64,000 bases of DNA from Aquirufa aurantiipilula (GTDB taxonomy: Bacteria; Bacteroidota; Bacteroidia; Cytophagales; Spirosomataceae). Location: the NCBI RefSeq assembly GCF_019923745.1, contig NZ_JAANOG010000002.1, forward strand, positions 62,001-126,000. The letters are read 5' to 3'. Positions 1 through 64,000 of the stretch are shown here, one piece after another; positions within the stretch are counted from its first letter, which is position 1; each line of letters starts with the position of its first letter. Made by a program: the position numbers and the translations under genes. The notes under the pieces are model-generated. The model worked only from the letters and a program-made list of their open reading frames with translations. It did not search any database and had not been told where the DNA came from.

Positions 1-546
1 TAATGCTTTCGGTAAAACATAATTGGCTTTTAATCCTTTCTTGAAATAGACGATGCTACTGTCGAGACATGCCGCGCCCAAATGCATTCTTTTTTCCCAA
101 TTGGCATAATCTTTGACAGTTTTAAAGGGTTGCACTACCGATCCTGAGCCATATTGAGCAAAGGTTAAGTGAAATCCTTGAAATTGATTAAGAGGAATAT
201 AATTTTCGGGAAAGGTTAATCCTTCTAGGTTAAGTTCTAAGGTATTTTTAAGAATTTCATAACTCAAACGGTCATTCTCGTTTAGGCCCTTCACATCGAT
301 ATTTTTGAGACTGGCTAAAGTCTTTTGAGAATAGGCTTTAAGTTTAGCCCGATAGTCGTCTGTAAAATCAAATGTCAGTTGATCATTAAATCGATTGTCT
401 CCATTTTGGGTAGCAGAAAGAGGATTCATTTGAATTTGATTTTCATAGAATGCATCTGCCAATTGGTTTAAGGCACTATTAGGTGCTTGGGCTAAAGATT
501 GAAAACAGACTAATGTTGTCAGGTAGAGGAGGAAATATTTTTTCAT
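1..546 (-). CDS. DUF885 family secreted protein (5' part; gene runs off the window)
   Basis: The ATG is at 546 on the minus strand and 182 codons are open to the window edge, so only the N-terminal part is seen. It begins with a lysine-rich start and a hydrophobic stretch ending in LAQA, a Sec signal peptide. The mature start (NQLADAFYENQIQMNPLSAT) and the later segment with NDRLSYEIL match my recollection of the DUF885 family, which is secreted and peptidase-like with poorly defined substrates. The catalytic zinc-binding region would lie in the missing part. The gene is divergent from the glycosidase that begins at 806. Family call by pattern only. Confidence 0.7.
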   Translation of the reverse strand, partial: MKKYFLLYLTTLVCFQSLAQAPNSALNQLADAFYENQIQMNPLSATQNGDNRFNDQLTFDFTDDYRAKLKAYSQKTLASLKNIDVKGLNENDRLSYEILKNTLELNLEGLTFPENYIPLNQFQGFHLTFAQYGSGSVVQPFKTVKDYANWEKRMHLGAACLDSSIVYFKKGLKANYVLPKAL

Positions 547-717
547 GTTGTTGATGGAGGAATGGGTGAGCTGAAACCTAAGAAATGATTCAATTTTGAT
601 ATTTCGAATTAAAATGAAGCCATTATATAAGCAATATATTCATTTTTACAGGAATTCGAGATAGGATTTTAACCTGTTTTTGGACTAATTTCAATGGACA
701 ATAGTATTTTTCAGCGG

Positions 718-725
718 TAGTTTTG
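718..725 (+). promoter_or_regulatory. Bacteroidota-type -7 element TAGTTTTG
   Basis: This fits the TAnnTTTG consensus and lies about 80 bp before the ATG at 806. No convincing -33 TTG was seen at the right distance, so it is only a candidate promoter for the MGH1-like glycosidase. Confidence 0.4.
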
Positions 726-805
726 AATTCGGCTTGGATTCTATTTCGAATCTGCCTGAAATCAATAACTTTGCGATTTGCATTTATTCATACAAATTAA
801 AAGAT

Positions 806-3445
806 ATGTCGGAACTAGGAGCGGAGCGTGCACGATTAAAAACTCGGAATGACAATAAAGGTTGGAAGAAGTGGGGGCCATATTTAACAGAAAGACAATG
901 GGGTACGGTACGTGAGGATTATTCAGCTCATGGAAATGCTTGGGACTCCATTACTCATGATATGGCGCGTTCCAAGGCCTATCGATGGGGAGAAGAAGGT
1001 ATTGGAGGAATTTCCGATAATAAGCAACACGTTTGCTTTGCTTTTTCATTTTGGAACCATAAAGACCATATTTTAAAAGAGCGATTTTTTGGCCTAACTG
1101 GTGGTGAATCTAACCATGGGGAGGATGTGAAAGAATTGTATTATTATGAGGATTCTACCCCAACGCATTCCTACATGCGGATGAGTTATAAATATCCTCA
1201 TCAAGCATTTCCTTATCAGAAACTGATTGATGAAAGTAAAAAGAGGACTCGTTTAGAGCCTGAATATGAATTATTGGATACGGGTATTTTTGATCGAAAT
1301 GAATATTTTGATATCAAAATGGAGTATGCCAAAGGAGATGAACAAGATATATTAATTCAGGTTACTGTAGAAAATAGGGCTAAAGTGGCGGCACCTATTA
1401 CGGTTTTGCCTACCATTTGGTACCGTAATACCTGGTGCTGGGGCTATGAAAATTATAAATACAAGCCATTATTGACAGGAGTGGGCCATTCGTTTATTGA
1501 AGTGGACCATCGGGTGGTGGGGAGATTTAAGCTATATGCGGAGAATGCCGATGAGTTTTTGTTTTGTGATAATGAAACCAATTTTCGCCGTTTGCATGAC
1601 TCTCCTAATTTGAGTCATTTTGTCAAGGATGGAATCAATGATTATATCGTTAATAAGGCTAAAAATACCATCAATCCCAATAATATAGGGAGTAAGGCGG
1701 CCGTTCGTTTTTCCGCAAAAATTCCAGCTGGAGGCAAAAAAGTATTTCGACTACGATTGACGAGTCAGTCCATGCAACATCCATTTGAGGATTTTGATGC
1801 TATTTATTCCGCAAGAATAAAGGAGGCAAATGACTTTTATGATGATTTGCATGCAGGGGTCAAGGAGGAAAAGTTGCGAGCTATACAGCGCCAATCCTAT
1901 GCTGGAATGTTGTGGACCAAGCAATGGTATTATTATAACGTATTTGAGTGGATTAAAGGAGATCCATCCATGCCACCTCCACATCCAAGTAGAAAAGTAG
2001 GAAGAAATAGTACCTGGCGACATATGTATGCGGCCAATATTTTATCCATGCCGGATAAATGGGAATATCCTTGGTTTGCGGCTTGGGATTTGGCATTTCA
2101 CACCTTGCCTTTAGCAAGGTTAGATCCGGATTTTGCAAAACGCCAATTGGCGGTTATTCTGCGTGAATACTACATGCATCCTAATGGTCAAATTCCAGCT
2201 TATGAATGGTCATTTTCGGATGTGAATCCTCCTGTACATGCTTGGGCAACCTGGAAAGTGTACGAGATTGACAAGCAGATGAATGGAGGAAAGGGAGACG
2301 TAACTTTCTTGGAAAGGATATTCCACAAGCTCTTATTGAACTTCACTTGGTGGGTAAACCTGAAGGATGAAGGAGGAAACAATATTTTTGGAGGAGGCTT
2401 TTTGGGGATGGATAACATTGGGGTTTTTGACCGATCGGCCACATTGCCTACCGGTGGACATTTGGAACAAGCAGATGGAACGGGTTGGATGGCGATGTAT
2501 AGTTTGAACATGTTACGCATTGCTTGTGAGATTTCCATTGAAAAGCCTGTGTATCAAGACATGGCTTCCAAGTTTTTTGAACACTTTTTGCACATTGCTG
2601 GGGCCATGCAGGCCATTGGTGGAGATAAATTGAATCTTTGGGATGAAGACGACCAATTCTATTATGATATGTTACATAAGGAAGATGGAAGCTTGATGTT
2701 GCTGAAATTACGTTCTATGGTAGGTTTGATTCCTCTGTTTGCTGTCGAGGTTTTGACATCAGATATGTTGGAGAAACTACCCCAGTTTAAAAGGAGAGTT
2801 GAATGGGTATTGAATAACCGCCCTGATTTGGCCAATTTGATTTCTCGTTGGTATGAACCAGGTAAAGGAGAAAGTAGATTATTATCCATTTTACGTGGTC
2901 ATCGTATGAAAATGATCATGAAACGAATGTTTGATGAAACGGAGTTTTTATCAGATTTTGGTGTTAGAACTTTGTCGAAATACCACCAAGAACATCCTTA
3001 TAAATTCATTTATGACGGAGGAACGATACAGGTGAATTATGATCCTGCCGAATCAACGGGAGATATGTTTGGGGGTAATTCCAATTGGCGAGGACCAATT
3101 TGGTTTCCGATGAACTTCCTAATCATTGACTCATTGAGAAAATTCTCTGATTACTATGGCACGGACTATGAGGTTGAATTTCCTACGAATTCCGGCGTGA
3201 TGGTCAATATCAAAGATGCTGCTGAGGGGGTATCCAAGCGATTATTAGATTTATTTATACCGAATAAAGAAGGTAGAGTACCTATGTATGGTAGTTATGA
3301 AAAGATGCAGGAGGACGAGAGCTTTAGGGAATCGATGTTGTTTTTTGAGTATTTCGATGGAGATACAGGAAAGGGTTTAGGAGCTAGTCACCAAACAGGC
3401 TGGACAGGATTAATTTCAGAAATAATACATCAATTATATGGATAA
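806..3445 (+). CDS. MGH1-like (GH63-related) glycoside hydrolase
   Basis: An 879-residue cytoplasmic protein without signal peptide. I chose the ATG at 806 (MSELGAERARL) over an upstream TTG at 734, because the extra 24 residues look like translated spacer and a -7 element lies between them. Family features are the N-terminal segment with GNAWDSI, the segment PWFAAWDLAFH (about residues 420-432) and NWRGPIWFP (about 757-766), typical of (alpha/alpha)6-barrel enzymes of the mannosylglycerate-hydrolase-like/GH63 group, which act on alpha-glucosides or glycerate glycosides. The exact substrate cannot be read. The stop overlaps the start of the RidA gene by 8 bp, so the two are probably co-transcribed. 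Confidence 0.85.
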   Translation: MSELGAERARLKTRNDNKGWKKWGPYLTERQWGTVREDYSAHGNAWDSITHDMARSKAYRWGEEGIGGISDNKQHVCFAFSFWNHKDHILKERFFGLTGGESNHGEDVKELYYYEDSTPTHSYMRMSYKYPHQAFPYQKLIDESKKRTRLEPEYELLDTGIFDRNEYFDIKMEYAKGDEQDILIQVTVENRAKVAAPITVLPTIWYRNTWCWGYENYKYKPLLTGVGHSFIEVDHRVVGRFKLYAENADEFLFCDNETNFRRLHDSPNLSHFVKDGINDYIVNKAKNTINPNNIGSKAAVRFSAKIPAGGKKVFRLRLTSQSMQHPFEDFDAIYSARIKEANDFYDDLHAGVKEEKLRAIQRQSYAGMLWTKQWYYYNVFEWIKGDPSMPPPHPSRKVGRNSTWRHMYAANILSMPDKWEYPWFAAWDLAFHTLPLARLDPDFAKRQLAVILREYYMHPNGQIPAYEWSFSDVNPPVHAWATWKVYEIDKQMNGGKGDVTFLERIFHKLLLNFTWWVNLKDEGGNNIFGGGFLGMDNIGVFDRSATLPTGGHLEQADGTGWMAMYSLNMLRIACEISIEKPVYQDMASKFFEHFLHIAGAMQAIGGDKLNLWDEDDQFYYDMLHKEDGSLMLLKLRSMVGLIPLFAVEVLTSDMLEKLPQFKRRVEWVLNNRPDLANLISRWYEPGKGESRLLSILRGHRMKMIMKRMFDETEFLSDFGVRTLSKYHQEHPYKFIYDGGTIQVNYDPAESTGDMFGGNSNWRGPIWFPMNFLIIDSLRKFSDYYGTDYEVEFPTNSGVMVNIKDAAEGVSKRLLDLFIPNKEGRVPMYGSYEKMQEDESFRESMLFFEYFDGDTGKGLGASHQTGWTGLISEIIHQLYG

Positions 3446-3911
3446 GCGTACACCAGAAGAAAATTTTGCGGCCTTGAATTTGGCATTACCACCAGCACCT
3501 AGTCCTTTGGGTGTATATAAGCCAGGGCTTCAAATGGGAGAATTATATTATGTTTCCGGACATGGACCTGTGCAAACCAATGGCCAGTTGATTATTGGTA
3601 GAATTGGGGATGCATTTACAATGGAGGAAGGAAAACAAGCAGCTCAACAAGTTGGATTGACTATTTTGGCTACATTAAAAGCGCAACTTGGGAGTTTGGA
3701 TCGAGTAAAACGAGTAGTGAAAGTATTGGGGATGGTCAATTGTACCTCAGATTTTGAGCGCCATCCTTACATCATAAATGGTTGTAGCGAGTTATTTGCC
3801 AAAGTTTGGGGAGAAGAAATGGGCATAGGAGTGCGGAGCGCTGTGGGGATGGGAACCTTGCCAGATAATATTCCAGTGGAGATTGAAGCCTTGTTTGAAT
3901 TACATCAATAA
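3438..3911 (+). CDS. RidA/YjgF family protein
   Basis: A 157-residue protein of the Rid superfamily. Members typically deaminate reactive enamine/imine intermediates of pyridoxal-phosphate enzymes; some subfamilies have other roles. Seen here: the segment YVSGHGPVQTNGQLI, the middle GLTILATLKAQLG and the C-terminal region with VRSAVGMGTLPDNIPVEIEA. At 157 residues it is longer than the classic 130-residue RidA and resembles the longer group with an N-terminal extension (PEENFAALNLALPP). It overlaps the glycosidase by 8 bp, indicating translational coupling. A long hairpin and an octamer repeat array follow. Confidence 0.85.
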   Translation: MDKRTPEENFAALNLALPPAPSPLGVYKPGLQMGELYYVSGHGPVQTNGQLIIGRIGDAFTMEEGKQAAQQVGLTILATLKAQLGSLDRVKRVVKVLGMVNCTSDFERHPYIINGCSELFAKVWGEEMGIGVRSAVGMGTLPDNIPVEIEALFELHQ

Positions 3912-3940
3912 ACTGATTTTTATTTGTGATTTTTCCCATT

Positions 3941-3975
3941 TAGATTTGTCAACTTTGACAAAGTTGACAAATCTA
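3941..3975. repeat. Perfect 17-bp inverted repeat
   Basis: Arms 3941-3957 and 3959-3975 are perfect reverse complements with a single base between them. There is no T-run after it, so it is not a classical terminator, though it could still block or stabilise RNA between the convergent ridA-like and nadA genes. It sits directly before the period-8 array. It may be a dispersed intergenic hairpin of this genome. Confidence 0.8.
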
Positions 3976-3977
3976 GG

Positions 3978-4113
3978 TCACCATACACCCGTGTGACCAT
4001 GCGCCCAAAGGATCAATATACCATGAAACCTTAAGACCATGCGATCAAATGGCCATGAAGCCTCAAGACCATGCGCCCATATGACCAATTGTCCATGCGA
4101 CTTTGTGGCCTTG
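3978..4113. repeat. Degenerate tandem array, period 8, about 17 units
   Basis: Read from 3978 in steps of eight, units such as TGACCATG, CGCCCAAA, ATACCATG, AGACCATG, CGATCAAA, TGGCCATG and CGCCCATA keep the same phase to 4113. Positions 4-5 are almost always CC or TC, and the unit often ends ATG. No reading frame runs through it. It fills most of the spacer between the convergent ridA-like and nadA genes. Confidence 0.75.
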
Positions 4114-4156
4114 TGATTTCTTGAAATCGTTTCTTTTTTTAGTCATATTTCGACTG

Positions 4157-5143
4157 TTACTTGGAAATTTCCAGCATCGCTTTTAATGCTTTGTAGGCTG
4201 GAATTCGGATTTCTTCACTCAAGTGAATTTCTGGGAGCTCATAATACAAGGCATTGTACAATTTCTCCAGGGTATTCATTTTCATATATGGACATTCACT
4301 GCAAGCGCAGGAATTTTGTTCATTAGCAGGAGCAGGAATTAAATGCTTATTCGGTACCGCCATCTTCATTTTGTGTAAAATACCAGCTTCAGTTGCGACA
4401 ATGAAGGTTTGTCGATCTGATTTTTCCACATAATTCAATAGTGCTGTCGTACTTCCTACATAATCAGCTTCCCTCAAAATCATTTCTTTACACTCCGGAT
4501 GGGCAATCAATAAAGCATCGGGAAACTCAACGCGCAATTGCTTCAATTTGTCCAATGAAATATCAATGTGCACCATGCAAGCGCCTTCCCATAAAATTAA
4601 TTCACGACCAGTTTTATGGGCAACATATCGACCTAAATTAGCATCAGGGGCAAAAATAATTTCTTTCTCTTTGGGGATAGATTCTACAACTTGTACAGCA
4701 TTTGATGAGGTACAAATAATATCTGTCATGGCCTTAATTTCGGCGGAGCAATTGATGTAACTTACCACCACGGCATTCGGATGTTTTGCCTTTAATGCCG
4801 CAAATTCCTCTACAGGAACTGAATCTGCTAAGGAGCAACCCGCATTGAAATCAGGAACGACTACTTTTTTACTAGGATTTAAAATCTTGGCTGTTTCACC
4901 CATGAAATGCACCCCACAAAATACAATTAAATCGGCTGTAGTATTTTCTGCAGCTTGTGAAAGCCCTAAACTATCCCCCACAAAATCAGCTAATTCTTGA
5001 ATTTCACCATCCACATAATAGTGAGCTAAAATCACGGCATTTTTTTCCGCTTTTAGTTTTTTGATGGCTTCAATTAATTCGGGGCCCTTTGGTGCGGATC
5101 TACTGATATAACCAACTTCTGCTGCTTCTTCTGTTAAATTCAT
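4157..5143 (-). CDS. nadA: Quinolinate synthase NadA
   Basis: A 328-residue [4Fe-4S] enzyme that condenses iminoaspartate with dihydroxyacetone phosphate to quinolinate, the first ring of de novo NAD. The cluster cysteines are most likely C103 (in GCSLADS), C189 (in WEGACMVH) and C284 (in SECPYMKMN); their spacing matches known NadA proteins. The N-terminal ILAHYYVDGEIQELADF and the segment DFVGDSLGLS are family signatures. Its start overlaps the nadC stop by 4 bp, so nadC-nadA form an operon read leftward. NadB is not in the window. Confidence 0.96.
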   Translation of the reverse strand: MNLTEEAAEVGYISRSAPKGPELIEAIKKLKAEKNAVILAHYYVDGEIQELADFVGDSLGLSQAAENTTADLIVFCGVHFMGETAKILNPSKKVVVPDFNAGCSLADSVPVEEFAALKAKHPNAVVVSYINCSAEIKAMTDIICTSSNAVQVVESIPKEKEIIFAPDANLGRYVAHKTGRELILWEGACMVHIDISLDKLKQLRVEFPDALLIAHPECKEMILREADYVGSTTALLNYVEKSDRQTFIVATEAGILHKMKMAVPNKHLIPAPANEQNSCACSECPYMKMNTLEKLYNALYYELPEIHLSEEIRIPAYKALKAMLEISK

Positions 5144-6000
5144 GCTTTTTTTGCTTTTAAGCTAAGATCTAAACTTTTGATTTGATGGGTTAACGCACCC
5201 ATAGAAATATAATCAACGCCTGTTTCGCCATAGGCCCTCAGCGTCTTTTCTGTAATACCTCCTGAAGCTTCGGTAATGAATCTTCCATTAATCTTTCGAA
5301 TGGCATCGCGGAGGCGATCGGGACTGAAATTGTCCAACATAATTCGTTGCACTCCACCGATAGCCAGTACTTCATCTAATTCAGATTCATTCCTGACTTC
5401 TATTTCAATCGCCAAACCCAATTGATGGTTTTGGTTATAGGATATAGCTTGTTCTAATGCTGCTTTGATACCACCGGCATAATCCACATGGTTATCTTTG
5501 ATTAAGATCATATCATATAGTGCAAAACGGTGATTCACTGCACCACCTATTTTACAGGCCCACTTTTCTGCAATTCTGAAATTGGGTGTTGTTTTGCGGG
5601 TATCCAATAATTGAGCGCGGGTGCCTTCAAGTAAATTCACCATACGTTTGGTATAGGTGGCAATTCCCGACATTCTTTGCATGCAGTTTAATACCAAACG
5701 TTCTGCTTTTAGAATGGATTGGGCATTACCTTGTACTTCTAGGACCACTTGCCCATGCTGAATACTCGCTCCATCTGTCATAAAGGTTTGCACTTGTAAA
5801 GCAGGGTCAACTTCTTTAAATATGTACAAGGCCATTTCTACTCCTGCCAATATCCCCTCATCTTTGACCAATAATTGAGCTTTTCCTTGAGCATCTTGAT
5901 TCACCGTGGCCAATGAAGTATAATCTCCAGGGCCAACATCCTCCTTCAAGGCAGCTTGAATAAAGGAATGAATGTGAATAGGATCCAGATATGTCAACAT
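5140..6000 (-). CDS. nadC: Nicotinate-nucleotide pyrophosphorylase (carboxylating) NadC
   Basis: A 286-residue quinolinate phosphoribosyltransferase that converts quinolinate and PRPP to nicotinate mononucleotide, the step after NadA. Visible signatures are EDVGPGDYTS near the N terminus, LDTRKTTPNFR (about residues 135-145), NHRFALYDMILIKDNH, and EIEVRNESELDE followed by IMLDNFSP. Length is usual for the family. It is the first gene of the nadC-nadA operon (4-bp overlap) and has a -7 element 20 bp before its ATG. The pair lies divergent to a small secreted protein gene. Confidence 0.96.
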   Translation of the reverse strand: MLTYLDPIHIHSFIQAALKEDVGPGDYTSLATVNQDAQGKAQLLVKDEGILAGVEMALYIFKEVDPALQVQTFMTDGASIQHGQVVLEVQGNAQSILKAERLVLNCMQRMSGIATYTKRMVNLLEGTRAQLLDTRKTTPNFRIAEKWACKIGGAVNHRFALYDMILIKDNHVDYAGGIKAALEQAISYNQNHQLGLAIEIEVRNESELDEVLAIGGVQRIMLDNFSPDRLRDAIRKINGRFITEASGGITEKTLRAYGETGVDYISMGALTHQIKSLDLSLKAKKA

Positions 6001-6019
6001 GCTCAGGGGTTTTGTTTGG

Positions 6020-6027
6020 CAAATTTA
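6020..6027 (-). promoter_or_regulatory. -7 element TAAATTTG for nadC-nadA
   Basis: On the minus strand this reads TAAATTTG, an exact TAnnTTTG match ending 19 nt before the nadC ATG. A clear -33 element was not found. Confidence 0.45.
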
Positions 6028-6077
6028 CAAATTTTAATCTTACTAAGGTGGGAAATGGAATTGTAAAAAAAATATCC

Positions 6078-6085
6078 TATTTTTG
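6078..6085 (+). promoter_or_regulatory. -7 element TATTTTTG, near-leaderless gene
   Basis: Exact TAnnTTTG match ending 9 nt before the ATG at 6095. Transcription would start almost at the start codon. A TTG at 6061-6063 is only 14 bp upstream, closer than usual. Confidence 0.4.
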
Positions 6086-6094
6086 CTCCCCATC

Positions 6095-6448
6095 ATGCAA
6101 AAGAAGGTCAACTTTTTTCAATTGTTTTTATTTCTACCCGTCCTATTTTGGTTGGTAGCAAATCCTATTTCGCTGTTTTCAGCAGAAAAAGGGCAGGTAA
6201 AAACAGATAAAAACTTCCCAGCAAGCAAAAAAGAATCCAAGCAGGAGACTATTGTAAAAGCAGAACAGCCTGTATATCAGGTGAGTAGCAATTTGCAATT
6301 GGATTTTCCTAGTGATTGGGCTTTTCAGCAAATCAGTATTCCTAGTTTTCAGGAAACGTTACATGCTTTTAAATTACCCATTGCATTACCTCGTGCTCAA
6401 ATTCTGAGCATTCTTTTTACCCAATTTATAGCCACTCTGGCCCCTTGA
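6095..6448 (+). CDS. Small membrane-anchored or secreted protein of unknown function
   Basis: About 117 residues starting MQKKVNFFQLFLFLP. I chose the ATG at 6095 over an in-frame TTG at 6083 because the -7 element overlaps the latter. The first 30 residues form a hydrophobic segment (signal peptide or single membrane anchor). A lysine-rich middle follows (TDKNFPASKKESKQE), then a hydrophobic C terminus. I recognise no domain. It lies 60 bp upstream of secDF on the same strand and could be co-transcribed with it, but no shared function can be inferred. Confidence 0.55.
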   Translation: MQKKVNFFQLFLFLPVLFWLVANPISLFSAEKGQVKTDKNFPASKKESKQETIVKAEQPVYQVSSNLQLDFPSDWAFQQISIPSFQETLHAFKLPIALPRAQILSILFTQFIATLAP

Positions 6449-6507
6449 GAATTGTCTACTATTTAGACTATTTTATTCTTATTTTATTTCATTTTTAATT
6501 TACAATT

Positions 6508-9435
6508 ATGCGTTACAAAAGTGCCATTATATGGCTGTCTACGATTATTTCAGCCCTATGTATCTTTTTCCTTTCCTTCACTTGGAAAGCGAATCAATTA
6601 AGGGATCAAGCTATTTCCTATGCAACTACCAAAGATGGTAAGTATGATCCAGCCAAGCGTTTACATTTCATTGATTCCCTTTGGAAGCAGCCTGTTTATC
6701 TAGGTTATACTTTTCAAGAGGTTACTCAATATGCCTTACAAAAAGGTCTTGACTTAGAAGGTGGTTTACATGCCGTATTGGAAGTTTCACCGGATGAAAT
6801 TTTACGTGCATTATCTGGAAAGAGTAATGACCCAACCTTTGAAAAGGCCTTAGCAGAAGCTACGAAACAACAAGTAAATTCAACTCTTCCTTTCAATGAG
6901 TTGTTTTATACTGCATTCGCTAAAATTGCTCCTAATCAAAGTTTGGCATCTGTTTTTGCCAACTCAGTTAACCGTGGAAAAATCAGTTCTACATCATCTG
7001 ACTCTCAAGTAAAGAAAGTGATTAATGCAGAAATTGATGGTGCAGTGGATCGTGTGTATAAAATTATCCAAGCTCGTATTGACAAATTTGGTGTAGCTAA
7101 CCCAAATATCCAACGTTTGCCAGGTTCTAACCGTATTCAGGTAGAACTTCCAGGTGTTGACAATCCAGAGCGTGCTCGTAAATTATTATCAGGAGCAGCT
7201 AAATTGGAATTTATTGAGTGCTATGAATTGAACGAATATGGTGCTGGCTTAAATGCATTGGGCGCTTTATTAGAGCAAGAAACAAAAACACCTGTAGCAG
7301 CGGCAAGTACTCCAGCAGCAGCTACCAAAGATACTTCAGCGAATGCATTAGCTTCTCAGTTGACTTCTGCTCCGAAAGCTGATTCAGGAAAAGCTAAAGC
7401 AGATACTGCTGCAGGTAATGCATTAACTAAATTATTTGTTCAAATGGGCAATGGTATTGGTGTGTATCGTAAAGATACCGCTCGTGTGAATGCCTTGTTC
7501 CGTCGCCCAGAAGTAAAAGGATTCTTCCCAGCTAATTTATCTTTTGCTTGGTCGGCTAAAGGTACACCTGCGACCAACGGAGATGAAATTTTGAGTCTAG
7601 AAGCTTTGAAAAAAGGGGAAGGACAATCTGCTCCATTAGAAGGAGATGTGATTACGGATGCTGCACAAGATTTTGATCAAACAGGTCGTGCAGAAGTAAC
7701 GATGTCCATGAATGGAACGGGTGCTCGTATTTGGAAAAACTTGACAGGTGCTAATGTAGGCCGTCGTATTGCTATCGTATTAGATGGTTATGTGTATTCT
7801 GCACCAGTAATCAATGGAGAAATTCCAGGTGGTCGTTCTTCTATCTCAGGTAACTTCACCGTAGAAGAAGCAAAAGACTTAGCCAACGTATTGAAAGCAG
7901 GTAAATTGCCAGCTCCAACTCGTATTGTAGAAGATGCATTCATTGGTCCATCTTTAGGAAATGAAGCCATCAATCAAGGATATTTATCGATGGTTTTAGG
8001 TTTATTATTAGTGATTATCTTCTTGGTAGGTTACTATGGTACTCCAGGTTGGATGGCTAACTTGTCTTTGTTCTTTAACTTATTCTTCATTGCTGGAGTT
8101 TTGGTTCAAATCCAAGCTTCCTTGACTTTGCCAGGTATTGCCGGTGTTGTTCTGACATTAGGTATGGCGGTTGATGCCAACGTATTGATCAATGAGCGTA
8201 TTCGTGAAGAATTGCATAAAGGCAAAGGTTTGTTAGAAGCCATTAACTTAGGTTATGAGAAAGCTTTAAGTGCGATTTTGGATGGTAACATTACCACAGT
8301 TTTAGTGGGTGTGATTTTGATTATTTTCGGTTCAGGTTCTGTTAAAGGATTTGGAGTAACACTTTGTATTGGTTTGGTGACTTCTGTATTTACGGCTGTT
8401 TACTTATCACACATCTTCATCGATTGGATGGCTAAACGTGCGATTAAGGCAGGTAAAGAAAAAGAAATGACTTTTGAGACCTTTATTTCTAGAGATCTTT
8501 TCAAAGGCATGAATTTTGATTTCATCGGAAAGCGTAAATATTCGTATTGGATTTCATGGGGCTTAATTACTGTTGGAGCTATTGTATTGTTCATGCAAGG
8601 TGGATTCAACTTAGGTGTTGACTTCAAAGGAGGTCGTTCTTATGTAGTAGAATTCTCTAAACCAGTAGAAGCAGGATTAGTAAAAGAGGCATTGAAAGAT
8701 GATTTCAATGGGGTTGGTTCAGAAGTGAAGACCTATAATGGTCAAACTAAATTGAAAGTAACTACATCCTATTTAGTAGAAGATGAATCTATCCAAGCGA
8801 ACCAAACAGTAAGAACAGCTTTGGAGAAAGGATTGAGCGAGTTTTCAGCTAGTAGTCCTAAGATTTTATCGGAGTCTAAAGTGGGTGCAACTGTAGCAGA
8901 TGATATTTTGACCCAATCTTTTGTGTCTATTTTCTATGCTTTGATAGCAATCTTTATCTATATCTTGATTCGTTTCCGCAAATGGCAATACTCGCTTGGA
9001 GGTATCATCGCCTTGTTACACGATACTTTAGTGGTATTGGGTATGGTTGGTATCGTTCGTTTGTTTGGCTTTGAATTAGAAGTTGACCAAGTATTCATTG
9101 CAGCTATCTTAACAGTTATTGGTTATTCCATCAATGATACCGTGGTTGTATTTGACCGTATACGTGAGGAAATTGGTGTAAATCCTGATTTGGGTAATAA
9201 GCCATTGATGATCAAAACCATCAATGAGTCCATTAACCATACCATGTCACGTACTGTTATGACAGCGACAACCGTATTCTTAGTAGTAACAGTCTTGTTA
9301 TTCTTCGGTGGTGATGTGTTAAGAGGTTTCTCTTTCGCCATGTTTATTGGTGTTGTATTTGGTGCATATTCTTCTATATTTGTAGCTGCACCTATTGTAA
9401 TCGACTTAGGTACGTCGAAAAAAGAAAAGAAATAA
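6508..9435 (+). CDS. secDF: Protein translocase SecDF (fused SecD and SecF)
   Basis: A 975-residue RND-type membrane protein that uses the proton gradient to pull proteins through SecYEG from the periplasmic side. The SecD half has the periplasmic motif LDLEGGLHAVLEV (about residues 85-97) and GMAVDANVLINERIREE in the fourth transmembrane segment. The SecF half has GVDFKGGRSYVVEF and GYSINDTVVVFDRIREE. The fusion is common in Bacteroidota. An Ala/Thr/Lys-rich low-complexity insert (about residues 268-310) lies in the SecD periplasmic part, looks flexible and is probably lineage-specific. The gene ends with a strong terminator at 9445-9472. Confidence 0.97.
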   Translation: MRYKSAIIWLSTIISALCIFFLSFTWKANQLRDQAISYATTKDGKYDPAKRLHFIDSLWKQPVYLGYTFQEVTQYALQKGLDLEGGLHAVLEVSPDEILRALSGKSNDPTFEKALAEATKQQVNSTLPFNELFYTAFAKIAPNQSLASVFANSVNRGKISSTSSDSQVKKVINAEIDGAVDRVYKIIQARIDKFGVANPNIQRLPGSNRIQVELPGVDNPERARKLLSGAAKLEFIECYELNEYGAGLNALGALLEQETKTPVAAASTPAAATKDTSANALASQLTSAPKADSGKAKADTAAGNALTKLFVQMGNGIGVYRKDTARVNALFRRPEVKGFFPANLSFAWSAKGTPATNGDEILSLEALKKGEGQSAPLEGDVITDAAQDFDQTGRAEVTMSMNGTGARIWKNLTGANVGRRIAIVLDGYVYSAPVINGEIPGGRSSISGNFTVEEAKDLANVLKAGKLPAPTRIVEDAFIGPSLGNEAINQGYLSMVLGLLLVIIFLVGYYGTPGWMANLSLFFNLFFIAGVLVQIQASLTLPGIAGVVLTLGMAVDANVLINERIREELHKGKGLLEAINLGYEKALSAILDGNITTVLVGVILIIFGSGSVKGFGVTLCIGLVTSVFTAVYLSHIFIDWMAKRAIKAGKEKEMTFETFISRDLFKGMNFDFIGKRKYSYWISWGLITVGAIVLFMQGGFNLGVDFKGGRSYVVEFSKPVEAGLVKEALKDDFNGVGSEVKTYNGQTKLKVTTSYLVEDESIQANQTVRTALEKGLSEFSASSPKILSESKVGATVADDILTQSFVSIFYALIAIFIYILIRFRKWQYSLGGIIALLHDTLVVLGMVGIVRLFGFELEVDQVFIAAILTVIGYSINDTVVVFDRIREEIGVNPDLGNKPLMIKTINESINHTMSRTVMTATTVFLVVTVLLFFGGDVLRGFSFAMFIGVVFGAYSSIFVAAPIVIDLGTSKKEKK

Positions 9436-9444
9436 ATTCATTAG

Positions 9445-9472
9445 GCCGGTGCAATAATTGCACCGGCTTTTT
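9445..9472 (+). terminator. Intrinsic terminator of secDF
   Basis: A GC-rich 11-bp stem (9445-9455 with 9457-9467) followed by five Ts, 10 bp after the secDF stop. Confidence 0.9.
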
Positions 9473-9500
9473 AATGATTTCCATTTAAAAATTTGATGCT

Positions 9501-10979
9501 ATGAGCAACAGTATTTGGAGAAAAAAACCATTGGAAGCCTATGCTGCTGATGTAAAAAACAATCAATTAAAACGTGTTCTTGGAAAATGGGCTTTGACCT
9601 CTTTAGGTATAGGTGCCGTTATTGGAGGAGGTATATTTACCTTGACTGGAATTGCTGCCCATGATTGGGCGGGTCCTGCCTTGGCATTATCCTTTGTGAT
9701 GGCAGGTGTAGCCTGTACGTTTGCAGCATTATGTTATGCTGAATTTGCTTCAATTTTGCCTGTAGAAGGCTCCGCTTATGCCTATTCTTATGGTACAGTG
9801 GGTGAATTTTTTGCTTGGTTCATTGGATGGAACCTCATTTTAGAATACATGATGGGAGCCACTACGGTGGCTGTGGCCTGGTCTGGGTACTTTGAAAAAT
9901 TATTACATCTCTTCAACATTAACTTACCGATTTATCTTACCAATGACCCTGTTACCGCAGCTGAAAAAGCAGAAAAGCTTCGTGCGGCAGGAGAAGTAGT
10001 TCCTGATTTTGCTTTCGCTTTTAATTTACCCGCTTTCCTTATTGTTTGGGGTGTTACTTGGGTATTAGTGAAAGGAATCAAAGAAGCAGCTAGCACGAAT
10101 AACTTAATCGTTATTATGAAAGTGGCCGCCGTAATTTTTGTAATTGTAGTAGGTGCATTTTATGTTGATACTGCCAATTGGCATCCTTTTATTCCTGAAG
10201 CAGTGATTGATGATTCAGGTGCTCAGCACTATGGATTCAATGGTGTTGTTACCGCAGCAAGTATTATTTTCTTTGCATACATCGGCTTTGATGCTGTATC
10301 TACGCAAGCAGGAGAGGCGATCAACCCAACCAAAGATATTCCTTTTGCCATTATCGCTTCGTTATTAATTTGTACACTTTTGTACATCTTAGTTTCCTTA
10401 GTGTTAACTGGTATGGTGAAATACGACACCTTGGATTTGAAAGCTCCCGTAGCGTCCGCTTTTGAAGGAGCTGGTTTGCCTATTGCCATGTACATTGTTA
10501 CGATTGCCGCTACTGCTGGTTTAACTTCCGTGATGTTGGTGATGATGTTATCTCAAACACGTATCTTCTTAGGTATGGCCAAAGACGGTTTATTGCCAAA
10601 AGGTTTGTTTGGAGCCATTCACCCTAAATTTAAAACACCTTGGAAAAGCACGATTTTCGTAGGAGGAATCGTATCTGTAGTTTCAGCACTTACACCTATT
10701 GATAAAGTGTCTGAAATGTGTAGTTCAGGTACTTTATTGGCCTTTGCTATGATTTGCGGTGCAGTATGGTTATTGCGTGTTCGTGAGCCCAATATTGAGC
10801 GCCCTTTCCGTGCGCCATGGTTGCCATTTGTAGCTACAGCTGGTATTTTATGTAACCTGTATTTGATGTGGGGTTTACGTACCGAAACTAAAATCTCCTT
10901 CTTGATATGGGGTAGTTTAGGAGTTATTGTTTACTTCTTATACAGTAAAAAACACAGTAACCTGAACCAGAAAGACTAA
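9501..10979 (+). CDS. APC-superfamily amino acid permease (CAT/YfnA-like)
   Basis: A 492-residue inner-membrane transporter with about 12 predicted membrane segments. TM1 carries the substrate-binding loop GIGAVIGGGIFTLTG (about residues 35-50), the hallmark of the APC fold. EGSAYAYSYGTVGEFFAWFIGWNLILEYMMG and FFAYIGFDAVSTQAGEAINPTKDIP match bacterial cationic-amino-acid-transporter-like permeases. The substrate cannot be told from sequence alone. It sits alone between two strong terminators, so it is monocistronic. Confidence 0.9.
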   Translation: MSNSIWRKKPLEAYAADVKNNQLKRVLGKWALTSLGIGAVIGGGIFTLTGIAAHDWAGPALALSFVMAGVACTFAALCYAEFASILPVEGSAYAYSYGTVGEFFAWFIGWNLILEYMMGATTVAVAWSGYFEKLLHLFNINLPIYLTNDPVTAAEKAEKLRAAGEVVPDFAFAFNLPAFLIVWGVTWVLVKGIKEAASTNNLIVIMKVAAVIFVIVVGAFYVDTANWHPFIPEAVIDDSGAQHYGFNGVVTAASIIFFAYIGFDAVSTQAGEAINPTKDIPFAIIASLLICTLLYILVSLVLTGMVKYDTLDLKAPVASAFEGAGLPIAMYIVTIAATAGLTSVMLVMMLSQTRIFLGMAKDGLLPKGLFGAIHPKFKTPWKSTIFVGGIVSVVSALTPIDKVSEMCSSGTLLAFAMICGAVWLLRVREPNIERPFRAPWLPFVATAGILCNLYLMWGLRTETKISFLIWGSLGVIVYFLYSKKHSNLNQKD

Positions 10980-10999
10980 GTTTATAGCTTGTAATATTT

Positions 11000-11028
11000 G
11001 GCACCCAAATTGGGTGCCATTTTTTTTT
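11000..11028 (+). terminator. Intrinsic terminator of the permease gene
   Basis: An 8-bp stem (11000-11007 with 11011-11018), 3-nt loop, then A and nine Ts. It overlaps the promoter region of prfC. Confidence 0.92.
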
Positions 11029-11040
11029 GCCGTACTTTTG
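11010..11040 (+). promoter_or_regulatory. Promoter of prfC, overlapping the upstream terminator
   Basis: TTG at 11010-11012, a 20-bp spacer and TACTTTTG at 11033-11040, a good Bacteroidota -33/-7 pair. The -33 lies inside the terminator stem and the T-run forms the spacer. It predicts a 5' leader of about 20 nt before the ATG at 11066. Confidence 0.6.
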
Positions 11041-11065
11041 CAACCTGAATTAAAAAAGTCATTAA

Positions 11066-12658
11066 ATGAGTAAGCTCGCAGCCGAAATTGCCAAAAGAAG
11101 AACCTTTGGAATTATCTCCCACCCTGATGCCGGAAAGACAACTTTAACGGAAAAATTGCTACTTTTTGGAGGAGCAATTCAAACAGCAGGTGCAGTTAAA
11201 TCCAATAAAATCAAGAAGGGGGCAACTTCCGACTTCATGGAAATTGAACGCCAAAGAGGTATCTCGGTCGCAACTTCCGTGATGACTTTTGACTACCAAG
11301 GGGTGAAAATCAATATTTTGGATACACCTGGTCACAAGGATTTTGCCGAAGATACTTATCGAACATTGACAGCGGTTGACTCCGTTATTTTGGTTATAGA
11401 CTGCGTGAAAGGGGTAGAGGAACAGACCGAGCGATTGATGGAGGTTTGTCGAATGCGTAAAACTCCTGTGATTATTTTTATCAATAAAATGGACCGTGAA
11501 GGTCAAAATCCATTTGATTTATTGGATGAATTGGAGCAAAAACTCTCCATTCGAGTACGTCCTTTAACCTGGCCTATTAATATGGGTTCAAATTTCAAAG
11601 GGGTGTATCATTTGTTGGATCGTTCATTGAACTTGTTCTCTGCCAACAAAACTAAGATTGAAAAAAATGTTGTTGCGGTAGATATTCATACACCTGAATT
11701 AGATGCAAGGGTGGGTGAAAAAGATGCGGCTCAATTGCGCGAAGATGTAGAATTAATCGAAGGGGTATATGAACCTTTTGATCGAGCAGAATATTTATCT
11801 GGAGAAATTGCTCCCGTATTTTTTGGTTCAGCTGTGAATAATTTTGGTATACAAGAATTACTAGATACGTTTACCAAAATTGCCCCACCTACCCAAGCAC
11901 GTGGTACTGATGTGCGAATCGTGGAGCCTTCCGAAAAGAAATTTACTGGATTTGTATTTAAAATACATGCCAACTTAGACCCGAAACACCGGGATAGAAT
12001 TGCGTTTTTACGCATTTGTTCTGGAGTATTTCAGCGAAATACCTTTTACCAACACATTCGTTTGAAAAAGAATGTCCGCTTTGCGAATCCATATAATTTC
12101 ATGGCCCAGGAGAAGGAAGTGATTGAAGAAGGATTCCCGGGAGATGTAATCGGTTTATACGATACAGGTAACTTTAAAATTGGAGATACCCTGACTGAAG
12201 GGGAGGTATTGAACTACCAAGGCATACCTAATTTCTCGCCAGAAATTTTCAAGGAACTAATCAATTTAGACCCGATGAAAGCCAAGCAATTGGAAAAGGG
12301 AATTGACCAATTAACGGATGAAGGAGTAGCTCAATTATTTCTTCAACCCCAGCTTGGTAATCGTAAAATTGTTGGTACTGTGGGTGACTTGCAATATGAA
12401 GTTATTCAATATCGTTTGGAGCATGAGTATGGTGCCAAATGTCGTTTTGATGGAATGCAGGTGAGTAAAGCTTGTTGGATTACCTCAGAAGATCCAAAGA
12501 AATTGCAAGAGTTCGTACGTTTGAAAGGTCAAAATATCGCCCAAGATAAAGATGGTAACTACGTATTTCTAGCAGAATCCGATTGGATTTTGCGTATGAA
12601 CCAAACGAATAATCCTGAGATTGAATTCCATTTTACTTCGGAGTTTAAATTAGCGTAA
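11066..12658 (+). CDS. prfC: Peptide chain release factor 3
   Basis: A 530-residue translational GTPase that recycles RF1/RF2 after termination. G1 is [14 protein letters not shown] (about residues 20-33), G2 lies in [16 protein letters not shown]3 is [16 protein letters not shown] (about 86-101) and G4 is NKMDREG (about 141). The RF3-specific C-terminal part [18 protein letters not shown] distinguishes it from EF-G. Length is normal. It has its own promoter and ends about 110 bp before a shared bidirectional terminator. Confidence 0.97.
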
Positions 12659-12699
12659 TATCAGTTTCTTGGACAATATAATTTGTTTCAAAAACGTTA

Positions 12700-12756
12700 C
12701 AACGCTCAACGCTGTCAAGGTTTGGAACCTTGCCAGCGTTAGAAAAAAGAGCGTTG
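12700..12756. repeat. Nested inverted repeat with CAAGGTT/AACCTTG core
   Basis: The inner arms 12708-12722 and 12726-12740 pair over 15 bp with one mismatch and loop TGG. An outer 8-bp pair (12700-12707 with 12749-12756) encloses them. It resembles a dispersed intergenic hairpin. A reduced core of the same type (AACCTT-TGG-AAGGTT) occurs at 38102-38116. Confidence 0.75.
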
Positions 12757-12770
12757 AAATCTGTATAAAT

Positions 12771-12807
12771 AACAAAAAACCCAGGCACTTTGCCTGGGTT
12801 TTTTGTT
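12771..12807. terminator. Bidirectional terminator between prfC and the phosphohexomutase
   Basis: Perfect 17-bp complementary arms (12771-12787 with 12791-12807) with a GC core, 3-nt loop, A-rich left arm and T-rich right arm. It works for both convergent genes. Confidence 0.9.
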
Positions 12808-12845
12808 ATCAAATTGCAGAATTATTTTTCAATAACAAGCAAACT

Positions 12846-14615
12846 TTATTTTAGTCCTAAATCTTCTTGAATGGTTTTGACTTTGGCTTGCAAAGCTGTA
12901 AAAGTCGCATCAAAATCAGCAGCTGAAGCTAAAGGTGCATTGACAGAAACATAAAACTTGATTTTAGGTTCTGTGCCCGAGGGTCTAGCCGAAACCTTTG
13001 AACCATCAGCTAAAATCAATTGAATCACGTTGGAAGCTTCTATTCCTCTACCTTCTATAATTGGACTTACTTTTCCCGTAGTTAAATCCGTTGATTGTAA
13101 GCCCTCATAATCCAATACCTTCACAGGTTTGCTTCCCGCCACGCTAGCAGGCACATTGGAACGAAGATTAATCATCATTTGCTTGATTTCTTCAGCTCCT
13201 GCCTTACCTTTTTTAGTTAAGGATATTAAGCCCTCGTAATAAAAATTATTCTCGATGTACATTTCTGCTAGAAAATCGAAAAGCGATTTCCCCTGATCTT
13301 TCGCATAAGCGGTTAATTCAGCAATCATGGCACAAGATGCCACGGCATCTTTATCACGCACAGCATCGCCAATTAAATAGCCATAAGACTCTTCTCCACC
13401 TCCAATGAACTTCTCTTTTCCTTCTAATTCACGAATTACCTGAGCAATGTATTTGAATCCCGTCAGCGTATTGTAACAAGGAACCCCTTGTTGTGCACAC
13501 ATTTTATCAATCAAATCCGTAGTCACAATGGTTTTAGCCACAAATTCCTTGCCAGTCAATCGGCCTAGTTTTTTATCAACCTTCAGTAGATAATACAAAA
13601 TCAAACTAGCCATTTGATTTCCATTCAATAGCTGCCATTCGCCACTTGGACTTTTCACAGCTGCCCCCACACGGTCCGCATCTGGGTCCGTAGCTATGAC
13701 CAAATCGGCATCCAAGGCTTTTGCTTTATCTAAAGCCAAGGTCATGGCTTCTTTTTCCTCAGGATTCGGATATATGACGGTAGGGAAATTTCCGTTGGGT
13801 TCCGCTTGTTCTTGAACAACATGTACCGATGTGAAACCTAATAAAGCCAATGCCCTGGGTACTAAAGTTATTCCCGTTCCATGAATAGGAGAAAAGACAA
13901 TTTTTAAATCTTTCTGGCGCTGAATTACTTCGGGTTGACGGCAATTGGCTTGAATGGTTTTTAAATATTCCTGATCGATTTGATCATCCAATAAGTGTAA
14001 TAAGGCATCGTTCCCCTGAAACTTGATATCATCCACAGAAAGAATAGCATTTACTTCCGACACAATGTTTTTATCATGAGGAGCTACCACTTGGGAGCCG
14101 TCCGACCAATAGGCTTTGTACCCGTTGTATTCTTTTGGATTATGCGATGCTGTAATCACGATACCAGCATGACATCCTAAATGTCGTACAGCAAAGGATA
14201 ACTGGGGCGTAGGACGAAGTGCTGGGAACAAATACACTTCAATGCCATTGGCGGTAAAAATATCGGCAGCAATCCGACAAAATTCTGGAGAATTATTTCT
14301 GGAATCATGGGCAATAGCCACTTTTATCTTTTGATTCCCTAAAACTGTTAATAGATAATTCGCAAAACCTTGGGTAGCTGCACCCACCGTATAACGGTTC
14401 ATTCGATTGCATCCAACACCCATTTCGCCCCTCATGCCACCTGTTCCGAATTCCAATGATTTATAAAAGGAATCAGTTAAGGTAACTTGATCTTCTTGAT
14501 CAATTAATTGTTGGATTTGAGATTTTGTTTCTGCATCATAGGCTCCAGAAAGCCATTGATTTACATTTTGTTGAGTAGTATTGTCAAGGTGTAATGCCAT
14601 AGGGTTAATTTTCAA
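12846..14615 (-). CDS. Phospho-sugar mutase (phosphoglucomutase/phosphomannomutase family)
   Basis: A 589-residue alpha-D-phosphohexomutase. The phosphoserine loop is TASHNPKEYNGYKAYWSDG, the metal loop DPDADRVG, the sugar-binding loop GGGEESYGYL, and the C-terminal phosphate-binding loop RPSGTEPKIKFYVS. The roughly 580-residue size and the GTGGMRGEMGVG N-terminal motif match the long PgcA-like group that interconverts glucose-1-phosphate and glucose-6-phosphate. The start may be the ATG at 14615 (MKINPM) or five codons later (MALHLDN). It is convergent with prfC across the shared terminator. Confidence 0.93.
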   Translation of the reverse strand: MKINPMALHLDNTTQQNVNQWLSGAYDAETKSQIQQLIDQEDQVTLTDSFYKSLEFGTGGMRGEMGVGCNRMNRYTVGAATQGFANYLLTVLGNQKIKVAIAHDSRNNSPEFCRIAADIFTANGIEVYLFPALRPTPQLSFAVRHLGCHAGIVITASHNPKEYNGYKAYWSDGSQVVAPHDKNIVSEVNAILSVDDIKFQGNDALLHLLDDQIDQEYLKTIQANCRQPEVIQRQKDLKIVFSPIHGTGITLVPRALALLGFTSVHVVQEQAEPNGNFPTVIYPNPEEKEAMTLALDKAKALDADLVIATDPDADRVGAAVKSPSGEWQLLNGNQMASLILYYLLKVDKKLGRLTGKEFVAKTIVTTDLIDKMCAQQGVPCYNTLTGFKYIAQVIRELEGKEKFIGGGEESYGYLIGDAVRDKDAVASCAMIAELTAYAKDQGKSLFDFLAEMYIENNFYYEGLISLTKKGKAGAEEIKQMMINLRSNVPASVAGSKPVKVLDYEGLQSTDLTTGKVSPIIEGRGIEASNVIQLILADGSKVSARPSGTEPKIKFYVSVNAPLASAADFDATFTALQAKVKTIQEDLGLK

Positions 14616-14638
14616 AGAGGGCTGTCAAATTATTTGCT

Positions 14639-14646
14639 TACTTTTG
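14639..14646 (+). promoter_or_regulatory. -7 element TACTTTTG
   Basis: Exact TAnnTTTG match about 60 bp before the ATG at 14708 of the membrane protein. No clear -33 element was seen. Confidence 0.4.
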
Positions 14647-14707
14647 TGGATATACGAACACATTGCCTCTAAATTAGAAAATTTTCGCAAGAATTATAAT
14701 TGGATTG

Positions 14708-16492
14708 ATGAACTTGTTTAGCCAGCGTCATTTTTATTTTTTTCTTTCTCTGGCTCCTGCCATTTTCTTCTATTTCTTTCTTCTGAAATTTGGAATCAAT
14801 GCTCCCTTCGCTGATGATTGGAGTGCCATCAATGGCTTCATTATTCGCTTTTTTCATGGAGATGATAGCCTTCTAGAAAAAATAGCATTATTGGCTTCTC
14901 AGTGCAATGAACACCGAGAGGGTTATTTGTCCATCGTCAGTTTAATTCAATATGCTATCTTGGGTCAAATCAATTATATGACCTTGAATTTAATTGGTGC
15001 AGGCGCCACTTTGGGGGTTCATGTGTTATTGAATGGCTATTTACATCGCTATCAATTGCCTCATTGGTGGATTATTCCTTTGGCTTTTATTTGGTATAAT
15101 GCAGCCTATTTTCACAATGTTTTTTGGCCAGTTTGTGCCTTGCAGCACAATAGTATCGTGTTTTTCATCCTTTGCGTATTTTATGTGTTGGATGGGAAAG
15201 GCAAACAATCGACGCAATTTGCTTGGGCTATTCTCTTGGCTTTTATCGCTGTATTTACCAGTGGAAATGGCTTTTTGTTGTTTGCGGCAGCACTTCCTAT
15301 CTTAAAAAATTACCACTGGACCTATTGGTTGATTTGGTCAATGGCAGGTATTGCCTTTTTTAGTTTGTACATGTGGGGTTATCAGCATCCATATCAACGG
15401 GGACATTTGACAGATAATTTGCACATGTTAGGTTCTATAGTTCAAATATTCTTTGTCTACTTAGGATCTTTTGTGGGCGTGTTTTTTTCTTCAAGTTCAG
15501 AGTTTAGAATTCAATTAAGTCAAAGTTTAGGGATAACGGTATTTTTGGGCTGGGGTGTTTTTGTGTTACGCCATATTTATCAAATCATTCGTCAAAAATC
15601 TTCTTTGGATTTATTGCTTTCCATTCAATTGTTCATTCTCGCTACAGCATTAATCTATGCAGTAGGACGAGCCAATTTACCCATCGAATATGTTTTTGAG
15701 AGTCGATACGCCATCAATAGTACCTTGTTTTTGATGAGTTTGTGTTTGATGACATGGCATGCTTTTCCAGCTATTAAATCGTGGAGAGCATGGGGATTTG
15801 TGGGATTTTCCATTCTTTATTTTACGCTATCTTATTGGAATAATTTATTAGCAGTCATCAATTTTACCAGTGCTCAATCGGCGGCAATCATAAAGCATAG
15901 CATCCAGCATCGGGAGCATTATTACTTTCGGGATTCTTTAGGTCAAAAGGCTGATTTGGGCGCACCTGATTTGAAAGAATTGGCGCAATTAGCTGGACCA
16001 ATTGTTGATTTTACCGCGGAATTGCCTGCTTCTGTCAAATATGCCAACGATGTTGTTTCTTTAACGTTCAAAAAAGGATTTTTTGCTTTGGATGGACGCG
16101 AAGCAAAATTAGAGAAGGACTTCCAAGCAGATGTTGCCTCTTTACCCCAGGCTCCCAAGGGGAAAGATGTATTGAAGTTTAGCCTTGAAAAAAATGGATT
16201 AACCTATTCAGGAGAAAAGACTCGAGTACGAATGTCGCACGGCTCAGATGGGATGTATGCCATCTTTGAAAATGCTAAAAAAGAGAATTGGGTATTCAGT
16301 TTGTATTTTATGGAGCTGGATCGAGCCCGACAAATCAAGTTTCACGATGCCATTTATGTCAGGAAAGCAGAAGGGATTTTACCCTTTATTTACTTGCCTG
16401 ATGGTGATTATCGAGTGAAAATTATGCGGGTAGAAGATAATCAAACTAGTTTAGTAGGTATTTTACCACATATTCCAGTTAGAGGGATGTAA
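14708..16492 (+). CDS. Polytopic membrane protein, probably GT-C-fold glycosyltransferase-like
   Basis: A 594-residue protein. The ATG at 14708 is preferred over an in-frame TTG at 14705. TM1 (LSLAPAIFFYFFLLKFG) is followed by an outside loop with FADDW, an acidic pair like the catalytic loop of GT-C glycosyltransferases that use polyprenyl-phosphate sugars. About ten hydrophobic segments extend to about residue 390, then a soluble domain of about 200 residues (from FRDSLGQKADLG). No exact family recognised. Its 3' end overlaps the convergent dapF by 14 bp. Confidence 0.6.
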   Translation: MNLFSQRHFYFFLSLAPAIFFYFFLLKFGINAPFADDWSAINGFIIRFFHGDDSLLEKIALLASQCNEHREGYLSIVSLIQYAILGQINYMTLNLIGAGATLGVHVLLNGYLHRYQLPHWWIIPLAFIWYNAAYFHNVFWPVCALQHNSIVFFILCVFYVLDGKGKQSTQFAWAILLAFIAVFTSGNGFLLFAAALPILKNYHWTYWLIWSMAGIAFFSLYMWGYQHPYQRGHLTDNLHMLGSIVQIFFVYLGSFVGVFFSSSSEFRIQLSQSLGITVFLGWGVFVLRHIYQIIRQKSSLDLLLSIQLFILATALIYAVGRANLPIEYVFESRYAINSTLFLMSLCLMTWHAFPAIKSWRAWGFVGFSILYFTLSYWNNLLAVINFTSAQSAAIIKHSIQHREHYYFRDSLGQKADLGAPDLKELAQLAGPIVDFTAELPASVKYANDVVSLTFKKGFFALDGREAKLEKDFQADVASLPQAPKGKDVLKFSLEKNGLTYSGEKTRVRMSHGSDGMYAIFENAKKENWVFSLYFMELDRARQIKFHDAIYVRKAEGILPFIYLPDGDYRVKIMRVEDNQTSLVGILPHIPVRGM

Positions 16493-17252
16493 TTTCTCCT
16501 TCAAACACCCGAAGGGCTGGTCCAATTAAATAGACATCATAAAAGCCAGTTTGGGCATTTCCTTTAAACTCAATGGATAGATTTCCACCGATGGTTTGAA
16601 TAGCCACTGGACTTGTTAAACCGTGGATGGCATTGGCTACCAAAGCGGCGGCAGTTACCCCAGTTCCGCACGAATAGGTTTCATCTTCAACCCCACGCTC
16701 GTAAGTACGCACAAAGAGACCTTGATTGACTAATTCTACGAAATTGACATTGGTGCCACCCCGACTTTTAAACGTTTCGGAATAGCGAATTTCTGCTCCA
16801 ACGTTTTTGACATCTTCAGCTTGCACGGCAGAACTAAAACGAACCAAATGGGGTGAACCAGTTTGGGCAAAATAATCAGAAGAAACGGCTTCTATCTCTG
16901 ACACATTTTGCATGTGTAAGGAAATTTTATCAGGGTCAATGTGGGCTTGATGCTCCCCATCGATGGCAATGAAGGTGGTGAAATTTTCCACAAGGCCTAA
17001 GTCGGCAGCAAAACGTACTAGGCAGCGTCCGCCATTTCCGCACATGCTTCCTTCTGTTCCATCTGAATTATAATAAACCATTCTGAAATCATATCCTTCA
17101 GCTTTTTGAAGCAGCATAAGTCCATCTGCACCAATGCCAAAACGGCGGTGACATAAATGGGCAATCTCCTTCTGACCGAGCTGGAATGTCCCTGCTCGAT
17201 CATCAATGATGACAAAATCATTTCCAGTTCCTTGGTATTTGTAGAATTTCAT
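16479..17252 (-). CDS. dapF: Diaminopimelate epimerase
   Basis: A 257-residue enzyme that converts LL- to meso-diaminopimelate for lysine and peptidoglycan. The two active-site cysteines sit in MCGNGGRC (about residue 71) and in SCGTGVTAAA near the C terminus. The N-terminal KYQGTGNDFVIIDDR is the family signature, followed by LCHRRFGIGADGL. Length is slightly shorter than the usual 270 residues but complete. A -7 element lies only 5 nt from its ATG, so the mRNA may be leaderless. Confidence 0.96.
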   Translation of the reverse strand: MKFYKYQGTGNDFVIIDDRAGTFQLGQKEIAHLCHRRFGIGADGLMLLQKAEGYDFRMVYYNSDGTEGSMCGNGGRCLVRFAADLGLVENFTTFIAIDGEHQAHIDPDKISLHMQNVSEIEAVSSDYFAQTGSPHLVRFSSAVQAEDVKNVGAEIRYSETFKSRGGTNVNFVELVNQGLFVRTYERGVEDETYSCGTGVTAAALVANAIHGLTSPVAIQTIGGNLSIEFKGNAQTGFYDVYLIGPALRVFEGEITSL

Positions 17253-17257
17253 GGGGG

Positions 17258-17265
17258 CAAAGATA
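17258..17265 (-). promoter_or_regulatory. -7 element TATCTTTG, leaderless start of dapF
   Basis: Reads TATCTTTG on the minus strand and ends 5 nt before the dapF ATG, so transcription should begin at or next to the start codon. Confidence 0.5.
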
Positions 17266-17280
17266 GGAAATATAGTGTTT

Positions 17281-17464
17281 AGATATTAGTTATTAGGGTT
17301 TAGTTATTAGTTATTAGGGTTCAGTTATTAGTTTTATTAGAATGGTTTTAATTTTTTCTTGATCGTTAAGTCTATGCTTAATTTCGATAATTAATTCATA
17401 GAAAAACCCGTTGCTTGATAGGACTAAAGAATCATATAACTAATAAATAACTAAAACCTAATCA
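17281..17464. repeat. TTAGTTATTAG-type intergenic repeat element
   Basis: The left part (17281-17340) repeats TTAGTTATTAGGG several times. The right part (about 17437-17464) carries the complementary TAACTAATAAATAACTAAAACC, giving an imperfect terminal inverted repeat over about 185 bp. A second copy of the same design is at 58998-59093. The spacer holds no gene. Confidence 0.6.
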
Positions 17465-17983
17465 CTATAAACCATACCGCTCCTTCAAAATCCCCAGATG
17501 ATGCTTTTCATGGCCCGCAATCATCCACGAAATGGCGCGCACAGATACAGAATTGCCGTTGGCTGTACCTATGGTATTCCATTGTTCTGGAGAAAAGGAT
17601 TGCAACAAGGCGGTGGTAGCTTGACGGGTTAAAAGGTATTGTTGCAGGATTAGTTCAGGATTTTGGTTTTCATAATGGGCATTTTCTAGGTAGGTATTTT
17701 CATCAAAGCCGGGAAGGGATTGTTGTTCACCCCGACTGATGCATAAAGTTCGGTAAGATAAGATGCGTTCGGTATCTATCAGGTGGCCAAGGAGCTGTTG
17801 CAAAGTCCATTTTCCTGGAGCATAGGCATAAGTCCACTGCTCTGGACTCAGATTTTGGTAGAGCGATTGAATTATTTTTGATTGATTATCGAGTACGTCA
17901 AATAGGTTTTCTGTCGACTCAAAATTCAGATATTCAGCGAAGTAGCGAGTTTTCGGGTATTCATAGGAGGCGGGAGGGAACAT
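17465..17983 (-). CDS. DinB-family metal-binding protein
   Basis: A 172-residue four-helix-bundle protein of the DinB/YfiT superfamily. The likely metal-binding histidines are in GHLIDTERI (about residue 66) and GHEKHHLGIL near the C terminus. Typical family segments are PGKWTLQQLLGHL and WMIAGHEKHH. These proteins are usually thiol-dependent transferases or stress proteins of unknown substrate. It is transcribed leftward and lies divergent to the tRNA-Asp promoter, outside the mobile element. Confidence 0.8.
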   Translation of the reverse strand: MFPPASYEYPKTRYFAEYLNFESTENLFDVLDNQSKIIQSLYQNLSPEQWTYAYAPGKWTLQQLLGHLIDTERILSYRTLCISRGEQQSLPGFDENTYLENAHYENQNPELILQQYLLTRQATTALLQSFSPEQWNTIGTANGNSVSVRAISWMIAGHEKHHLGILKERYGL

Positions 17984-18010
17984 ATTTTTTAGGTTTTTTT
18001 TGCTTTGGCA

Positions 18011-18041
18011 TTTGTTTGAAAGGATAAATTAGCTAATTTTG
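18011..18041 (+). promoter_or_regulatory. Promoter of tRNA-Asp
   Basis: TTTG at 18011-18014, a 19-bp spacer and TAATTTTG at 18034-18041, an almost ideal Bacteroidota promoter. The predicted start is about 10 nt before the mature tRNA. Confidence 0.75.
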
Positions 18042-18057
18042 TGCCACATTACAAGAC

Positions 18058-18131
18058 GGTCCGGTAGTTCAGTTGGTTAGAATACATGCCTGTCACGCAT
18101 GGGGTCGCGGGTTCGAGTCCCGTCCGGACCG
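18058..18131 (+). tRNA. tRNA-Asp (anticodon GUC)
   Basis: 74 nt without encoded CCA. The acceptor arms GGTCCGG and CCGGACC pair perfectly. The anticodon arm is CATGC-CTGTCAC-GCATG with GTC in the loop. The T arm is GCGGG-TTCGAGT-CCCGT and the discriminator is G. The gene is intact. Its last 12 bases plus one more are copied at 38015-38027, making it the integration target of the element that follows. Confidence 0.97.
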
Positions 18132-18132
18132 C
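18120..18132 (+). other. attL core at the tRNA-Asp 3' end
   Basis: The 13-bp sequence CCGTCCGGACCGC is identical at 18120-18132 and 38015-38027. The left copy restores the tRNA 3' end, the usual outcome of tyrosine-integrase insertion into a tRNA. Confidence 0.85.
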
Positions 18133-18144
18133 TGAAATAAAGTT

Positions 18145-18173
18145 AAGTCCCTGATAATCAGGGACTTTTTTTA
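18145..18173 (+). terminator. Terminator after tRNA-Asp supplied by the element
   Basis: An 11-bp stem (18145-18155 with 18157-18167) followed by a T-run. It lies inside the element border. The likely original terminator of the tRNA is now beyond attR at 38038-38066. Confidence 0.88.
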
Positions 18174-18221
18174 TGCCTGGTGCTAAATGGGGTGCTACAA
18201 ATTGGATTTCACCTTGAATCC

Positions 18222-18320
18222 TTACCTCAAAAACACATTCCCCACAGCTAACATTCCATCCACATCAGCCTCAATTTTGATGTATTTTTGAAGGGTCGGC
18301 AAATCTTTGAATGGTACTTT
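18222..18320 (-). pseudogene. C-terminal remnant of a second tyrosine integrase
   Basis: On the minus strand the last 24 codons read TLQKYIKIEADVDGMLAVGN and then VFLR before a TAA at 18222. This nearly equals the C terminus of the intact integrase (TLQKYIKSEADVDGMLAVGN, then GLLR). Upstream the match decays within about 10 codons. It includes the catalytic tyrosine codon but nothing else of the enzyme. Lying about 90 bp from attL, it looks like the leftover of an older element's integrase. Confidence 0.8.
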
Positions 18321-18503
18321 TGATTAATATTTTGGGGAGATTTTATTGTTTTATTTTGCTGATCGTTCAGGAAATAAGGTAATCAATTTTAACCGTATCT
18401 TACTTAGTCGTTAGGTTGAGAATCTTTAGAGAATAGAACTTTCTTTAATTTGGAGGAAGTATGGATAACCCTTTACCAAAATATTACTTATGATTACAAT
18501 CAT

Positions 18504-19100
18504 TTATTCTATTTGTCCTTGATCGCATATTAATTTAAATCTTGGTGGATTTTGATAATTTTTCTTTAGCGAACCCCGAAATTTGTTAACATAATCACTT
18601 TCTAAATTGAGATTTATACCATTTCTAATTTCAGATGGGCTAATGTTAATAATTGGAATAATTAATAAACATTCATTGTTAATTGAAAATAAAATGTTGG
18701 TCAATTCCAAGTTTAGAGAATTAATTTCAATGTTTTCACTTTCCAACTTATCTGTATTGAATAAAATTGTCACTTGTGGTTTTTTCGAAAATTCAGATAG
18801 GTTAGTTTCAGAGAATTGTGCATAGTCCAAAATGTCCAATTGTGCTGCATTTGACTTTTCTTTGTTCTTGGATTCCAATTTATTATTTTGGTTGAAAACT
18901 GTATTAGAAAGTAACATCAGGAAGAGAAATCCAAAGTAAATTGAAGAAACTTGTTTGATTTTGACTTTATTATTTTTGAAAATGTTGTAAAAAAATATGT
19001 AAAAGGCCAATGACAAAGTAAGAACTGTAATCAGTATGAAATTCTTTTTTAGGAGATATAATGTAATAAAATCATTAATTGAATTATCTAAATACAACAT
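18504..19100 (-). CDS. Small membrane protein of unknown function
   Basis: 198 residues. Two hydrophobic segments near the N terminus (about residues 19-40 and 53-70) are followed by a polar, Asn/Ser-rich C-terminal part of about 125 residues with beta-like alternation (QVTILFNTDKLESENIEINSL), probably outside the membrane. I recognise no domain. The base composition is very AT-rich, as in the sensor-like gene at 19544. It lies in the oldest-looking left arm of the element next to the integrase remnant and may be cargo of an earlier insertion. Confidence 0.6.
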   Translation of the reverse strand: MLYLDNSINDFITLYLLKKNFILITVLTLSLAFYIFFYNIFKNNKVKIKQVSSIYFGFLFLMLLSNTVFNQNNKLESKNKEKSNAAQLDILDYAQFSETNLSEFSKKPQVTILFNTDKLESENIEINSLNLELTNILFSINNECLLIIPIINISPSEIRNGINLNLESDYVNKFRGSLKKNYQNPPRFKLICDQGQIE

Positions 19101-19543
19101 TTTTTAATGTTTTAAATCTTAGCCTTTAATGATACTATAAGAAAAATTGACCTGATATAAAATACAGAGACCCCACTATGAGTAGGGTCTGTACAGATTA
19201 CTGTGTTCTAAATTATATATATATATAGTCTTAAATTTGAATCCGATAATCTCAATCATTTTTAAATTTCAAGTGAGATTATGATTTCTTTGGTATTGCT
19301 GAAAATTTTATTTTCAACAAGTTTGTTCAGCAAATCATGATACAAAGCACCATATTTAATTTTGCACTTTGAAGTGTAATTATGTATAATACATATTTTA
19401 CACACGAATACCTGTAGTAAATAATGCGAGTTCACTTTTGGAAGATTGGAAAGTAATTAATGAGATAAGGTAGCTAATGAGTATTTATTAACTTTTTACT
19501 TGACCTTACTTTTATATGTTAATGATTGAAGAAAAAAAGTTAC
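19101..19543. other. Non-coding AT-rich spacer with a small hairpin
   Basis: No supported gene. An imperfect hairpin (AGACCCCACT, loop ATG, AGTAGGGTCT) lies at about 19170-19192, and a TA run at about 19215-19226. Nothing else was recognised. Confidence 0.4.
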
Positions 19544-20923
19544 TCAAATAAGATTATTTTTAAGGGCAAATTCAATAGCTTCTTGCTTTAGCCCGTATTT
19601 GATAAATCTTTTATCGTCTTCTAAGCTAATTCTTAATATTGCACTTTTTATTTCAGCATTTTCAAGGAAAAAATCATTCATGGTACATATAAAGTGACTC
19701 CTGTATTGCCTTTGAGTATCATAGGCTTTTTTGTTAATGTTGAGCAAATTTGACAATTCATCTGTTGTTAAGTAATTTTCCAAACCATTCTCTTTGAAAT
19801 GCATAATAAATAGTCTCCCACCTTTAGGTAACTTTTTTTGATATTTTTGTGTAAATAATTTGTTTAATCGTATATCTGAATTATAAAATCTCCATAATGG
19901 CTTTAATAAAATAATTACTGCTATTAGGCCAATAATTGAATAGATAAAGAGCTCGCTATTTCCAGTTTGGACGGAGTTATAGAGTTTACCAATTGAAACA
20001 GCATTCTTTTTAATATCTTCAAGCTTCAAGGAATCTGTTATAGTTGATTCAAATTGTTTACTATTCTTTTGGGTTACAGAATAAGCCCAACCATTTTCAC
20101 AATATATTTTTGAATTTGAATTGAAAAAATTCTTTTTTGTACCTGTGTATTTAAATATTTCATTTTTTTGTGGGTCCGCAAAATATCCTTGTAATGGGTC
20201 ATTAAACAATAGGAGGTCATCCAACAATATAAAATTGTAACTATCCAAACCTAAATTTTCGAAGACCGAATGGTTGATATTTCCTTTTTTTAGCCACCTT
20301 CGGGTATTTAGATTAAATAAATACAATTCAAATAATTTGGAACTATTTGATAAATGTTCTTCTGTATTAACAATTGATATAATTTCGTTTTTGTTCTTCA
20401 TCAAGCCAGCATTTTCAGAAGTAATTCCAAATAATGGTTTAACATGCTCATTCCCTACTAAAGACCATTCCTTGGTTTGAAAATCAAAGAATGTTAAAAT
20501 ATTGTTTGTTAACCAAAACCCATTTCCACCCAAACTAAATATGGTGTCATTTCGGATGAATTGAAGAGCATTGAAATTATAACCACGATAGAATGTTTCA
20601 TCTATTCGAGTAAATGACTTTGATTTTTTGTCTAAGATATAGACTTGGCTAGTACCGGGAACTGAAAATAAATATTTTCCTGAGAAGTTAAATTTGCGAG
20701 ACATACATGATTTTGGCATATCCCTTAAATTGATGTTTGAAAATGTTAGTTTCTCAATTTTTAACCACACCCCTTTATAATTTTTTCTCTCCCATACTCT
20801 TGTATTTATATTAATTCGTTCGTATTCTTTTGATTTAGTATTAAACCATTCAAAGTTGGTGGAACTGGCTAAAATAGGTGTAAAGCAGAGTAAAAATGTA
20901 AATTTTATACATAATTTAGACAT
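19544..20923 (-). CDS. Secreted/membrane sensor-like protein with propeller-like outside part and cytoplasmic tail
   Basis: 459 residues: a signal peptide (about 1-20), then about 300 residues with repeated aromatic beta-strand segments (KYLFSVPGTSQVYILDKKSK, DTIFSLGGNGFWL, TFFDFQTKEWSLVG, LYLFNLNTRRW) that resemble Kelch/beta-propeller blades. One transmembrane helix (about 326-342) follows, then a basic cytoplasmic tail of about 110 residues. The tail segment YLTTDELSNLLNINKKAYDTQRQYR looks like a helix-turn-helix, so a membrane-bound regulator is possible. That is inference; no exact family recognised. It is transcribed leftward in the left arm of the element. Confidence 0.65.
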   Translation of the reverse strand: MSKLCIKFTFLLCFTPILASSTNFEWFNTKSKEYERININTRVWERKNYKGVWLKIEKLTFSNINLRDMPKSCMSRKFNFSGKYLFSVPGTSQVYILDKKSKSFTRIDETFYRGYNFNALQFIRNDTIFSLGGNGFWLTNNILTFFDFQTKEWSLVGNEHVKPLFGITSENAGLMKNKNEIISIVNTEEHLSNSSKLFELYLFNLNTRRWLKKGNINHSVFENLGLDSYNFILLDDLLLFNDPLQGYFADPQKNEIFKYTGTKKNFFNSNSKIYCENGWAYSVTQKNSKQFESTITDSLKLEDIKKNAVSIGKLYNSVQTGNSELFIYSIIGLIAVIILLKPLWRFYNSDIRLNKLFTQKYQKKLPKGGRLFIMHFKENGLENYLTTDELSNLLNINKKAYDTQRQYRSHFICTMNDFFLENAEIKSAILRISLEDDKRFIKYGLKQEAIEFALKNNLI

Positions 20924-21175
20924 AATAATAGTATCTATTTCTTGAACATTTCAAATGTATATTGGTCAATTATAGAACTACTAATTTTAAATTATGAATT
21001 CATGTAATATATGTAATTACTATATATATATACATGTTGTTCAGGTAATTGTAAATTTTAAGGGGCCTTTAGTTACAAATGATAGATTTCAAAACAATGT
21101 TTAATTTTTCACCCGAAAGTTATGTTTGACATCTATTTAATCAGATTAGGGTTAAATCAATTTTCATTACGAAGA
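20924..21175. other. Non-coding AT-rich spacer
   Basis: Between the sensor-like gene and the integrase 3' region. It contains a TA run near 21020-21033. No gene, terminator or promoter could be supported. Confidence 0.35.
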
Positions 21176-21214
21176 GGCACTAAAATTCAATCGGAACCTT
21201 CCAATTTGATATAA
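21176..21214 (+). repeat. 39-bp dispersed repeat, copy next to the integrase
   Basis: This segment just beyond the integrase stop aligns without gaps to 37881-37919 near attR (28 of 39 identical by eye). Its first part also aligns to 25338-25360 at the 3' end of the polymerase-like gene (about 19 of 22). A shorter, doubled GGTGCTA motif occurs beside attL at 18179-18197. The copies could be integrase arm-binding sites or traces of module exchange. Confidence 0.45.
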
Positions 21215-21223
21215 ACCCAATTC

Positions 21224-22489
21224 TCACCTCAATAACCCATTCCCCACAGCCAACATACCATCCACATCTGCCTCACTTTTGATGTATTTTTGAAGGGTCG
21301 TCAACTTCTTGTGACCTGTGATTTTCATCACCTGATGATAGGGGAGACCAGCATCCACCAAAAGTGTAGCTAAGGTTCTTCTGGCCGTGTGAATTACAAT
21401 CATTTGGTATTTTTTCTTGTATTCACGGACTTTTTTACCACCTTTTGTCGATTTCTTCTCAACCGTAATTCTCATGGATGGAATGAGTTGACAGATGTTT
21501 TTAATCTCTTCTAAGATGATGGTATCACTATACGGGTCAGGGAAGTTATAATCGTATTTTTCTCCAAGTCTCCTCAACGTCTCGAATGCCGGTACCTGAC
21601 AAGTTTCACCAGTCTTTTCCGCTCTAAAGGTGTAAACCTTGGTGGTTGGATTGATTACCTTGACCAAGTTCTTTAAGTCACTCTTACGGACTCCTGACCA
21701 TAAGTACAAGAGGTATTGGTCTCTAATTCTATCATAATATGGATTGTCAGAAAAATCCAGCTCTTCTAAGTCATTTAATTCCTGTTTGGTAAACACAACC
21801 ACATCTGAATCCTCTGTGTATAGTACCTTTTTGAACTTCTTGAAGGGATTGAATGGTATTAAACCTTCATTTACTCCAATTTGGAGGAAGGCCTTAAGTA
21901 CCTTCAAGCGGTTATGTATTGTGTTCAATGACATTTGCCGGTCCTCAGTTAAAAAGTGTTCATATTCCTCAATAATGTCCATCTTCAACCATTCCTCCAA
22001 ATAGTAGTGCTTCTTTCCTTTTATCTCTTGAAATTTTTTCAATGACAAAATCAATGAGTTATACGATTGAATCGTAGAATGACTAAATTCTTTACCCTTG
22101 TTAAGTTCTTTTCCTGTTATTCTTCTAAGAGTTATTCGTTCAACCAAATCCAATAGTTTAACCTTGTTTGGTTTTTCGAAGTACTCTTCATTAGTCATGT
22201 TAGACCCTAAAAACTCAAGATATACCTCTTGGGTCGGATAGGTACTAAATGATTGATAATAAAGAGAATAAAAGGTTGCAGTAAGGTCTCTTAACCGATT
22301 CAGTCTATTCTGAATTTGACTATTCGCTTGTTTTCCTTTACCAGTCTTCATCTGTCCCATGCCCCATTCTGAGATATCAATCTTACTGTTTGCCACAGTG
22401 AAACTGAATCTCCTTTGTCCCTTGGGTTGAACACAGCACCGAATGGACCCTGTTTTCGACTTCTTGTTTCTGATATAAAATGATACCAT
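21224..22489 (-). CDS. Tyrosine-type site-specific recombinase (integrase)
   Basis: 421 residues with the Bacteroidota integrase layout: an N-terminal arm-binding part, a SAM-like core-binding domain (about 110-215) and a catalytic domain. Catalytic residues are R268 (SGVRKSDL), K292 (RAEKTGE), H367 and R370 (HTARRTLATLL), H393 (TGHKKLTTLQ) and nucleophile Y402. All are present, so the enzyme should be active and is the best candidate for the insertion into tRNA-Asp. It starts 2 nt after the stop of the helix-turn-helix gene, so the two are one operon. It lies 3 kb from attL instead of next to it. Confidence 0.96.
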   Translation of the reverse strand: MVSFYIRNKKSKTGSIRCCVQPKGQRRFSFTVANSKIDISEWGMGQMKTGKGKQANSQIQNRLNRLRDLTATFYSLYYQSFSTYPTQEVYLEFLGSNMTNEEYFEKPNKVKLLDLVERITLRRITGKELNKGKEFSHSTIQSYNSLILSLKKFQEIKGKKHYYLEEWLKMDIIEEYEHFLTEDRQMSLNTIHNRLKVLKAFLQIGVNEGLIPFNPFKKFKKVLYTEDSDVVVFTKQELNDLEELDFSDNPYYDRIRDQYLLYLWSGVRKSDLKNLVKVINPTTKVYTFRAEKTGETCQVPAFETLRRLGEKYDYNFPDPYSDTIILEEIKNICQLIPSMRITVEKKSTKGGKKVREYKKKYQMIVIHTARRTLATLLVDAGLPYHQVMKITGHKKLTTLQKYIKSEADVDGMLAVGNGLLR

Positions 22490-22491
22490 GG

Positions 22492-22782
22492 TTAATTGTA
22501 ATAATTTCGATTATACTTTGATGGAATTCTTTCCAAATCACTTTCAAGGACTAAAATCTTATGTCCAATACCTCTATTGGGAATTAGACCCCGCTTGATG
22601 TACTCACTAATTGTATTTTTTGATACACCAATTTTTTGACCAGCCTCTTCACGAGTCAGGATTCTTGGAGGAGTTCGTAATTTCTCCTCCAAGACTGCAA
22701 ACTCACTTTTCACGATATCTCTAAGTAGAGAATCCAAATCCTCACCATCGATGACATACATCGGTTTTTGTTCTTTTTTCAT
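22492..22782 (-). CDS. Helix-turn-helix DNA-binding protein, excisionase-like
   Basis: About 96 residues from the ATG at 22782. A longer reading from a GTG at 22833 is open but has no protein-like start. The core LTREEAGQKIGVSKNTISEYIKRGLIPNRGIG is a MerR/excisionase-type winged helix-turn-helix, preceded by a short helix (EDLDSLLRDIVKSEF). Such genes next to integrases usually encode the recombination directionality factor or a regulator of it. It is translationally coupled to the integrase downstream (2-nt gap). Confidence 0.8.
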   Translation of the reverse strand: MKKEQKPMYVIDGEDLDSLLRDIVKSEFAVLEEKLRTPPRILTREEAGQKIGVSKNTISEYIKRGLIPNRGIGHKILVLESDLERIPSKYNRNYYN

Positions 22783-22885
22783 GTCATTTAATTTTTGAGA
22801 GTGCCAAATGTACTGCCCACATTTGAATAGCACCGCTTGTTCTTAGTTTTTTTCAGGAATTTTGGATACCAATATTTGATTGAAA

Positions 22886-24400
22886 TTAGGCAGCCAGTTG
22901 TATTTCATCATTTGATGTGTCATCCCCAAGAACCATACTCATCCTCTTTCGACAGAATTCCACGGATTCAATATCTATATCTACTCCTAAACTATTGAGT
23001 CCATTTTGTGAAAATACTTCAAGCCCCTGCCCAGCTCCACAGTGGATGTCGATTGCAGTCATCCCAGGTAATGTATATGACTCGACTATTGTCTGATAAA
23101 CCTCCATTGGACATGGTGCATCATGGGTAAAGTTGGGGTCATATTTTTTATATTCATTTGGATTACATACTGGTGTTTCAATGACATTAGTAATTACCCT
23201 TTCCTCATCTTGTAGAAATACTCGTATTCCACCATTTTTTGATTTATGACTATTTTTTATTCCCTTTTTACCATCCTTAGTCGGTGTCATTTTTGGATTA
23301 AAAACATGGTTTCCCCCTTTCAGTTTACAAATGAAAACGGTCTCATCTGCTGGTCTGAAAAACCCATCAACTTTGGAAGGGGTTGGGTTCTCCTTAATCC
23401 ATGGACATTTACCAATGATATCTAGTCGTTCCTCCAACATTAATTCATATCGAGCCAAAACACTTTTGAATCCACCTTGATAACTCTCACCAATTACAAT
23501 AGCAATCACTCCATTCTCGTCCATAATATCTATGAGTGACATGATGAATTTTCTACAATTATTTATGTAATCTTCAACAGTAGGTTCTTGACCATACTTC
23601 ATTTCACCTTGATTTCTGTAAAGTTTCATCATCCAGTACGGGGGACTGAACATGGCAAAATTTGGTCTATACTTTTTCAGGTTTAAAAGGTCATCTGAAC
23701 TTTGGTGAAAGATTTTGGACCAAACGGCTTGATTTGATATTTCATTTTTTCTCCACTCTTTGAACAAGTTTTTTTCTTGGATTTTCTTGTCTTTTTTTAC
23801 GAGTCTATGTGCGGCATCGAGTGAAAACAAATTATTGTCCAATCCTTCGATTAATCCCAAACTGTCATCATCTTTCTCTTCATGCCAATGGATATCCATT
23901 AATTTTCGTAACGATGAACCCTTAATAGGTAAGTCAAGCAGATGACATGTGAGCTCAAATCTATCCTTACCCACTAATCCATGATGATCTTCATTATCAA
24001 AATCCTCGAACCCCAACAACTCTTTCTTTTTTCCTTGGGTCTTGCCAACTAATTCCAACATGTGTTCTGCATACTTTACCATCTCGGAGTATGACATTTT
24101 CGCCCGTTGATTACTAGTTAATCTGAATTTTACTACATCTTCTTTAGAGATATTAATAGGTAAACATCGAAGGGTTTTATGACCTAATTTTTTAGCAATT
24201 TCTAAACGGACAATGCCGTCAACAACGTAGAAAATGCCATCTTCAAAGTTTCCTAATATGGGTGTAACCTGACCAAATCGTTTCATGGTATATTCGATGT
24301 GGTCCATTTTCTTCTCCTTGTTTAATAAGGGAATCTCAGTGTGAGGTATAATATTCTCTATTGGAATATCAACTTCTTGTGGATTTAATGTTATCATCAT
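22886..24400 (-). CDS. ParB-like domain fused to a DNA methyltransferase
   Basis: 504 residues. The N-terminal 1-100 is ParB/Sulfiredoxin-like (GIFYVVDGIVRLEIAKKLGHKTLRCL). The middle holds a helical linker. The methyltransferase has motif IV SPPYW (about 252-256) before motif I DIHCGAGQGLEVF (about 451-463), the order of beta-class N4-cytosine or N6-adenine enzymes. Such fusions are common in phages and integrative elements, often as orphan methylases that protect against host restriction. Here the gene directly upstream (24482-25216) has PD-(D/E)XK-like residues, so a restriction-modification pair is possible. A hairpin precedes its start. Confidence 0.85.
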   Translation of the reverse strand: MMITLNPQEVDIPIENIIPHTEIPLLNKEKKMDHIEYTMKRFGQVTPILGNFEDGIFYVVDGIVRLEIAKKLGHKTLRCLPINISKEDVVKFRLTSNQRAKMSYSEMVKYAEHMLELVGKTQGKKKELLGFEDFDNEDHHGLVGKDRFELTCHLLDLPIKGSSLRKLMDIHWHEEKDDDSLGLIEGLDNNLFSLDAAHRLVKKDKKIQEKNLFKEWRKNEISNQAVWSKIFHQSSDDLLNLKKYRPNFAMFSPPYWMMKLYRNQGEMKYGQEPTVEDYINNCRKFIMSLIDIMDENGVIAIVIGESYQGGFKSVLARYELMLEERLDIIGKCPWIKENPTPSKVDGFFRPADETVFICKLKGGNHVFNPKMTPTKDGKKGIKNSHKSKNGGIRVFLQDEERVITNVIETPVCNPNEYKKYDPNFTHDAPCPMEVYQTIVESYTLPGMTAIDIHCGAGQGLEVFSQNGLNSLGVDIDIESVEFCRKRMSMVLGDDTSNDEIQLAA

Positions 24401-24418
24401 TTTAGTTTAATTTTAAAA

Positions 24419-24440
24419 GTTGGTAAATAAAATTACCAAC
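24419..24440 (-). terminator. Hairpin between the nuclease-like gene and the ParB-methyltransferase
   Basis: Eight-bp perfect arms (GTTGGTAA at 24419-24426 with TTACCAAC at 24433-24440). On the minus strand TTTT follows, and the hairpin ends about 18 nt before the ParB-methyltransferase ATG. It could be a weak terminator, an attenuator or an operator. Confidence 0.45.
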
Positions 24441-24481
24441 CAAGTTTGTTGATTAAAAAACGGACACTCATCCGTTAGTTT

Positions 24482-25216
24482 TTATTTTTCTATTATTGGT
24501 GAATAATATGGTACTAAAAATTCTTTTTCAGGTTTATTGAGGTAGGTTTGAAAATACATATCCCATAGCTCAAATCTTAAAGCCGTTTTAATAAATTCTT
24601 TCTTGTCTGTTAATTTAAATTCGAATACCCAGGTCTTTCCATCAACAGAAGCAACATGGTCCGCTCTTAATGATCTGGCAAAAGATTGTTTCAATTTCCA
24701 ATCAGTAGATTGTTGTGCCTCAGTTGTAAAATAATCATTTATAACCTTCTTCATTGAAAATTCTAAACCTAATTCTCCTTTTTGACCAAATGTCTTCGAC
24801 ACCTTAATAAACTTCAATCCATCGTCACCAATCCAATTTAGTTTTACAAGGTCATATTCATCACCATTAGACTTTTTGGTTATGGTTGGGTAGAAATCGG
24901 GTTCGATAACCATGATTAATCGTTTGAGTCTAGTTTTTTTAGCTTCTATAAGAAGATATATATCCTCTGGTGTTAATGCGGATTCTTTATTTTTAAAATG
25001 AAGTTTTGTTGTATAGAAATTCAACACATCTTTAACCAAAATATCTCTCTCGGCAAATATCTTTTTTCTAAAGCCGTCCAATATGTTAGCTGAGAATTTA
25101 CCGGCTTCATATTTTTCCATAATTTCCTTTATACTCAATCCTTCAATTTCATCAGCAGGAAATGATACGAACGACTTTCCATTTTTGAAGTCTAAATTTT
25201 CCAATTTGGCAACCAA
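24482..25216 (-). CDS. Protein of unknown function with PD-(D/E)XK-like nuclease residues
   Basis: 244 residues, no signal peptide. The C-terminal half has RADHVASVDGKTWVFEFKL, in which D186 and E199-F-K201 have the spacing of a PD-(D/E)XK nuclease core, followed by a helix (FIKTALRFELWDMYFQTY). The N-terminal half is helical and lysine-rich. I do not recognise a named family. It lies 81 bp upstream of the ParB-methyltransferase on the same strand, so the two may be a restriction/methylation pair. One copy of the 23-bp palindrome is 93 bp before its start. Nuclease function is inference. Confidence 0.55.
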   Translation of the reverse strand: MVAKLENLDFKNGKSFVSFPADEIEGLSIKEIMEKYEAGKFSANILDGFRKKIFAERDILVKDVLNFYTTKLHFKNKESALTPEDIYLLIEAKKTRLKRLIMVIEPDFYPTITKKSNGDEYDLVKLNWIGDDGLKFIKVSKTFGQKGELGLEFSMKKVINDYFTTEAQQSTDWKLKQSFARSLRADHVASVDGKTWVFEFKLTDKKEFIKTALRFELWDMYFQTYLNKPEKEFLVPYYSPIIEK

Positions 25217-25309
25217 CGTTTAAAGGTCTGAGTTTTTCATGTTCTACTAATTTTTTACAAATGTAGAAGAAAATATTTTTCATACAAAATATTTTGTCAA
25301 CTTTTTTAT

Positions 25310-25330
25310 CTTCGTGTAATTTACACGAAG
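25310..25330. promoter_or_regulatory. Quasi-palindrome copy 1 (perfect 10-bp arms)
   Basis: CTTCGTGTAA (25310-25319), central T, TTACACGAAG (25321-25330), followed by TTG. Same family as 27344-27366, 29630-29652 and 35910-35932. It lies upstream of the nuclease-like gene. Confidence 0.65.
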
Positions 25331-25337
25331 TTGAAAT

Positions 25338-25360
25338 GGTCTAAATTTCAATCAGAACCA
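25338..25360 (+). repeat. Copy of the dispersed 39-bp repeat (first 23 bp)
   Basis: Matches 21176-21198 at about 19 of 22 positions. It overlaps the stop codon of the polymerase-like gene at 25348-25350. Confidence 0.4.
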
Positions 25361-27159
25361 CTTTTTTGATTTATAGGAGGTTTAAAATAATTCTTACATC
25401 GGTCAATATTGGATTGAAACACCATTCGTTTTTTCTTTTCAAATTGTTTTTTGTTGGTAATCCATTTGACCTTCTTCCAGCACTTATCAATATCTTGCTG
25501 GGTCGGGTTTACTTCGATTCTGGGACACTCTCTCTTCACACCCGGCACAATACCCGTTAATCGTTTTCCTTCGTTTATAATCAATTCTTTCAATGGGTCC
25601 ACGAATTCTTCAAACGTATACAGACCATCATGTATGGTGAATAATGGTGCTTGGGGATATTCCTGATTAAATCGTCTTGAGACCTTGTTCAACATGAAGT
25701 AACTCTCTGTTCGTTGAAGGATATAGGATAATTCTTTTCCACCAATGGTTTCATGTGAATATTCCAACCATTTATTAACACCGGGAAAACATTCATTCAT
25801 GTATCGAACCATTGGATTATTATTCCTCTGTTTTTTGTCTCCATCGAATAGAATGTACATGGTACTCTTCTTGAAGGATTCTCTTTGACTTTGAAGTTCC
25901 TCGGGAGTCATATCCATATCAGAATATTTCTTTACCACGTAGGCATAATAGTCATCTTCAAATGGTAACTCTTGATATTCCTTGATACTCCTTAATTCTT
26001 TTGTATTGAAAAAAAGGCACCACATAAATGAAGAATATTCTTTATCTATTCCTTTGTTATTATTTATGTAATAATTAATGATTTGATTATTATTTCCAGT
26101 ATTACTAGAATTAACATTTATTAGATTATTACTAGATGTACCGGTACTAGTAACTACATTATCTAAAGAGGTATAACCAGTACCAGTAACTACATAATCA
26201 GATGATGTATAACCAGTAGAACTAACTGGTATATCATTACCAGTATTCCAGAACTCATCCAACATTCCTCTATTATATAATCTGTCATACATTTCTGGAT
26301 ATATGGTCTTCAGATTATAACCATCCCCAGTAGCTTTAATGAATTCATCATTCATTACAGTTGCTAGTAAATAAGGTGCGGATGACTTAACATCCAGTCC
26401 AACCAGTGGTCTTCCATTACATAGAATGAATGGTCTAAGTATTTTAGGTAAATGAGTATAGACAGAATTTAACCGGTGATTCTTACCAGATACCATAGGA
26501 TTTAAATCACCTGTATCCACTTTATTAATCAGATATAACCATCTTCCAATTAGATTTTGTATTACCTTGATTTGGTATGGATTGTTATTGATTACCCGGC
26601 TCATTAATACATGATACATATTGGTAACATAGACATATACCAAAGGATTAAAGGATAATTGGTACTGGGTGAACTGGTTTATTAGAAAATCATACTTTTT
26701 CATCATATCCATACCATCCTTGTAGTTGGATTGGTATTTCATGATTTTAGCAACCATTTTAGAGTCCTCAGGTAATGATTTGTATTCAATTTCACCAGTG
26801 TTATACTTATCGGCTAACCAGAAACTCATACATTTCCCATTGACCTGATATGAGTCATCAGTTAGGATTACCGGGTCATTTGTATCCATAAGAATATCCC
26901 TAGCCTCGTAATATTCCCGTGTACCAAGAATCTGTTTCATTTGGTCTGAACTCATGAACCTACGGTATTGATTGTTCTTATAGAACTCATAGTTCTCGTT
27001 ATGTATCACAACACGTGATAGAATGTAATAGATTCTGTATTTCAGGTTATGGGATTTGGTTTTAGATAGATTTAACCTTGAAATAATAGATTTTACATCC
27101 ACAGATGTGGGAACGGTTAATCTTATACGATGATTTCCAATTTTTGTACTTTTTGACAT
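25348..27159 (-). CDS. Putative family-A-like (TV-Pol-type) polymerase of the mobile element
   Basis: 603 residues. A helical N-terminal part of about 240 residues is followed by motifs resembling superfamily A polymerases: motif A GLDVKSSAPYLLA with D256; a motif B-like helix RESFKKSTMYILFDG with R426 and K430; and motif C LFTIHDGLYT with H510-D511. Established knowledge: the TV-Pol family (Iyer, Abhiman and Aravind) is encoded by bacterial mobile elements and small viruses and may combine primase and polymerase activity. That this protein belongs there is inference from these motifs. Between motifs A and B lies an Asn/Ser/Thr-rich low-complexity insert (about 308-370) with a 12-residue repeat. 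A terminator-like hairpin directly precedes the ATG. Confidence 0.6.
   Translation of the reverse strand: MSKSTKIGNHRIRLTVPTSVDVKSIISRLNLSKTKSHNLKYRIYYILSRVVIHNENYEFYKNNQYRRFMSSDQMKQILGTREYYEARDILMDTNDPVILTDDSYQVNGKCMSFWLADKYNTGEIEYKSLPEDSKMVAKIMKYQSNYKDGMDMMKKYDFLINQFTQYQLSFNPLVYVYVTNMYHVLMSRVINNNPYQIKVIQNLIGRWLYLINKVDTGDLNPMVSGKNHRLNSVYTHLPKILRPFILCNGRPLVGLDVKSSAPYLLATVMNDEFIKATGDGYNLKTIYPEMYDRLYNRGMLDEFWNTGNDIPVSSTGYTSSDYVVTGTGYTSLDNVVTSTGTSSNNLINVNSSNTGNNNQIINYYINNNKGIDKEYSSFMWCLFFNTKELRSIKEYQELPFEDDYYAYVVKKYSDMDMTPEELQSQRESFKKSTMYILFDGDKKQRNNNPMVRYMNECFPGVNKWLEYSHETIGGKELSYILQRTESYFMLNKVSRRFNQEYPQAPLFTIHDGLYTFEEFVDPLKELIINEGKRLTGIVPGVKRECPRIEVNPTQQDIDKCWKKVKWITNKKQFEKKKRMVFQSNIDRCKNYFKPPINQKSGSD
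26140..26217. repeat. In-frame 36-bp tandem repeat in the polymerase-like gene
   Basis: Encodes TGYTSSDYVVTG then TGYTSLDNVVTS then TG (residues 315-340), two 12-residue units inside the low-complexity insert. Confidence 0.7.
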
Positions 27160-27171
27160 GTAATAAAAAAT

Positions 27172-27214
27172 CCCTCATTATTTCACCGGTAGTGGACGGT
27201 TACTTTAATGAGGG
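27172..27214 (-). promoter_or_regulatory. Terminator-like leader hairpin of the polymerase-like gene
   Basis: Nine-bp arms CCCTCATTA (27172-27180) and TAATGAGGG (27206-27214) plus an inner 4-bp pair (ACCG/CGGT). On the minus strand the stem is followed by ATTTTTTATTAC and then the ATG at 27159, 13 nt from the stem. It has the form of an intrinsic terminator at the gene start, that is an attenuator. Confidence 0.6.
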
Positions 27215-27343
27215 GGACACTCAAACTCTTTATGGTATCAATCAGCACCACTACATACTAATTCTTACCTTTTAAAAATATATCGAAAATGGGTCAGAAC
27301 GAGAAATTTCCAATGCTAAGGAATTGCTAAGAAATCAAAACTC

Positions 27344-27366
27344 ACTTCCTTTAATTTAAAGGAGGT
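27344..27366. promoter_or_regulatory. Quasi-palindrome copy 2
   Basis: ACTTCCTTTAA (27344-27354), central T, TTAAAGGAGGT (27356-27366), one arm mismatch. It lies about 185 bp upstream of the polymerase-like gene in the divergent spacer. The rest of 27215-27581 holds a small hairpin with T-run (ATGATTT-C-AAATCAT near 27390) and no supported gene. Confidence 0.6.
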
Positions 27367-27581
27367 TTTTGTCGTAAGACAGAAGTACATGATTTCAAAT
27401 CATTTTTTAAAAAACGATGTACCGGATATCCAACTAACAATACTGGGAACCCAAATACATAGTTGAGAACCAGTGAATGATTTGTCGTAAAATAATGGGT
27501 GAGATATTGACCTGTTCGTGAAGTGTGACCAGTTCGTTTATAAAATGATAAAATCGGGATATTTATAGTTAAAGAAATACC

Positions 27582-27731
27582 ATGAAATCATTGAAATCAA
27601 AACCACTTCGTTCAAATAAAAGTATGAAAGTAATCATCACCGAAAACCAGTTGGAACGATTGTTAGATAGTTACATTTCTATATTAGAGGAGAGCCGGTA
27701 CACAAAGATGTATTCAATCAAAAAAGTATAG
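27582..27731 (+). CDS. Small protein, 49 residues, unknown function
   Basis: The ATG at 27582 runs to TAG at 27731. The segment MKVIITENQLERLLDSYISI resembles short N-terminal segments I recall from many phage proteins (IITENQLxRL), which supports reality despite the small size. A second in-frame ATG at that segment (27624) is an alternative start, giving about 35 residues. It is upstream of the minimal recombinase, same strand, and divergent from the polymerase-like gene. No function can be given. Confidence 0.4.
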   Translation: MKSLKSKPLRSNKSMKVIITENQLERLLDSYISILEESRYTKMYSIKKV

Positions 27732-27839
27732 AAAAACGAGGAGTTCCCTTTTGTACAAAAATGGCACCACAGCACAAAAACATCGATTAAACCTCAATTT
27801 CAAGGATTTTGAAAAATAATTCATCATTAGCTTGACCAG

Positions 27840-27879
27840 TAGTTCCAAAAGCGGTAGCCTAGCGCTAAAAAAGGAACTA
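27840..27879 (+). promoter_or_regulatory. Inverted repeat enclosing the ribosome-binding region of the minimal recombinase
   Basis: TAGTTCC (27840-27846) pairs with GGAACTA (27873-27879) and inner AGCG (27850-27853) with CGCT (27863-27866). AAGGA, a rare good Shine-Dalgarno for this window, lies in the right arm just before the ATG at 27882, so the hairpin could hide it. It could also be a recombinase site. Confidence 0.5.
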
Positions 27880-27881
27880 TT

Positions 27882-28451
27882 ATGACAACCAAAATCAAAA
27901 CATCCGAACACTTAGAGGAACACGAACTCAACAAACTTTTGAAGTATCTCTATCAGAATGAACAATGGACATATTACTTATTTGTTCGACTTGGTGTATC
28001 CACCGCATTAAGGTATTCTGACCTATCAAAAATCACATGGTCCATGGTATTACATCAAGACAGATTTATCATCAAGGAGAAGAAAACGGGCAAGGTTAGA
28101 GAGATACCAATCCAACCCGAACTCTCTGAGAAGATTAATATGGTATATGAAAAAATGGACAGACCCAGTCAATCCGATTATTTGATACCATTACATATTA
28201 GAACCATCAATAAACAGATTAAACTTCATGCTAAGAGAGCTGGTTTAAAGAAGGTACATCTTTCAAGTCATAGTCTAAGAAAGACATTTGGAAGAGAGGT
28301 CTATCGTAGGAATGGAGAAAGTGAATCCTCCTTGGTGAAACTTTCATTATTATTCAATCACTCAAGTACAGCAATCACTCGTGTCTATTTATCAATTACC
28401 AAAGAAGAAGTTCAAAATCTGTATCAAATGCAAGACCTTTTTGTTTATTAG
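27882..28451 (+). CDS. Minimal tyrosine recombinase (catalytic domain only)
   Basis: 189 residues, less than half the usual integrase, without an N-terminal core-binding domain. All catalytic residues are visible: R44 (STALRYSDL), K68 (KEKKTGK), H130 and R133 (SSHSLRKTFG), H160 (LFNHSST) and Y169 (RVYL). Catalytic-domain-only recombinases are known for inversion and other local switches in bacteria and phages. The start is fixed by AAGGA at -9. Its last 20 codons and about 55 bp of flank recur at 29047-29160 after one intervening gene. Confidence 0.92.
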   Translation: MTTKIKTSEHLEEHELNKLLKYLYQNEQWTYYLFVRLGVSTALRYSDLSKITWSMVLHQDRFIIKEKKTGKVREIPIQPELSEKINMVYEKMDRPSQSDYLIPLHIRTINKQIKLHAKRAGLKKVHLSSHSLRKTFGREVYRRNGESESSLVKLSLLFNHSSTAITRVYLSITKEEVQNLYQMQDLFVY

Positions 28452-28669
28452 AGATTAGGCTGAGATTTCATATTGGGATACGGCCGATCATGAAAATAAT
28501 TTAACCGGGAATATCACAGATTTAACAACCTTTCTATAATTTAACATCAGAGGTTTTTAGGTGAGCCAAAATCATACCATGGGTCCACAATTAAAGAAAA
28601 TCAATACATTAAATATGTTTTATAATCATCAATAATACGTTTAATTTATCTTCAAATCTGAAAAAACTT
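28452..28669. other. Spacer after the minimal recombinase
   Basis: The first part (to about 28510), containing ACGGCCGATCA and CCGGGAATAT, is the left copy of a sequence repeated at 29107-29165. No gene was seen. Confidence 0.4.
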
Positions 28670-29041
28670 ATGTCATACTTAGAAGATATTAAAAAATTGA
28701 AAGAGGAACTTAACATTATTAAGTCTAAACTAGATGATTTAGAGTTAAGGCAAAATCGATTCATAAATAATCATGCAATTATTGAAAAGGAAGATTTTTC
28801 CAACTTGGAAATTAAACACCAAGAAAACGGCCAAATATTATTTCATTATAAAAACTGCTCCTTTTTGGAGGAGGAAAATTCCGAGTTACATAAAGGATTA
28901 TTAAATGGGTCACTCAATTATATTGTTTTAAACAAGTTGCCAAATTCTTTAACATGGCAACATAGGTATTCTATTTCTCACAAATCGTTATCTCCAACCG
29001 AGGCTGCAATCATATTGAATTTCACAATTAACAATAGATAA
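28670..29041 (+). CDS. Coiled-coil protein of unknown function lying between recombinase-tail repeats
   Basis: 123 residues. The N-terminal 30 (LEDIKKLKEELNIIKSKLDD) form a clear coiled coil; the rest is mixed alpha/beta (ENGQILFHYKNCSFLEEEN) with no recognised family. No signal peptide. It is placed exactly between the two copies of the recombinase 3' end, so it may be a cassette or an insertion between paralogous recombinases. It is on the same strand as the recombinase. Confidence 0.6.
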   Translation: MSYLEDIKKLKEELNIIKSKLDDLELRQNRFINNHAIIEKEDFSNLEIKHQENGQILFHYKNCSFLEEENSELHKGLLNGSLNYIVLNKLPNSLTWQHRYSISHKSLSPTEAAIILNFTINNR

Positions 29042-29046
29042 AATTT

Positions 29047-29106
29047 TTAATCACCAAAGAGGAAGTTCAAAATCTGTATCAAATGAAGGACCTTTTTGTT
29101 TATTAG
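29047..29106 (+). pseudogene. C-terminal remnant of a second minimal recombinase
   Basis: In frame it reads LITKEEVQNLYQMKDLFVY then TAG, against SITKEEVQNLYQMQDLFVY in the intact recombinase. Several differences are silent, which suggests descent from a paralogous coding gene rather than a recent duplication. Similarity continues about 55 bp past the stop. The catalytic residues are absent. Confidence 0.8.
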
Positions 29107-29629
29107 GTTCAACTAAAAGATTTCAAATTCAGATCCGGCCGATCACCAATTAAACAATACCGGGAAAACAATCCAATATAAAGATTCCCGGTAATATAAG
29201 TTTTGGATCAGGGTCCTCAGGTGAAGAAAAAATCCTCCTAAAATTCTTTGGTGGACATATTGAAAGGAATCCCGGTAATATTTGACTTGCCGGCAGATCG
29301 TCTGAAGATGATCCCCGTACAGGTGGTGGGTGCAGGGAGGAAGTGCCGGGAGGAGCGGTATCCCAAATTGCTTTAAGCCAATTTAACCTTATAAAGTGGG
29401 TGATAATCAAATAGTCGAAATAAAATCTGCCGGAAATTTTCACTCAACATGGGTATCCCCCAAAATACCTAAAGAATCAAATGAAATGGGGAAATCCGTT
29501 TTAAAAATTCCAGCAAAATTTTTAGAAATCAAGACCTCAAGGATTTATATATATGACCTCAAGAACATTAGGACCTTCATTCAGACCCAGCTTTGTTTAA
29601 TCTATAATATGAAAATTAAGAAAATTCGG
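29107..29629. other. Non-coding island with GC-rich, repeat-bearing core
   Basis: It contains the inverted repeat TACCGGGAA/TTCCCGGTA (29158-29166 with 29185-29193), a second TCCCGGTAATAT at 29270-29281, the palindrome TGCCGGCA near 29288, and GATCGTCT/AGATGATC near 29298-29315. The stretch 29285-29360 is visibly richer in G and C than its neighbours. Open frames here have unnatural composition and I do not call genes. Confidence 0.4.
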
Positions 29630-29652
29630 ACTTCCTGTAATTTGAAGGAAGT
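29630..29652. promoter_or_regulatory. Quasi-palindrome copy 3
   Basis: ACTTCCTGTAA, central T, TTGAAGGAAGT, two arm mismatches. It is followed by TG, like the TTG or TTT after the other copies. Confidence 0.55.
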
Positions 29653-29873
29653 TGTGGTAACCAAAAACATTATAAATCCCAACCACTATAATCCACATCC
29701 TTTTCAACGAATCTGCACAAGTAATGGGTGGTTTGTGCTTGTATATGTCTTAGTTTCATGGAAGTAAAATTAAGGTATATAAATCCAAAATAATATTTTG
29801 GATACGTTTTTTATTTATAAATATTATTTGTAGATTTATGTGTAGGAAAAATCTCTATTTACGCCAAAACGAA

Positions 29874-29881
29874 TACTTTTG
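29874..29881 (+). promoter_or_regulatory. -7 element TACTTTTG
   Basis: Exact TAnnTTTG match about 69 bp before the ATG at 29950. No -33 TTG at the usual distance. With the terminator at 30172-30207 it delimits a transcription unit of about 320 nt. Confidence 0.4.
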
Positions 29882-29949
29882 GTATTTTAAATTGAGGGTT
29901 TTGTTTTCCTATTTAAATTTTAAGTTCTATAATTATAAATTTTCAAAAA

Positions 29950-30141
29950 ATGCAAAAATTAGAAGCGATTAAACCTGGCCCTAAGCCAAACAAAGTTGAT
30001 GGTACACCTGACAGAAGACAGCGTGTGACAATTCCCAACAAACCAAATCATCCTCAATTGAAACCCCATGTTCACAAGCCGGGTGATTCGAAAAATTCAG
30101 CTTTATTAGTCCTTCAGGTGAACAAGTTCCATCTGAATTAG
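29950..30141 (+). CDS. Small basic, proline-rich protein of unknown function
   Basis: 63 residues beginning MQKLEAIKPGPKPNKVDGTP, rich in Pro, Lys, Asn and His, no hydrophobic segment. No family recognised. Support for expression comes from a -7 element at 29874-29881 and a strong terminator at 30172-30207. The unit could alternatively be a regulatory RNA with an incidental frame. It lies at the left edge of the defence-like block and convergent to the Mrr-type gene. Confidence 0.45.
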   Translation: MQKLEAIKPGPKPNKVDGTPDRRQRVTIPNKPNHPQLKPHVHKPGDSKNSALLVLQVNKFHLN

Positions 30142-30171
30142 TAAAGTTTCTATTCACGGAAATTTTGTTGG

Positions 30172-30210
30172 ATAGACTAGCTTTGGAGAGAACCTAAGCT
30201 AGTCTATTTT
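30172..30210 (+). terminator. Intrinsic terminator
   Basis: Perfect 12-bp arms (30172-30183 with 30196-30207), 12-nt loop, then TTT after the stem. The A/T-rich ends make it partly bidirectional, also serving the convergent Mrr-type gene. Confidence 0.8.
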
Positions 30211-30245
30211 AGTATTTGATTTAATATTTTGAAATGATTTTAAAT

Positions 30246-31241
30246 CTAAATCGGCAATAATGATTTCTTGAACTTCAATTTACCTGCAAGGTCATCATTG
30301 TCATCATTGTACATTGAATCAATGATTTTTTCGTATTGCTCAATGAATATTTCTGTGAATCTATTCCCATCTATAAGTTGAATCTGTTCTCTTTCCTTAT
30401 CAGTTGCACTCTCAATTGCCTTCTTATTAAATGATGAAAGAGTGATAAAACAACCTTTGAAGTCTCTTTTTAGAGCACCTCTAAAGTTTCGAATTTCCTT
30501 CTCACCAATGACACCTTTATCATATCGTTTTACTTGAACTTGTAGGTTAATCGATGCTACACCTGATACATCAAGTATTCCCTCAAAGTCAATTCCCCCA
30601 TCACCAACTTTACCAATTTCCTGAGTGGGCTCAAATCCAAGAGTTCGAAGAAGGTACGAAACTAAGTACTCAAACTCTGTGGCATCTAATTCAAGAAATC
30701 TTTTTCGTATAAGTTCAAAATTTGACACCGGTTCTAATCTATAAACATCATTGCTAACTTCACTTTTCTCAATTAGTCTATAATGGACTAATATTTCATC
30801 TGCTGATGTAATTTTAAAACATGTCAGAGAGGACCGGAGTGTGTTTTGTAATGGAACAGACAAATTATGTCTATCAATTTTCTCTTTAAACCACTTTACT
30901 TTTTTTCTCCAAGCGTAAGGAGAAGAAGAGTCAATTTGGAAATATTGGTCACTCTCTATCGTACCAACGAGTAATTGACTATCTGTGAATGGAGAAACAA
31001 CTATATCACCAATATTCATTTCATTAACAAAACGATAAATTTGACCCACATTTTGATTGATACTCATGTTAGGGTCATTGGGGTACACTTCCCTATACTT
31101 TACTTTCAGAAACTCCTTATCCTGTAAATCCCAACCTTGGGGATCTTCATCAAACCATCCTATTCCAATGTAAGAATTCGATTCGAAAGAACTTGTGTAA
31201 AGACCAAAACCAGCTCTAAGTACAAAGACATTTTTTTTCAT
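30246..31241 (-). CDS. Mrr-type restriction endonuclease
   Basis: 331 residues. The C-terminal half is an Mrr-like PD-(D/E)XK domain: E191 (TEFEYLVSYLLRTLGF), D218 (GDGGIDFEG) and the Q236-V-K238 variant core (LQVQVKRYDKG), followed by the helix with KEIRNFRGAL. The N-terminal 170 residues (VFVLRAGFGLYTSSFES, NIGDIVVSPFTD) look like a sensing domain of the kind fused to type IV enzymes that cut modified DNA. It starts 21 nt after the MmeI-like gene stop, so the two are probably one operon read leftward. Confidence 0.88.
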   Translation of the reverse strand: MKKNVFVLRAGFGLYTSSFESNSYIGIGWFDEDPQGWDLQDKEFLKVKYREVYPNDPNMSINQNVGQIYRFVNEMNIGDIVVSPFTDSQLLVGTIESDQYFQIDSSSPYAWRKKVKWFKEKIDRHNLSVPLQNTLRSSLTCFKITSADEILVHYRLIEKSEVSNDVYRLEPVSNFELIRKRFLELDATEFEYLVSYLLRTLGFEPTQEIGKVGDGGIDFEGILDVSGVASINLQVQVKRYDKGVIGEKEIRNFRGALKRDFKGCFITLSSFNKKAIESATDKEREQIQLIDGNRFTEIFIEQYEKIIDSMYNDDNDDLAGKLKFKKSLLPI

Positions 31242-31262
31242 AGGACAATAATTCTACCTTGA

Positions 31263-34007
31263 TTAATTAGTTTTCTTTTTCTTTCCCTTAGGTTGAGTAA
31301 ATAGATCTGCCGTATATTTTTCATATAGTTCAAACAAAAATTCCATTCGTTTAGCCTCATTGGTAAACGGTTGTGGTCTATATGCCAAGTCAACTGCTTT
31401 ATCTAACTCATTATGAGCTTTAACCAAGGCAGGAGGCATTGTCATAGGATCATATAAATCAGCTAAAGAACTCTTTGGATATTGAGATCTTGTTTCTAAA
31501 ACTCTTTGTGCTGCTATTTTTATTGCTTGGATGTGCTTTTCATTTGGAAATTCAGGCCAAGGGAAATTATTATAAACTATTGAATTTGAATATCTGTAAT
31601 CACTTTTAAGTCTACCACACAAATAACGAACCCAAGACATATGCATAGTAGATGACAACATTCCAAAATGATAAATTGATGCATTAGGTAAAGCAATACA
31701 GCTATCATTTACTATATAGTCATTTGTAAAAAAACCCAATGGTAAATACCTTCTGTTTTCGGATGATGTTCTTGGGAAAAGAAGAAAATCTGAGTCTGGT
31801 TGACGTGGTTCTGCAAATAACTGTGGCGTTAAAGAAGTTTGTCGAGTTTGAATTTTAGTACTCGCTTCTCTGTATCTAACAACACTCTCCACTCTTTCCT
31901 TTACTAAAGGTAAATTTCTGATTTCTTGGGGTTCTGCATTTGCTAAATACAATACCCAACGATTTCTTCCATTAATAAACTCGTCTCCAGATAATATAGG
32001 TTTAAAAAATTTCTCAGCATTTGGTTCTTTTTTAAGAAATTCCAATTTTTCTGTCTCTGTAAATAAATAAAAACCTCCATCTACTATTTTATTACCGTAA
32101 AGCATTTCGGGTACATTACAAATGGGTTTAGTCCTTGAAAGAACGGCAAAATCCTTTCCTTCAACCAAGTAAGGATTAATATTTTTCACTTTAATTTCAT
32201 GTGCTTCACCTTTAATATCTTCGTATTCAAAAATGCTTTTATTTGTTGTGTCGTAATTTGCAAACCCAATTATGACAACATGTACCGCTGCATTTGCTTT
32301 TGCTTCATTACTCCAATTAAAAGTTCGATGAGCAAAATGTATTTTAATTTTATAATGATTAAAGAGTAAATTCCATAAGATTCCTACTTGTTCTCCCTGT
32401 GTAATTGAATTAGTAGATACAAACGCCACTTTGGTTTTCGTGTTTTGAATTAGTTGTGCAGCTTTTAAATACCAACCCGCAACATAATCCATAATTCCCG
32501 CTCCCTTAACCCCTACAAATATTTTTTCTAAATCTTTTTTCTGATTTTCGTTTTGATTAGATTTTCCTATAAATGGAGGATTTCCAAGAATGTAAGAGAG
32601 TTCATTTTTTGAAACTAAATTCTCCCAGTCTATTTGTAATGCGTTACCGTGAACAATTTTTGCAGACTTCTTTAAAGGTAAGCGGACGAAGTATTGTCCA
32701 AATTCATTACTAATTAGCATATTCATTTGGTGATCAATCAACCACATAGCAACTTCTGCAATTCGAGCAGGGAATTCTTCGTATTCAATTCCATACATCA
32801 TATCCACATCAAGCAACATAATGCTGCTTACATCCAATACCTGTTGCCCACCTTTATAAATGACTCTTAAAATTTCTAATTCTAATAATCGTAATTCACG
32901 GTAAGTAATTACAAGGAAGTTTCCACAGCCACAAGCGGGATCGAGAAATTTTAGAGTACTTAATTTCCTATGAAATTCGGGAAGTTTGTTTTTATTGTCT
33001 TTGATACTCTCAAATTCTTTCCAAAGGTCATCTAAAAAAAGTGGTTTGATCAATTTTAGGATGTTGGTTTCACTTGTGTAATGAGCACCTAAGTTTCTGC
33101 GTTCCTGAGGATTCATTACACTCTGAAACATTGATCCAAATATGGCAGGAGAGATCTTACTCCAATCTATATAACAGCAGTTTAGTAATGCTTGGCGCAT
33201 TTTTGCATCAAAACTTGCTGTGGGTAAGATCTCCTCAAATAGTTTTCCATTTACATAAGGGAACTCTGATAATTGCTCATCAAGGTTTTTAAATCGATTT
33301 TCTTTGGGTGTATTTAATACCTGAAATAATTCTTGTAATTTGGCAGCGAGGTCGCTACCATCTTCCGAGGTTCTTTGTTCTATATAATCCTGAAATTGCT
33401 GTTTATTGAAAATCGTAGTATCCTCAGCAAACAATAAAAATAGTATACGTACTAAATAGACCTCCAAATGATGGCCTGTGTAGCCGATTTCTTCTATACT
33501 GTCGTGAAGTTTACCCATTAATTCCGCTGCTTTTATATTAGCAGGGTCTTGTTCCTTATAAACCTTCTTTTGGTAACCTAATAGATACCCAAAATGCTGA
33601 ACATTATTTACAAGTTCGTTCAGTTTAAATTCTATCGTTTTATCCTCCTCAAGGTCGTAAAGTCTAAAATTCTCAAAGTCCGAAACAAGAATGTATTTAG
33701 GTAATTCATGTTGCTTGAGTCCGTGTGTGTAATCAATTGCCTGTTGATAAGCTTTGGTAAGGTTTTTACCAAGACTCTTCATTTCTATTAATATTGTACC
33801 TTTCCAAAGTAAATCGATGTAACCATCTTTTTCATCTAATTTTTTTACCCTATGCTCAAATGTTGAAACCCTTTTACTACTGATACCAAAAACATTGAAA
33901 AATTCAACTAAAAAAGGTTTTGCATCAGCCTCTTCATTTGAAGTACCTGCCCATTCTTTGGAAAAATTCAAGGCCCTATCTTTAATCTCATTCCAACTTA
34001 ATGTCAT
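31263..34007 (-). CDS. MmeI-like (type IIL) restriction-modification enzyme, methylase and nuclease in one chain
   Basis: 914 residues, the normal length for this family. The N-terminal nuclease carries D65 and E75-M-K77 (YIDLLWKGTILIEMKSLG). A helical spacer follows, then the methyltransferase with motif I LDPACGCGNF (about 355-364) and motif IV NPPF (about 476-479), the gamma-class N6-adenine order. The target-recognition region (about 600-830, with SSENRRYLPLGF) and a C-terminal helical part (PQPFTNEAKRMEFLFELYEKY) complete it. Such enzymes methylate one strand and cut at a distance. The recognition site cannot be read from sequence. Confidence 0.92.
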   Translation of the reverse strand: MTLSWNEIKDRALNFSKEWAGTSNEEADAKPFLVEFFNVFGISSKRVSTFEHRVKKLDEKDGYIDLLWKGTILIEMKSLGKNLTKAYQQAIDYTHGLKQHELPKYILVSDFENFRLYDLEEDKTIEFKLNELVNNVQHFGYLLGYQKKVYKEQDPANIKAAELMGKLHDSIEEIGYTGHHLEVYLVRILFLLFAEDTTIFNKQQFQDYIEQRTSEDGSDLAAKLQELFQVLNTPKENRFKNLDEQLSEFPYVNGKLFEEILPTASFDAKMRQALLNCCYIDWSKISPAIFGSMFQSVMNPQERRNLGAHYTSETNILKLIKPLFLDDLWKEFESIKDNKNKLPEFHRKLSTLKFLDPACGCGNFLVITYRELRLLELEILRVIYKGGQQVLDVSSIMLLDVDMMYGIEYEEFPARIAEVAMWLIDHQMNMLISNEFGQYFVRLPLKKSAKIVHGNALQIDWENLVSKNELSYILGNPPFIGKSNQNENQKKDLEKIFVGVKGAGIMDYVAGWYLKAAQLIQNTKTKVAFVSTNSITQGEQVGILWNLLFNHYKIKIHFAHRTFNWSNEAKANAAVHVVIIGFANYDTTNKSIFEYEDIKGEAHEIKVKNINPYLVEGKDFAVLSRTKPICNVPEMLYGNKIVDGGFYLFTETEKLEFLKKEPNAEKFFKPILSGDEFINGRNRWVLYLANAEPQEIRNLPLVKERVESVVRYREASTKIQTRQTSLTPQLFAEPRQPDSDFLLFPRTSSENRRYLPLGFFTNDYIVNDSCIALPNASIYHFGMLSSTMHMSWVRYLCGRLKSDYRYSNSIVYNNFPWPEFPNEKHIQAIKIAAQRVLETRSQYPKSSLADLYDPMTMPPALVKAHNELDKAVDLAYRPQPFTNEAKRMEFLFELYEKYTADLFTQPKGKKKKTN

Positions 34008-34042
34008 AAAAAATTATATTAAAAGTATTCTACTTGTAAGTT

Positions 34043-34492
34043 TCATTTTAGTAAATCCCATCGTTCAAGATAATCCCCATTGAAATCTTTAAAATTGCGA
34101 ACGTCAGAATCAATGTGTTTTTCACCATTTTTACCCGGTGTAATTAACCAGTCATGATGAGTCTTCTTAACCATTTTTGCAAGATCAATACTTGGAACTA
34201 TATAATAATCAGGTCTTTGGTTTAAACCTTTAAGCCCAACAAAAATGTAAAACATCGATTTTGAAAACTTATTTTCAACTTTTTTATTGAGAATCCACTT
34301 TCTGTTATTTACCTGTGCTGTTTTGACTTGTATTGCAAAAATTTTATCATTGTCATCAAGTTTGGATGCATGGATATCAATACTATCATTATTCCTTAAA
34401 GTAATAGATGCCATATAACCTCTTAGGGACAGCTCTGCTGCCACAAAATATTCTCCTGCAATCCCTGTTATTCCTTTTGATAATTTCTCCAT
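34043..34492 (-). CDS. Small PD-(D/E)XK nuclease-superfamily protein
   Basis: 149 residues. GIAGEYFVAAELSLRGY is the typical helix of Holliday-junction-resolvase-like and DUF4365-like proteins. D39 (NDSIDIHAS) and Q55-V-K57 (FAIQVKTAQ) form the nuclease core. It has no target domain, so it may act on structured or partner-bound DNA, or be an accessory of the restriction operon. It begins about 485 nt upstream of the MmeI-like gene's start on the same strand (36-nt gap between genes), so one transcript is likely. Confidence 0.75.
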   Translation of the reverse strand: MEKLSKGITGIAGEYFVAAELSLRGYMASITLRNNDSIDIHASKLDDNDKIFAIQVKTAQVNNRKWILNKKVENKFSKSMFYIFVGLKGLNQRPDYYIVPSIDLAKMVKKTHHDWLITPGKNGEKHIDSDVRNFKDFNGDYLERWDLLK

Positions 34493-34576
34493 TATTCGTT
34501 TGACTTAAATAACTAAATAAAATTCATATTTAAACAATTACTACATTTTATAGTCTCCAAATACGAATGTATAAAT

Positions 34577-35827
34577 TTAATGGACTTGGGTCTTTTCAAA
34601 ATACAAATCTGAGTACTGTGAACCAGTCAGGTCACCTCTAACTGGTAGGTACTCATACAGTAACTCGAAGCACCACAGTTTAAAAATTTCTTCTTTGTTC
34701 TGAGGATTATTGTTTAATAAATGTATCCATTCATTATCTCTATTTTCATTTCCTGATTTTTGGAAATTTTGAGGTGTGAAATGACCAGCTTGATATTTTG
34801 ATTCAAAAATGTATTCGTACTTCCAAAACATGTTCTTTATACCTTCAGAAGAAACACCGAATGGGTTCTCTGATTCTCCTTTGAAATAACCATACATACT
34901 ATAATCAGAATTGCTGTGTTGGATAGAATTGGTGTCGAATGGTGAATAAACTTCAAAATCATTGATAAAATCAATACTATTTAACGAATGGTATGATACT
35001 ATCTTGAATCCATAATGTTCGTTAGATTGCTTCAAAAATAATTCTAAGAGCTGTTCCTTGGTTTGATTATTGGTTTGTAATAAGTTTTGGTTATCCAATA
35101 GGTTCCTGAATGATTTCGAATATAGCCCATATTGAAAGAATTCTTCCCATTTAGATTTAGAGTACTTCTGATAAAATTCCTTTTCAAAAACTGACTCAAT
35201 CCACCAAAACTTATACCTTAATTCATTTTTATCTGTTTTAAATGGATTCTCAACCTCACCTTTATAACATTTGTACACGCTATAATCATTACTCTGTAAC
35301 ATTCGTAATAGGTTACTTTGTGTTATTGAGACCTTTGGTGTTTTTCCGAAATTTGTATGTTCCAAAAAATCATTGATAAGTTCCTCACTTAAATTTTCCA
35401 TGAAATTCTTGTAGGCAATAGTTAATTCCGTGATTGGTCCTTCAATATTTCCGTTTGATTTGGATTTGTGCCTGTACCGGCTGATTTCATGTTCTTCGAA
35501 GACAACCCATTTTCCTTTGATGTATTCTAATCTGAAATCAGGTTCGTTTTCATCTGAATACTCATCGGAGTAAATTTTACAGAATAGTTCTAAATAATCA
35601 CCTTCATTGGGAGTGTATTCAAAATCAAAGACATTATATGTATTCAGTCTCTTTTTAATCTTTTTGATGATGTACCGGTCATATAGGTTTGGATTACTAA
35701 ATTCTCCCAATACATGTAACTCAGTTTTATTTTCTATGAATCGATGTAGGACCCAATGCGGTTTTGTCCAGTCAACTTCAGATTCACCACATGTACATAG
35801 CTTGAAAGGGCCATTTAGGTCACACAT
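34577..35827 (-). CDS. Protein with a duplicated domain, unknown function
   Basis: 416 residues, cytoplasmic. The N terminus has a CxxCxCG-like cluster (FKLCTCGESEVDW). Two copies of an about 85-residue unit follow (about 179-265 and 307-385), each with DYS-Y, YKGE or FKGE then ENPF, a helix with FW--E--FE and a C-terminal LL-NN segment. The conserved N-terminal cysteines suggest metal binding. No family recognised. It is the first gene of the leftward defence-like block and lies divergent to the DUF488 pair. Confidence 0.6.
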   Translation of the reverse strand: MCDLNGPFKLCTCGESEVDWTKPHWVLHRFIENKTELHVLGEFSNPNLYDRYIIKKIKKRLNTYNVFDFEYTPNEGDYLELFCKIYSDEYSDENEPDFRLEYIKGKWVVFEEHEISRYRHKSKSNGNIEGPITELTIAYKNFMENLSEELINDFLEHTNFGKTPKVSITQSNLLRMLQSNDYSVYKCYKGEVENPFKTDKNELRYKFWWIESVFEKEFYQKYSKSKWEEFFQYGLYSKSFRNLLDNQNLLQTNNQTKEQLLELFLKQSNEHYGFKIVSYHSLNSIDFINDFEVYSPFDTNSIQHSNSDYSMYGYFKGESENPFGVSSEGIKNMFWKYEYIFESKYQAGHFTPQNFQKSGNENRDNEWIHLLNNNPQNKEEIFKLWCFELLYEYLPVRGDLTGSQYSDLYFEKTQVH

Positions 35828-35867
35828 ATATTGATATTAAATAGGTTAGTAAATCTAACAAATTCCA

Positions 35868-35898
35868 TCATTTAAATACTTTGTGTGACTTTAAATGA
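35868..35898. promoter_or_regulatory. 9-bp inverted repeat in the divergent spacer
   Basis: TCATTTAAA (35868-35876) and TTTAAATGA (35890-35898) with 13 nt between. It lies between the duplicated-domain gene and the DUF488 gene, next to palindrome copy 4. Candidate operator. Confidence 0.5.
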
Positions 35899-35909
35899 CG
35901 AACAAAATC

Positions 35910-35932
35910 ACTTCCTTTAAATTACGGGAAGT
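35910..35932. promoter_or_regulatory. Quasi-palindrome copy 4
   Basis: ACTTCCTTTAA, central A, TTACGGGAAGT, two arm mismatches. It is 43 bp upstream of the -7 element of the DUF488 gene. A half-site AAAGGAAGTTTT follows at about 35963-35973. Confidence 0.6.
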
Positions 35933-35974
35933 TTACACAGAGCAAAATTTTAATCAATAATAAAGGAAGTTTTA

Positions 35975-35982
35975 TAACTTTG
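35975..35982 (+). promoter_or_regulatory. -7 element TAACTTTG, leaderless start of the DUF488 gene
   Basis: Exact TAnnTTTG match ending 4 nt before the ATG at 35987, so the transcript should start at about the start codon. Confidence 0.5.
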
Positions 35983-35986
35983 AATT

Positions 35987-36871
35987 ATGTTTTATAGAAG
36001 AAGAATCATATTGTCTTTGTTACAAACTTTTGAAGGAGAATTAGGAAAAACTAAATTTCAAAAGCTGTTATTACTTTTCACTCAACAACAACTAAAACAA
36101 GATTTTCACTTTGTACCATACCGATATGGATGCTATTCTTTTCAAGCTGCAGCCGACATTTCTACAATGCAAAAATATGGACAACTCAAAATAGGTAATA
36201 ATGGAGTGAAAAAAATTGATCCTCAAGATTATGTTTCTACTTTAAAAATTGAAGATAAAAAGATTATCAATTCAATTTTTTTACAACATAGAAATAAGAG
36301 TTATTCGGATTTAATAAAGTTTACTTATCAAAAGTATCCATATTATGCGATTCACAGTGAAATTGCAAATAGATATTTGACGGACTTAGAGTTAGAGGCT
36401 GTAAATAATCATGTACCATTTAGTAATGAAACTATTTTATTTACAATTGGATATGAAGGAGTTTCTTTGGAAGAATACTTAAATAAATTAATTAAAGAAG
36501 ATGTAAAAGTCCTTGTTGATGTTAGGAATAACCCACAAAGTATGAAATATGGGTTTACTAAGAGTCAATTATTAAATGCAACTAACAGTGTAGGAATTGA
36601 ATATATACACTTTCCTGAAGTCGGTATTGTTTCAAATCAAAGACAAGAACTCAACACACAAGAAGATTATGATAAGCTTTTTTCTAAATACATAAAAGAG
36701 ACACTTAGTCAAACCAAGAATTCACAAGAAAAAATATTAGAATTGGTTATGACAAAAAAAAGAGTTGCATTGACTTGTTTTGAGGCCAATATTTGTCAGT
36801 GTCATCGAAAACACCTTGCTGAAGCTGTCATTTCATTGCCAAATTGGAATTATAAACTTAAGCACATTTAG
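35987..36871 (+). CDS. DUF488 protein with SocA/Panacea-like N-terminal domain
   Basis: 294 residues. The N-terminal 1-140 (KTKFQKLLLLF, FVPYRYGCYSFQAAADI) resembles the Panacea/DUF4065 (SocA-like) fold often linked to toxin neutralisation or mobile elements. The C-terminal 150-294 is DUF488: TIGYEGVSLEEYLNKL, VLVDVRNNPQS and TCFEANICQCHRKHLAEA with the conserved Cys/His. The enzymatic role of DUF488 is not settled. The stop at 36871 directly abuts the next ATG, so both genes must work as a pair. They look like a small two-gene defence or addiction module. Confidence 0.75.
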   Translation: MFYRRRIILSLLQTFEGELGKTKFQKLLLLFTQQQLKQDFHFVPYRYGCYSFQAAADISTMQKYGQLKIGNNGVKKIDPQDYVSTLKIEDKKIINSIFLQHRNKSYSDLIKFTYQKYPYYAIHSEIANRYLTDLELEAVNNHVPFSNETILFTIGYEGVSLEEYLNKLIKEDVKVLVDVRNNPQSMKYGFTKSQLLNATNSVGIEYIHFPEVGIVSNQRQELNTQEDYDKLFSKYIKETLSQTKNSQEKILELVMTKKRVALTCFEANICQCHRKHLAEAVISLPNWNYKLKHI

Positions 36872-37720
36872 ATGCGTCGTGTCAAAGTTCTTATAACAGT
36901 TACAACTTATCCATTACCTTCGAGAAGTTATGACGAATTGGTTTGTACCGCTGGTGTACTTGAAGATGGGTCATGGATAAGAATTTATCCAATTCCTCTG
37001 AGTTTTTTATTCGACTTGAAACAAAGTGGGGCGGTGAAAAATGTAAAATACACTTGGGTAGAATTAGATGTTATCAAAAGAGCTGACGATTTTAGACCTG
37101 AAAGTCATTCTCCTGTGAATTATGATTTTCGTGATATTTCAATAATTGAACCAAGATTAGATACTAAAAATAACTGGCTAAGGAGAAAAGAGTATTGTTT
37201 GAAAAATGTATACACAGACTTTAATCTACTTATTCAAAAGTCAAAATCACCAACTAACTTGTCATTAGCTACGTTTAAACCAACCAATATTGTCAAATTC
37301 GAATGGGAAAAGGATAATCCTGAGTGGAAGGACGAATGGGTTGAATTAAGAAAGCAAACTGATTTATTTGCAGGTGGTGATATTGATCCACAACAAATAA
37401 TTAGAAAAGTCCCGTATAAATTTTTTTATAGATTTAAAGATATTACCGGTAAAGAAAGGCGTTTAATGATTGAAGATTGGGAAATTGGCGAATTATATTG
37501 GAATTGTTTAAGGAGAGCCAAGGGTAACAATTCTATCGAAAAAGAAAAAAATGCAATAGAAATGGTAAAGAATAAATATTTTGATAAGTTCAATACCAAG
37601 AATGATATATATTTTTTTGTTGGAACAACTAAAGAGTGGCATAAAAGAAGGGGGCACAATCCATTTGTGATTATTGGAGTATTTTATCCTTTGAAAGAAC
37701 AACAACTTTCACTTTTTTAA
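36872..37720 (+). CDS. Partner protein of the DUF488 gene, unknown function
   Basis: 282 residues, starting with zero spacing after the DUF488 stop. The N terminus VLITVTTYPLPSRSYDELVCTAGV and DGSWIRIYPIPLSFL, and the C terminus DIYFFVGTTKEWHKRRGHNPFVIIGVF, look like two small beta-rich (possibly OB-type) domains around a charged helical middle. I have seen such proteins beside DUF488 genes but recognise no proven activity. A nucleic-acid-binding role is only a guess. It is the last gene before attR. Confidence 0.7.
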   Translation: MRRVKVLITVTTYPLPSRSYDELVCTAGVLEDGSWIRIYPIPLSFLFDLKQSGAVKNVKYTWVELDVIKRADDFRPESHSPVNYDFRDISIIEPRLDTKNNWLRRKEYCLKNVYTDFNLLIQKSKSPTNLSLATFKPTNIVKFEWEKDNPEWKDEWVELRKQTDLFAGGDIDPQQIIRKVPYKFFYRFKDITGKERRLMIEDWEIGELYWNCLRRAKGNNSIEKEKNAIEMVKNKYFDKFNTKNDIYFFVGTTKEWHKRRGHNPFVIIGVFYPLKEQQLSLF

Positions 37721-38014
37721 GTTTTGATGCCTCCCAACTTGTAAAGGTTCAAGTCAATTATAGTTTTTACGAGATTGGATATTTATTTGAAAAAGTCATT
37801 CGTTGAATAAATAGAGCCCCAAATTATTGTACTTAATGAATTCAATTTCGTTAAATGACAATTAAATTAAGAAACCAAGTGGTGCTAAAACCGAAGCAGG
37901 ACCATCTAATTTGATACAATTCCGATTCAGTTAGATTAACCAATATAATACCTATACTATTATATTTCGACGATTTTATTCGATTTGCGTTCAGTCAGAT
38001 TCGATATATTTCCA
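37721..38014. other. Right end of the element, non-coding
   Basis: It contains the 39-bp repeat copy at 37881-37919 and several TTCGA-containing words between 37965 and 38008 (TTTCGACGATTT, ATTCGATTTG, ATTCGATATAT) that could be integrase binding sites. No gene was seen. Confidence 0.45.
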
Positions 38015-38027
38015 CCGTCCGGACCGC
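38015..38027 (+). other. attR core, 13-bp copy of the tRNA-Asp 3' end
   Basis: Identical to 18120-18132. No other tRNA part is present upstream, so it is a border repeat and not a broken tRNA. Confidence 0.85.
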
Positions 38028-38037
38028 CAACTTAGAG

Positions 38038-38066
38038 AAAGCTTCAGAGAAATCTGAAGCTTTTTT
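38038..38066 (+). terminator. Original tRNA-Asp terminator, displaced by the insertion
   Basis: An 11-bp stem (38038-38048 with 38053-38063), GAAA loop, then Ts to 38066. It lies 11 bp beyond attR with no gene before it, the distance expected after an uninterrupted tRNA-Asp. Confidence 0.8.
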
Positions 38067-38222
38067 GTTTTAGGTTTATAGCTAATCGGCTTTCAAAAAT
38101 CAACCTTTGGAAGGTTTAGGGCCCCACTATTTTATACAAAAAAAGCCTCAGAATCCTGGAGCCTTTTAATCAATAAGCCTATTTTAATCTAAATGGAATA
38201 TTGGTTATTCTTTGTTTTATAC

Positions 38223-39899
38223 TTAGGATAATTTCCCTAACTCTCTCCAAATACTTAATTCTTGTTTGAATCGGTCATTGATCACTTCCAATTTGGTATC
38301 AATGCGCATGGTTGGTCGGTCCTTTAAATTATAGGCTTTCCACTCAGGAGCATCTTTTGCGAAGGGCTTTCCTGTCTTAGCAAAATTGGTCCATAATTCA
38401 GCAAAATTGTGCGATGCTTGTGCCTTCTCTGGTCGATTACCACCAAAGAAACTAGCCTTATTGGCGCTTTCATTGTTGAACTTAAACGAAATATCCATAG
38501 CATGAGGTGTTCCCATGGCATATTCCGTTCCCGGAATTTTAACTTCTGATTTATAGCCAAAATTGTATAAATACACTGGCGCTCCGTTTTGCTTCACTTT
38601 CTTTTCAGCAATTTCCACCGAACCCAAACCCATCATAGTGATGGATGAAATAGATACAAAAATATCCGGTGCCGTAGCAGATGGATTCGCTTTGCGGTAG
38701 GTGTCTATCAGCTTGGCTGTATCCTTTTTATATTGGGGTTCTAGCTTTTTAGCCAAGGCTTCAAAATCCATTTTAAAGGATTCTGTATCTTTTCTTTCCC
38801 AAGCAAAGAACGTGTACTCATCTTCATTCCAACCTACCAATAAGGGTTTATTCTTAGAAATGGCTGGTGCCGTTGGGTCAAATGGATGGTATGGTAATGC
38901 TTTTCCATCTACCACTGGGCCAAAACCTCCCGCATTGCGACGCATCAAACCGGCAGCGCTAGCATTGTTCTTTTCCTGGAAGGGAGGAACAAATGGAAGT
39001 TTAGCCTGCATGGCTAGCAAGTCGGCCGCAGGAATGTCCAATAACTTCTTCCAATCTTGAGTAGCAATATTGAACTCTTTCAATAATTGCAAGGTATTTT
39101 CATGGGCCGTTTCTTTGTCCATCATCCTGACCCCTGGACCACTTTCTATGGATGCTTTGTTGAAATAAGGAGCAGCCGATGGCATGGCATATAAACATGA
39201 TGTTTTAGCTCCTCCACCAGATTCACCCCATATCATCACATTGTTGGGATCTCCTCCAAACTGGTCAATGTTATCATGAACCCATTTCAAGCCATCCACG
39301 ATATCCAACATGCCATTATTTCCTGAACCCTCATATTCAGCTCCAGCTAATTGATCCAAATACAAAAAGCCCATCAAGCCCAATCGGTGGTTGGTTTCAA
39401 CCACCACTACATCAAAATTACGGGCTAAATTAGCCCCATCCTGACTCGCAGAACCACCTGAACCAATCACAAAACCTCCCCCATGATTATAAAACATAAC
39501 AGGTCTTTTCTTATTATCGTTGGCCGGAGTCCATACATTTAAAAATAGACAATCTTCTGAAGGTGCCGGTTCATTTCTACGTGGTGCTTGAATGGCTGGT
39601 GCCCCCAAGGTCAAAGTGTCTTTAACGCCCGTCCATGGTTCTAATGGAGCAGGTCTGCGGAAACGTCTGTCGCCTGAAATCCGACCAGCATAGGGGATAC
39701 CTTTGAAGATATTCACTCCTTCTGTTCGGAAGCCTTTAATTTTACCATAGGAGGTTTCACTCTGGACGAATTCTTCGACTGAAGAAAGGAATAGCGTTTT
39801 CTTTAAATCAGTTATAAGTCCAGGAGCTAATAAACTGCCAGATGAAACCAAAGACAATTGGCTTAAGAAACTTCTTCTACTTGGATGTGGATTTTTCAT
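38223..39899 (-). CDS. Carboxylesterase type B with twin-arginine signal
   Basis: 558 residues from the ATG at 39899 (MKNPHPSRRSFLSQLSL); the reading frame extends 23 codons further but that part looks like spacer. SRRSFLS plus a hydrophobic stretch is a twin-arginine export signal. The alpha/beta hydrolase has the family signature EDCLFLNVWTP, the oxyanion segment NHGGGF and the nucleophile elbow GESGGG. The catalytic His lies in TPHAMDIS near the C terminus. The enzyme hydrolyses small esters in the periplasm; the natural substrate is unknown. A palindrome lies in its promoter region. Confidence 0.9.
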   Translation of the reverse strand: MKNPHPSRRSFLSQLSLVSSGSLLAPGLITDLKKTLFLSSVEEFVQSETSYGKIKGFRTEGVNIFKGIPYAGRISGDRRFRRPAPLEPWTGVKDTLTLGAPAIQAPRRNEPAPSEDCLFLNVWTPANDNKKRPVMFYNHGGGFVIGSGGSASQDGANLARNFDVVVVETNHRLGLMGFLYLDQLAGAEYEGSGNNGMLDIVDGLKWVHDNIDQFGGDPNNVMIWGESGGGAKTSCLYAMPSAAPYFNKASIESGPGVRMMDKETAHENTLQLLKEFNIATQDWKKLLDIPAADLLAMQAKLPFVPPFQEKNNASAAGLMRRNAGGFGPVVDGKALPYHPFDPTAPAISKNKPLLVGWNEDEYTFFAWERKDTESFKMDFEALAKKLEPQYKKDTAKLIDTYRKANPSATAPDIFVSISSITMMGLGSVEIAEKKVKQNGAPVYLYNFGYKSEVKIPGTEYAMGTPHAMDISFKFNNESANKASFFGGNRPEKAQASHNFAELWTNFAKTGKPFAKDAPEWKAYNLKDRPTMRIDTKLEVINDRFKQELSIWRELGKLS

Positions 39900-39932
39900 T
39901 TGGCCCTTTATTGAATAAAATTTATACAATGT

Positions 39933-39952
39933 ATATGTTTTGTAAAACATAT
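39933..39952. promoter_or_regulatory. Palindromic operator candidate upstream of the carboxylesterase
   Basis: Perfect 9-bp arms ATATGTTTT and AAAACATAT around GT, 34 bp before the ATG at 39899. Confidence 0.5.
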
Positions 39953-40102
39953 TCTTGATTTGATACAAATATTGAGATTGGAAAAGAAAGAACTATCCTT
40001 ACTATAAATAAGGTTAGTTGACTTGGGACTTGAAATAATACAGCAGAATGTTTATTTAAAGGAAATGCTAGTCACGGTAAGCAGCGAAAATGTTAGAATA
40101 CG

Positions 40103-40831
40103 TTACATCTCTTTGAACTTATACAAATAGGGGGCTTTGTTGGCCGCGCCAGTAAATTGTTTTTCTAAACGCTTGAGAATGTTTAAATCCAGCATCATTT
40201 TTTGAAAATTATTTCTCCGATAAGGTTTGTCAAAAATGGTTTCATATAAATTTTGAAGTTCTTTCATGGTGAAAGTCTCTGGTAGGAGATTATATCCTAC
40301 TAAATGATCATCAAAGTTGGCGCGTAGTGCCAGAAGCGCTTTTGATATGATAGCCTTACCATCTAAAATTAAATTGGGAAGCTGATTGATATCTACCCAT
40401 TCTATTTTTTCGTCAATGTAGGTAGTTTGTGGTTTTACCTTTTTTATGTCGACCAATGCATAATAACCTATGGAAACAAATCGACGGACAAACCAATCGT
40501 ACTCTTCTTGTGAGCCTTGTAACTGCGGGTTTTGTGCTAGTAGGGAACTCATGAATTCAGCATTGTTTCTATGGGCATTGCCGAAAACATGGAATTGCTC
40601 CAAATAGATATCTTTTATTTGAGTTCTATCTTCTAATATGCGTTGGGCCGCTTGATCTACATCTTCATGTTGGTAGATGAATCCACTGGGTAATCCCCAG
40701 AAATTACCTTGAAAGTTCAATTTGGGGACTAAGACTTTTAACAATCCGTTTTGATAGCCGAAAATAACACAGTCGATGGATAATTGAGCAATGTAATCTT
40801 GGGTACTTATTCTTTTATAGCTTTCAGACAT
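40103..40831 (-). CDS. NUDIX-domain transcriptional regulator (NrtR/AraR-like)
   Basis: 242 residues from the ATG at 40831 (MSESYKRISTQDYI); the frame extends 29 codons upstream into the operator region and is not used. The N-terminal NUDIX-fold domain (LKVLVPKLNFQGNFWGLPSGFIYQ) has a degenerate Nudix box, DQAAQRILEDRTQI, lacking the catalytic REUXEE glutamates, so it likely senses a ligand. The C-terminal winged helix (TMKELQNLYETIFDKPYRRNNFQKMM) binds DNA. Related Bacteroidota proteins control sugar use. An adjacent palindrome suggests autoregulation. Confidence 0.85.
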   Translation of the reverse strand: MSESYKRISTQDYIAQLSIDCVIFGYQNGLLKVLVPKLNFQGNFWGLPSGFIYQHEDVDQAAQRILEDRTQIKDIYLEQFHVFGNAHRNNAEFMSSLLAQNPQLQGSQEEYDWFVRRFVSIGYYALVDIKKVKPQTTYIDEKIEWVDINQLPNLILDGKAIISKALLALRANFDDHLVGYNLLPETFTMKELQNLYETIFDKPYRRNNFQKMMLDLNILKRLEKQFTGAANKAPYLYKFKEM

Positions 40832-40852
40832 AGGTTTATTCCATGGTATTCT

Positions 40853-40889
40853 CAAAAATAATAAATTATTGTCTAAAAAATAGACAATA
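40853..40889 (-). promoter_or_regulatory. Promoter -7 element with upstream palindromic operator
   Basis: On the minus strand TATTTTTG (40860-40853) is an exact -7 element 22 nt before the regulator ATG. Immediately upstream, TATTGTCTA (40867-40875) and TAGACAATA (40881-40889) form perfect 9-bp arms around AAAAA, covering where the -33 would lie. Confidence 0.65.
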
Positions 40890-41042
40890 TAAAAATTGTT
40901 TCTATATTTGGGCACCAAATGAATTTAAAATAGGTGTATTTCCTTGGTAATCAGTAATAGTATGAGGATAAATGCCGATAATTTAATTTCCAAACAACAA
41001 AATTGAACTCTAATTAATTGTTACAACTAAATAATCCAACCC

Positions 41043-41417
41043 ATGAAAAAAGTAAGTATGTTATTTGCCATGTTAGCTTTTCTTATAAGCTTTCAAAGTT
41101 TTTCTAAATCAACTTTTGCTCCTGATTTTTTTGCAGGTAAGTGGGAATTGGTTATCGTAGGAACTCCTAATGGAGATGCAAAAATGATCAGTGAAATTAA
41201 GCGTGTAGATGGTAAATTGACGGCGGTATTGAAAGATCCTCAAGGACAAAATCCAGATATGAATGCTAGTGTGGAAGAAAAGGAAAATCAGATTCAGGTC
41301 TATTTCCAAGCTCAAGGAATGGATATCACGATGACTTTAAATAAAGTGGATGATGATAATCTAAAAGGGGATATTTTAAGTGGAATGTTTGAAGCGAAAG
41401 CCAAACGTATCAAATAA
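41043..41417 (+). CDS. Small secreted protein of unknown function
   Basis: 124 residues with a clear Sec signal peptide (MKKVSMLFAMLAFLISF, cleavage near residue 21-25). The mature part, FFAGKWELVIVGTPNGDAKM, alternates strands like a small lipocalin or immunoglobulin-like sandwich and is probably periplasmic. The GKWEL beginning recalls lipocalin-like proteins. No catalytic motif. It is divergent from the NUDIX regulator with a 211-bp spacer that holds the operator, so it may be regulated by it (inference). A terminator follows. Confidence 0.65.
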   Translation: MKKVSMLFAMLAFLISFQSFSKSTFAPDFFAGKWELVIVGTPNGDAKMISEIKRVDGKLTAVLKDPQGQNPDMNASVEEKENQIQVYFQAQGMDITMTLNKVDDDNLKGDILSGMFEAKAKRIK

Positions 41418-41442
41418 TAAAGGATATTCTTTAGATAAAATT

Positions 41443-41466
41443 AAAGGGGCTTTTAGCCCCTTTTTT
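41443..41466. terminator. Terminator shared by convergent genes
   Basis: Nine-bp arms (41443-41451 with 41455-41463) with four G-C pairs, 3-nt loop and Ts to 41466. It ends 1 bp before the stop of the leftward beta-barrel gene at 41468, so it can serve both directions. Confidence 0.85.
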
Positions 41467-41467
41467 A

Positions 41468-42595
41468 TTAAAAACTCCATCTGGCCCTCAGCATTCCCAT
41501 ATCACTGATATGTATATTGTCAAGGAAAAAGTTTTGGACAATCATATCTAGCTCAATCTGAGAACTTAGACTGTAACGAATACTCGGAATAGCAATGATT
41601 AAATTCAATCTTGGTGAATAAACGGTACTCAAAGAAATACTTAGGAGCGGATTAATTTCTTTACTGAACATGAATAAGAAATTATACTTGGCGGGCATTA
41701 AGTTTTTAGCTGAGAAGTTCAAGTTGATTTGCGGCCAAATCAAGACTTTTTCATTCAATCCTTCACTATTGAATAAAAATCCAGTATTTAAATACCATCC
41801 CTTGGGAAACATATAATCCAAACCCGATGAAATATTGATTTGTCCATCGGAAAAATATTGCGCTTCTCCTTTAAAGCCAGCGTCTTTAATATTGCCAGCC
41901 CAGCCTAGTCCCCAGGTTCCTAATCCTCGATACGATCCTGCAATAAATTGAAAATCATAGCTCCAATGGTTGAGAAAATACTTCATGGCGAATATGTCTT
42001 TTCGATCCAAAGATCGACTATAGACCATTTCTACATGAGAGAAATCTGAAATGGTATATTGTGTTTTAATCGCATCTGAGCCAGGTCTTTCTTCGTAATC
42101 AACATCCAAGAAATTATAGGTATTGAATAAATCATTGGGGTTCCAAAGTGTATTGATTCCCCAATTGATACGCTGTCTTCCTAAGCGAAATGTCCATTTT
42201 TTTTCCTTCCAATCCACATAAAAGCGTTCTACATTGGTATGGAAAATGACATCTGGTTCATTAATCCAAGCCACTTGTAGGTTAAGATTTTCACTGGTAT
42301 TTCTCAATCGACTGGCATAATTGGGAATAATATGTAGGCTGTTTCCCGTAAAAATTCTATTTCGTAATTCCATGGAAAACTGGAGATTTTCCTTGGGTTT
42401 CCACTTAAATCGCAGTCGATTATGAATCAATTGATTGGAGTTATTGGAGTGGTTAAGCGGGTCAAATTGAATATTTTGTAATGCTTTGACATAGCCAGCA
42501 ATACTCCAATTTCTAGATGTGGTGGTGCTATCTTGGCCACAAACTGGAATACATATACTTAAACAGGAAAAGGAAAAGAGGCAAAGCCATTTCAT
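41468..42595 (-). CDS. Outer-membrane beta-barrel protein, last gene of the export operon
   Basis: 375 residues with a signal peptide ending IPVCGQD, followed by many amphipathic strands (NLQFSMELRNRIFTG, WTFRLGRQRINWGIN, FKGEAQYFSDG) and a C-terminal aromatic end RARWSF, typical of outer-membrane porin-like barrels. The GRQRINWG segment recalls the DUF1302/alginate-export type. It overlaps the ABC ATPase gene by 4 bp, so it is the terminal gene of a five-gene operon and probably receives or releases the exported cargo. Confidence 0.75.
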   Translation of the reverse strand: MKWLCLFSFSCLSICIPVCGQDSTTTSRNWSIAGYVKALQNIQFDPLNHSNNSNQLIHNRLRFKWKPKENLQFSMELRNRIFTGNSLHIIPNYASRLRNTSENLNLQVAWINEPDVIFHTNVERFYVDWKEKKWTFRLGRQRINWGINTLWNPNDLFNTYNFLDVDYEERPGSDAIKTQYTISDFSHVEMVYSRSLDRKDIFAMKYFLNHWSYDFQFIAGSYRGLGTWGLGWAGNIKDAGFKGEAQYFSDGQINISSGLDYMFPKGWYLNTGFLFNSEGLNEKVLIWPQINLNFSAKNLMPAKYNFLFMFSKEINPLLSISLSTVYSPRLNLIIAIPSIRYSLSSQIELDMIVQNFFLDNIHISDMGMLRARWSF

Positions 42596-43296
42596 GCAGG
42601 TAAATTTTGCTTGGCAGTATCCGAAACGATTCTCCCATCCACCAAAGTAATCACTCGCTTGGCTCTGTCAATCACCCGTTGATCATGCGTAGAAAACAGG
42701 AAAGTCATATGTTCCTCTTGGTTCAATTTATACATGATATCCAATAAGTTGTTGGCAGATTGCGTATCTAAATTGGCGGTTGGTTCATCTGCTAAAATGA
42801 ATTTAGGTTTAGAAGCTAAAGCCCTCGCCACAGCCACTCGTTGCTGTTGTCCACCCGATAATTGCGATGGCCTACTATCCAGTTTATCAGATAATCCGAT
42901 TTGCTCAAACAAGGCATATATCCTCTGTTCTCTTTTTTTAAGCTCAATACCCTGTAGCTGCATGATGAATTCCACATTTTCTTTGGCAGTAAGCACTGGT
43001 ATTAAATTGAAGGATTGAAATACAAAACCTATATTTTTTAGTCGGAAATCAATTAATTCACTTGGACTCATCTGAGTAATGTCTTTGCCATTAATGGTGA
43101 TATTCCCTTCATCGGGGAGGTCTAAACCACCAATTAAATTTAGCAAGGTGGTTTTTCCGGAACCTGATGGTCCCACTAATGCAGTAAACTCTCCCTTTTC
43201 TACATGTAAATGCACGTTATTTACTGCATAAACAGGGATATTATCCTTGTTATAAATTTTGGAGATATTATGTGCATCAATGACCGTATTATCCAT
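42592..43296 (-). CDS. ABC transporter ATPase, LolD/MacB-like
   Basis: 234 residues. Walker A GPSGSGKTTLLN, Q-loop VFQSFNLIPVL, signature LSGGQQQR, Walker B FILADEPTA and H-loop STHD are all intact. The NLIGGLDLPDEG segment and the size are typical of the type VII (LolD, MacB, FtsE) family that works with FtsX-like permeases to move substrates out of the membrane, not into the cell. It is 4 nt downstream of one permease gene and overlaps the barrel gene by 4 bp. Confidence 0.93.
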   Translation of the reverse strand: MDNTVIDAHNISKIYNKDNIPVYAVNNVHLHVEKGEFTALVGPSGSGKTTLLNLIGGLDLPDEGNITINGKDITQMSPSELIDFRLKNIGFVFQSFNLIPVLTAKENVEFIMQLQGIELKKREQRIYALFEQIGLSDKLDSRPSQLSGGQQQRVAVARALASKPKFILADEPTANLDTQSANNLLDIMYKLNQEEHMTFLFSTHDQRVIDRAKRVITLVDGRIVSDTAKQNLPA

Positions 43297-43300
43297 AGGT

Positions 43301-44518
43301 TTATTTTCTTAGTGCTTCTACAGGCTGTAATTGTAAGGCTTTTATAGCTGGGTAAAGACAGGAAATGAATGCTGTTATCAAGACGAATGTAATAGTTCCA
43401 GCAATTTTATCTGTTGGAAACTCAGGATAAATGGTTGAACTAAATCCAAAACTTCGCATCATTTCTTCCCCCATGCTTTTCCAGTTTAATCCAGATTTGT
43501 GTAGGTAAGTGTTCAATAACCAAGCGCTTGAGTATCCAATTGGTACACCTCCAATGGTCAAAAATGTCGTTTCTAACAATACCAAAAAGAATAATTTGAC
43601 CTTATTCATACCTAGAGCCATCATCATTCCAATTTCACGAGTACGTTCTAAAATGGCCATCAACATGGTATTGATGATGCCAAATGCCAAGGCAAATAGA
43701 ATAATACCCATGATGATATAGGAAGTAATATCTACGGCACTAACCATTAAATCTGTTTCTGGAGATAATTCTTTCCAAGTTTCTATTGCGAGATTTTTAA
43801 ATTGTTTTTGCAAAATTTGTTGGGTGGGTGTGGCTAATTCGTCCTGGTGAAGGAGAAGCACTATTTCATGCGATTCGCCCGGTATTCCTAACATATCATT
43901 GAGATTTGATTGTAGAATAAAGACATTTCTTTCATCCCACATGGAGTTAGTCGATTGGAAAATCCCTGCAATTTTAAAGGCACTAGAAACCATGTTCCCC
44001 TCTTGATCACTGCAAGTAAGTACTATTTTATTGCCAACGTCTAGTTTCATTTTTTTGGCTAATTTCTTGCCAATCAGTAGTTGGTTTTTCTTCTGACTTT
44101 GAAAACTACTTCCTGCTATTAGTTTGTTTTTTAAGGAGGAAACAACGTTTTCCTGTTCTGGGTTAATACCATTCATTTGTATTCCCGAACTCCCCGTGGT
44201 ACTAGCCAGCATGCCTTGGGCGATACTTCGTGTGGCAAATGCCTTTACCTGAGGAATTCTCTTTATTTGTTGTATTAGAGAAGGAAGATGTTGAAGATAT
44301 AAACTTGGTTCAAAGTCTTTTTTGAACTCTTTTTCATGGATTTGGATATGTCCTACTTCGGTGTAAATCAGCGATTTTATTCGATCACGCATCATTCCTT
44401 TGTATAATGCTTGCACCATGATTCCGGCAAATAGACCTAGAGCAACGGATAAAATAATCACCATGCTACGTGATTTGTTACGCCAAATATTTCGCCAAGC
44501 CATGATTAGGATCATCAT
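43301..44518 (-). CDS. FtsX-like ABC permease (LolC/E-type), second
   Basis: 405 residues. One N-terminal membrane segment (IILSVALGLFAGIMVQALY) is followed by a large periplasmic domain (about 45-265) and three C-terminal segments ending with the LQPVEALRK signature, the MacB/LolCE type VII layout. It overlaps the first permease by 4 bp. The two permeases have the same length and low mutual similarity, so the transporter is probably a heterodimer. Confidence 0.9.
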   Translation of the reverse strand: MMILIMAWRNIWRNKSRSMVIILSVALGLFAGIMVQALYKGMMRDRIKSLIYTEVGHIQIHEKEFKKDFEPSLYLQHLPSLIQQIKRIPQVKAFATRSIAQGMLASTTGSSGIQMNGINPEQENVVSSLKNKLIAGSSFQSQKKNQLLIGKKLAKKMKLDVGNKIVLTCSDQEGNMVSSAFKIAGIFQSTNSMWDERNVFILQSNLNDMLGIPGESHEIVLLLHQDELATPTQQILQKQFKNLAIETWKELSPETDLMVSAVDITSYIIMGIILFALAFGIINTMLMAILERTREIGMMMALGMNKVKLFFLVLLETTFLTIGGVPIGYSSAWLLNTYLHKSGLNWKSMGEEMMRSFGFSSTIYPEFPTDKIAGTITFVLITAFISCLYPAIKALQLQPVEALRK

Positions 44519-45732
44519 TTTTTCATGGAATCTACAGGGTTCAAATGAATAATTTTTATTACGGGATACATTGATAAAATTAATCCAATCAATAGAACTG
44601 CAATTCCTTGATTCACAAAGTGATGGTAATCTGTGGAAGTAGGGAATACTGCTTCAAATCCAAATCTTTCATAGGCTTTAGCCCCTTCACCATAAATCCG
44701 AATGGGGTATTTGTGCAAATAATAGACAACTGGTATACTCGCCAAAATACCTAAAATACAAGCTACAATGACCGTGAATAAAGACTCGAAAAGTAAAAGC
44801 AACGATAACTTGCTTTTTTTCATTCCTATAGCTACCAACATGCCTAATTCATAGCGCCTTTCTGCCATCATGATGAGGAGAGTTCCGAAGATGCCAAAGG
44901 AAATTAACAAATAAAGAAATGCTTGTACATATTTCATATTGGCAGAATCTGTCTCAATATGCTGTTTGATATCTGGCATCATTTCCTGCCAGGTCATGAC
45001 TTCATAGGCCTTACCTAATTTTTTCTCAAGCGAAGATTGAATAGCCATTAAATCATCCGTGTCTTGAAGCGATAAAACATAGGAAGTTATCATGTTCGTC
45101 GCACTATATAGATCTTGAGTCAAAGCCAAAGGCATGACTATGGTTTTGTCGTTTAATTCAGGCGAACCTAATTGAATAACTCCTTGAATGGGGTATTTTC
45201 CTGCTGCAGTAGAGCCATGGTATCCTTGACCAAACAATACGAGCGTATCTCCGACATAAGATTTTAAGCGTTTTAATAATCCTTCTGAAACCAGAATTCC
45301 TAGATCATTGGAACTTAAATATCGTCCTTTTACTATTTTTTCTGATAAGTGAGTGATGCTTTGTTCTTGTACTGGGTTAATGCCCAGAACTAAGCAACCC
45401 TTGCTTAATTCACCAGTAGAGGCTAGGGCAAAGGACTCTAAACGAGGAGAAATTTCTCTTACTTGTGAATGACTTCGTATTTTACGCTGAATTTCAGAGT
45501 TTTCTTCAAAACAATTATCCAATAATTGTTCTTCCCAATATCCAGCTTGATGTACTTGGATATAGCCCGAATAATAGCCAACCATATCTTTAATGAGGTT
45601 GTCAAAAATACCCGTTTTTAGGCTGCTCATTAAGATGGACAATAGAACAGCAAAAAATATTGCCGCCATAGTAATCATGGTGCGGTTGGCATTACGCCAT
45701 AAGTTTTTCCAGGCTAATTGTACAATCCACAT
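44515..45732 (-). CDS. FtsX-like ABC permease (LolC/E-type), first
   Basis: 405 residues with the same design as its downstream partner: TM1 (MAAIFFAVLLSILMSSL), a periplasmic domain with SGYIQVHQAGYWEEQ, three C-terminal segments and HLNPVDSMKK at the end. The NLWRNANRTMITM start is typical of FtsX-family exporters. It follows the LolA-like gene by 1 nt and overlaps the second permease by 4 bp, consistent with one mRNA. Confidence 0.9.
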   Translation of the reverse strand: MWIVQLAWKNLWRNANRTMITMAAIFFAVLLSILMSSLKTGIFDNLIKDMVGYYSGYIQVHQAGYWEEQLLDNCFEENSEIQRKIRSHSQVREISPRLESFALASTGELSKGCLVLGINPVQEQSITHLSEKIVKGRYLSSNDLGILVSEGLLKRLKSYVGDTLVLFGQGYHGSTAAGKYPIQGVIQLGSPELNDKTIVMPLALTQDLYSATNMITSYVLSLQDTDDLMAIQSSLEKKLGKAYEVMTWQEMMPDIKQHIETDSANMKYVQAFLYLLISFGIFGTLLIMMAERRYELGMLVAIGMKKSKLSLLLLFESLFTVIVACILGILASIPVVYYLHKYPIRIYGEGAKAYERFGFEAVFPTSTDYHHFVNQGIAVLLIGLILSMYPVIKIIHLNPVDSMKK

Positions 45733-45733
45733 G

Positions 45734-46474
45734 TTAATTGAACTGTTTCATTTTCTCAATGGAAAAGAAGTTATCATCTATTTCTCGATTAAACTGTATG
45801 CTTTTGTAAAAAATCTCGGTTTTGTGATTTTTCTTATTGGCAGGAATCATTTCGAGGTGGGTTGGAATTAATCTTCCATCCATCATTTTAATATCATCCG
45901 CTTTCATTACATTGATTAATGTACCTTCTTCATCATAAAACTCTGTGTATAATTCGAGATAATCATTTTTGTCGATGGTTACATGTAGTTTTCCCCAAAC
46001 CACAGCCGTGTTTGCTTTAGGGATGAGCTCAATTTTATAGCAAGGTCTACTTCCAATCGTCGTGTCTTTTAGCAGTCGATGCTGATAATCATCCACCACC
46101 GAAGCTTCTTTAACTAAATCGTCGTTCGTGAAATCGGTCCCCATCCAACTATTTGTCATCATGGAGGGTGGAAGTTTGATACTTCTCTCCAAAGCTGGCA
46201 TCCAGTTCCAAACTTCTTTTTTACGTTTTAAAAAAACGATACCTTTTTCTTTGGCAGGTGAAAGAACCAATATCATGGCTAATTGCGTGCCTTTAGACCA
46301 AGTTTTAACTGACATCTCTCTAGACCAGGTTGGCCTAGTTGTTTTGAACAACATTTCTGCTTGGGATGATTTCCCACGCATTTTATCATTGGCTTTTTTT
46401 ATGATTTCACTGGCACTTTGTGCATTCAGAATCCGACAAGCGACAAGAGCAATGAATAGAAATAGATATTTCAT
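45734..46474 (-). CDS. Outer-membrane lipoprotein-sorting (LolA-like) protein
   Basis: 246 residues with a signal peptide (FLFIALVACRILNAQSA). The segment ASEIIKKANDKMRGKSSQAEM and the following beta strands (WSREMSVKTWSKG, GIVFLKRKKEVWNWMP) match the LolA-like periplasmic carriers that chaperone lipids or lipoproteins. First gene of the operon: LolA-like carrier, two permeases, ATPase and an outer-membrane barrel, read leftward. The set suggests transport of a lipidic or hydrophobic cargo between the two membranes. The cargo is unknown. Confidence 0.88.
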   Translation of the reverse strand: MKYLFLFIALVACRILNAQSASEIIKKANDKMRGKSSQAEMLFKTTRPTWSREMSVKTWSKGTQLAMILVLSPAKEKGIVFLKRKKEVWNWMPALERSIKLPPSMMTNSWMGTDFTNDDLVKEASVVDDYQHRLLKDTTIGSRPCYKIELIPKANTAVVWGKLHVTIDKNDYLELYTEFYDEEGTLINVMKADDIKMMDGRLIPTHLEMIPANKKNHKTEIFYKSIQFNREIDDNFFSIEKMKQFN

Positions 46475-46585
46475 ACTCGCCTATTTTTAAACAAATTACA
46501 GGATTATGTATGTAAATTATTCATTTCAATCAAATGTTGATGGAAATCATACGAATCACTCCGCTTGGCTGAATGATGAAAAATG

Positions 46586-46951
46586 CTACTGAAATAGATA
46601 CACGCAAATCAAACTTATCAAGGCTGGTAAGGCTTGTTTGAAAAAGATAGCTCTATTGTACAGCGCGCCAAAAAGGCCAGCTACAGACACGCAGCTCAAG
46701 AAAAATAAAGCTACGTTTTTAGACCAAATTGGGTCGGAAATGCAGAATGACCAGATCAATCCTGCTGCTAAAAAACCATTGTATAATCCTTGATTGGCTG
46801 CTAATCCTTTGGTTGGTTTAAATAATTCTGGAGCTAGAGCACCCTTGAATGTTTTTTTGCCCAAAGTTTCCCAAGCAAACATCTCTAAATATAAAATATA
46901 CAGGTGCTCTAATGCCACAAGGCCAATGAGTATTTTGCTGACAATTTCCAT
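46586..46951 (-). CDS. DUF1304 membrane protein
   Basis: 121 residues with four hydrophobic segments (KILIGLVALEHLYILYLEMF, GLYNGFLAAGLIWSF, VALFFLSCVSVAGLFGALY, ALPALISLICVYL). The segment E-MF-WET (LEMFAWETLGKKTF) and NQGLYNGFLAAGLIW are DUF1304 signatures. Function unknown. It starts 6 nt after the pepP-like stop and is likely in the same transcript. Confidence 0.85.
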   Translation of the reverse strand: MEIVSKILIGLVALEHLYILYLEMFAWETLGKKTFKGALAPELFKPTKGLAANQGLYNGFLAAGLIWSFCISDPIWSKNVALFFLSCVSVAGLFGALYNRAIFFKQALPALISLICVYLFQ

Positions 46952-46957
46952 ATTATC

Positions 46958-48355
46958 TTATTTAAATATGCTTTTCGCCTTGGTCAATTTCTCTATTTCA
47001 GCTACTGTTCTTGGTGAACCTGCTGATAAGTTGATCGGAGTATCTTGAGTGACCAAAATATCATCTTCAATTCTTACACCAATATCCCACCATTTTTTAT
47101 CGCAATTACTTCCCGCAGGAATATATATGCCAGGTTCTACGGTCAGCACTACACCCGCTTCTAAGACTCTTGGACCCATATCATGCACGTCCAATCCTAA
47201 ATGATGAGAAGTTCCATGAGGAAAATATTTCCTAGCCTCTTTTTCATTGGCAGCAATGCCCAGTTTAATTAATCCCGCATTAACCACAGCTCTTGAGGCT
47301 GCATCCACACCAGAAAAGGGCAAACCAGCTTTGCAAGCAGCGATACCTGCATCTTGAGCCTGTAGTACTATTTCATAAATCTGTTTTTGAGCTTCACTGA
47401 ATTTACCATTGGCAGGAACGGTTCTTGTAACATCAGCACTATATCCATGGTACTCAGCCGCACAGTCACTGAGCAATAATTCACCAGATTGAATTTCTTT
47501 TTGGTTGGTAATGTAATGAAGTACACAGGCATTCCCAGCCGCTCCATTGATGCTAGGATATCCGGTATATTCGGAACCTTGATTTTTAAAATGATACTCC
47601 ATGATAGCCTGAGCCTGAAACTCTTTCATACCTGGTTTAATGGCCCGCATCACATCATTATGACCTAAAGCACTGATTTCAGCCGCTTTTTTGATTAAAG
47701 CAATTTCTTCTGGAAGTTTGATACCTCTTAATTTACTAAATATTCCAAGGGTACTTCTTTGGGCAATAGGTTTATTATGAGCAATTACAAGACTATCCAA
47801 TAGATTAGCCATTTTAGTTAAAGCTTCTTCTCTTCTTTCATATTTACCAAAAATACCTTCATTTCGATATAGAGAATAGACAGAATCAATTTGAGAGATA
47901 GGTAAGGTAGAAGCTTTTAATTGATCATTAGTAAAGACATTGTCCATTTTACTTTTTTCCTTGTACCCATCTACACCCAAAATCTTTCCTGTCCAAAGCT
48001 CTTTCAAGGGATCACGATTTTGAAGGAAGATGAATTCAGTTCCTGTTTTTCCTAAAAGGGTAACTGGGTTTTTGAACAGGAATAAAACGGCATTAGGTTC
48101 ATCTAAACCAGTTAGGTAGTAGAAGTTTTTGCTTTGAGCATATTGGTAGGTAATATCATTATTACGTACTCGAACTTGAGAGGCAAAAATGACCGCCATA
48201 CCCTTGTCAGAAATTTTTTCTTTTAGAGCAGCTCTTCGGCTAGCGTGAAATTCTGGACTTAAATAATCGTTAGGGTATAAAGATGTAGATTGTGCTATAT
48301 TGCCGAAGGAGATTAGTAAGCAGGCAATCCCAAGGAGAAGTCGAGAATTTTTCAT
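46958..48355 (-). CDS. Secreted aminopeptidase P-type (M24) metallopeptidase
   Basis: 465 residues with a signal peptide (LLLGIACLLISFGNIAQS), so periplasmic. The N-terminal Creatinase_N-like part is followed by the pita-bread catalytic domain with metal ligands in SDCAAEYHGYSADVTRT (two Asp), HGTSHHLGLDVHDMG (His), TVEPGIYIP (Glu) and GVRIEDDILVT (Glu), all present. It removes N-terminal residues before proline from peptides. It is upstream of DUF1304 by 6 nt. Confidence 0.93.
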   Translation of the reverse strand: MKNSRLLLGIACLLISFGNIAQSTSLYPNDYLSPEFHASRRAALKEKISDKGMAVIFASQVRVRNNDITYQYAQSKNFYYLTGLDEPNAVLFLFKNPVTLLGKTGTEFIFLQNRDPLKELWTGKILGVDGYKEKSKMDNVFTNDQLKASTLPISQIDSVYSLYRNEGIFGKYERREEALTKMANLLDSLVIAHNKPIAQRSTLGIFSKLRGIKLPEEIALIKKAAEISALGHNDVMRAIKPGMKEFQAQAIMEYHFKNQGSEYTGYPSINGAAGNACVLHYITNQKEIQSGELLLSDCAAEYHGYSADVTRTVPANGKFSEAQKQIYEIVLQAQDAGIAACKAGLPFSGVDAASRAVVNAGLIKLGIAANEKEARKYFPHGTSHHLGLDVHDMGPRVLEAGVVLTVEPGIYIPAGSNCDKKWWDIGVRIEDDILVTQDTPINLSAGSPRTVAEIEKLTKAKSIFK

Positions 48356-48512
48356 GATTTTCTGTCTTTGAAGTAATTAAGGTAATAAATGTATCAATTT
48401 CATTTCATTTTTTATGGTCTAGCTAGCTTAAATTGATGAATGGGACTTAACAAAAGTCCACCAAATATTTATTAGCTTCATGTCCAAATAATTTCAAATG
48501 TACCTTAGCAAC

Positions 48513-49757
48513 ATGAAAGCCATTAAAATTCTATTACTCGTATTACTATCCATTAGCTTTAGCTCTCGCAATTTTGCCCAATCGTCCGAAAAATTAGTTG
48601 CCGGAATGTCCTTGGAGCGTTTGCAGCGATATGATGCATTTTTACAAAAAGAGATAGATAATCATCAAATTCCAGGTGCTGTAAGTTTCATTATGAAAGA
48701 CGGTAAAGTAATTGAACACCGCGCCATGGGATATAGCAATGCTGTGGACAAAGTGCCGATGAAACAAGATGATCTTTTTTACATGCAATCCATGACCAAG
48801 CCCATCATCACGGTTGCCTTCATGATGCTGTATGAGGAAGGCCATTTCCTTCTAACTGACCCAGTTTCTAAATACATCCCTGAATTCAAAAATTTTCGAG
48901 TGGCCAAAGATGTGAATAAAGGTGCCAATGGAGAAACAGATAGTTTAGCCAGTCAAATTACCATTGCTCAAATCTTGAGTCATACTTCAGGTATGACACA
49001 TGGATTAGCTACAACGGCTTTGGATCGCGACTTTAGAATGAAATATTATGGCATGCCGTTTCCTAAAAATATTCAAGAGTTAGTGATTAAGGCGACAAAA
49101 ATTCCATTGGTTGGTCAACCCGGTAAACAATGGAATTACAGTGCTAGTCCGGATGTATTGTCGGCATTAATCGAAAAATTCTCAGGAATGAGCACGGCAG
49201 ATTTTTTACAAGAAAGGTTATTTAAGCCTTTGGGCATGGTCAATACAGGCTATAATTTAACCGATGCCCAGGCTGCACGAGTGGTAAAAGTTCATCGCAA
49301 TTCTCCAGATGGTTCTTTGATATTAACTTCCAATCAACCTAAAACATCTGGAAATGTTATCTGGTTTGGAACCCATAGTCTGTTTTCGACTGCTAAAGAT
49401 TATATGGAGTTTTGTCAAATGCTTTTGAATGAAGGTAAATGGAAAGGGAAGCAATATCTAAGCAGAAAAACCTTAGAGCTTATGATTTCCAACCACGTTG
49501 GAGATATGTATGAGAAAAGAATTCCTGATCGTCAAGGAGAAGGTTTTGGTTTAGGATTTGCAGTTTTAGAAAATGTAACGGGCAGTCAAGTACTTGGAGA
49601 TAAAGGCTTGTTTTTTTGGTCTGGGGCCAATAATACGCACTTTTTTATTAACCCCAAAGAGAAGTTAATTGCTATCATGTTGACCCAAAAGGATCCTCAT
49701 ACCATTTATTATCATACCAAAATGCGTCAACTGATCCATCAGGCTATAGTGGAGTAA
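48513..49757 (+). CDS. Serine hydrolase of the beta-lactamase/PBP4-like class C family
   Basis: 414 residues from the ATG at 48513; the ATG at 48498 adds five residues ahead of the signal peptide and is less likely. The signal peptide ends near NFAQS. The catalytic SxxK is S93-M-T-K96 (in MQSMTKPIIT), and the tyrosine motif is Y209-S-A (in WNYSASPD). ISHTSG-type context (LSHTSGMTHG) is also typical. Esterase or D-amino-acid-amidase-like rather than true beta-lactamase. It is divergent from pepP and monocistronic. Confidence 0.88.
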   Translation: MKAIKILLLVLLSISFSSRNFAQSSEKLVAGMSLERLQRYDAFLQKEIDNHQIPGAVSFIMKDGKVIEHRAMGYSNAVDKVPMKQDDLFYMQSMTKPIITVAFMMLYEEGHFLLTDPVSKYIPEFKNFRVAKDVNKGANGETDSLASQITIAQILSHTSGMTHGLATTALDRDFRMKYYGMPFPKNIQELVIKATKIPLVGQPGKQWNYSASPDVLSALIEKFSGMSTADFLQERLFKPLGMVNTGYNLTDAQAARVVKVHRNSPDGSLILTSNQPKTSGNVIWFGTHSLFSTAKDYMEFCQMLLNEGKWKGKQYLSRKTLELMISNHVGDMYEKRIPDRQGEGFGLGFAVLENVTGSQVLGDKGLFFWSGANNTHFFINPKEKLIAIMLTQKDPHTIYYHTKMRQLIHQAIVE

Positions 49758-49841
49758 AGAAATTACTCAGATTAATTTTTATCCTTTAAATTCAATATGC
49801 CAATGCTCACCAGCCTTGGCATATTCATGTAAACCTATTCT

Positions 49842-51113
49842 ATGAAACATCTTTTATTCCTATTCATTCTAGGAGTTATTCCAGCATGGGCTCAACAAGC
49901 AAAAATCGTTCGAGGGCCATATTTACAGAACTTTACTAGCACTTCAGGAGTGATTCGTTGGAGAACAGATATACCCACGGATAGTAGGGTATTTTACAGT
50001 AAAGAATTACCTAAAAATGCCAATTCTGTTTACGAGGCACGTTTGACCACGGAACATGAACTTAACATAAAAGGACTACTTCCCAACCAGACGTATTTTT
50101 ATTCTATCGCAAGTCCTAATATAGTACCAAATCAATTTGTAAAGACATTACCAAAACCAGGTAGCCAACAAGCCATTCGGATATGGGCATTAGGAGACTT
50201 TGGAACAGGTTCAAAAAATCAATATTTAGTGCGAGATGCAGTCAAAAATTTTGTCAAGCATAAACCCATAGATGCCTGGATTTGGTTGGGAGATAATGCT
50301 TATGGAAGCGGTAAAGATGTGGAATATCAAAAAAATGTATTTGAGGTTTACCAAGAAGATTTTTTCCCGAATACCAAATTATGGCCTAATCCGGGTAATC
50401 ACGATTATAAGGACAATCCCGATTCTAAAAAACTGGCTTATTTTGAAAATTTTACGATGCCTAAAAATGGGGAAGCTGGAGGACTTAGATCAGGTACGGA
50501 AGCCTATTATTCGTTTAATATAGGAAATGTGCATGTTGTTTCAGTTAATTCCGAAGAGACATCAGAAGATGGTACAAGTATCATAGATAGCACGGGCCAA
50601 CAAGCCCAGTGGCTCAAAAGAGATTTAGCGGCCAATAAATTACCTTGGACCATTGTTTATTTTCATGAGCCGCCATATTCAAAAGGATCACATGATACAG
50701 ATACGGATGAAGAAATGACTAAAGTGCGCCAACAAATAGTACCCATATTTGACCGGTATCGGGTGGACTTGGTTTTGGCAGGGCATAGTCATTCATATGA
50801 AAGAACCATGCCAATTCGTGCTCATCTAGGGACGAATGATAGTTTTGATCCAAGAAAACACATATTTGCTAGAGCCAGTAGACCCAATCATTATGTGGTG
50901 GATCAATCCAAAGGGCAAGGAACTATTTATATCGTGGCTGGATCGGGCGGCCAATTGGGGAAAAGTCAAGCCAGTTTTCCATTGAAATCTTCAGCATTTT
51001 CTACGGTGGCTTTAGGAGGTTCGCTCATCTTAGATATCGAGGGTAAAAAACTAGTGGGTCAGTGGCTGGGATCTGATGGAAAAGTACATGATGAATTCAG
51101 TATCCAAAAGTAA
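49842..51113 (+). CDS. Purple-acid-phosphatase-like metallophosphoesterase
   Basis: 423 residues with a signal peptide ending AWAQQ. The N-terminal fibronectin-like domain (residues about 22-105, starting RGPYLQNFTSTSGVIRW) is followed by the calcineurin-like catalytic domain. Metal-binding motifs are GDFGTG, GDNAYGSG, PGNHDY, FHEPPY and GHSHSYER. The layout matches secreted purple acid phosphatases that hydrolyse phosphomonoesters. It probably helps phosphate acquisition. It is 84 bp downstream of the serine hydrolase, with no visible terminator between, so a shared transcript is possible. Confidence 0.9.
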   Translation: MKHLLFLFILGVIPAWAQQAKIVRGPYLQNFTSTSGVIRWRTDIPTDSRVFYSKELPKNANSVYEARLTTEHELNIKGLLPNQTYFYSIASPNIVPNQFVKTLPKPGSQQAIRIWALGDFGTGSKNQYLVRDAVKNFVKHKPIDAWIWLGDNAYGSGKDVEYQKNVFEVYQEDFFPNTKLWPNPGNHDYKDNPDSKKLAYFENFTMPKNGEAGGLRSGTEAYYSFNIGNVHVVSVNSEETSEDGTSIIDSTGQQAQWLKRDLAANKLPWTIVYFHEPPYSKGSHDTDTDEEMTKVRQQIVPIFDRYRVDLVLAGHSHSYERTMPIRAHLGTNDSFDPRKHIFARASRPNHYVVDQSKGQGTIYIVAGSGGQLGKSQASFPLKSSAFSTVALGGSLILDIEGKKLVGQWLGSDGKVHDEFSIQK

Positions 51114-51268
51114 AATGAGCTCAATTTTTCCTTGAATCAGGATGTTTTTTTTCTTTGAAAATGCCTAAATGATGCCAAATGGTTGATTATGTGGGCTTGC
51201 CCTAGGATGGACAATGATAGTTAGCTCAAAATGCTTTGGTATTTTGCCCCTACAAAACTGAATTATTC

Positions 51269-54200
51269 ATGGTTAACTCACGGCATTTACTAGCCTTTAT
51301 AAGTCCATTATTACTTAGCTTCGGATTGCAAGCTCAAGACGCATTGAAGTCAGAGTTTAAAACCCCACCCAATGCGGCTAAACCACGAGTTTGGTGGCAT
51401 TGGATGAATGGTAACATTACTAAAGAAGGTATTCAGAAGGATTTGGAGTGGATGGAAAAAACGGGAATAGGTGGCTTTCAGAACTTTGATGCTAGTTTAA
51501 TGACACCTGTTGTGGTGAAAGATAAGCTAAGTTTTATGAATCCTGGCTGGAAAGATGCCTTTAAATTCACCGCAGATTTAGCCAAGAAAAAGAATTTAGA
51601 AATGGCCATAGCTGGCTCACCAGGTTGGAGTGTTACGGGTGGACCTTGGGTGAAACCTTCTGATGCCATGAAAAAATATGTGTGGTCAGAGACTAGAATT
51701 AGTGGAGGAAAACCATTTAGTGGCAAGATACCTGCTCCATCAAGTGTTACTGGACCTATGCAAAATACACCAGTGGAAGCAGGAGGATTTGGAGGTCCAG
51801 CACCTGGCCCAGCACCCGTCGTGCCTGAATATTATCAAGATTTTGCAGTGATTGCCTACCCCATATCCAATCAAGATAAAGCGATGGGTAGCATGAATGC
51901 AAAGTTAACCAGTAGTGGAGGCGTTTTTACATTAGCTCAATTAACCGATGGTGATTTACATAATTTTGGTATGTTACCACCAAAAAATGTAGGAGAAGAA
52001 ACTTGGATACAATACGAGTTTTCAGAATTACAGGAAATTGCTGCTGTAACTGTTGCAAATGAAGGCTATGGAGAGTTAGCTGTTTTTAGAGGCGGGCCAG
52101 AAAATCGCTTTGTTCAATACAGTACTGATGGAATAACCTTCAAACAAATTGTAGCTATACCGGGTACTATTACTGCCCAAACTACCTTGTCATTTAGTCC
52201 AGTTAAGGCAAAATATGTACGTTTGGTTTATAAAACATTGCCACCTGCACCTAATATGATGGCTATGTTTGGAGGAAGTCAAGACAATACTCCTAAGGGT
52301 ACTCAAGTGTCGGAATTTGTTATTCATTCTAGTCCTAAGGTTCATTTGTTTGAAGGAAAGGCTGGTTTTCAACCTTGGGTAGAGACACCTGGTTTATCAA
52401 CTTATAATCCCTCAGGACCCAATACGAATCAAGTCATTGATTTAACGAGTCAAATGAAAACAGATGGTTCCATCTCTTGGAATGCCCCTGCAGGTGATTG
52501 GATAATTTATCGATTTGGGTATTCCTTGACTGGGAAAAAGAATCATCCTGCCTCTCCAGAAGCTACTGGTTTGGAAGTAGATAAAATAGACAGAGAAGCT
52601 GTTAGCAGATATTTAAATAATTACCTAGACCAATACAAAGATGCCACAGGTGCAGACCTCATGGGTAAGCAGGGCTTGACGCACATGGTTTTAGATAGTT
52701 ATGAAGCGGGCCACATGACTTGGACACCTGCGATGTTTGATGTATTTAAAACCAAGCGTGGTTATGATTTAAAGCCTTGGTTGCCAGTCTTAGTGGGTCA
52801 AATTGTTCAAGATTTAAAATCCAGTGAGAAGTTTTTATGGGATTTTAGAAAGACGATAGGAGAGATGATTGTGGAGAATCATTACGAATTGATTGGAGAG
52901 ATTTTGGCACAGCGAGGTATGAAGCGATATACGGAATCCCATGAAACGGGTCGTATCTTTTTAGCCGATGGTATGGATGTGAAAAAGAAAGCAGATATTC
53001 CTATGTCGGCTATGTGGCAACCAGGAGCATTAGTACCAGGAGCAGATGAAGAAATTAGGAGTAGAGCTGATATCCGTGAGTCAGCATCCGTAGCTCATAT
53101 TTATGGTCAGAATATTGTGGCAGCAGAATCCATGACCACGGTGGGGAATCCTTTTAAACCGCATCCTGGCACTTTAAAAAGGACAGCTGATGTGGAAATG
53201 GCATCCGGTTTGAATCGATTTGTGATACATACCTCCGTTCATCAACCTTTAGATAATCTATTTCCTGGGTTTACATTAGGGCCCTTTGGACAATGGTTTA
53301 CTCGACAAGAGACGTGGGCAGATCAGGCAAGGGTTTGGGGAGATTATTTGGGTAGAAGTTCTTACCTGTTACAGCAAGGCAAGTTTGTAGCGGATATTCT
53401 GTATTACTATGGAGAGAATACGAACATTACCTCCAACTTTACCCAATCTTTACCTACCATTCCTTCAGGTTATGAGTATGACTTCGTCAATGCAACTGCT
53501 CTAAAAAATGTTATTTCTTCGAGCAATAAGAAACTAACGAATCCAAACGGGGGACAATATGCAGTTTTGGTATTAGATCCAACTGCCAAGCAAATGACAT
53601 TATCGGTGTTGAATCGTATTTTGCAGTTGGCCAAGTCTGGTGTTCCGGTGGCGGGGCAAGCTCCAGAATATACACCTAGTTTGGTCGATAATGAACAAGA
53701 GTTTGCAGGTCAATTGGCTCAATTGAAAAAATTACCTAATGTGCATTTTGGTAAGAATCTGAAAGAAGTACTAGCTAATTTACAGATACAGGAGGATGTT
53801 CAAATCAGCCAGCAAAAGGCGGAGATATTATTTGTTCATAGGTCATTGGCTGACAAGCAAATATATTGGTTGAATAGTCGATCTGAAGGGGCTAATTCAG
53901 CTCAAGTGTCCTTCCGTGTAACTGGAAAAGTTCCATCTATTTGGAACCCAGAAACAGGAGAAGTGACTAAAGTAGGATATGAGATCAAAGGCGGTAGAAC
54001 TACATTGAAATTAGATTTTAGCCCATGGGATGCCTATTTTGTGGTTTTCGAAGGAAAGGCTATGGCATTAAAGGTTGATATAGACAAACCGCAAGTGGTA
54101 AAAACTCAAGCGATAGATGGACCTTGGAAAGTTCAATTCCAAAAGGATAGAAGTGCACCTGTTGAAATTACATTGAATACCTTGATGCCATTGAATAAAC

Positions 54201-54577
54201 ATGAAAATGAGGGGGTTAAATATTTCTCGGGAGTGGCGACCTATAGCAATAAGTATGAATTGCTAAGTATCGCTCGAGGGGAAAGTATTCATCTCGATTT
54301 AGGGGATGTAAAAAATTTAGCGGAGGTGTATGTTAATGGAAACAAGGTGGCGACTTTATGGAAAAAGCCATTTGTGGTAGATATCACCTCTCCATTAAAA
54401 ATGGGTAAAAATACGATTGAAATAAAAGTTATCAACTCTTGGGTAAATCGCTTGGTAGGTGATGCTCAGCCAGGAGTAAATAAAATAACCTTTACTTCTT
54501 TCCCTTTAATTCGTCCGAATAGTCCAACCGAGGAATCGGGATTGTTAGGGCCAGTAAAGGTCTCGACTTACAAATAA
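51269..54577 (+). CDS. GH106-like glycoside hydrolase (alpha-L-rhamnosidase family)
   Basis: 1102 residues from the ATG at 51269 (MVNSRHLLAFISPLLLS), chosen over a TTG at 51236 because it starts the signal peptide. After cleavage the start PRVWWHWMNGNITKEGIQKD is the GH106 signature, followed by AIAGSPGWSVTGGPWV. Later regions have HMVLDSYEAGHMTWTP and SAMWQPGALVPG, and a C-terminal beta-sandwich (LDLGDVKNLAEVYVNGN) of the galactose-binding type. GH106 enzymes remove alpha-L-rhamnose from plant and algal polysaccharides. It ends at a strong terminator. Confidence 0.9.
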   Translation: MVNSRHLLAFISPLLLSFGLQAQDALKSEFKTPPNAAKPRVWWHWMNGNITKEGIQKDLEWMEKTGIGGFQNFDASLMTPVVVKDKLSFMNPGWKDAFKFTADLAKKKNLEMAIAGSPGWSVTGGPWVKPSDAMKKYVWSETRISGGKPFSGKIPAPSSVTGPMQNTPVEAGGFGGPAPGPAPVVPEYYQDFAVIAYPISNQDKAMGSMNAKLTSSGGVFTLAQLTDGDLHNFGMLPPKNVGEETWIQYEFSELQEIAAVTVANEGYGELAVFRGGPENRFVQYSTDGITFKQIVAIPGTITAQTTLSFSPVKAKYVRLVYKTLPPAPNMMAMFGGSQDNTPKGTQVSEFVIHSSPKVHLFEGKAGFQPWVETPGLSTYNPSGPNTNQVIDLTSQMKTDGSISWNAPAGDWIIYRFGYSLTGKKNHPASPEATGLEVDKIDREAVSRYLNNYLDQYKDATGADLMGKQGLTHMVLDSYEAGHMTWTPAMFDVFKTKRGYDLKPWLPVLVGQIVQDLKSSEKFLWDFRKTIGEMIVENHYELIGEILAQRGMKRYTESHETGRIFLADGMDVKKKADIPMSAMWQPGALVPGADEEIRSRADIRESASVAHIYGQNIVAAESMTTVGNPFKPHPGTLKRTADVEMASGLNRFVIHTSVHQPLDNLFPGFTLGPFGQWFTRQETWADQARVWGDYLGRSSYLLQQGKFVADILYYYGENTNITSNFTQSLPTIPSGYEYDFVNATALKNVISSSNKKLTNPNGGQYAVLVLDPTAKQMTLSVLNRILQLAKSGVPVAGQAPEYTPSLVDNEQEFAGQLAQLKKLPNVHFGKNLKEVLANLQIQEDVQISQQKAEILFVHRSLADKQIYWLNSRSEGANSAQVSFRVTGKVPSIWNPETGEVTKVGYEIKGGRTTLKLDFSPWDAYFVVFEGKAMALKVDIDKPQVVKTQAIDGPWKVQFQKDRSAPVEITLNTLMPLNKHENEGVKYFSGVATYSNKYELLSIARGESIHLDLGDVKNLAEVYVNGNKVATLWKKPFVVDITSPLKMGKNTIEIKVINSWVNRLVGDAQPGVNKITFTSFPLIRPNSPTEESGLLGPVKVSTYK

Positions 54578-54598
54578 AATGATAAATGATTGCTTAAA

Positions 54599-54627
54599 AA
54601 TCCCCGGTCTTTCCGGGGATTTTTTTT
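54599..54627 (+). terminator. Terminator of the GH106 gene
   Basis: Nine-bp arms (54599-54607 with 54613-54621), GC core, 5-nt loop and eight Ts. The A-run before the stem lets it also serve the convergent DUF4382 gene. Confidence 0.93.
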
Positions 54628-54643
54628 GTGCTTAAATTTTGAT

Positions 54644-55531
54644 TTACAGTGCTATATTCAAAGACGTTGTTTTCTGACTTTGCACTACAATGGCGCTAAT
54701 TTGCTTTTCTACGGTTACTAAGCCAGTAGCAGTTTCAGAGACAACAATTAAATCATAACTCCCTGCGGCTAAAAAAGCTAAAGTATAGGCTCCTGTTGAA
54801 CTTACCTTGCTACTTGAAATGGCATTCGCGAAACGTACATTTTCACCGGTTGGTTCAGCACTTTCACTGGCAGTATATTTGTCTTTTTCATAGGTGTAAA
54901 CCACATATTTTTTGTCCGTTGCCAAATTGCTCACTAATCCTGAAATTGTTCCAGATTGATTATTTACAGCAATTTTAATAGTTGGATTTAAAATGTAGGT
55001 ACTTCCTGAACCTGTAACCACAATGGATTTTCTCAAGTCGAAGTCGGCCGTAACTTCAACTACCCCATTGATGGGTACAGAGAAGTTTCCGTTTGCCTTA
55101 TATCCTGATGAAGCACCACTTGGTACAAATAAGGGCATTTTTTCGCCAGTGATTAGTTCAACATAACATCCTGGATTGGAAGGATTATTAGTTCCCTTAG
55201 TAGGAGCATCTAATTTGAAGCGTAAACCAGTGTAGTTACCTGATTTTAAAGTGTAATTTCCTAAAAGTGAAGTTTTTCCATTTTGTAAGTCAAGAATATT
55301 AACTACTTGTGGGCCTGTAAAATCGGTAGCCGTTTCCCAAGAACCTCCACTATTTTGGTATTCTAAACCTGTGAAGGTAACATAAACGGCTTTGACATTT
55401 GCGGCATCAATAGGTGCATCTGTGACACTGAGGGCAAGCTTTCCTGTGCCATTGGTGAGATCATCATTTTTACAGGAAACAAACAAGGCAGAAACGATTA
55501 AAAGTGCTGAGAGTTGATTAGAGAGTTTCAT
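54644..55531 (-). CDS. DUF4382 lipoprotein
   Basis: 295 residues. The lipobox-type signal (LIVSALFVSC, lipidated Cys at residue 20) anchors it to a membrane. The mature part has the DUF4382 pattern GKLALSVTDAPIDAANVKAVYVTFTGLEY and ending in a second beta-rich domain with AGSYDLIVVSETATGLV, a carboxypeptidase-regulatory-like fold. The role is unknown, possibly a surface adhesin or regulator. Convergent with the GH106 gene; divergent from the TauE/SafE gene. Confidence 0.85.
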   Translation of the reverse strand: MKLSNQLSALLIVSALFVSCKNDDLTNGTGKLALSVTDAPIDAANVKAVYVTFTGLEYQNSGGSWETATDFTGPQVVNILDLQNGKTSLLGNYTLKSGNYTGLRFKLDAPTKGTNNPSNPGCYVELITGEKMPLFVPSGASSGYKANGNFSVPINGVVEVTADFDLRKSIVVTGSGSTYILNPTIKIAVNNQSGTISGLVSNLATDKKYVVYTYEKDKYTASESAEPTGENVRFANAISSSKVSSTGAYTLAFLAAGSYDLIVVSETATGLVTVEKQISAIVVQSQKTTSLNIAL

Positions 55532-55675
55532 TGTTTTTTATAGTTTTAAAATTTCCTATCTAACGCAATCTTGACTGTTAAATTTCATTAAAAAATACTA
55601 AATTGTATCAAATAACGCATTTTTGAAGCCTCAATTAGGCATTTTATCATCCCTTTAGTTTTAGTTACAGTCGTC

Positions 55676-56410
55676 ATGAGTTCACTGGTCGTTTTATTAC
55701 TATTCTTGGCAATAATCGCATTTCTTTATTCATCGGTAGGGCATGGTGGGGCCAGTGGATATTTAGCCGTTATGGCCATGATGGGGGTAGCTCCAGCCAT
55801 CATGAAACCATCAGCTTTAGTGATGAATTTAGCCGTATCACTCTTTTCATTCATTGGTTTCTATCGTGCAGGTCATTTTAGACTCAAATTATTTTGGCCT
55901 TTCGCCTTGGCATCTGTGCCTTTGGCTTATTTAGGTGGAACAATGACTCTTTCTGATTCGATTTATAAGAAGATTTTGGCTTTATGTATTCTGATTTCCA
56001 TTTTTAGATTAGTCTTTCAATTTCGTCAAGAAAAAGAAGAAATCAGACCTATTTCTATTACTTCAGGTCTAATTTCTGGAGGAGCTATTGGTCTATTATC
56101 TGGAATGATTGGAATTGGGGGAGGTATAGTGTTAAGTCCCTTGATGCTTTTGATGCGCTGGGCTACATTAAAACAAACAGCAGCTGTATCGGCCTTATTC
56201 ATTTTTGTTAATTCACTTTCTGGTTTATTTGGACAAATTCAAAAGGGTGGAATTCAAGTGACCGAACATTTTCAATGGGCCGTAGCGGCAACCGTTCTAG
56301 GAGGACTGCTTGGGTCATATTATGGAAGTCAAAAATTCAATGTTCCGACGCTTCGTTATCTTTTAGCCCTTGGTCTTGTCATCGCAAGCGCAAAATTGAT
56401 TTTTACTTAA
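55676..56410 (+). CDS. TauE/SafE-family anion exporter
   Basis: 244 residues with eight predicted membrane segments. The SSVGHGGASGYLAVMAMMG loop and the duplicate GMIGIGGGIVLSPLMLLMRWA, with conserved Gly and Pro, are the family signature. Members export sulfite, sulfoacetate or organosulfonates; the substrate here is unknown. The start ATG is 145 bp after the divergent lipoprotein start. A candidate RNA gene follows it. Confidence 0.88.
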   Translation: MSSLVVLLLFLAIIAFLYSSVGHGGASGYLAVMAMMGVAPAIMKPSALVMNLAVSLFSFIGFYRAGHFRLKLFWPFALASVPLAYLGGTMTLSDSIYKKILALCILISIFRLVFQFRQEKEEIRPISITSGLISGGAIGLLSGMIGIGGGIVLSPLMLLMRWATLKQTAAVSALFIFVNSLSGLFGQIQKGGIQVTEHFQWAVAATVLGGLLGSYYGSQKFNVPTLRYLLALGLVIASAKLIFT

Positions 56411-56532
56411 ACAAATCTTTAAAAGTGGCTTTTGAGGTAACCAACATTGATTTTAAATCTTTGTTACTTCTTGGGTATTTCTAGATATTCAAAATTCATT
56501 TTTCAGAAGCTTTCATTTTTTTTAATCTTTTT

Positions 56533-56562
56533 TTTGAAAATCCGATTTTCGCCTTACATTCG
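56533..56562 (+). promoter_or_regulatory. Promoter of a candidate non-coding transcript
   Basis: TTTG at 56533-56536, an 18-bp spacer and TACATTCG at 56555-56562, one mismatch to TAnnTTTG. Confidence 0.5.
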
Positions 56563-56567
56563 TATAT

Positions 56568-56830
56568 TAATCTACTAAAAAGATAGAGATTATAGGATAT
56601 AATAAATTAATGAAATAAGATTTTTGAATTATTGTCATCCTTCGACGATTTTGAGCCCTTTTAACGCTACCCTCTATATGATTGTGTTTTATACTGTTTC
56701 TCTATAATTCCATTTTTACCTTACCTGCTAGGATAGGCTAGCGGGGGGTAAAGATTGGTGGGGTTTCAGTTTAAAGCATTTGAAATTGAATAAGGAGGTC
56801 AAGGAATAGGTCCTGCCTCCTTTTATTTAA
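56568..56830 (+). ncRNA. Candidate non-coding RNA of about 250 nt
   Basis: The interval starts just after a promoter-like pair (56533-56562) and ends in a terminator hairpin (56792-56822 plus a T-rich tail). Frames inside are very short (ATG followed within 9 codons by stop). A nested stem with TTACC/GGTAA and GCTAG/CTAGC lies at about 56720-56757. A second hairpin with T-rich tail (56897-56925) follows. No match to tmRNA, RNase P, SRP or a known riboswitch is evident. Confidence 0.4.
56792..56828 (+). terminator. Terminator of the candidate RNA
   Basis: AAGGAGG (56792-56798) pairs with CCTCCTT (56816-56822), with inner AGGA/TCCT, followed by TTATTT. Confidence 0.6.
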
Positions 56831-56896
56831 GAATAATTATAATTGAATTCTCTCTTTTACAAGGAGGATACATTTTTAATAATGGTTGAAGGTTAT

Positions 56897-56932
56897 AAAA
56901 CCGCCTTGTTCTACGAGGTGGTTTTATTTTAT
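56897..56932 (+). terminator. Second hairpin with T-rich tail
   Basis: Ten-bp arms AAAACCGCCT (56897-56906) and AGGTGGTTTT (56916-56925) with one G-T pair, then ATTTTAT. It could be a back-up terminator. The rest up to 57089 shows no gene. Confidence 0.5.
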
Positions 56933-57089
56933 ACTACTAGTATATATACAAGATATCAAATTATTTTAGGTCCGTGTTATTGGGTAGTTTGATCAAGTTT
57001 TTATTTTCCATTCATCATATTTCTGCCATTCTTGGATGATTTCTCCAATGAAATACCTAAATTTTTGATTCAACAAAAACGTAAATCGA

Positions 57090-57665
57090 ATGGCGGAAAT
57101 TAAAATTACAAAAAGCGATATTCTGTCTGATAATTGGTACATATTGCGTAAAATCACTTATGAGTATAAGCAGGCTGATGGCACAGTACAAATACATCAA
57201 AGGGAGGCATATGATCGAGGGAATGGGGCTACAATTTTATTGTATAATAAGGAATCAGGTACCGTTATTTTAACTAAGCAATTTCGCTTACCGACTTACA
57301 TCAATGGAAACAAAGATGGCATGATGATTGAAGCTTGTGCAGGTTTATTGGATCAAGATAATCCAGAGGATTGTATACGTCGGGAAACTGAGGAGGAAAC
57401 AGGCTACAAAATTACTGAAATACAAAAAGTATTTGAAGCTTATATGTCGCCAGGTTCCGTGACCGAGATCTTGTATTTCTTTATAGCGGCTTATTCTAAA
57501 TCTATGAAAGTGAGTAATGGGGGTGGAGTGGAACATGAGCAAGAAAATATAGAAGTGGTGGAAATTCCCATCCAACAAGCTTTAGTGATGATTCAATCAG
57601 GGGAAATTAAAGATGCTAAAACCATCATGCTTTTGCAGTATATAAAACTTCATGGGATTTTGTAA
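57090..57665 (+). CDS. NudK-like NUDIX hydrolase (GDP-mannose/ADP-sugar pyrophosphatase)
   Basis: 191 residues. The Nudix box GX5EX7REUXEEXGU is intact (residues 85-107: G at 85, RETEEETG at 98-105). The N-terminal segment LSDNWYILRKITYEYKQ and the C-terminal segment EHEQENIEVVEIP match the NudK group that hydrolyses GDP-mannose and related nucleotide sugars; a role for ADP-ribose is also possible. Usual length. It stands alone between the RNA candidate and the L,D-transpeptidase. Confidence 0.85.
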   Translation: MAEIKITKSDILSDNWYILRKITYEYKQADGTVQIHQREAYDRGNGATILLYNKESGTVILTKQFRLPTYINGNKDGMMIEACAGLLDQDNPEDCIRRETEEETGYKITEIQKVFEAYMSPGSVTEILYFFIAAYSKSMKVSNGGGVEHEQENIEVVEIPIQQALVMIQSGEIKDAKTIMLLQYIKLHGIL

Positions 57666-57773
57666 AAATTATCCATTGGATAAAAAGGAGTTTACTCATT
57701 TACCCATTAAAGGTAATTTGTAGTTCAGAAAGGCGTATATTGGAAGGTTGTTATGGATTAATGACACTCCTGT

Positions 57774-58994
57774 ATGTGCTTATATCGAACTCGATTTTGT
57801 TTATTTTGGATATTCATCTTATTGTCGTCTGGGCTTAAGGCTCAAACAGAGTATCGTTGGCTAAGTAGACCCCATGCCATCAAAAGTTTGGACAGTCTGT
57901 TGCATCAAGCACCTAGCATGGCATTAAAAGCAGATTTTTATCCACATGGTTTTCTAGATTCTTTATTATTAATACCAGCTAAGTCCAGACAATCCATAGA
58001 TTCCATTAGCTTAGAAAAGAAAATTCAATATTTGGCTCAGTCTTTTTTTGAAGATCTCACTTTCGGGAATCCACGTCCTTCATTTAAGTTTCAAGGTTAT
58101 GTATGTGAATTACGGAAGAATGAGATTGGTCAATTACTTCATTCGTATTTGGAAAAGCAATCAGTTGTAAATTTAGTTAAATATCTAAATGAATCTTCCT
58201 TTGAAGTTAAAACCTTATTGACAATACTTCAGTCAAAGCAAGATAGTGTCATGAATCCATCAAAATTGGCTCAATTGACCTTGTCGATCAACCATTATCG
58301 ATGGTTACATCACATTCGAAAAAATAAAGTAGTTAGCGTGGTCAATATCCCTGCCGCCCAATTGAAAGTTTATCAGGGTAATCAGATTGCCTTACGAATG
58401 AAAGTGGTTGTTGGTAGGCCTGCTCGACCTACTCGGGTATTGACTGCCCAAATTAAAAATATCATTATCAACCCAAATTGGTATGTTCCTCGGAGTATTG
58501 CCACGGAAGAATTGTTGCCTGAGATACAAAAGAACCTACGGTATTTTTATGCCAGTCATTTAGATCTTTTAGATCGGAATAATCAGCTTGTAGATGCAAA
58601 AACCGTGAATTGGAAAGCTTTAAGTAAGAATTATTTTCCATATACTTTCCGACAAAAAACCGGTGTTTGGAATACCTTGGGAATCTTAAAAATACCCTTT
58701 GAAAACCCTTATCGATTGTACTTACACGATACCTCAGAAAAGAAACTATTTTCTTCATCTAAACGATTTTTCAGTCATGGTTGTATCCGTTTGGAGGACC
58801 CAATTCGATTTGGGAAAATGCTTTTGGGACCTAATTCTCGGGCTATGGATACTTTAAAAATTGAAGGGCCTTATTATAATATTCCTTCTAAATGGATTAA
58901 AGTTAATAAACCAGCGCCACTGATTATTTGGTATAACCTGATTGATTTTGACGAGAAAGGCGAGGTGGTTTATTTGGAAAATGTATATAAATAG
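57774..58994 (+). CDS. L,D-transpeptidase (YkuD/YcbB-type)
   Basis: 406 residues with an N-terminal hydrophobic signal (CLFWIFILLSSGLKAQ). A scaffold domain (to about 180) precedes the YkuD catalytic domain with VVNIPAAQLKVYQGNQ and the active-site SHGCIRLEDP (catalytic Cys about residue 338). IINPNWYVPRSIATEELLPE and the size match YcbB-like enzymes that make 3-3 cross-links in peptidoglycan or attach proteins. No PG-binding motif is apparent. It is convergent with the oxidoreductase gene across a repeat. Confidence 0.9.
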   Translation: MCLYRTRFCLFWIFILLSSGLKAQTEYRWLSRPHAIKSLDSLLHQAPSMALKADFYPHGFLDSLLLIPAKSRQSIDSISLEKKIQYLAQSFFEDLTFGNPRPSFKFQGYVCELRKNEIGQLLHSYLEKQSVVNLVKYLNESSFEVKTLLTILQSKQDSVMNPSKLAQLTLSINHYRWLHHIRKNKVVSVVNIPAAQLKVYQGNQIALRMKVVVGRPARPTRVLTAQIKNIIINPNWYVPRSIATEELLPEIQKNLRYFYASHLDLLDRNNQLVDAKTVNWKALSKNYFPYTFRQKTGVWNTLGILKIPFENPYRLYLHDTSEKKLFSSSKRFFSHGCIRLEDPIRFGKMLLGPNSRAMDTLKIEGPYYNIPSKWIKVNKPAPLIIWYNLIDFDEKGEVVYLENVYK

Positions 58995-58997
58995 TTG

Positions 58998-59093
58998 TTA
59001 GTTATTAGGGGTTAGTTATTAGAATGCGAATTGATACTCAGGCATTTCTACTATATAACTACCTCCTAATAACTAATCCCTAATCCTTAAATA
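58998..59093. repeat. TTAGTTATTAG-type intergenic repeat, copy 2
   Basis: The left part has TTGTTAGTTATTAGGGG and TTAGTTATTAG; the right part has CCTAATAACTAATCCCTAATCC, the complementary arms. Same design as 17281-17464. It fills the gap between the convergent L,D-transpeptidase and oxidoreductase genes. Confidence 0.65.
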
Positions 59094-60527
59094 CTAAACC
59101 TTATAATACTGCTCCCAACCTTTTCTTGGAGCGGCGCCTTTCAATAATGAATTGGCCAATGTGTTGTTGGTAATCTGTTTGGTTTTAGGATCAAAAATCA
59201 ATTTGGTATTTAATTTCTGTGCCATACATCCCAAGGAGAATACCTGACTTAAAGGCCCTGCAATGGCAAATGGTGAACGAGTTTCCTCTTGTCCCATGCA
59301 GGCTTTCAAGAAATTAGCATAATGGTTAGAAGGGCTTTTAGGTACTTCTGGTAATTTAGATGCCATATCCTTGGCTTGTTCTGGTGGGATAATGGACAAG
59401 GTACTACCATGAGATCCCCCTTTGAAAGTCAAGTCTTTGGAATAAATGATTTTACCTGGATTCAATTTAGCAGGTTGTATCTTTCCATTACTAGCTGGAG
59501 GTATATTAGGATCTAATTCTGTAACGCCATACCCTTGAGGTACCGGTGGGATATTATTAACCCCATCATACCAAGTAATATCTACTGGTGGCATGTTACC
59601 TCTTTCAGGAAATTTAAATAAAATCGTAGAAGATTGAGGGTAGAAATAAGGATTATGTCCATCAGCCCTCAACATATTGATTTCTGTAGGTAATCCCAAA
59701 TCTAAAAATTGGTGAGCAGTATCTATAATATGTGCACCCCAGTCACCCAAAGCTCCTAATCCATAATCAAACCAGCATCTCCATTGACCATTGACAAAAT
59801 CTTTGTTGTAATCGTGTGGTTGTGTAACGCCCATCCAGATATCCCAATCTAAGGTACTTGGGATGGCTTCTGCAGGAGGAAAGCTCTTAATTTGGGTATT
59901 CCATCCATGCCATCTGCGAGCAGAGTTCATATGCGCCGTGATGGCAGTAACATCCTTGATGATACCGGCATCTTTGTAAGCTTTAAATTGGAAATAATTA
60001 GCTTCGGAGTGTCCTTGGTTACCCATCTGCGTCACCACTTTGGAATGCTTTTTGGCTGCTTTCATCATCAATTCAATCTCATTGAATGTTCTAGCCATCG
60101 GTTTCTCCACATACACATGCTTCCCTAATCCTAGGGCCATCATGGTAATGGCAAAATGGGCATGATCGGGAACTCCAATGGCAACTGCATCAATTTGATT
60201 GCCCATCTTATCGAACATAGTTCGGAAGTCTTGGAATCTTGGTACATCTGGGAATTTTTGCAGTACTTCCAAAGTTTGAGGTGCACCCATATCCACATCA
60301 CAGAATGCCACAAAATTGGCTAAACCCGTTTTATGAAAGGACATTACATCGGAACCTCCTTGATTCCCGATTCCTATACAGGCTAAATTGACTTTATCTC
60401 CCGCTTTTTTGGTCGGGATAAATGAAGAATGCTTTTCTGAATTGGTCCAAATGTATGGAAATGCAGAAGCTGCTGTAATTAATCCTGTGTTTTTCAGGAA
60501 GGTTCGACGGTCTTGATTTTTTTTCAT
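59094..60527 (-). CDS. Gfo/Idh/MocA-family oxidoreductase, twin-arginine exported
   Basis: 477 residues. The start MKKNQDRRTFLKNTGLITAA is a twin-arginine signal. The Rossmann start ACIGIGNQGGSDV binds NAD(P), EKPMARTFNE carries the catalytic lysine, and a C-terminal sheet domain follows. Such exported members are typical of polysaccharide-using Bacteroidota and act on sugars or glycans with bound cofactor. It lies divergent to the SusC gene with 412 bp between and may be part of the same carbohydrate locus. Confidence 0.9.
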   Translation of the reverse strand: MKKNQDRRTFLKNTGLITAASAFPYIWTNSEKHSSFIPTKKAGDKVNLACIGIGNQGGSDVMSFHKTGLANFVAFCDVDMGAPQTLEVLQKFPDVPRFQDFRTMFDKMGNQIDAVAIGVPDHAHFAITMMALGLGKHVYVEKPMARTFNEIELMMKAAKKHSKVVTQMGNQGHSEANYFQFKAYKDAGIIKDVTAITAHMNSARRWHGWNTQIKSFPPAEAIPSTLDWDIWMGVTQPHDYNKDFVNGQWRCWFDYGLGALGDWGAHIIDTAHQFLDLGLPTEINMLRADGHNPYFYPQSSTILFKFPERGNMPPVDITWYDGVNNIPPVPQGYGVTELDPNIPPASNGKIQPAKLNPGKIIYSKDLTFKGGSHGSTLSIIPPEQAKDMASKLPEVPKSPSNHYANFLKACMGQEETRSPFAIAGPLSQVFSLGCMAQKLNTKLIFDPKTKQITNNTLANSLLKGAAPRKGWEQYYKV

Positions 60528-60939
60528 AATGGCTTAGTTTATCCAAATATATCATTAATTGACCAATACCCATGCGGTATTATCAGGATTGAATTTGTAT
60601 TTCCTTATCAAGTATTTTCTATTGAGAATCTACTCATTTTAAATTTCCTCATTGTAGAATAGATCCAATTCTCACGAATATCAATGTGGTAATTAAAAAA
60701 CTAGACCAATAAATTAAATTTTTTTAACAAGTATACATATTCACGTTACGTATATGTCAAACCGTTAACTAAATCAACGCTGAAAAATAGTGCAAATAAT
60801 GAATTTTTATTGACGTAAAATTTAAACTTTTCATTACAAACTTAATGTACATTTAATAATTTTTTTTAGGAATAATAGGATTTGATTAATATCATTGGCC
60901 ATTAACTAATCCTATAAAAACCAGTAAAATGGTCAAACT
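60528..60939. other. Divergent regulatory spacer before the SusC gene
   Basis: AT-rich, 412 bp, no gene. I could not place a convincing -33/-7 pair or operator. It must contain the promoters of both the oxidoreductase and the SusC gene. Confidence 0.35.
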
Positions 60940-63900
60940 ATGCAAAAAAAAATACTCATGTCGTATCGACAAATGAGCCTGAAAGCTGCGTTTCCTATAT
61001 GGGGCCTTGCACTTACTTGCTTTAGTATGATGCCAGCGCAGGCCGCCCTAGCAGAAAGGGTAGGAGGGCTAAAAGAAACTAAATTGATCAAGGTTGCAGA
61101 TATCTCTGTTACCGGTAAAGTGACTGATGAGACGAACGCTGGAATCCCAGGTGTCAACGTTATGGTCAAAGGAACAACCAAGGGTGTCATGACAGATGCT
61201 AATGGTAGTTACAAGATTGTGGTAGCCGATTCTAGATCGGTTTTGGTATTTTCAGCCATAGGATATATCCAGCAGGAAATTGCCGTTGGTAATCAATCCA
61301 CTATTAATATCAATTTAAAACCAGATAATAAATATTTGGATGAGATTGTTGTTATTGGTTATGGTACCCAAAAGAAATCAGATTTAACAGGGTCTGTAAG
61401 TTCCATTAAAACGGATCAATTATTAGAGCGTCCTGCTACTTCATTAAACCAGGCTCTCTCTGGTAGAATGGCCGGTGTACAAGTTAGTACTAACTCAGGT
61501 CGTCCAGGTGGGCGTACTACCGTTCGTGTCCGTGGATTTAGTTCCATTAACTCTTCCAATAATCCTTTGTATGTAGTTGATGGAGTTATGCTACCTCAAG
61601 GAACCATGAACCAGTTTAGTTCAGCTATTGATTACCTAAATCCCAATGATATTGTCTCGGTTGAAGTCTTGAAAGATGCTTCTTCTACAGCTATTTATGG
61701 AGCAAGAGGAGCCAATGGTGTAATCTTGGTGACCACTAAAAAAGGTAAATCAGGTGAAGGAAGTGTAACTTACAATGCAGACTTTAGCGTCAATGTAGCA
61801 GGTCCCAATAAGCCACAAGTTTTGAATGCCAAGCAATATATGGCAGTTGAAGATTTAGCCTGGGCCAATATGGCGAAATATGACCCTGCCGGATGGGCTG
61901 CAGGAAGATGGGCCTACCTGAATCCTAAATTGAGAAGAACAGATCCACGTGTATTTGATGCTAGTGGAAATCCATTGTTTGATACAGATTGGTTTGAGGA
62001 GTCAACTCAAAATAAATTATCCCAAAACCATCAATTAGGATTCAGTGGCGGTAATGATCGTACTCAATATTCCTTCTCATTAGGTTACAGGGATGATCAA
62101 GGTTTGATTAAAACAACCTATTTGAAGCGATATTCAGGTCGATTCACCATTGATGATCAAATCAAAAAGTGGTTGAAAGTTGGGGGAACCTTGGCATACA
62201 ACAATCAAACAGAAAACCTATCAGATGTCAATGATGCCGTTTCAAGACAGATTGTAGAAGATTTTCCTTTCTTACCTGTGAAATATGCTGATGGAACCTA
62301 CGCGAATAACCGTGATTTCCCTTTTGCTGAAGGAACCATGAGTTCTGTTCACCGTTTGATGGGTCGTAAGTACATTTTAAATACACAAACGACTACAGGA
62401 AGTGTGTATTCTAACATCACCTTAATGAAAGGTTTGGAGATGAAAACCATCTTGGGAGCCAATATCATGACTCAAGAAAACAACCAATCTCAGACGAGAA
62501 CATTGAACATTGGTGGTCAAGGAAATGCTTCAGCAACCAACCAAACAGAAACGTTTTGGTCATTGGAGAACTTCTTAACCTATACTAAGGATTTCAATGA
62601 AAATCACTCCATTAATGCTTTATTAGGTATTTCTTGGCAACAAACTGACTTCTTTAATATTGGAGCGAGTGTGAATGGATTTGCTACGGATTATTTTGGA
62701 TTCAATAACTTAGGTGCGGGTGCTGTTAACCCAACTGTAGGTTCAGGAGCTTCAAAATTTGCATTTAACTCGTATTTTGGTCGTGTAAATTATACGTTCA
62801 AGAATAAGTATTTAGCCACAGTGACTGCTCGTGCCGATGGTTCCTCTAAGTTTGGAGAGAATTACAAATTTGCGATTTTCCCATCTGGAGCTTTGGCTTG
62901 GAGAGTTTCTGAAGAGGATTTCTTGAAAGGTAATGCGACCATTTCTAATTTAAAAGTTAGAACTAGTTATGGTTTAACTGGTAACTCTGAAATTCCAGCA
63001 TACTCATCACTTTCTTTATTGAGCTCAAACTACTCAGCGGTTTACAATGATGGTCGTGTTTCAGGAACGGGTATTTCTAGGTTAGCTAACCCCGATTTGA
63101 AGTGGGAGAAAACAGCTCAAACTGATTTTGGTATTGAATTAGGGTTATGGGGAGGTCGCGTTAACATTGAGGCGGATTACTATTATCGTTTGACTACAGA
63201 CATGTTATTGGATGCGCCAGTACCTCAAACTTCAGGTTATGCGACCATTCGTAGAAACGTGGGTTCAATGGAAAATAAAGGATTTGAATTTTCGATTAAT
63301 TCGACGAATATCAAATCGAAGGATTTTCAATGGAATACCCAATTCAATATTTCATTCAACCGTAACAAAGTGTTGACATTAGCCACTCCATCGGATATTT
63401 TCAATGTGGGAGGACCTAACTTTACAAACCCAACCAACATCATTCGTGTTGGTGAGCCGGTAGGTTCGTTCTGGGGTTTAACTCGTCTGGGTATTTGGGG
63501 AACAGCAGAAGCTGAGGAGGCTGCAAAATGGACTTCTTACCGAAATGGTCTTAAGATTTTACCAGGCGATATCAAGTATAAGGACTTCAACGGCGACCGT
63601 GCTATTACGGATGCAGACCGTTCCATCATTGGAAATGGTAGTCCAGATTTCTGGGGAGCTATTTCCAATTCCTTCAAGTACAAGAGCTTTGATTTAACCC
63701 TTGAAATGCAGTTTAACTACGGAAATGAAGTTATGTTGATGAACCTTCACCCAAGTGAAGACCGTCAAGCTTTAGCCAATAGTTATACATCAGTGTTAAA
63801 TGCTTGGACTCCAACTAATCAAAACACCATGATTGCTGAAATCCGTGATACGCGTGCTGGTTATGTGACCAACGTGGATACTTGGTGGATCAAAGATGGT

Positions 63901-64000
63901 TCATTCTTGCGTGGCAGAAACTTGATGTTGGGCTATAATGTACCAAGCAACGTGGTTAGCAAATTGAATTTGAGTCGTTTGAGAGTATATGCAACTGCTC
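60940..64000 (+). CDS. SusC/RagA-type TonB-dependent outer-membrane receptor (3' end beyond window)
   Basis: The ATG at 60940 opens a frame that stays open to the window end (1020 codons). A long signal region (MQKKILMSYRQMSLKAAF, with AQAALAE near 38-43) is followed by a carboxypeptidase-regulatory-like domain (VTGKVTDETNAGIPGVNVMV, about 51-130) and the TonB plug with EIVVIGYGTQKKSDLTGSV at about 133. LYVVDGVMLP and STAIYGARGANGVILVTTKKG are SusC family signatures. It transports oligosaccharides with a SusD partner, expected just downstream. The missing part should be only the last barrel strands. Confidence 0.97.
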   Translation, partial: MQKKILMSYRQMSLKAAFPIWGLALTCFSMMPAQAALAERVGGLKETKLIKVADISVTGKVTDETNAGIPGVNVMVKGTTKGVMTDANGSYKIVVADSRSVLVFSAIGYIQQEIAVGNQSTININLKPDNKYLDEIVVIGYGTQKKSDLTGSVSSIKTDQLLERPATSLNQALSGRMAGVQVSTNSGRPGGRTTVRVRGFSSINSSNNPLYVVDGVMLPQGTMNQFSSAIDYLNPNDIVSVEVLKDASSTAIYGARGANGVILVTTKKGKSGEGSVTYNADFSVNVAGPNKPQVLNAKQYMAVEDLAWANMAKYDPAGWAAGRWAYLNPKLRRTDPRVFDASGNPLFDTDWFEESTQNKLSQNHQLGFSGGNDRTQYSFSLGYRDDQGLIKTTYLKRYSGRFTIDDQIKKWLKVGGTLAYNNQTENLSDVNDAVSRQIVEDFPFLPVKYADGTYANNRDFPFAEGTMSSVHRLMGRKYILNTQTTTGSVYSNITLMKGLEMKTILGANIMTQENNQSQTRTLNIGGQGNASATNQTETFWSLENFLTYTKDFNENHSINALLGISWQQTDFFNIGASVNGFATDYFGFNNLGAGAVNPTVGSGASKFAFNSYFGRVNYTFKNKYLATVTARADGSSKFGENYKFAIFPSGALAWRVSEEDFLKGNATISNLKVRTSYGLTGNSEIPAYSSLSLLSSNYSAVYNDGRVSGTGISRLANPDLKWEKTAQTDFGIELGLWGGRVNIEADYYYRLTTDMLLDAPVPQTSGYATIRRNVGSMENKGFEFSINSTNIKSKDFQWNTQFNISFNRNKVLTLATPSDIFNVGGPNFTNPTNIIRVGEPVGSFWGLTRLGIWGTAEAEEAAKWTSYRNGLKILPGDIKYKDFNGDRAITDADRSIIGNGSPDFWGAISNSFKYKSFDLTLEMQFNYGNEVMLMNLHPSEDRQALANSYTSVLNAWTPTNQNTMIAEIRDTRAGYVTNVDTWWIKDGSFLRGRNLMLGYNVPSNVVSKLNLSRLRVYATA

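Follow-up and report, generated by a model that had tools for sequence, protein, structure and literature searches.

A recombinase slot in a tRNA-Asp element of Aquirufa aurantiipilula that looks like a footprint of gene swapping

The window, i.e. the whole stretch of DNA that was analysed, comprises 64,000 nt of the freshwater bacterium Aquirufa aurantiipilula (C24:62001-126000 of the 3.08-Mb genome, which is in 70 contigs). It contains an island of ~19.9 kb (18120-38027) bordered by 13-bp repeats at a tRNA-Asp gene, which ARAGORN places at 18058-18132. The sequence behind the right 13-bp copy (CAACT...) is similar to what follows tRNA-Asp in G034 C1, where a relative of the island's 421-aa integrase (84% identical) adjoins the tRNA gene. 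With an integrase and a direct repeat of the tRNA 3' end at both borders, the island is a tRNA-targeted integrative element. Its general features are:

18120..18132, + strand: inferred left end of the island (attL), the tRNA-Asp 3' end, a 13-bp direct repeat with 38015-38027
21224..22489, - strand: 421-aa tyrosine integrase of the island (Phage_int_SAM_5 and Phage_integrase)
22492..22833, - strand: 113-aa HTH_17 protein (domain match), putatively excisionase-like
22886..24400, - strand: ParB-like/DNA methyltransferase fusion (N6_N4_Mtase; weak ParB and methyltransferase matches)
25348..27159, - strand: 603-aa protein, probably replicative (one sub-threshold Pfam hit)
38015..38027, + strand: inferred right end of the island (attR), a 13-bp copy of the tRNA-Asp 3' end

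The 603-aa protein belongs to no NCBIfam or PHROGs family and has relatives in 8 of 38 Aquirufa genomes, its own included. On reading, its motifs DVKSS and FTIHDG resemble family A polymerases, and the gene contains two 36-nt tandem copies (26140-26211, 81%) at a point where length varies among relatives. The right part of the island (30246-37720) carries restriction-modification and related cargo, judging by a reading of the ORFs. A second element of the same kind is found in the window's own genome (L105, G000 C41:256001-270000), where a 205-aa serine recombinase is accompanied by a 73% relative of the 244-aa protein, and in A. beregesia transposase-like ORFs were read directly behind the conserved part of the element (L007, 7224-8423).

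The segment considered in the following lies behind the 603-aa gene and is made up of these features:

27272..27545, no strand assigned: noncoding block A, left side of the slot (91% identical to L062 3760-4032, before a serine recombinase)
27547..27725, no strand assigned: block A2, also beside other slots (similarity to L107, L113 and L114)
27743..27768, no strand assigned: candidate RecY core site, 139-114 bp upstream of RecY, from pieces common to G677
27840..27879, no strand assigned: second dyad before RecY, TAGTTCC-N26-GGAACTA, putative accessory half-sites or operator
27882..28451, + strand: RecY, 189-aa tyrosine recombinase (PF00589, 1.6e-18)
28389..28451, + strand: repeat copy 1, the C-terminal tail of RecY (repeat search, codon comparison)
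28452..28511, no strand assigned: flank of copy 1, apparently a diverged start of block B (B1; shuffle tests)
28670..29041, + strand: CC123, 123 aa with a long N-terminal helix (94% identical in G024)
29044..29106, + strand: repeat copy 2, apparently the tail of an older RecY, without catalytic domain (repeat search, codon comparison)
29126..29355, no strand assigned: noncoding block B, right side of the slot (93% identical to L062 4775-5004, behind a serine recombinase)

RecY is a tyrosine recombinase (PF00589; R, K, HxxR, H, Y), with R44, HxxR from H130, H160 and Y169 at the motif positions, which we take to be catalytic, Y169 presumably being the catalytic tyrosine. Its best NCBIfam match, XerA_Arch, scores 63.4 bits (2.3e-17) against a cut-off of 220, so it does not count as a Xer (XerC/XerD/XerA) equivalog. 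The sets searched for RecY overlap; matches came from 2 of 99 relatives, 2 of 222 genomes of the family, 21 of the 395 genomes of the class (own included, threshold 1e-10) and, at 1e-15, from 6 of 64 genomes in the family of G638. The closest relatives outside the genus are those of G638 and G677, members of another family (63%). A search of genome contigs gave two loci, in A. beregesia (100%) and in an Odoribacter MAG (37%), and among plasmids relatives of less than 60% identity occur in 509 records, mostly from Enterococcus and Bacillus. Viral contigs yielded no relative of RecY, CC123, the 603-aa protein or the methyltransferase, and no match to the two DNA patterns searched there.

CC123 has no Pfam, NCBIfam or PHROGs family and was found in 2 of 59 genomes (its own and G024) and, in the set of 395, in its own only. 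Its structure model is weak (pLDDT 59) and without a PDB match at E<=0.001, but the first ~30 residues are predicted as a fairly confident helix (3-33). We guess that CC123 serves the element as a small accessory or regulatory protein. Rfam gave nothing at the gathering threshold over 27000-30300.

The two sides of CC123 carry a direct repeat of 63 nt (28389-28451 and 29044-29106, 90% identical, spacing 655), which extends to 28387-28490 and 29043-29145 at 83% identity when the flank behind the stop is included. The score was reached by 0 of 500 shuffles for the whole repeat, and likewise for the post-stop flank alone, and a query of 28380-28530 matched these two places only in the 3.08-Mb genome. 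The initial annotation had described the final 20 codons of the recombinase and about 55 bp of flank as recurring on either side of a 123-residue gene. The repeat and the enclosed gene are borne out, CC123 ending 2 nt short of copy 2 here and lying between the copies in G024 as well, but the coding part common to both copies is 18 codons rather than 20 (I172-Y189 plus stop, 57 nt, 4 differences), and the similarity extends ~60 nt past the stop. As was also claimed, several differences are silent: of the three changed codons two are synonymous (ATT/ATC and GAA/GAG) and one exchanges Q for K (CAA/AAG), three of the four changed bases being third codon positions. Copy 2 retains frame and stop and looks like former coding sequence, in line with the earlier proposal that two paralogous recombinase ends met here, a proposal for which these data are suggestive only because the base differences are few. 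Since copy 2 starts behind the codon of Y169 and contains no catalytic tyrosine codon, it is a decapitated tail. Beyond the repeat, what follows copy 1 may be more of a diverged block B: the score of 28452-28640 against contig C3 of G024 was reached by 0 of 500 shuffles, and that of the extension alone by 7 of 500 against the window and 2 of 500 against C3, as compared with 188 of 500 for a control stretch.

That the repeat is an assembly duplicate or due to chance is hardly credible. There are two copies only and the genome is in 70 contigs, but the copies differ, no shuffle reached their score, and an independent strain, A. beregesia 50C-KIRBA (G024, contig C5), has the same order of genes and repeats, with 5-9% divergence in the sequence that the copies enclose. 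Because this second Aquirufa strain shows the same layout, the suspicion that the second repeat is a simple assembly duplicate, absent from relatives, is refuted.

What surrounds the repeat was found with a different content elsewhere. In a sister element of the same A. beregesia genome (C3), a 217-aa serine recombinase takes the place of RecY and CC123 between block A (91%) and block B (93%), with no other ORF of at least 80 aa in the slot, and because the two blocks flank a serine recombinase there, the locus is a swapped resolvase slot. Three other Aquirufa loci (L107, L113, L114) match block A2 at 68-71% identity over 175-179 nt, and serine recombinases have portions of block A or A2 nearby in several Aquirufa loci other than this one, C41 of the window's own genome among them; the A2 locus of G018 has no serine recombinase in the first 4 kb, its contig ending ~0.5 kb behind A2, and two loci of G036 are likewise close to contig ends. 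Three groups can be distinguished among the serine recombinases compared; members of different groups are 24-27% identical or match over no more than 11 residues. On reading by eye, block B (29126-29355), which has no Rfam match, contains an 8-bp inverted pair, ACCGGGAA/TTCCCGGT.

Identity falls at the 3' end of the recombinase gene in several slot comparisons, and this end is therefore a recurrent mosaic edge, although not in every pair. Between C41 and G007a, identity is 0.93-1.00 in the gene, then 0.67 and 0.50 at its 3' end; it also drops there between G007a and G016, and both pairs show a short recovery ~100-300 nt behind the gene. The comparison of C41 with G016 gives merely a dip. In the 1.8 kb compared between C3 and G019, similarity runs from about -91 to +626 of the 654-nt gene (~28 nt before its end). 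RecY and C3/G019 show a left edge where the module starts, but C41 versus G007a does not.

Because this slot is occupied by other recombinases in related elements, the locus looks like a footprint of gene swapping and not like a proven gene-trading site. Our preferred reading, to which we give a probability of about one half, is that the resolvase slot of a tRNA-Asp element has been re-filled by recombinase modules, RecY-CC123 having displaced an older RecY whose tail persists as a scar. The slot between blocks A and B would take up whole modules (upstream site plus gene) of the serine or tyrosine type, and the incoming unit, consisting of RecY with its upstream site, B1 and CC123, would have been laid over the older RecY, of which the last 18 codons were left behind together with the native block B. 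The second tail would then be a by-product of the displacement. This agrees with block B behind copy 2 being 93% identical to that of C3 and with the flank of copy 1 being a diverged B. The resemblance of copy 2 to former coding sequence and the drop in identity at the 3' end of serine-type recombinases count in its favour, as do the tract identical between the strains and the upstream palindromes of the RecY family, both described below. Against it, our searches turned up neither a donor nor an ancestor in which the second RecY is intact, and the layout is confined to two loci that are close relatives of each other; the renewed rise of identity behind the gene in two pairs, the mere dip in C41 versus G016 and the missing left edge in C41 versus G007a also speak against it, as do the lack of the CACT/AGTG motif upstream of RecY here and in G677 and the weak conservation of the candidate core, whose centre is altered in G024. 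The order of these events, RecY's own core, its role as a resolvase and the means of exchange are what we infer from sequence comparison. Given that the slot is taken by serine recombinases in relatives, the most likely task of RecY is to resolve dimers or multimers of the excised or replicating element, which would take place at an upstream palindromic core. The order RecY-B1-CC123-tail-B would also suit two related elements or slot units that once stood head to tail and lost a stretch running from immediately behind CC123 to roughly codon 171 in the second RecY. Copy 2 does lack all that precedes the tail, and a small gene of 95-149 aa follows the resolvase in five loci of the serine type, but no tandem relative was seen and CC123 was found in no other place in the sets of 59 and 395 genomes, so that we regard such a deletion in a tandem array as rather unlikely.

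The locus offers a readable case of mobile elements swapping the type of recombinase in a fixed slot with the breakpoints preserved. No title or abstract describing this slot was found in a literature search outside which subscription papers lay, so its unpublished status is unproven.

Comparison of the two strains with the RecY layout places one further edge inside the repeat. From 27755 to 28420 the window and G024 show 0 substitutions in 666 sites, in contrast to 8.9% over 25348-27754 (8.8% in the 603-aa gene, 9.8% in block A, 8.5% in A2); at that background, 666 identical sites have a log10 P of ~ -27. This tract coincides with the recombinase module, spanning from the centre of the candidate core to within the tail repeat. 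Behind it, substitutions amount to 3 of 31 in the remainder of copy 1, 8.7% in the flank and 4.7% in CC123 up to 28987, followed by a second identical tract (28988-29179, 0 of 192) and 24.8% in the rest of block B. It is possible that both tracts were converted from one donor without CC123. However, the second tract begins 56 nt before copy 2, and mosaicism is not limited to this part of the element, 24429-25081 being another identical run, for which reasons we do not rely on a two-tract gene conversion. Because of such other runs, exchange is taken to be general in the element.

Where RecY might act is suggested by its family. Regular palindromes such as TTTCACTTTGTACAAAAGTGAAA stand upstream of distant RecY relatives, and the pattern CACT-N6-13-AGTG occurs in 19 of 29 windows upstream of RecY-family genes. 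Among 268 control windows taken at these loci, 4 match. The 29 are not all independent, some of them stemming from a common genome or genus. A looser dyad score (9 or more) gives a weaker excess (11 of 29 versus 32 of 335). In the displayed loci having CACT/AGTG, the regular copy is single and lies 79-217 nt before the gene. The motif is missing upstream of RecY in the window and in G677, which have in common GTTC-(C/T)-CTTTT and AATGGCACC near -139/-114, as well as a dyad right before the ATG. The 50 nt before the RecY ATG are conserved with G677 (score reached by 0 of 1000 shuffles), and the distal part, i.e. the candidate core, is by itself weakly conserved (11 of 1000). The centre of the distal dyad in the window, TTTGTACAAAA, is found likewise in one distant relative (L117), and the left edge of the 666-bp identical tract (27755) falls on it; this palindromic centre is altered in G024 despite an identical RecY and not kept in G677. 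We infer that the distal dyad may be the RecY core and the proximal one accessory or an operator. In that case the site moves together with the gene, and no site in the tail is required.

Such an arrangement has a counterpart in the TnpI/IRS system of Tn4430-type transposons, where a tyrosine recombinase serves as resolvase with a palindromic core next to its gene, and the extra half-site-like motifs are similar as well. RecY differs in being of 189 aa, in residing in an integrative element, in swapping with a serine recombinase and in having a predicted function only. The upstream sequences described so far yield a candidate palindromic site for this family of very small tyrosine recombinases, which is represented in several families of Bacteroidota.

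The initial annotation had suggested that there could be a cassette-like exchange site in the recombinase tail. Spelled out, RecY would act on the 3' tail of its own gene, and CC123 together with one copy of the tail would form a 655-bp cassette that is inserted or excised with RecY unbroken. In favour of this, one gene is flanked by direct copies of a gene end, excision would restore the full RecY frame, and the identical tract shared by the strains begins at the candidate core centre and ends within the tail (28420). We nevertheless consider this unlikely. The palindrome of the RecY family is located upstream of the gene, and when the 39,734 positions of the island are ranked by resemblance to the candidate core, the two tails come only at about 307th and 314th (ties unresolved). 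The different genes expected between the same repeats in related elements were not seen in the loci examined, CC123 occupying the place in 2 of 2; it is the slot as a whole that varies, with a serine recombinase in G024 C3 and changing sequence directly behind the recombinase in other elements. G677 has no direct repeat of the tail, and 27 distant relatives, many with <=1.5 kb of flank and L117-L119 standing outside the test, showed no direct repeat of their coding tail below E 0.05 among the best four matches per locus, a few giving weak copies at E 0.054-0.056. One of them (L015/L070) has a 35-nt direct repeat of the downstream flank, and several of the 27 loci have inverted repeats.

In integrons, too, a recombinase adjoins genes bounded by repeats. 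The locus shares this trait, but with one gene, two repeats in the genome, a coding tail as the repeat and no array, and no differing genes were found between the repeats. Gene-end integrative elements are likewise similar, in that the island has the tRNA-Asp repeat at its ends and CC123 lies between repeats of a gene 3' end; the CC123 segment, however, lacks an integrase, and an empty site was not seen. Were the tail a site after all, the recombinase gene would have a minimal cassette system as part of its own sequence. An extension of that idea, in which the core (27743-27768) and both tails are three direct sites, RecY moves itself and CC123 as cassettes, and the coding tail is an attachment site carried by every cassette, with RecY as the first, seems distinctly improbable to us. 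Tail-tail recombination could delete CC123 and restore an intact RecY end, with or without the Q-to-K exchange depending on the crossover point.

In XerA, loss of the C-terminal helix stops recombination (PMC5357621, PMC3646895), and the repeated RecY tail would correspond by position to this helix. RecY resembles XerA and other single-recombinase Xer systems in its best family match, but it lies far under the family cut-offs and its site is apparently on the element, beside the gene.

Variability directly behind RecY was also observed in the other family and speaks in favour of a cassette: 17 nt behind RecY, G638 has a 554-nt stretch with a 167-aa gene that is missing at the same place in G677. 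Because the RecY of G677 carries an in-frame stop, a deletion in a decaying copy is as likely there as an insertion in G638. Separately, G638 has 65-nt direct repeats (94%) around two small ORFs (L063, 1162-1226 and 2014-2078); the repeats end in a terminator-like hairpin, the enclosed ORFs look like a toxin-antitoxin pair, and the repeats could be the border of another small insertion.
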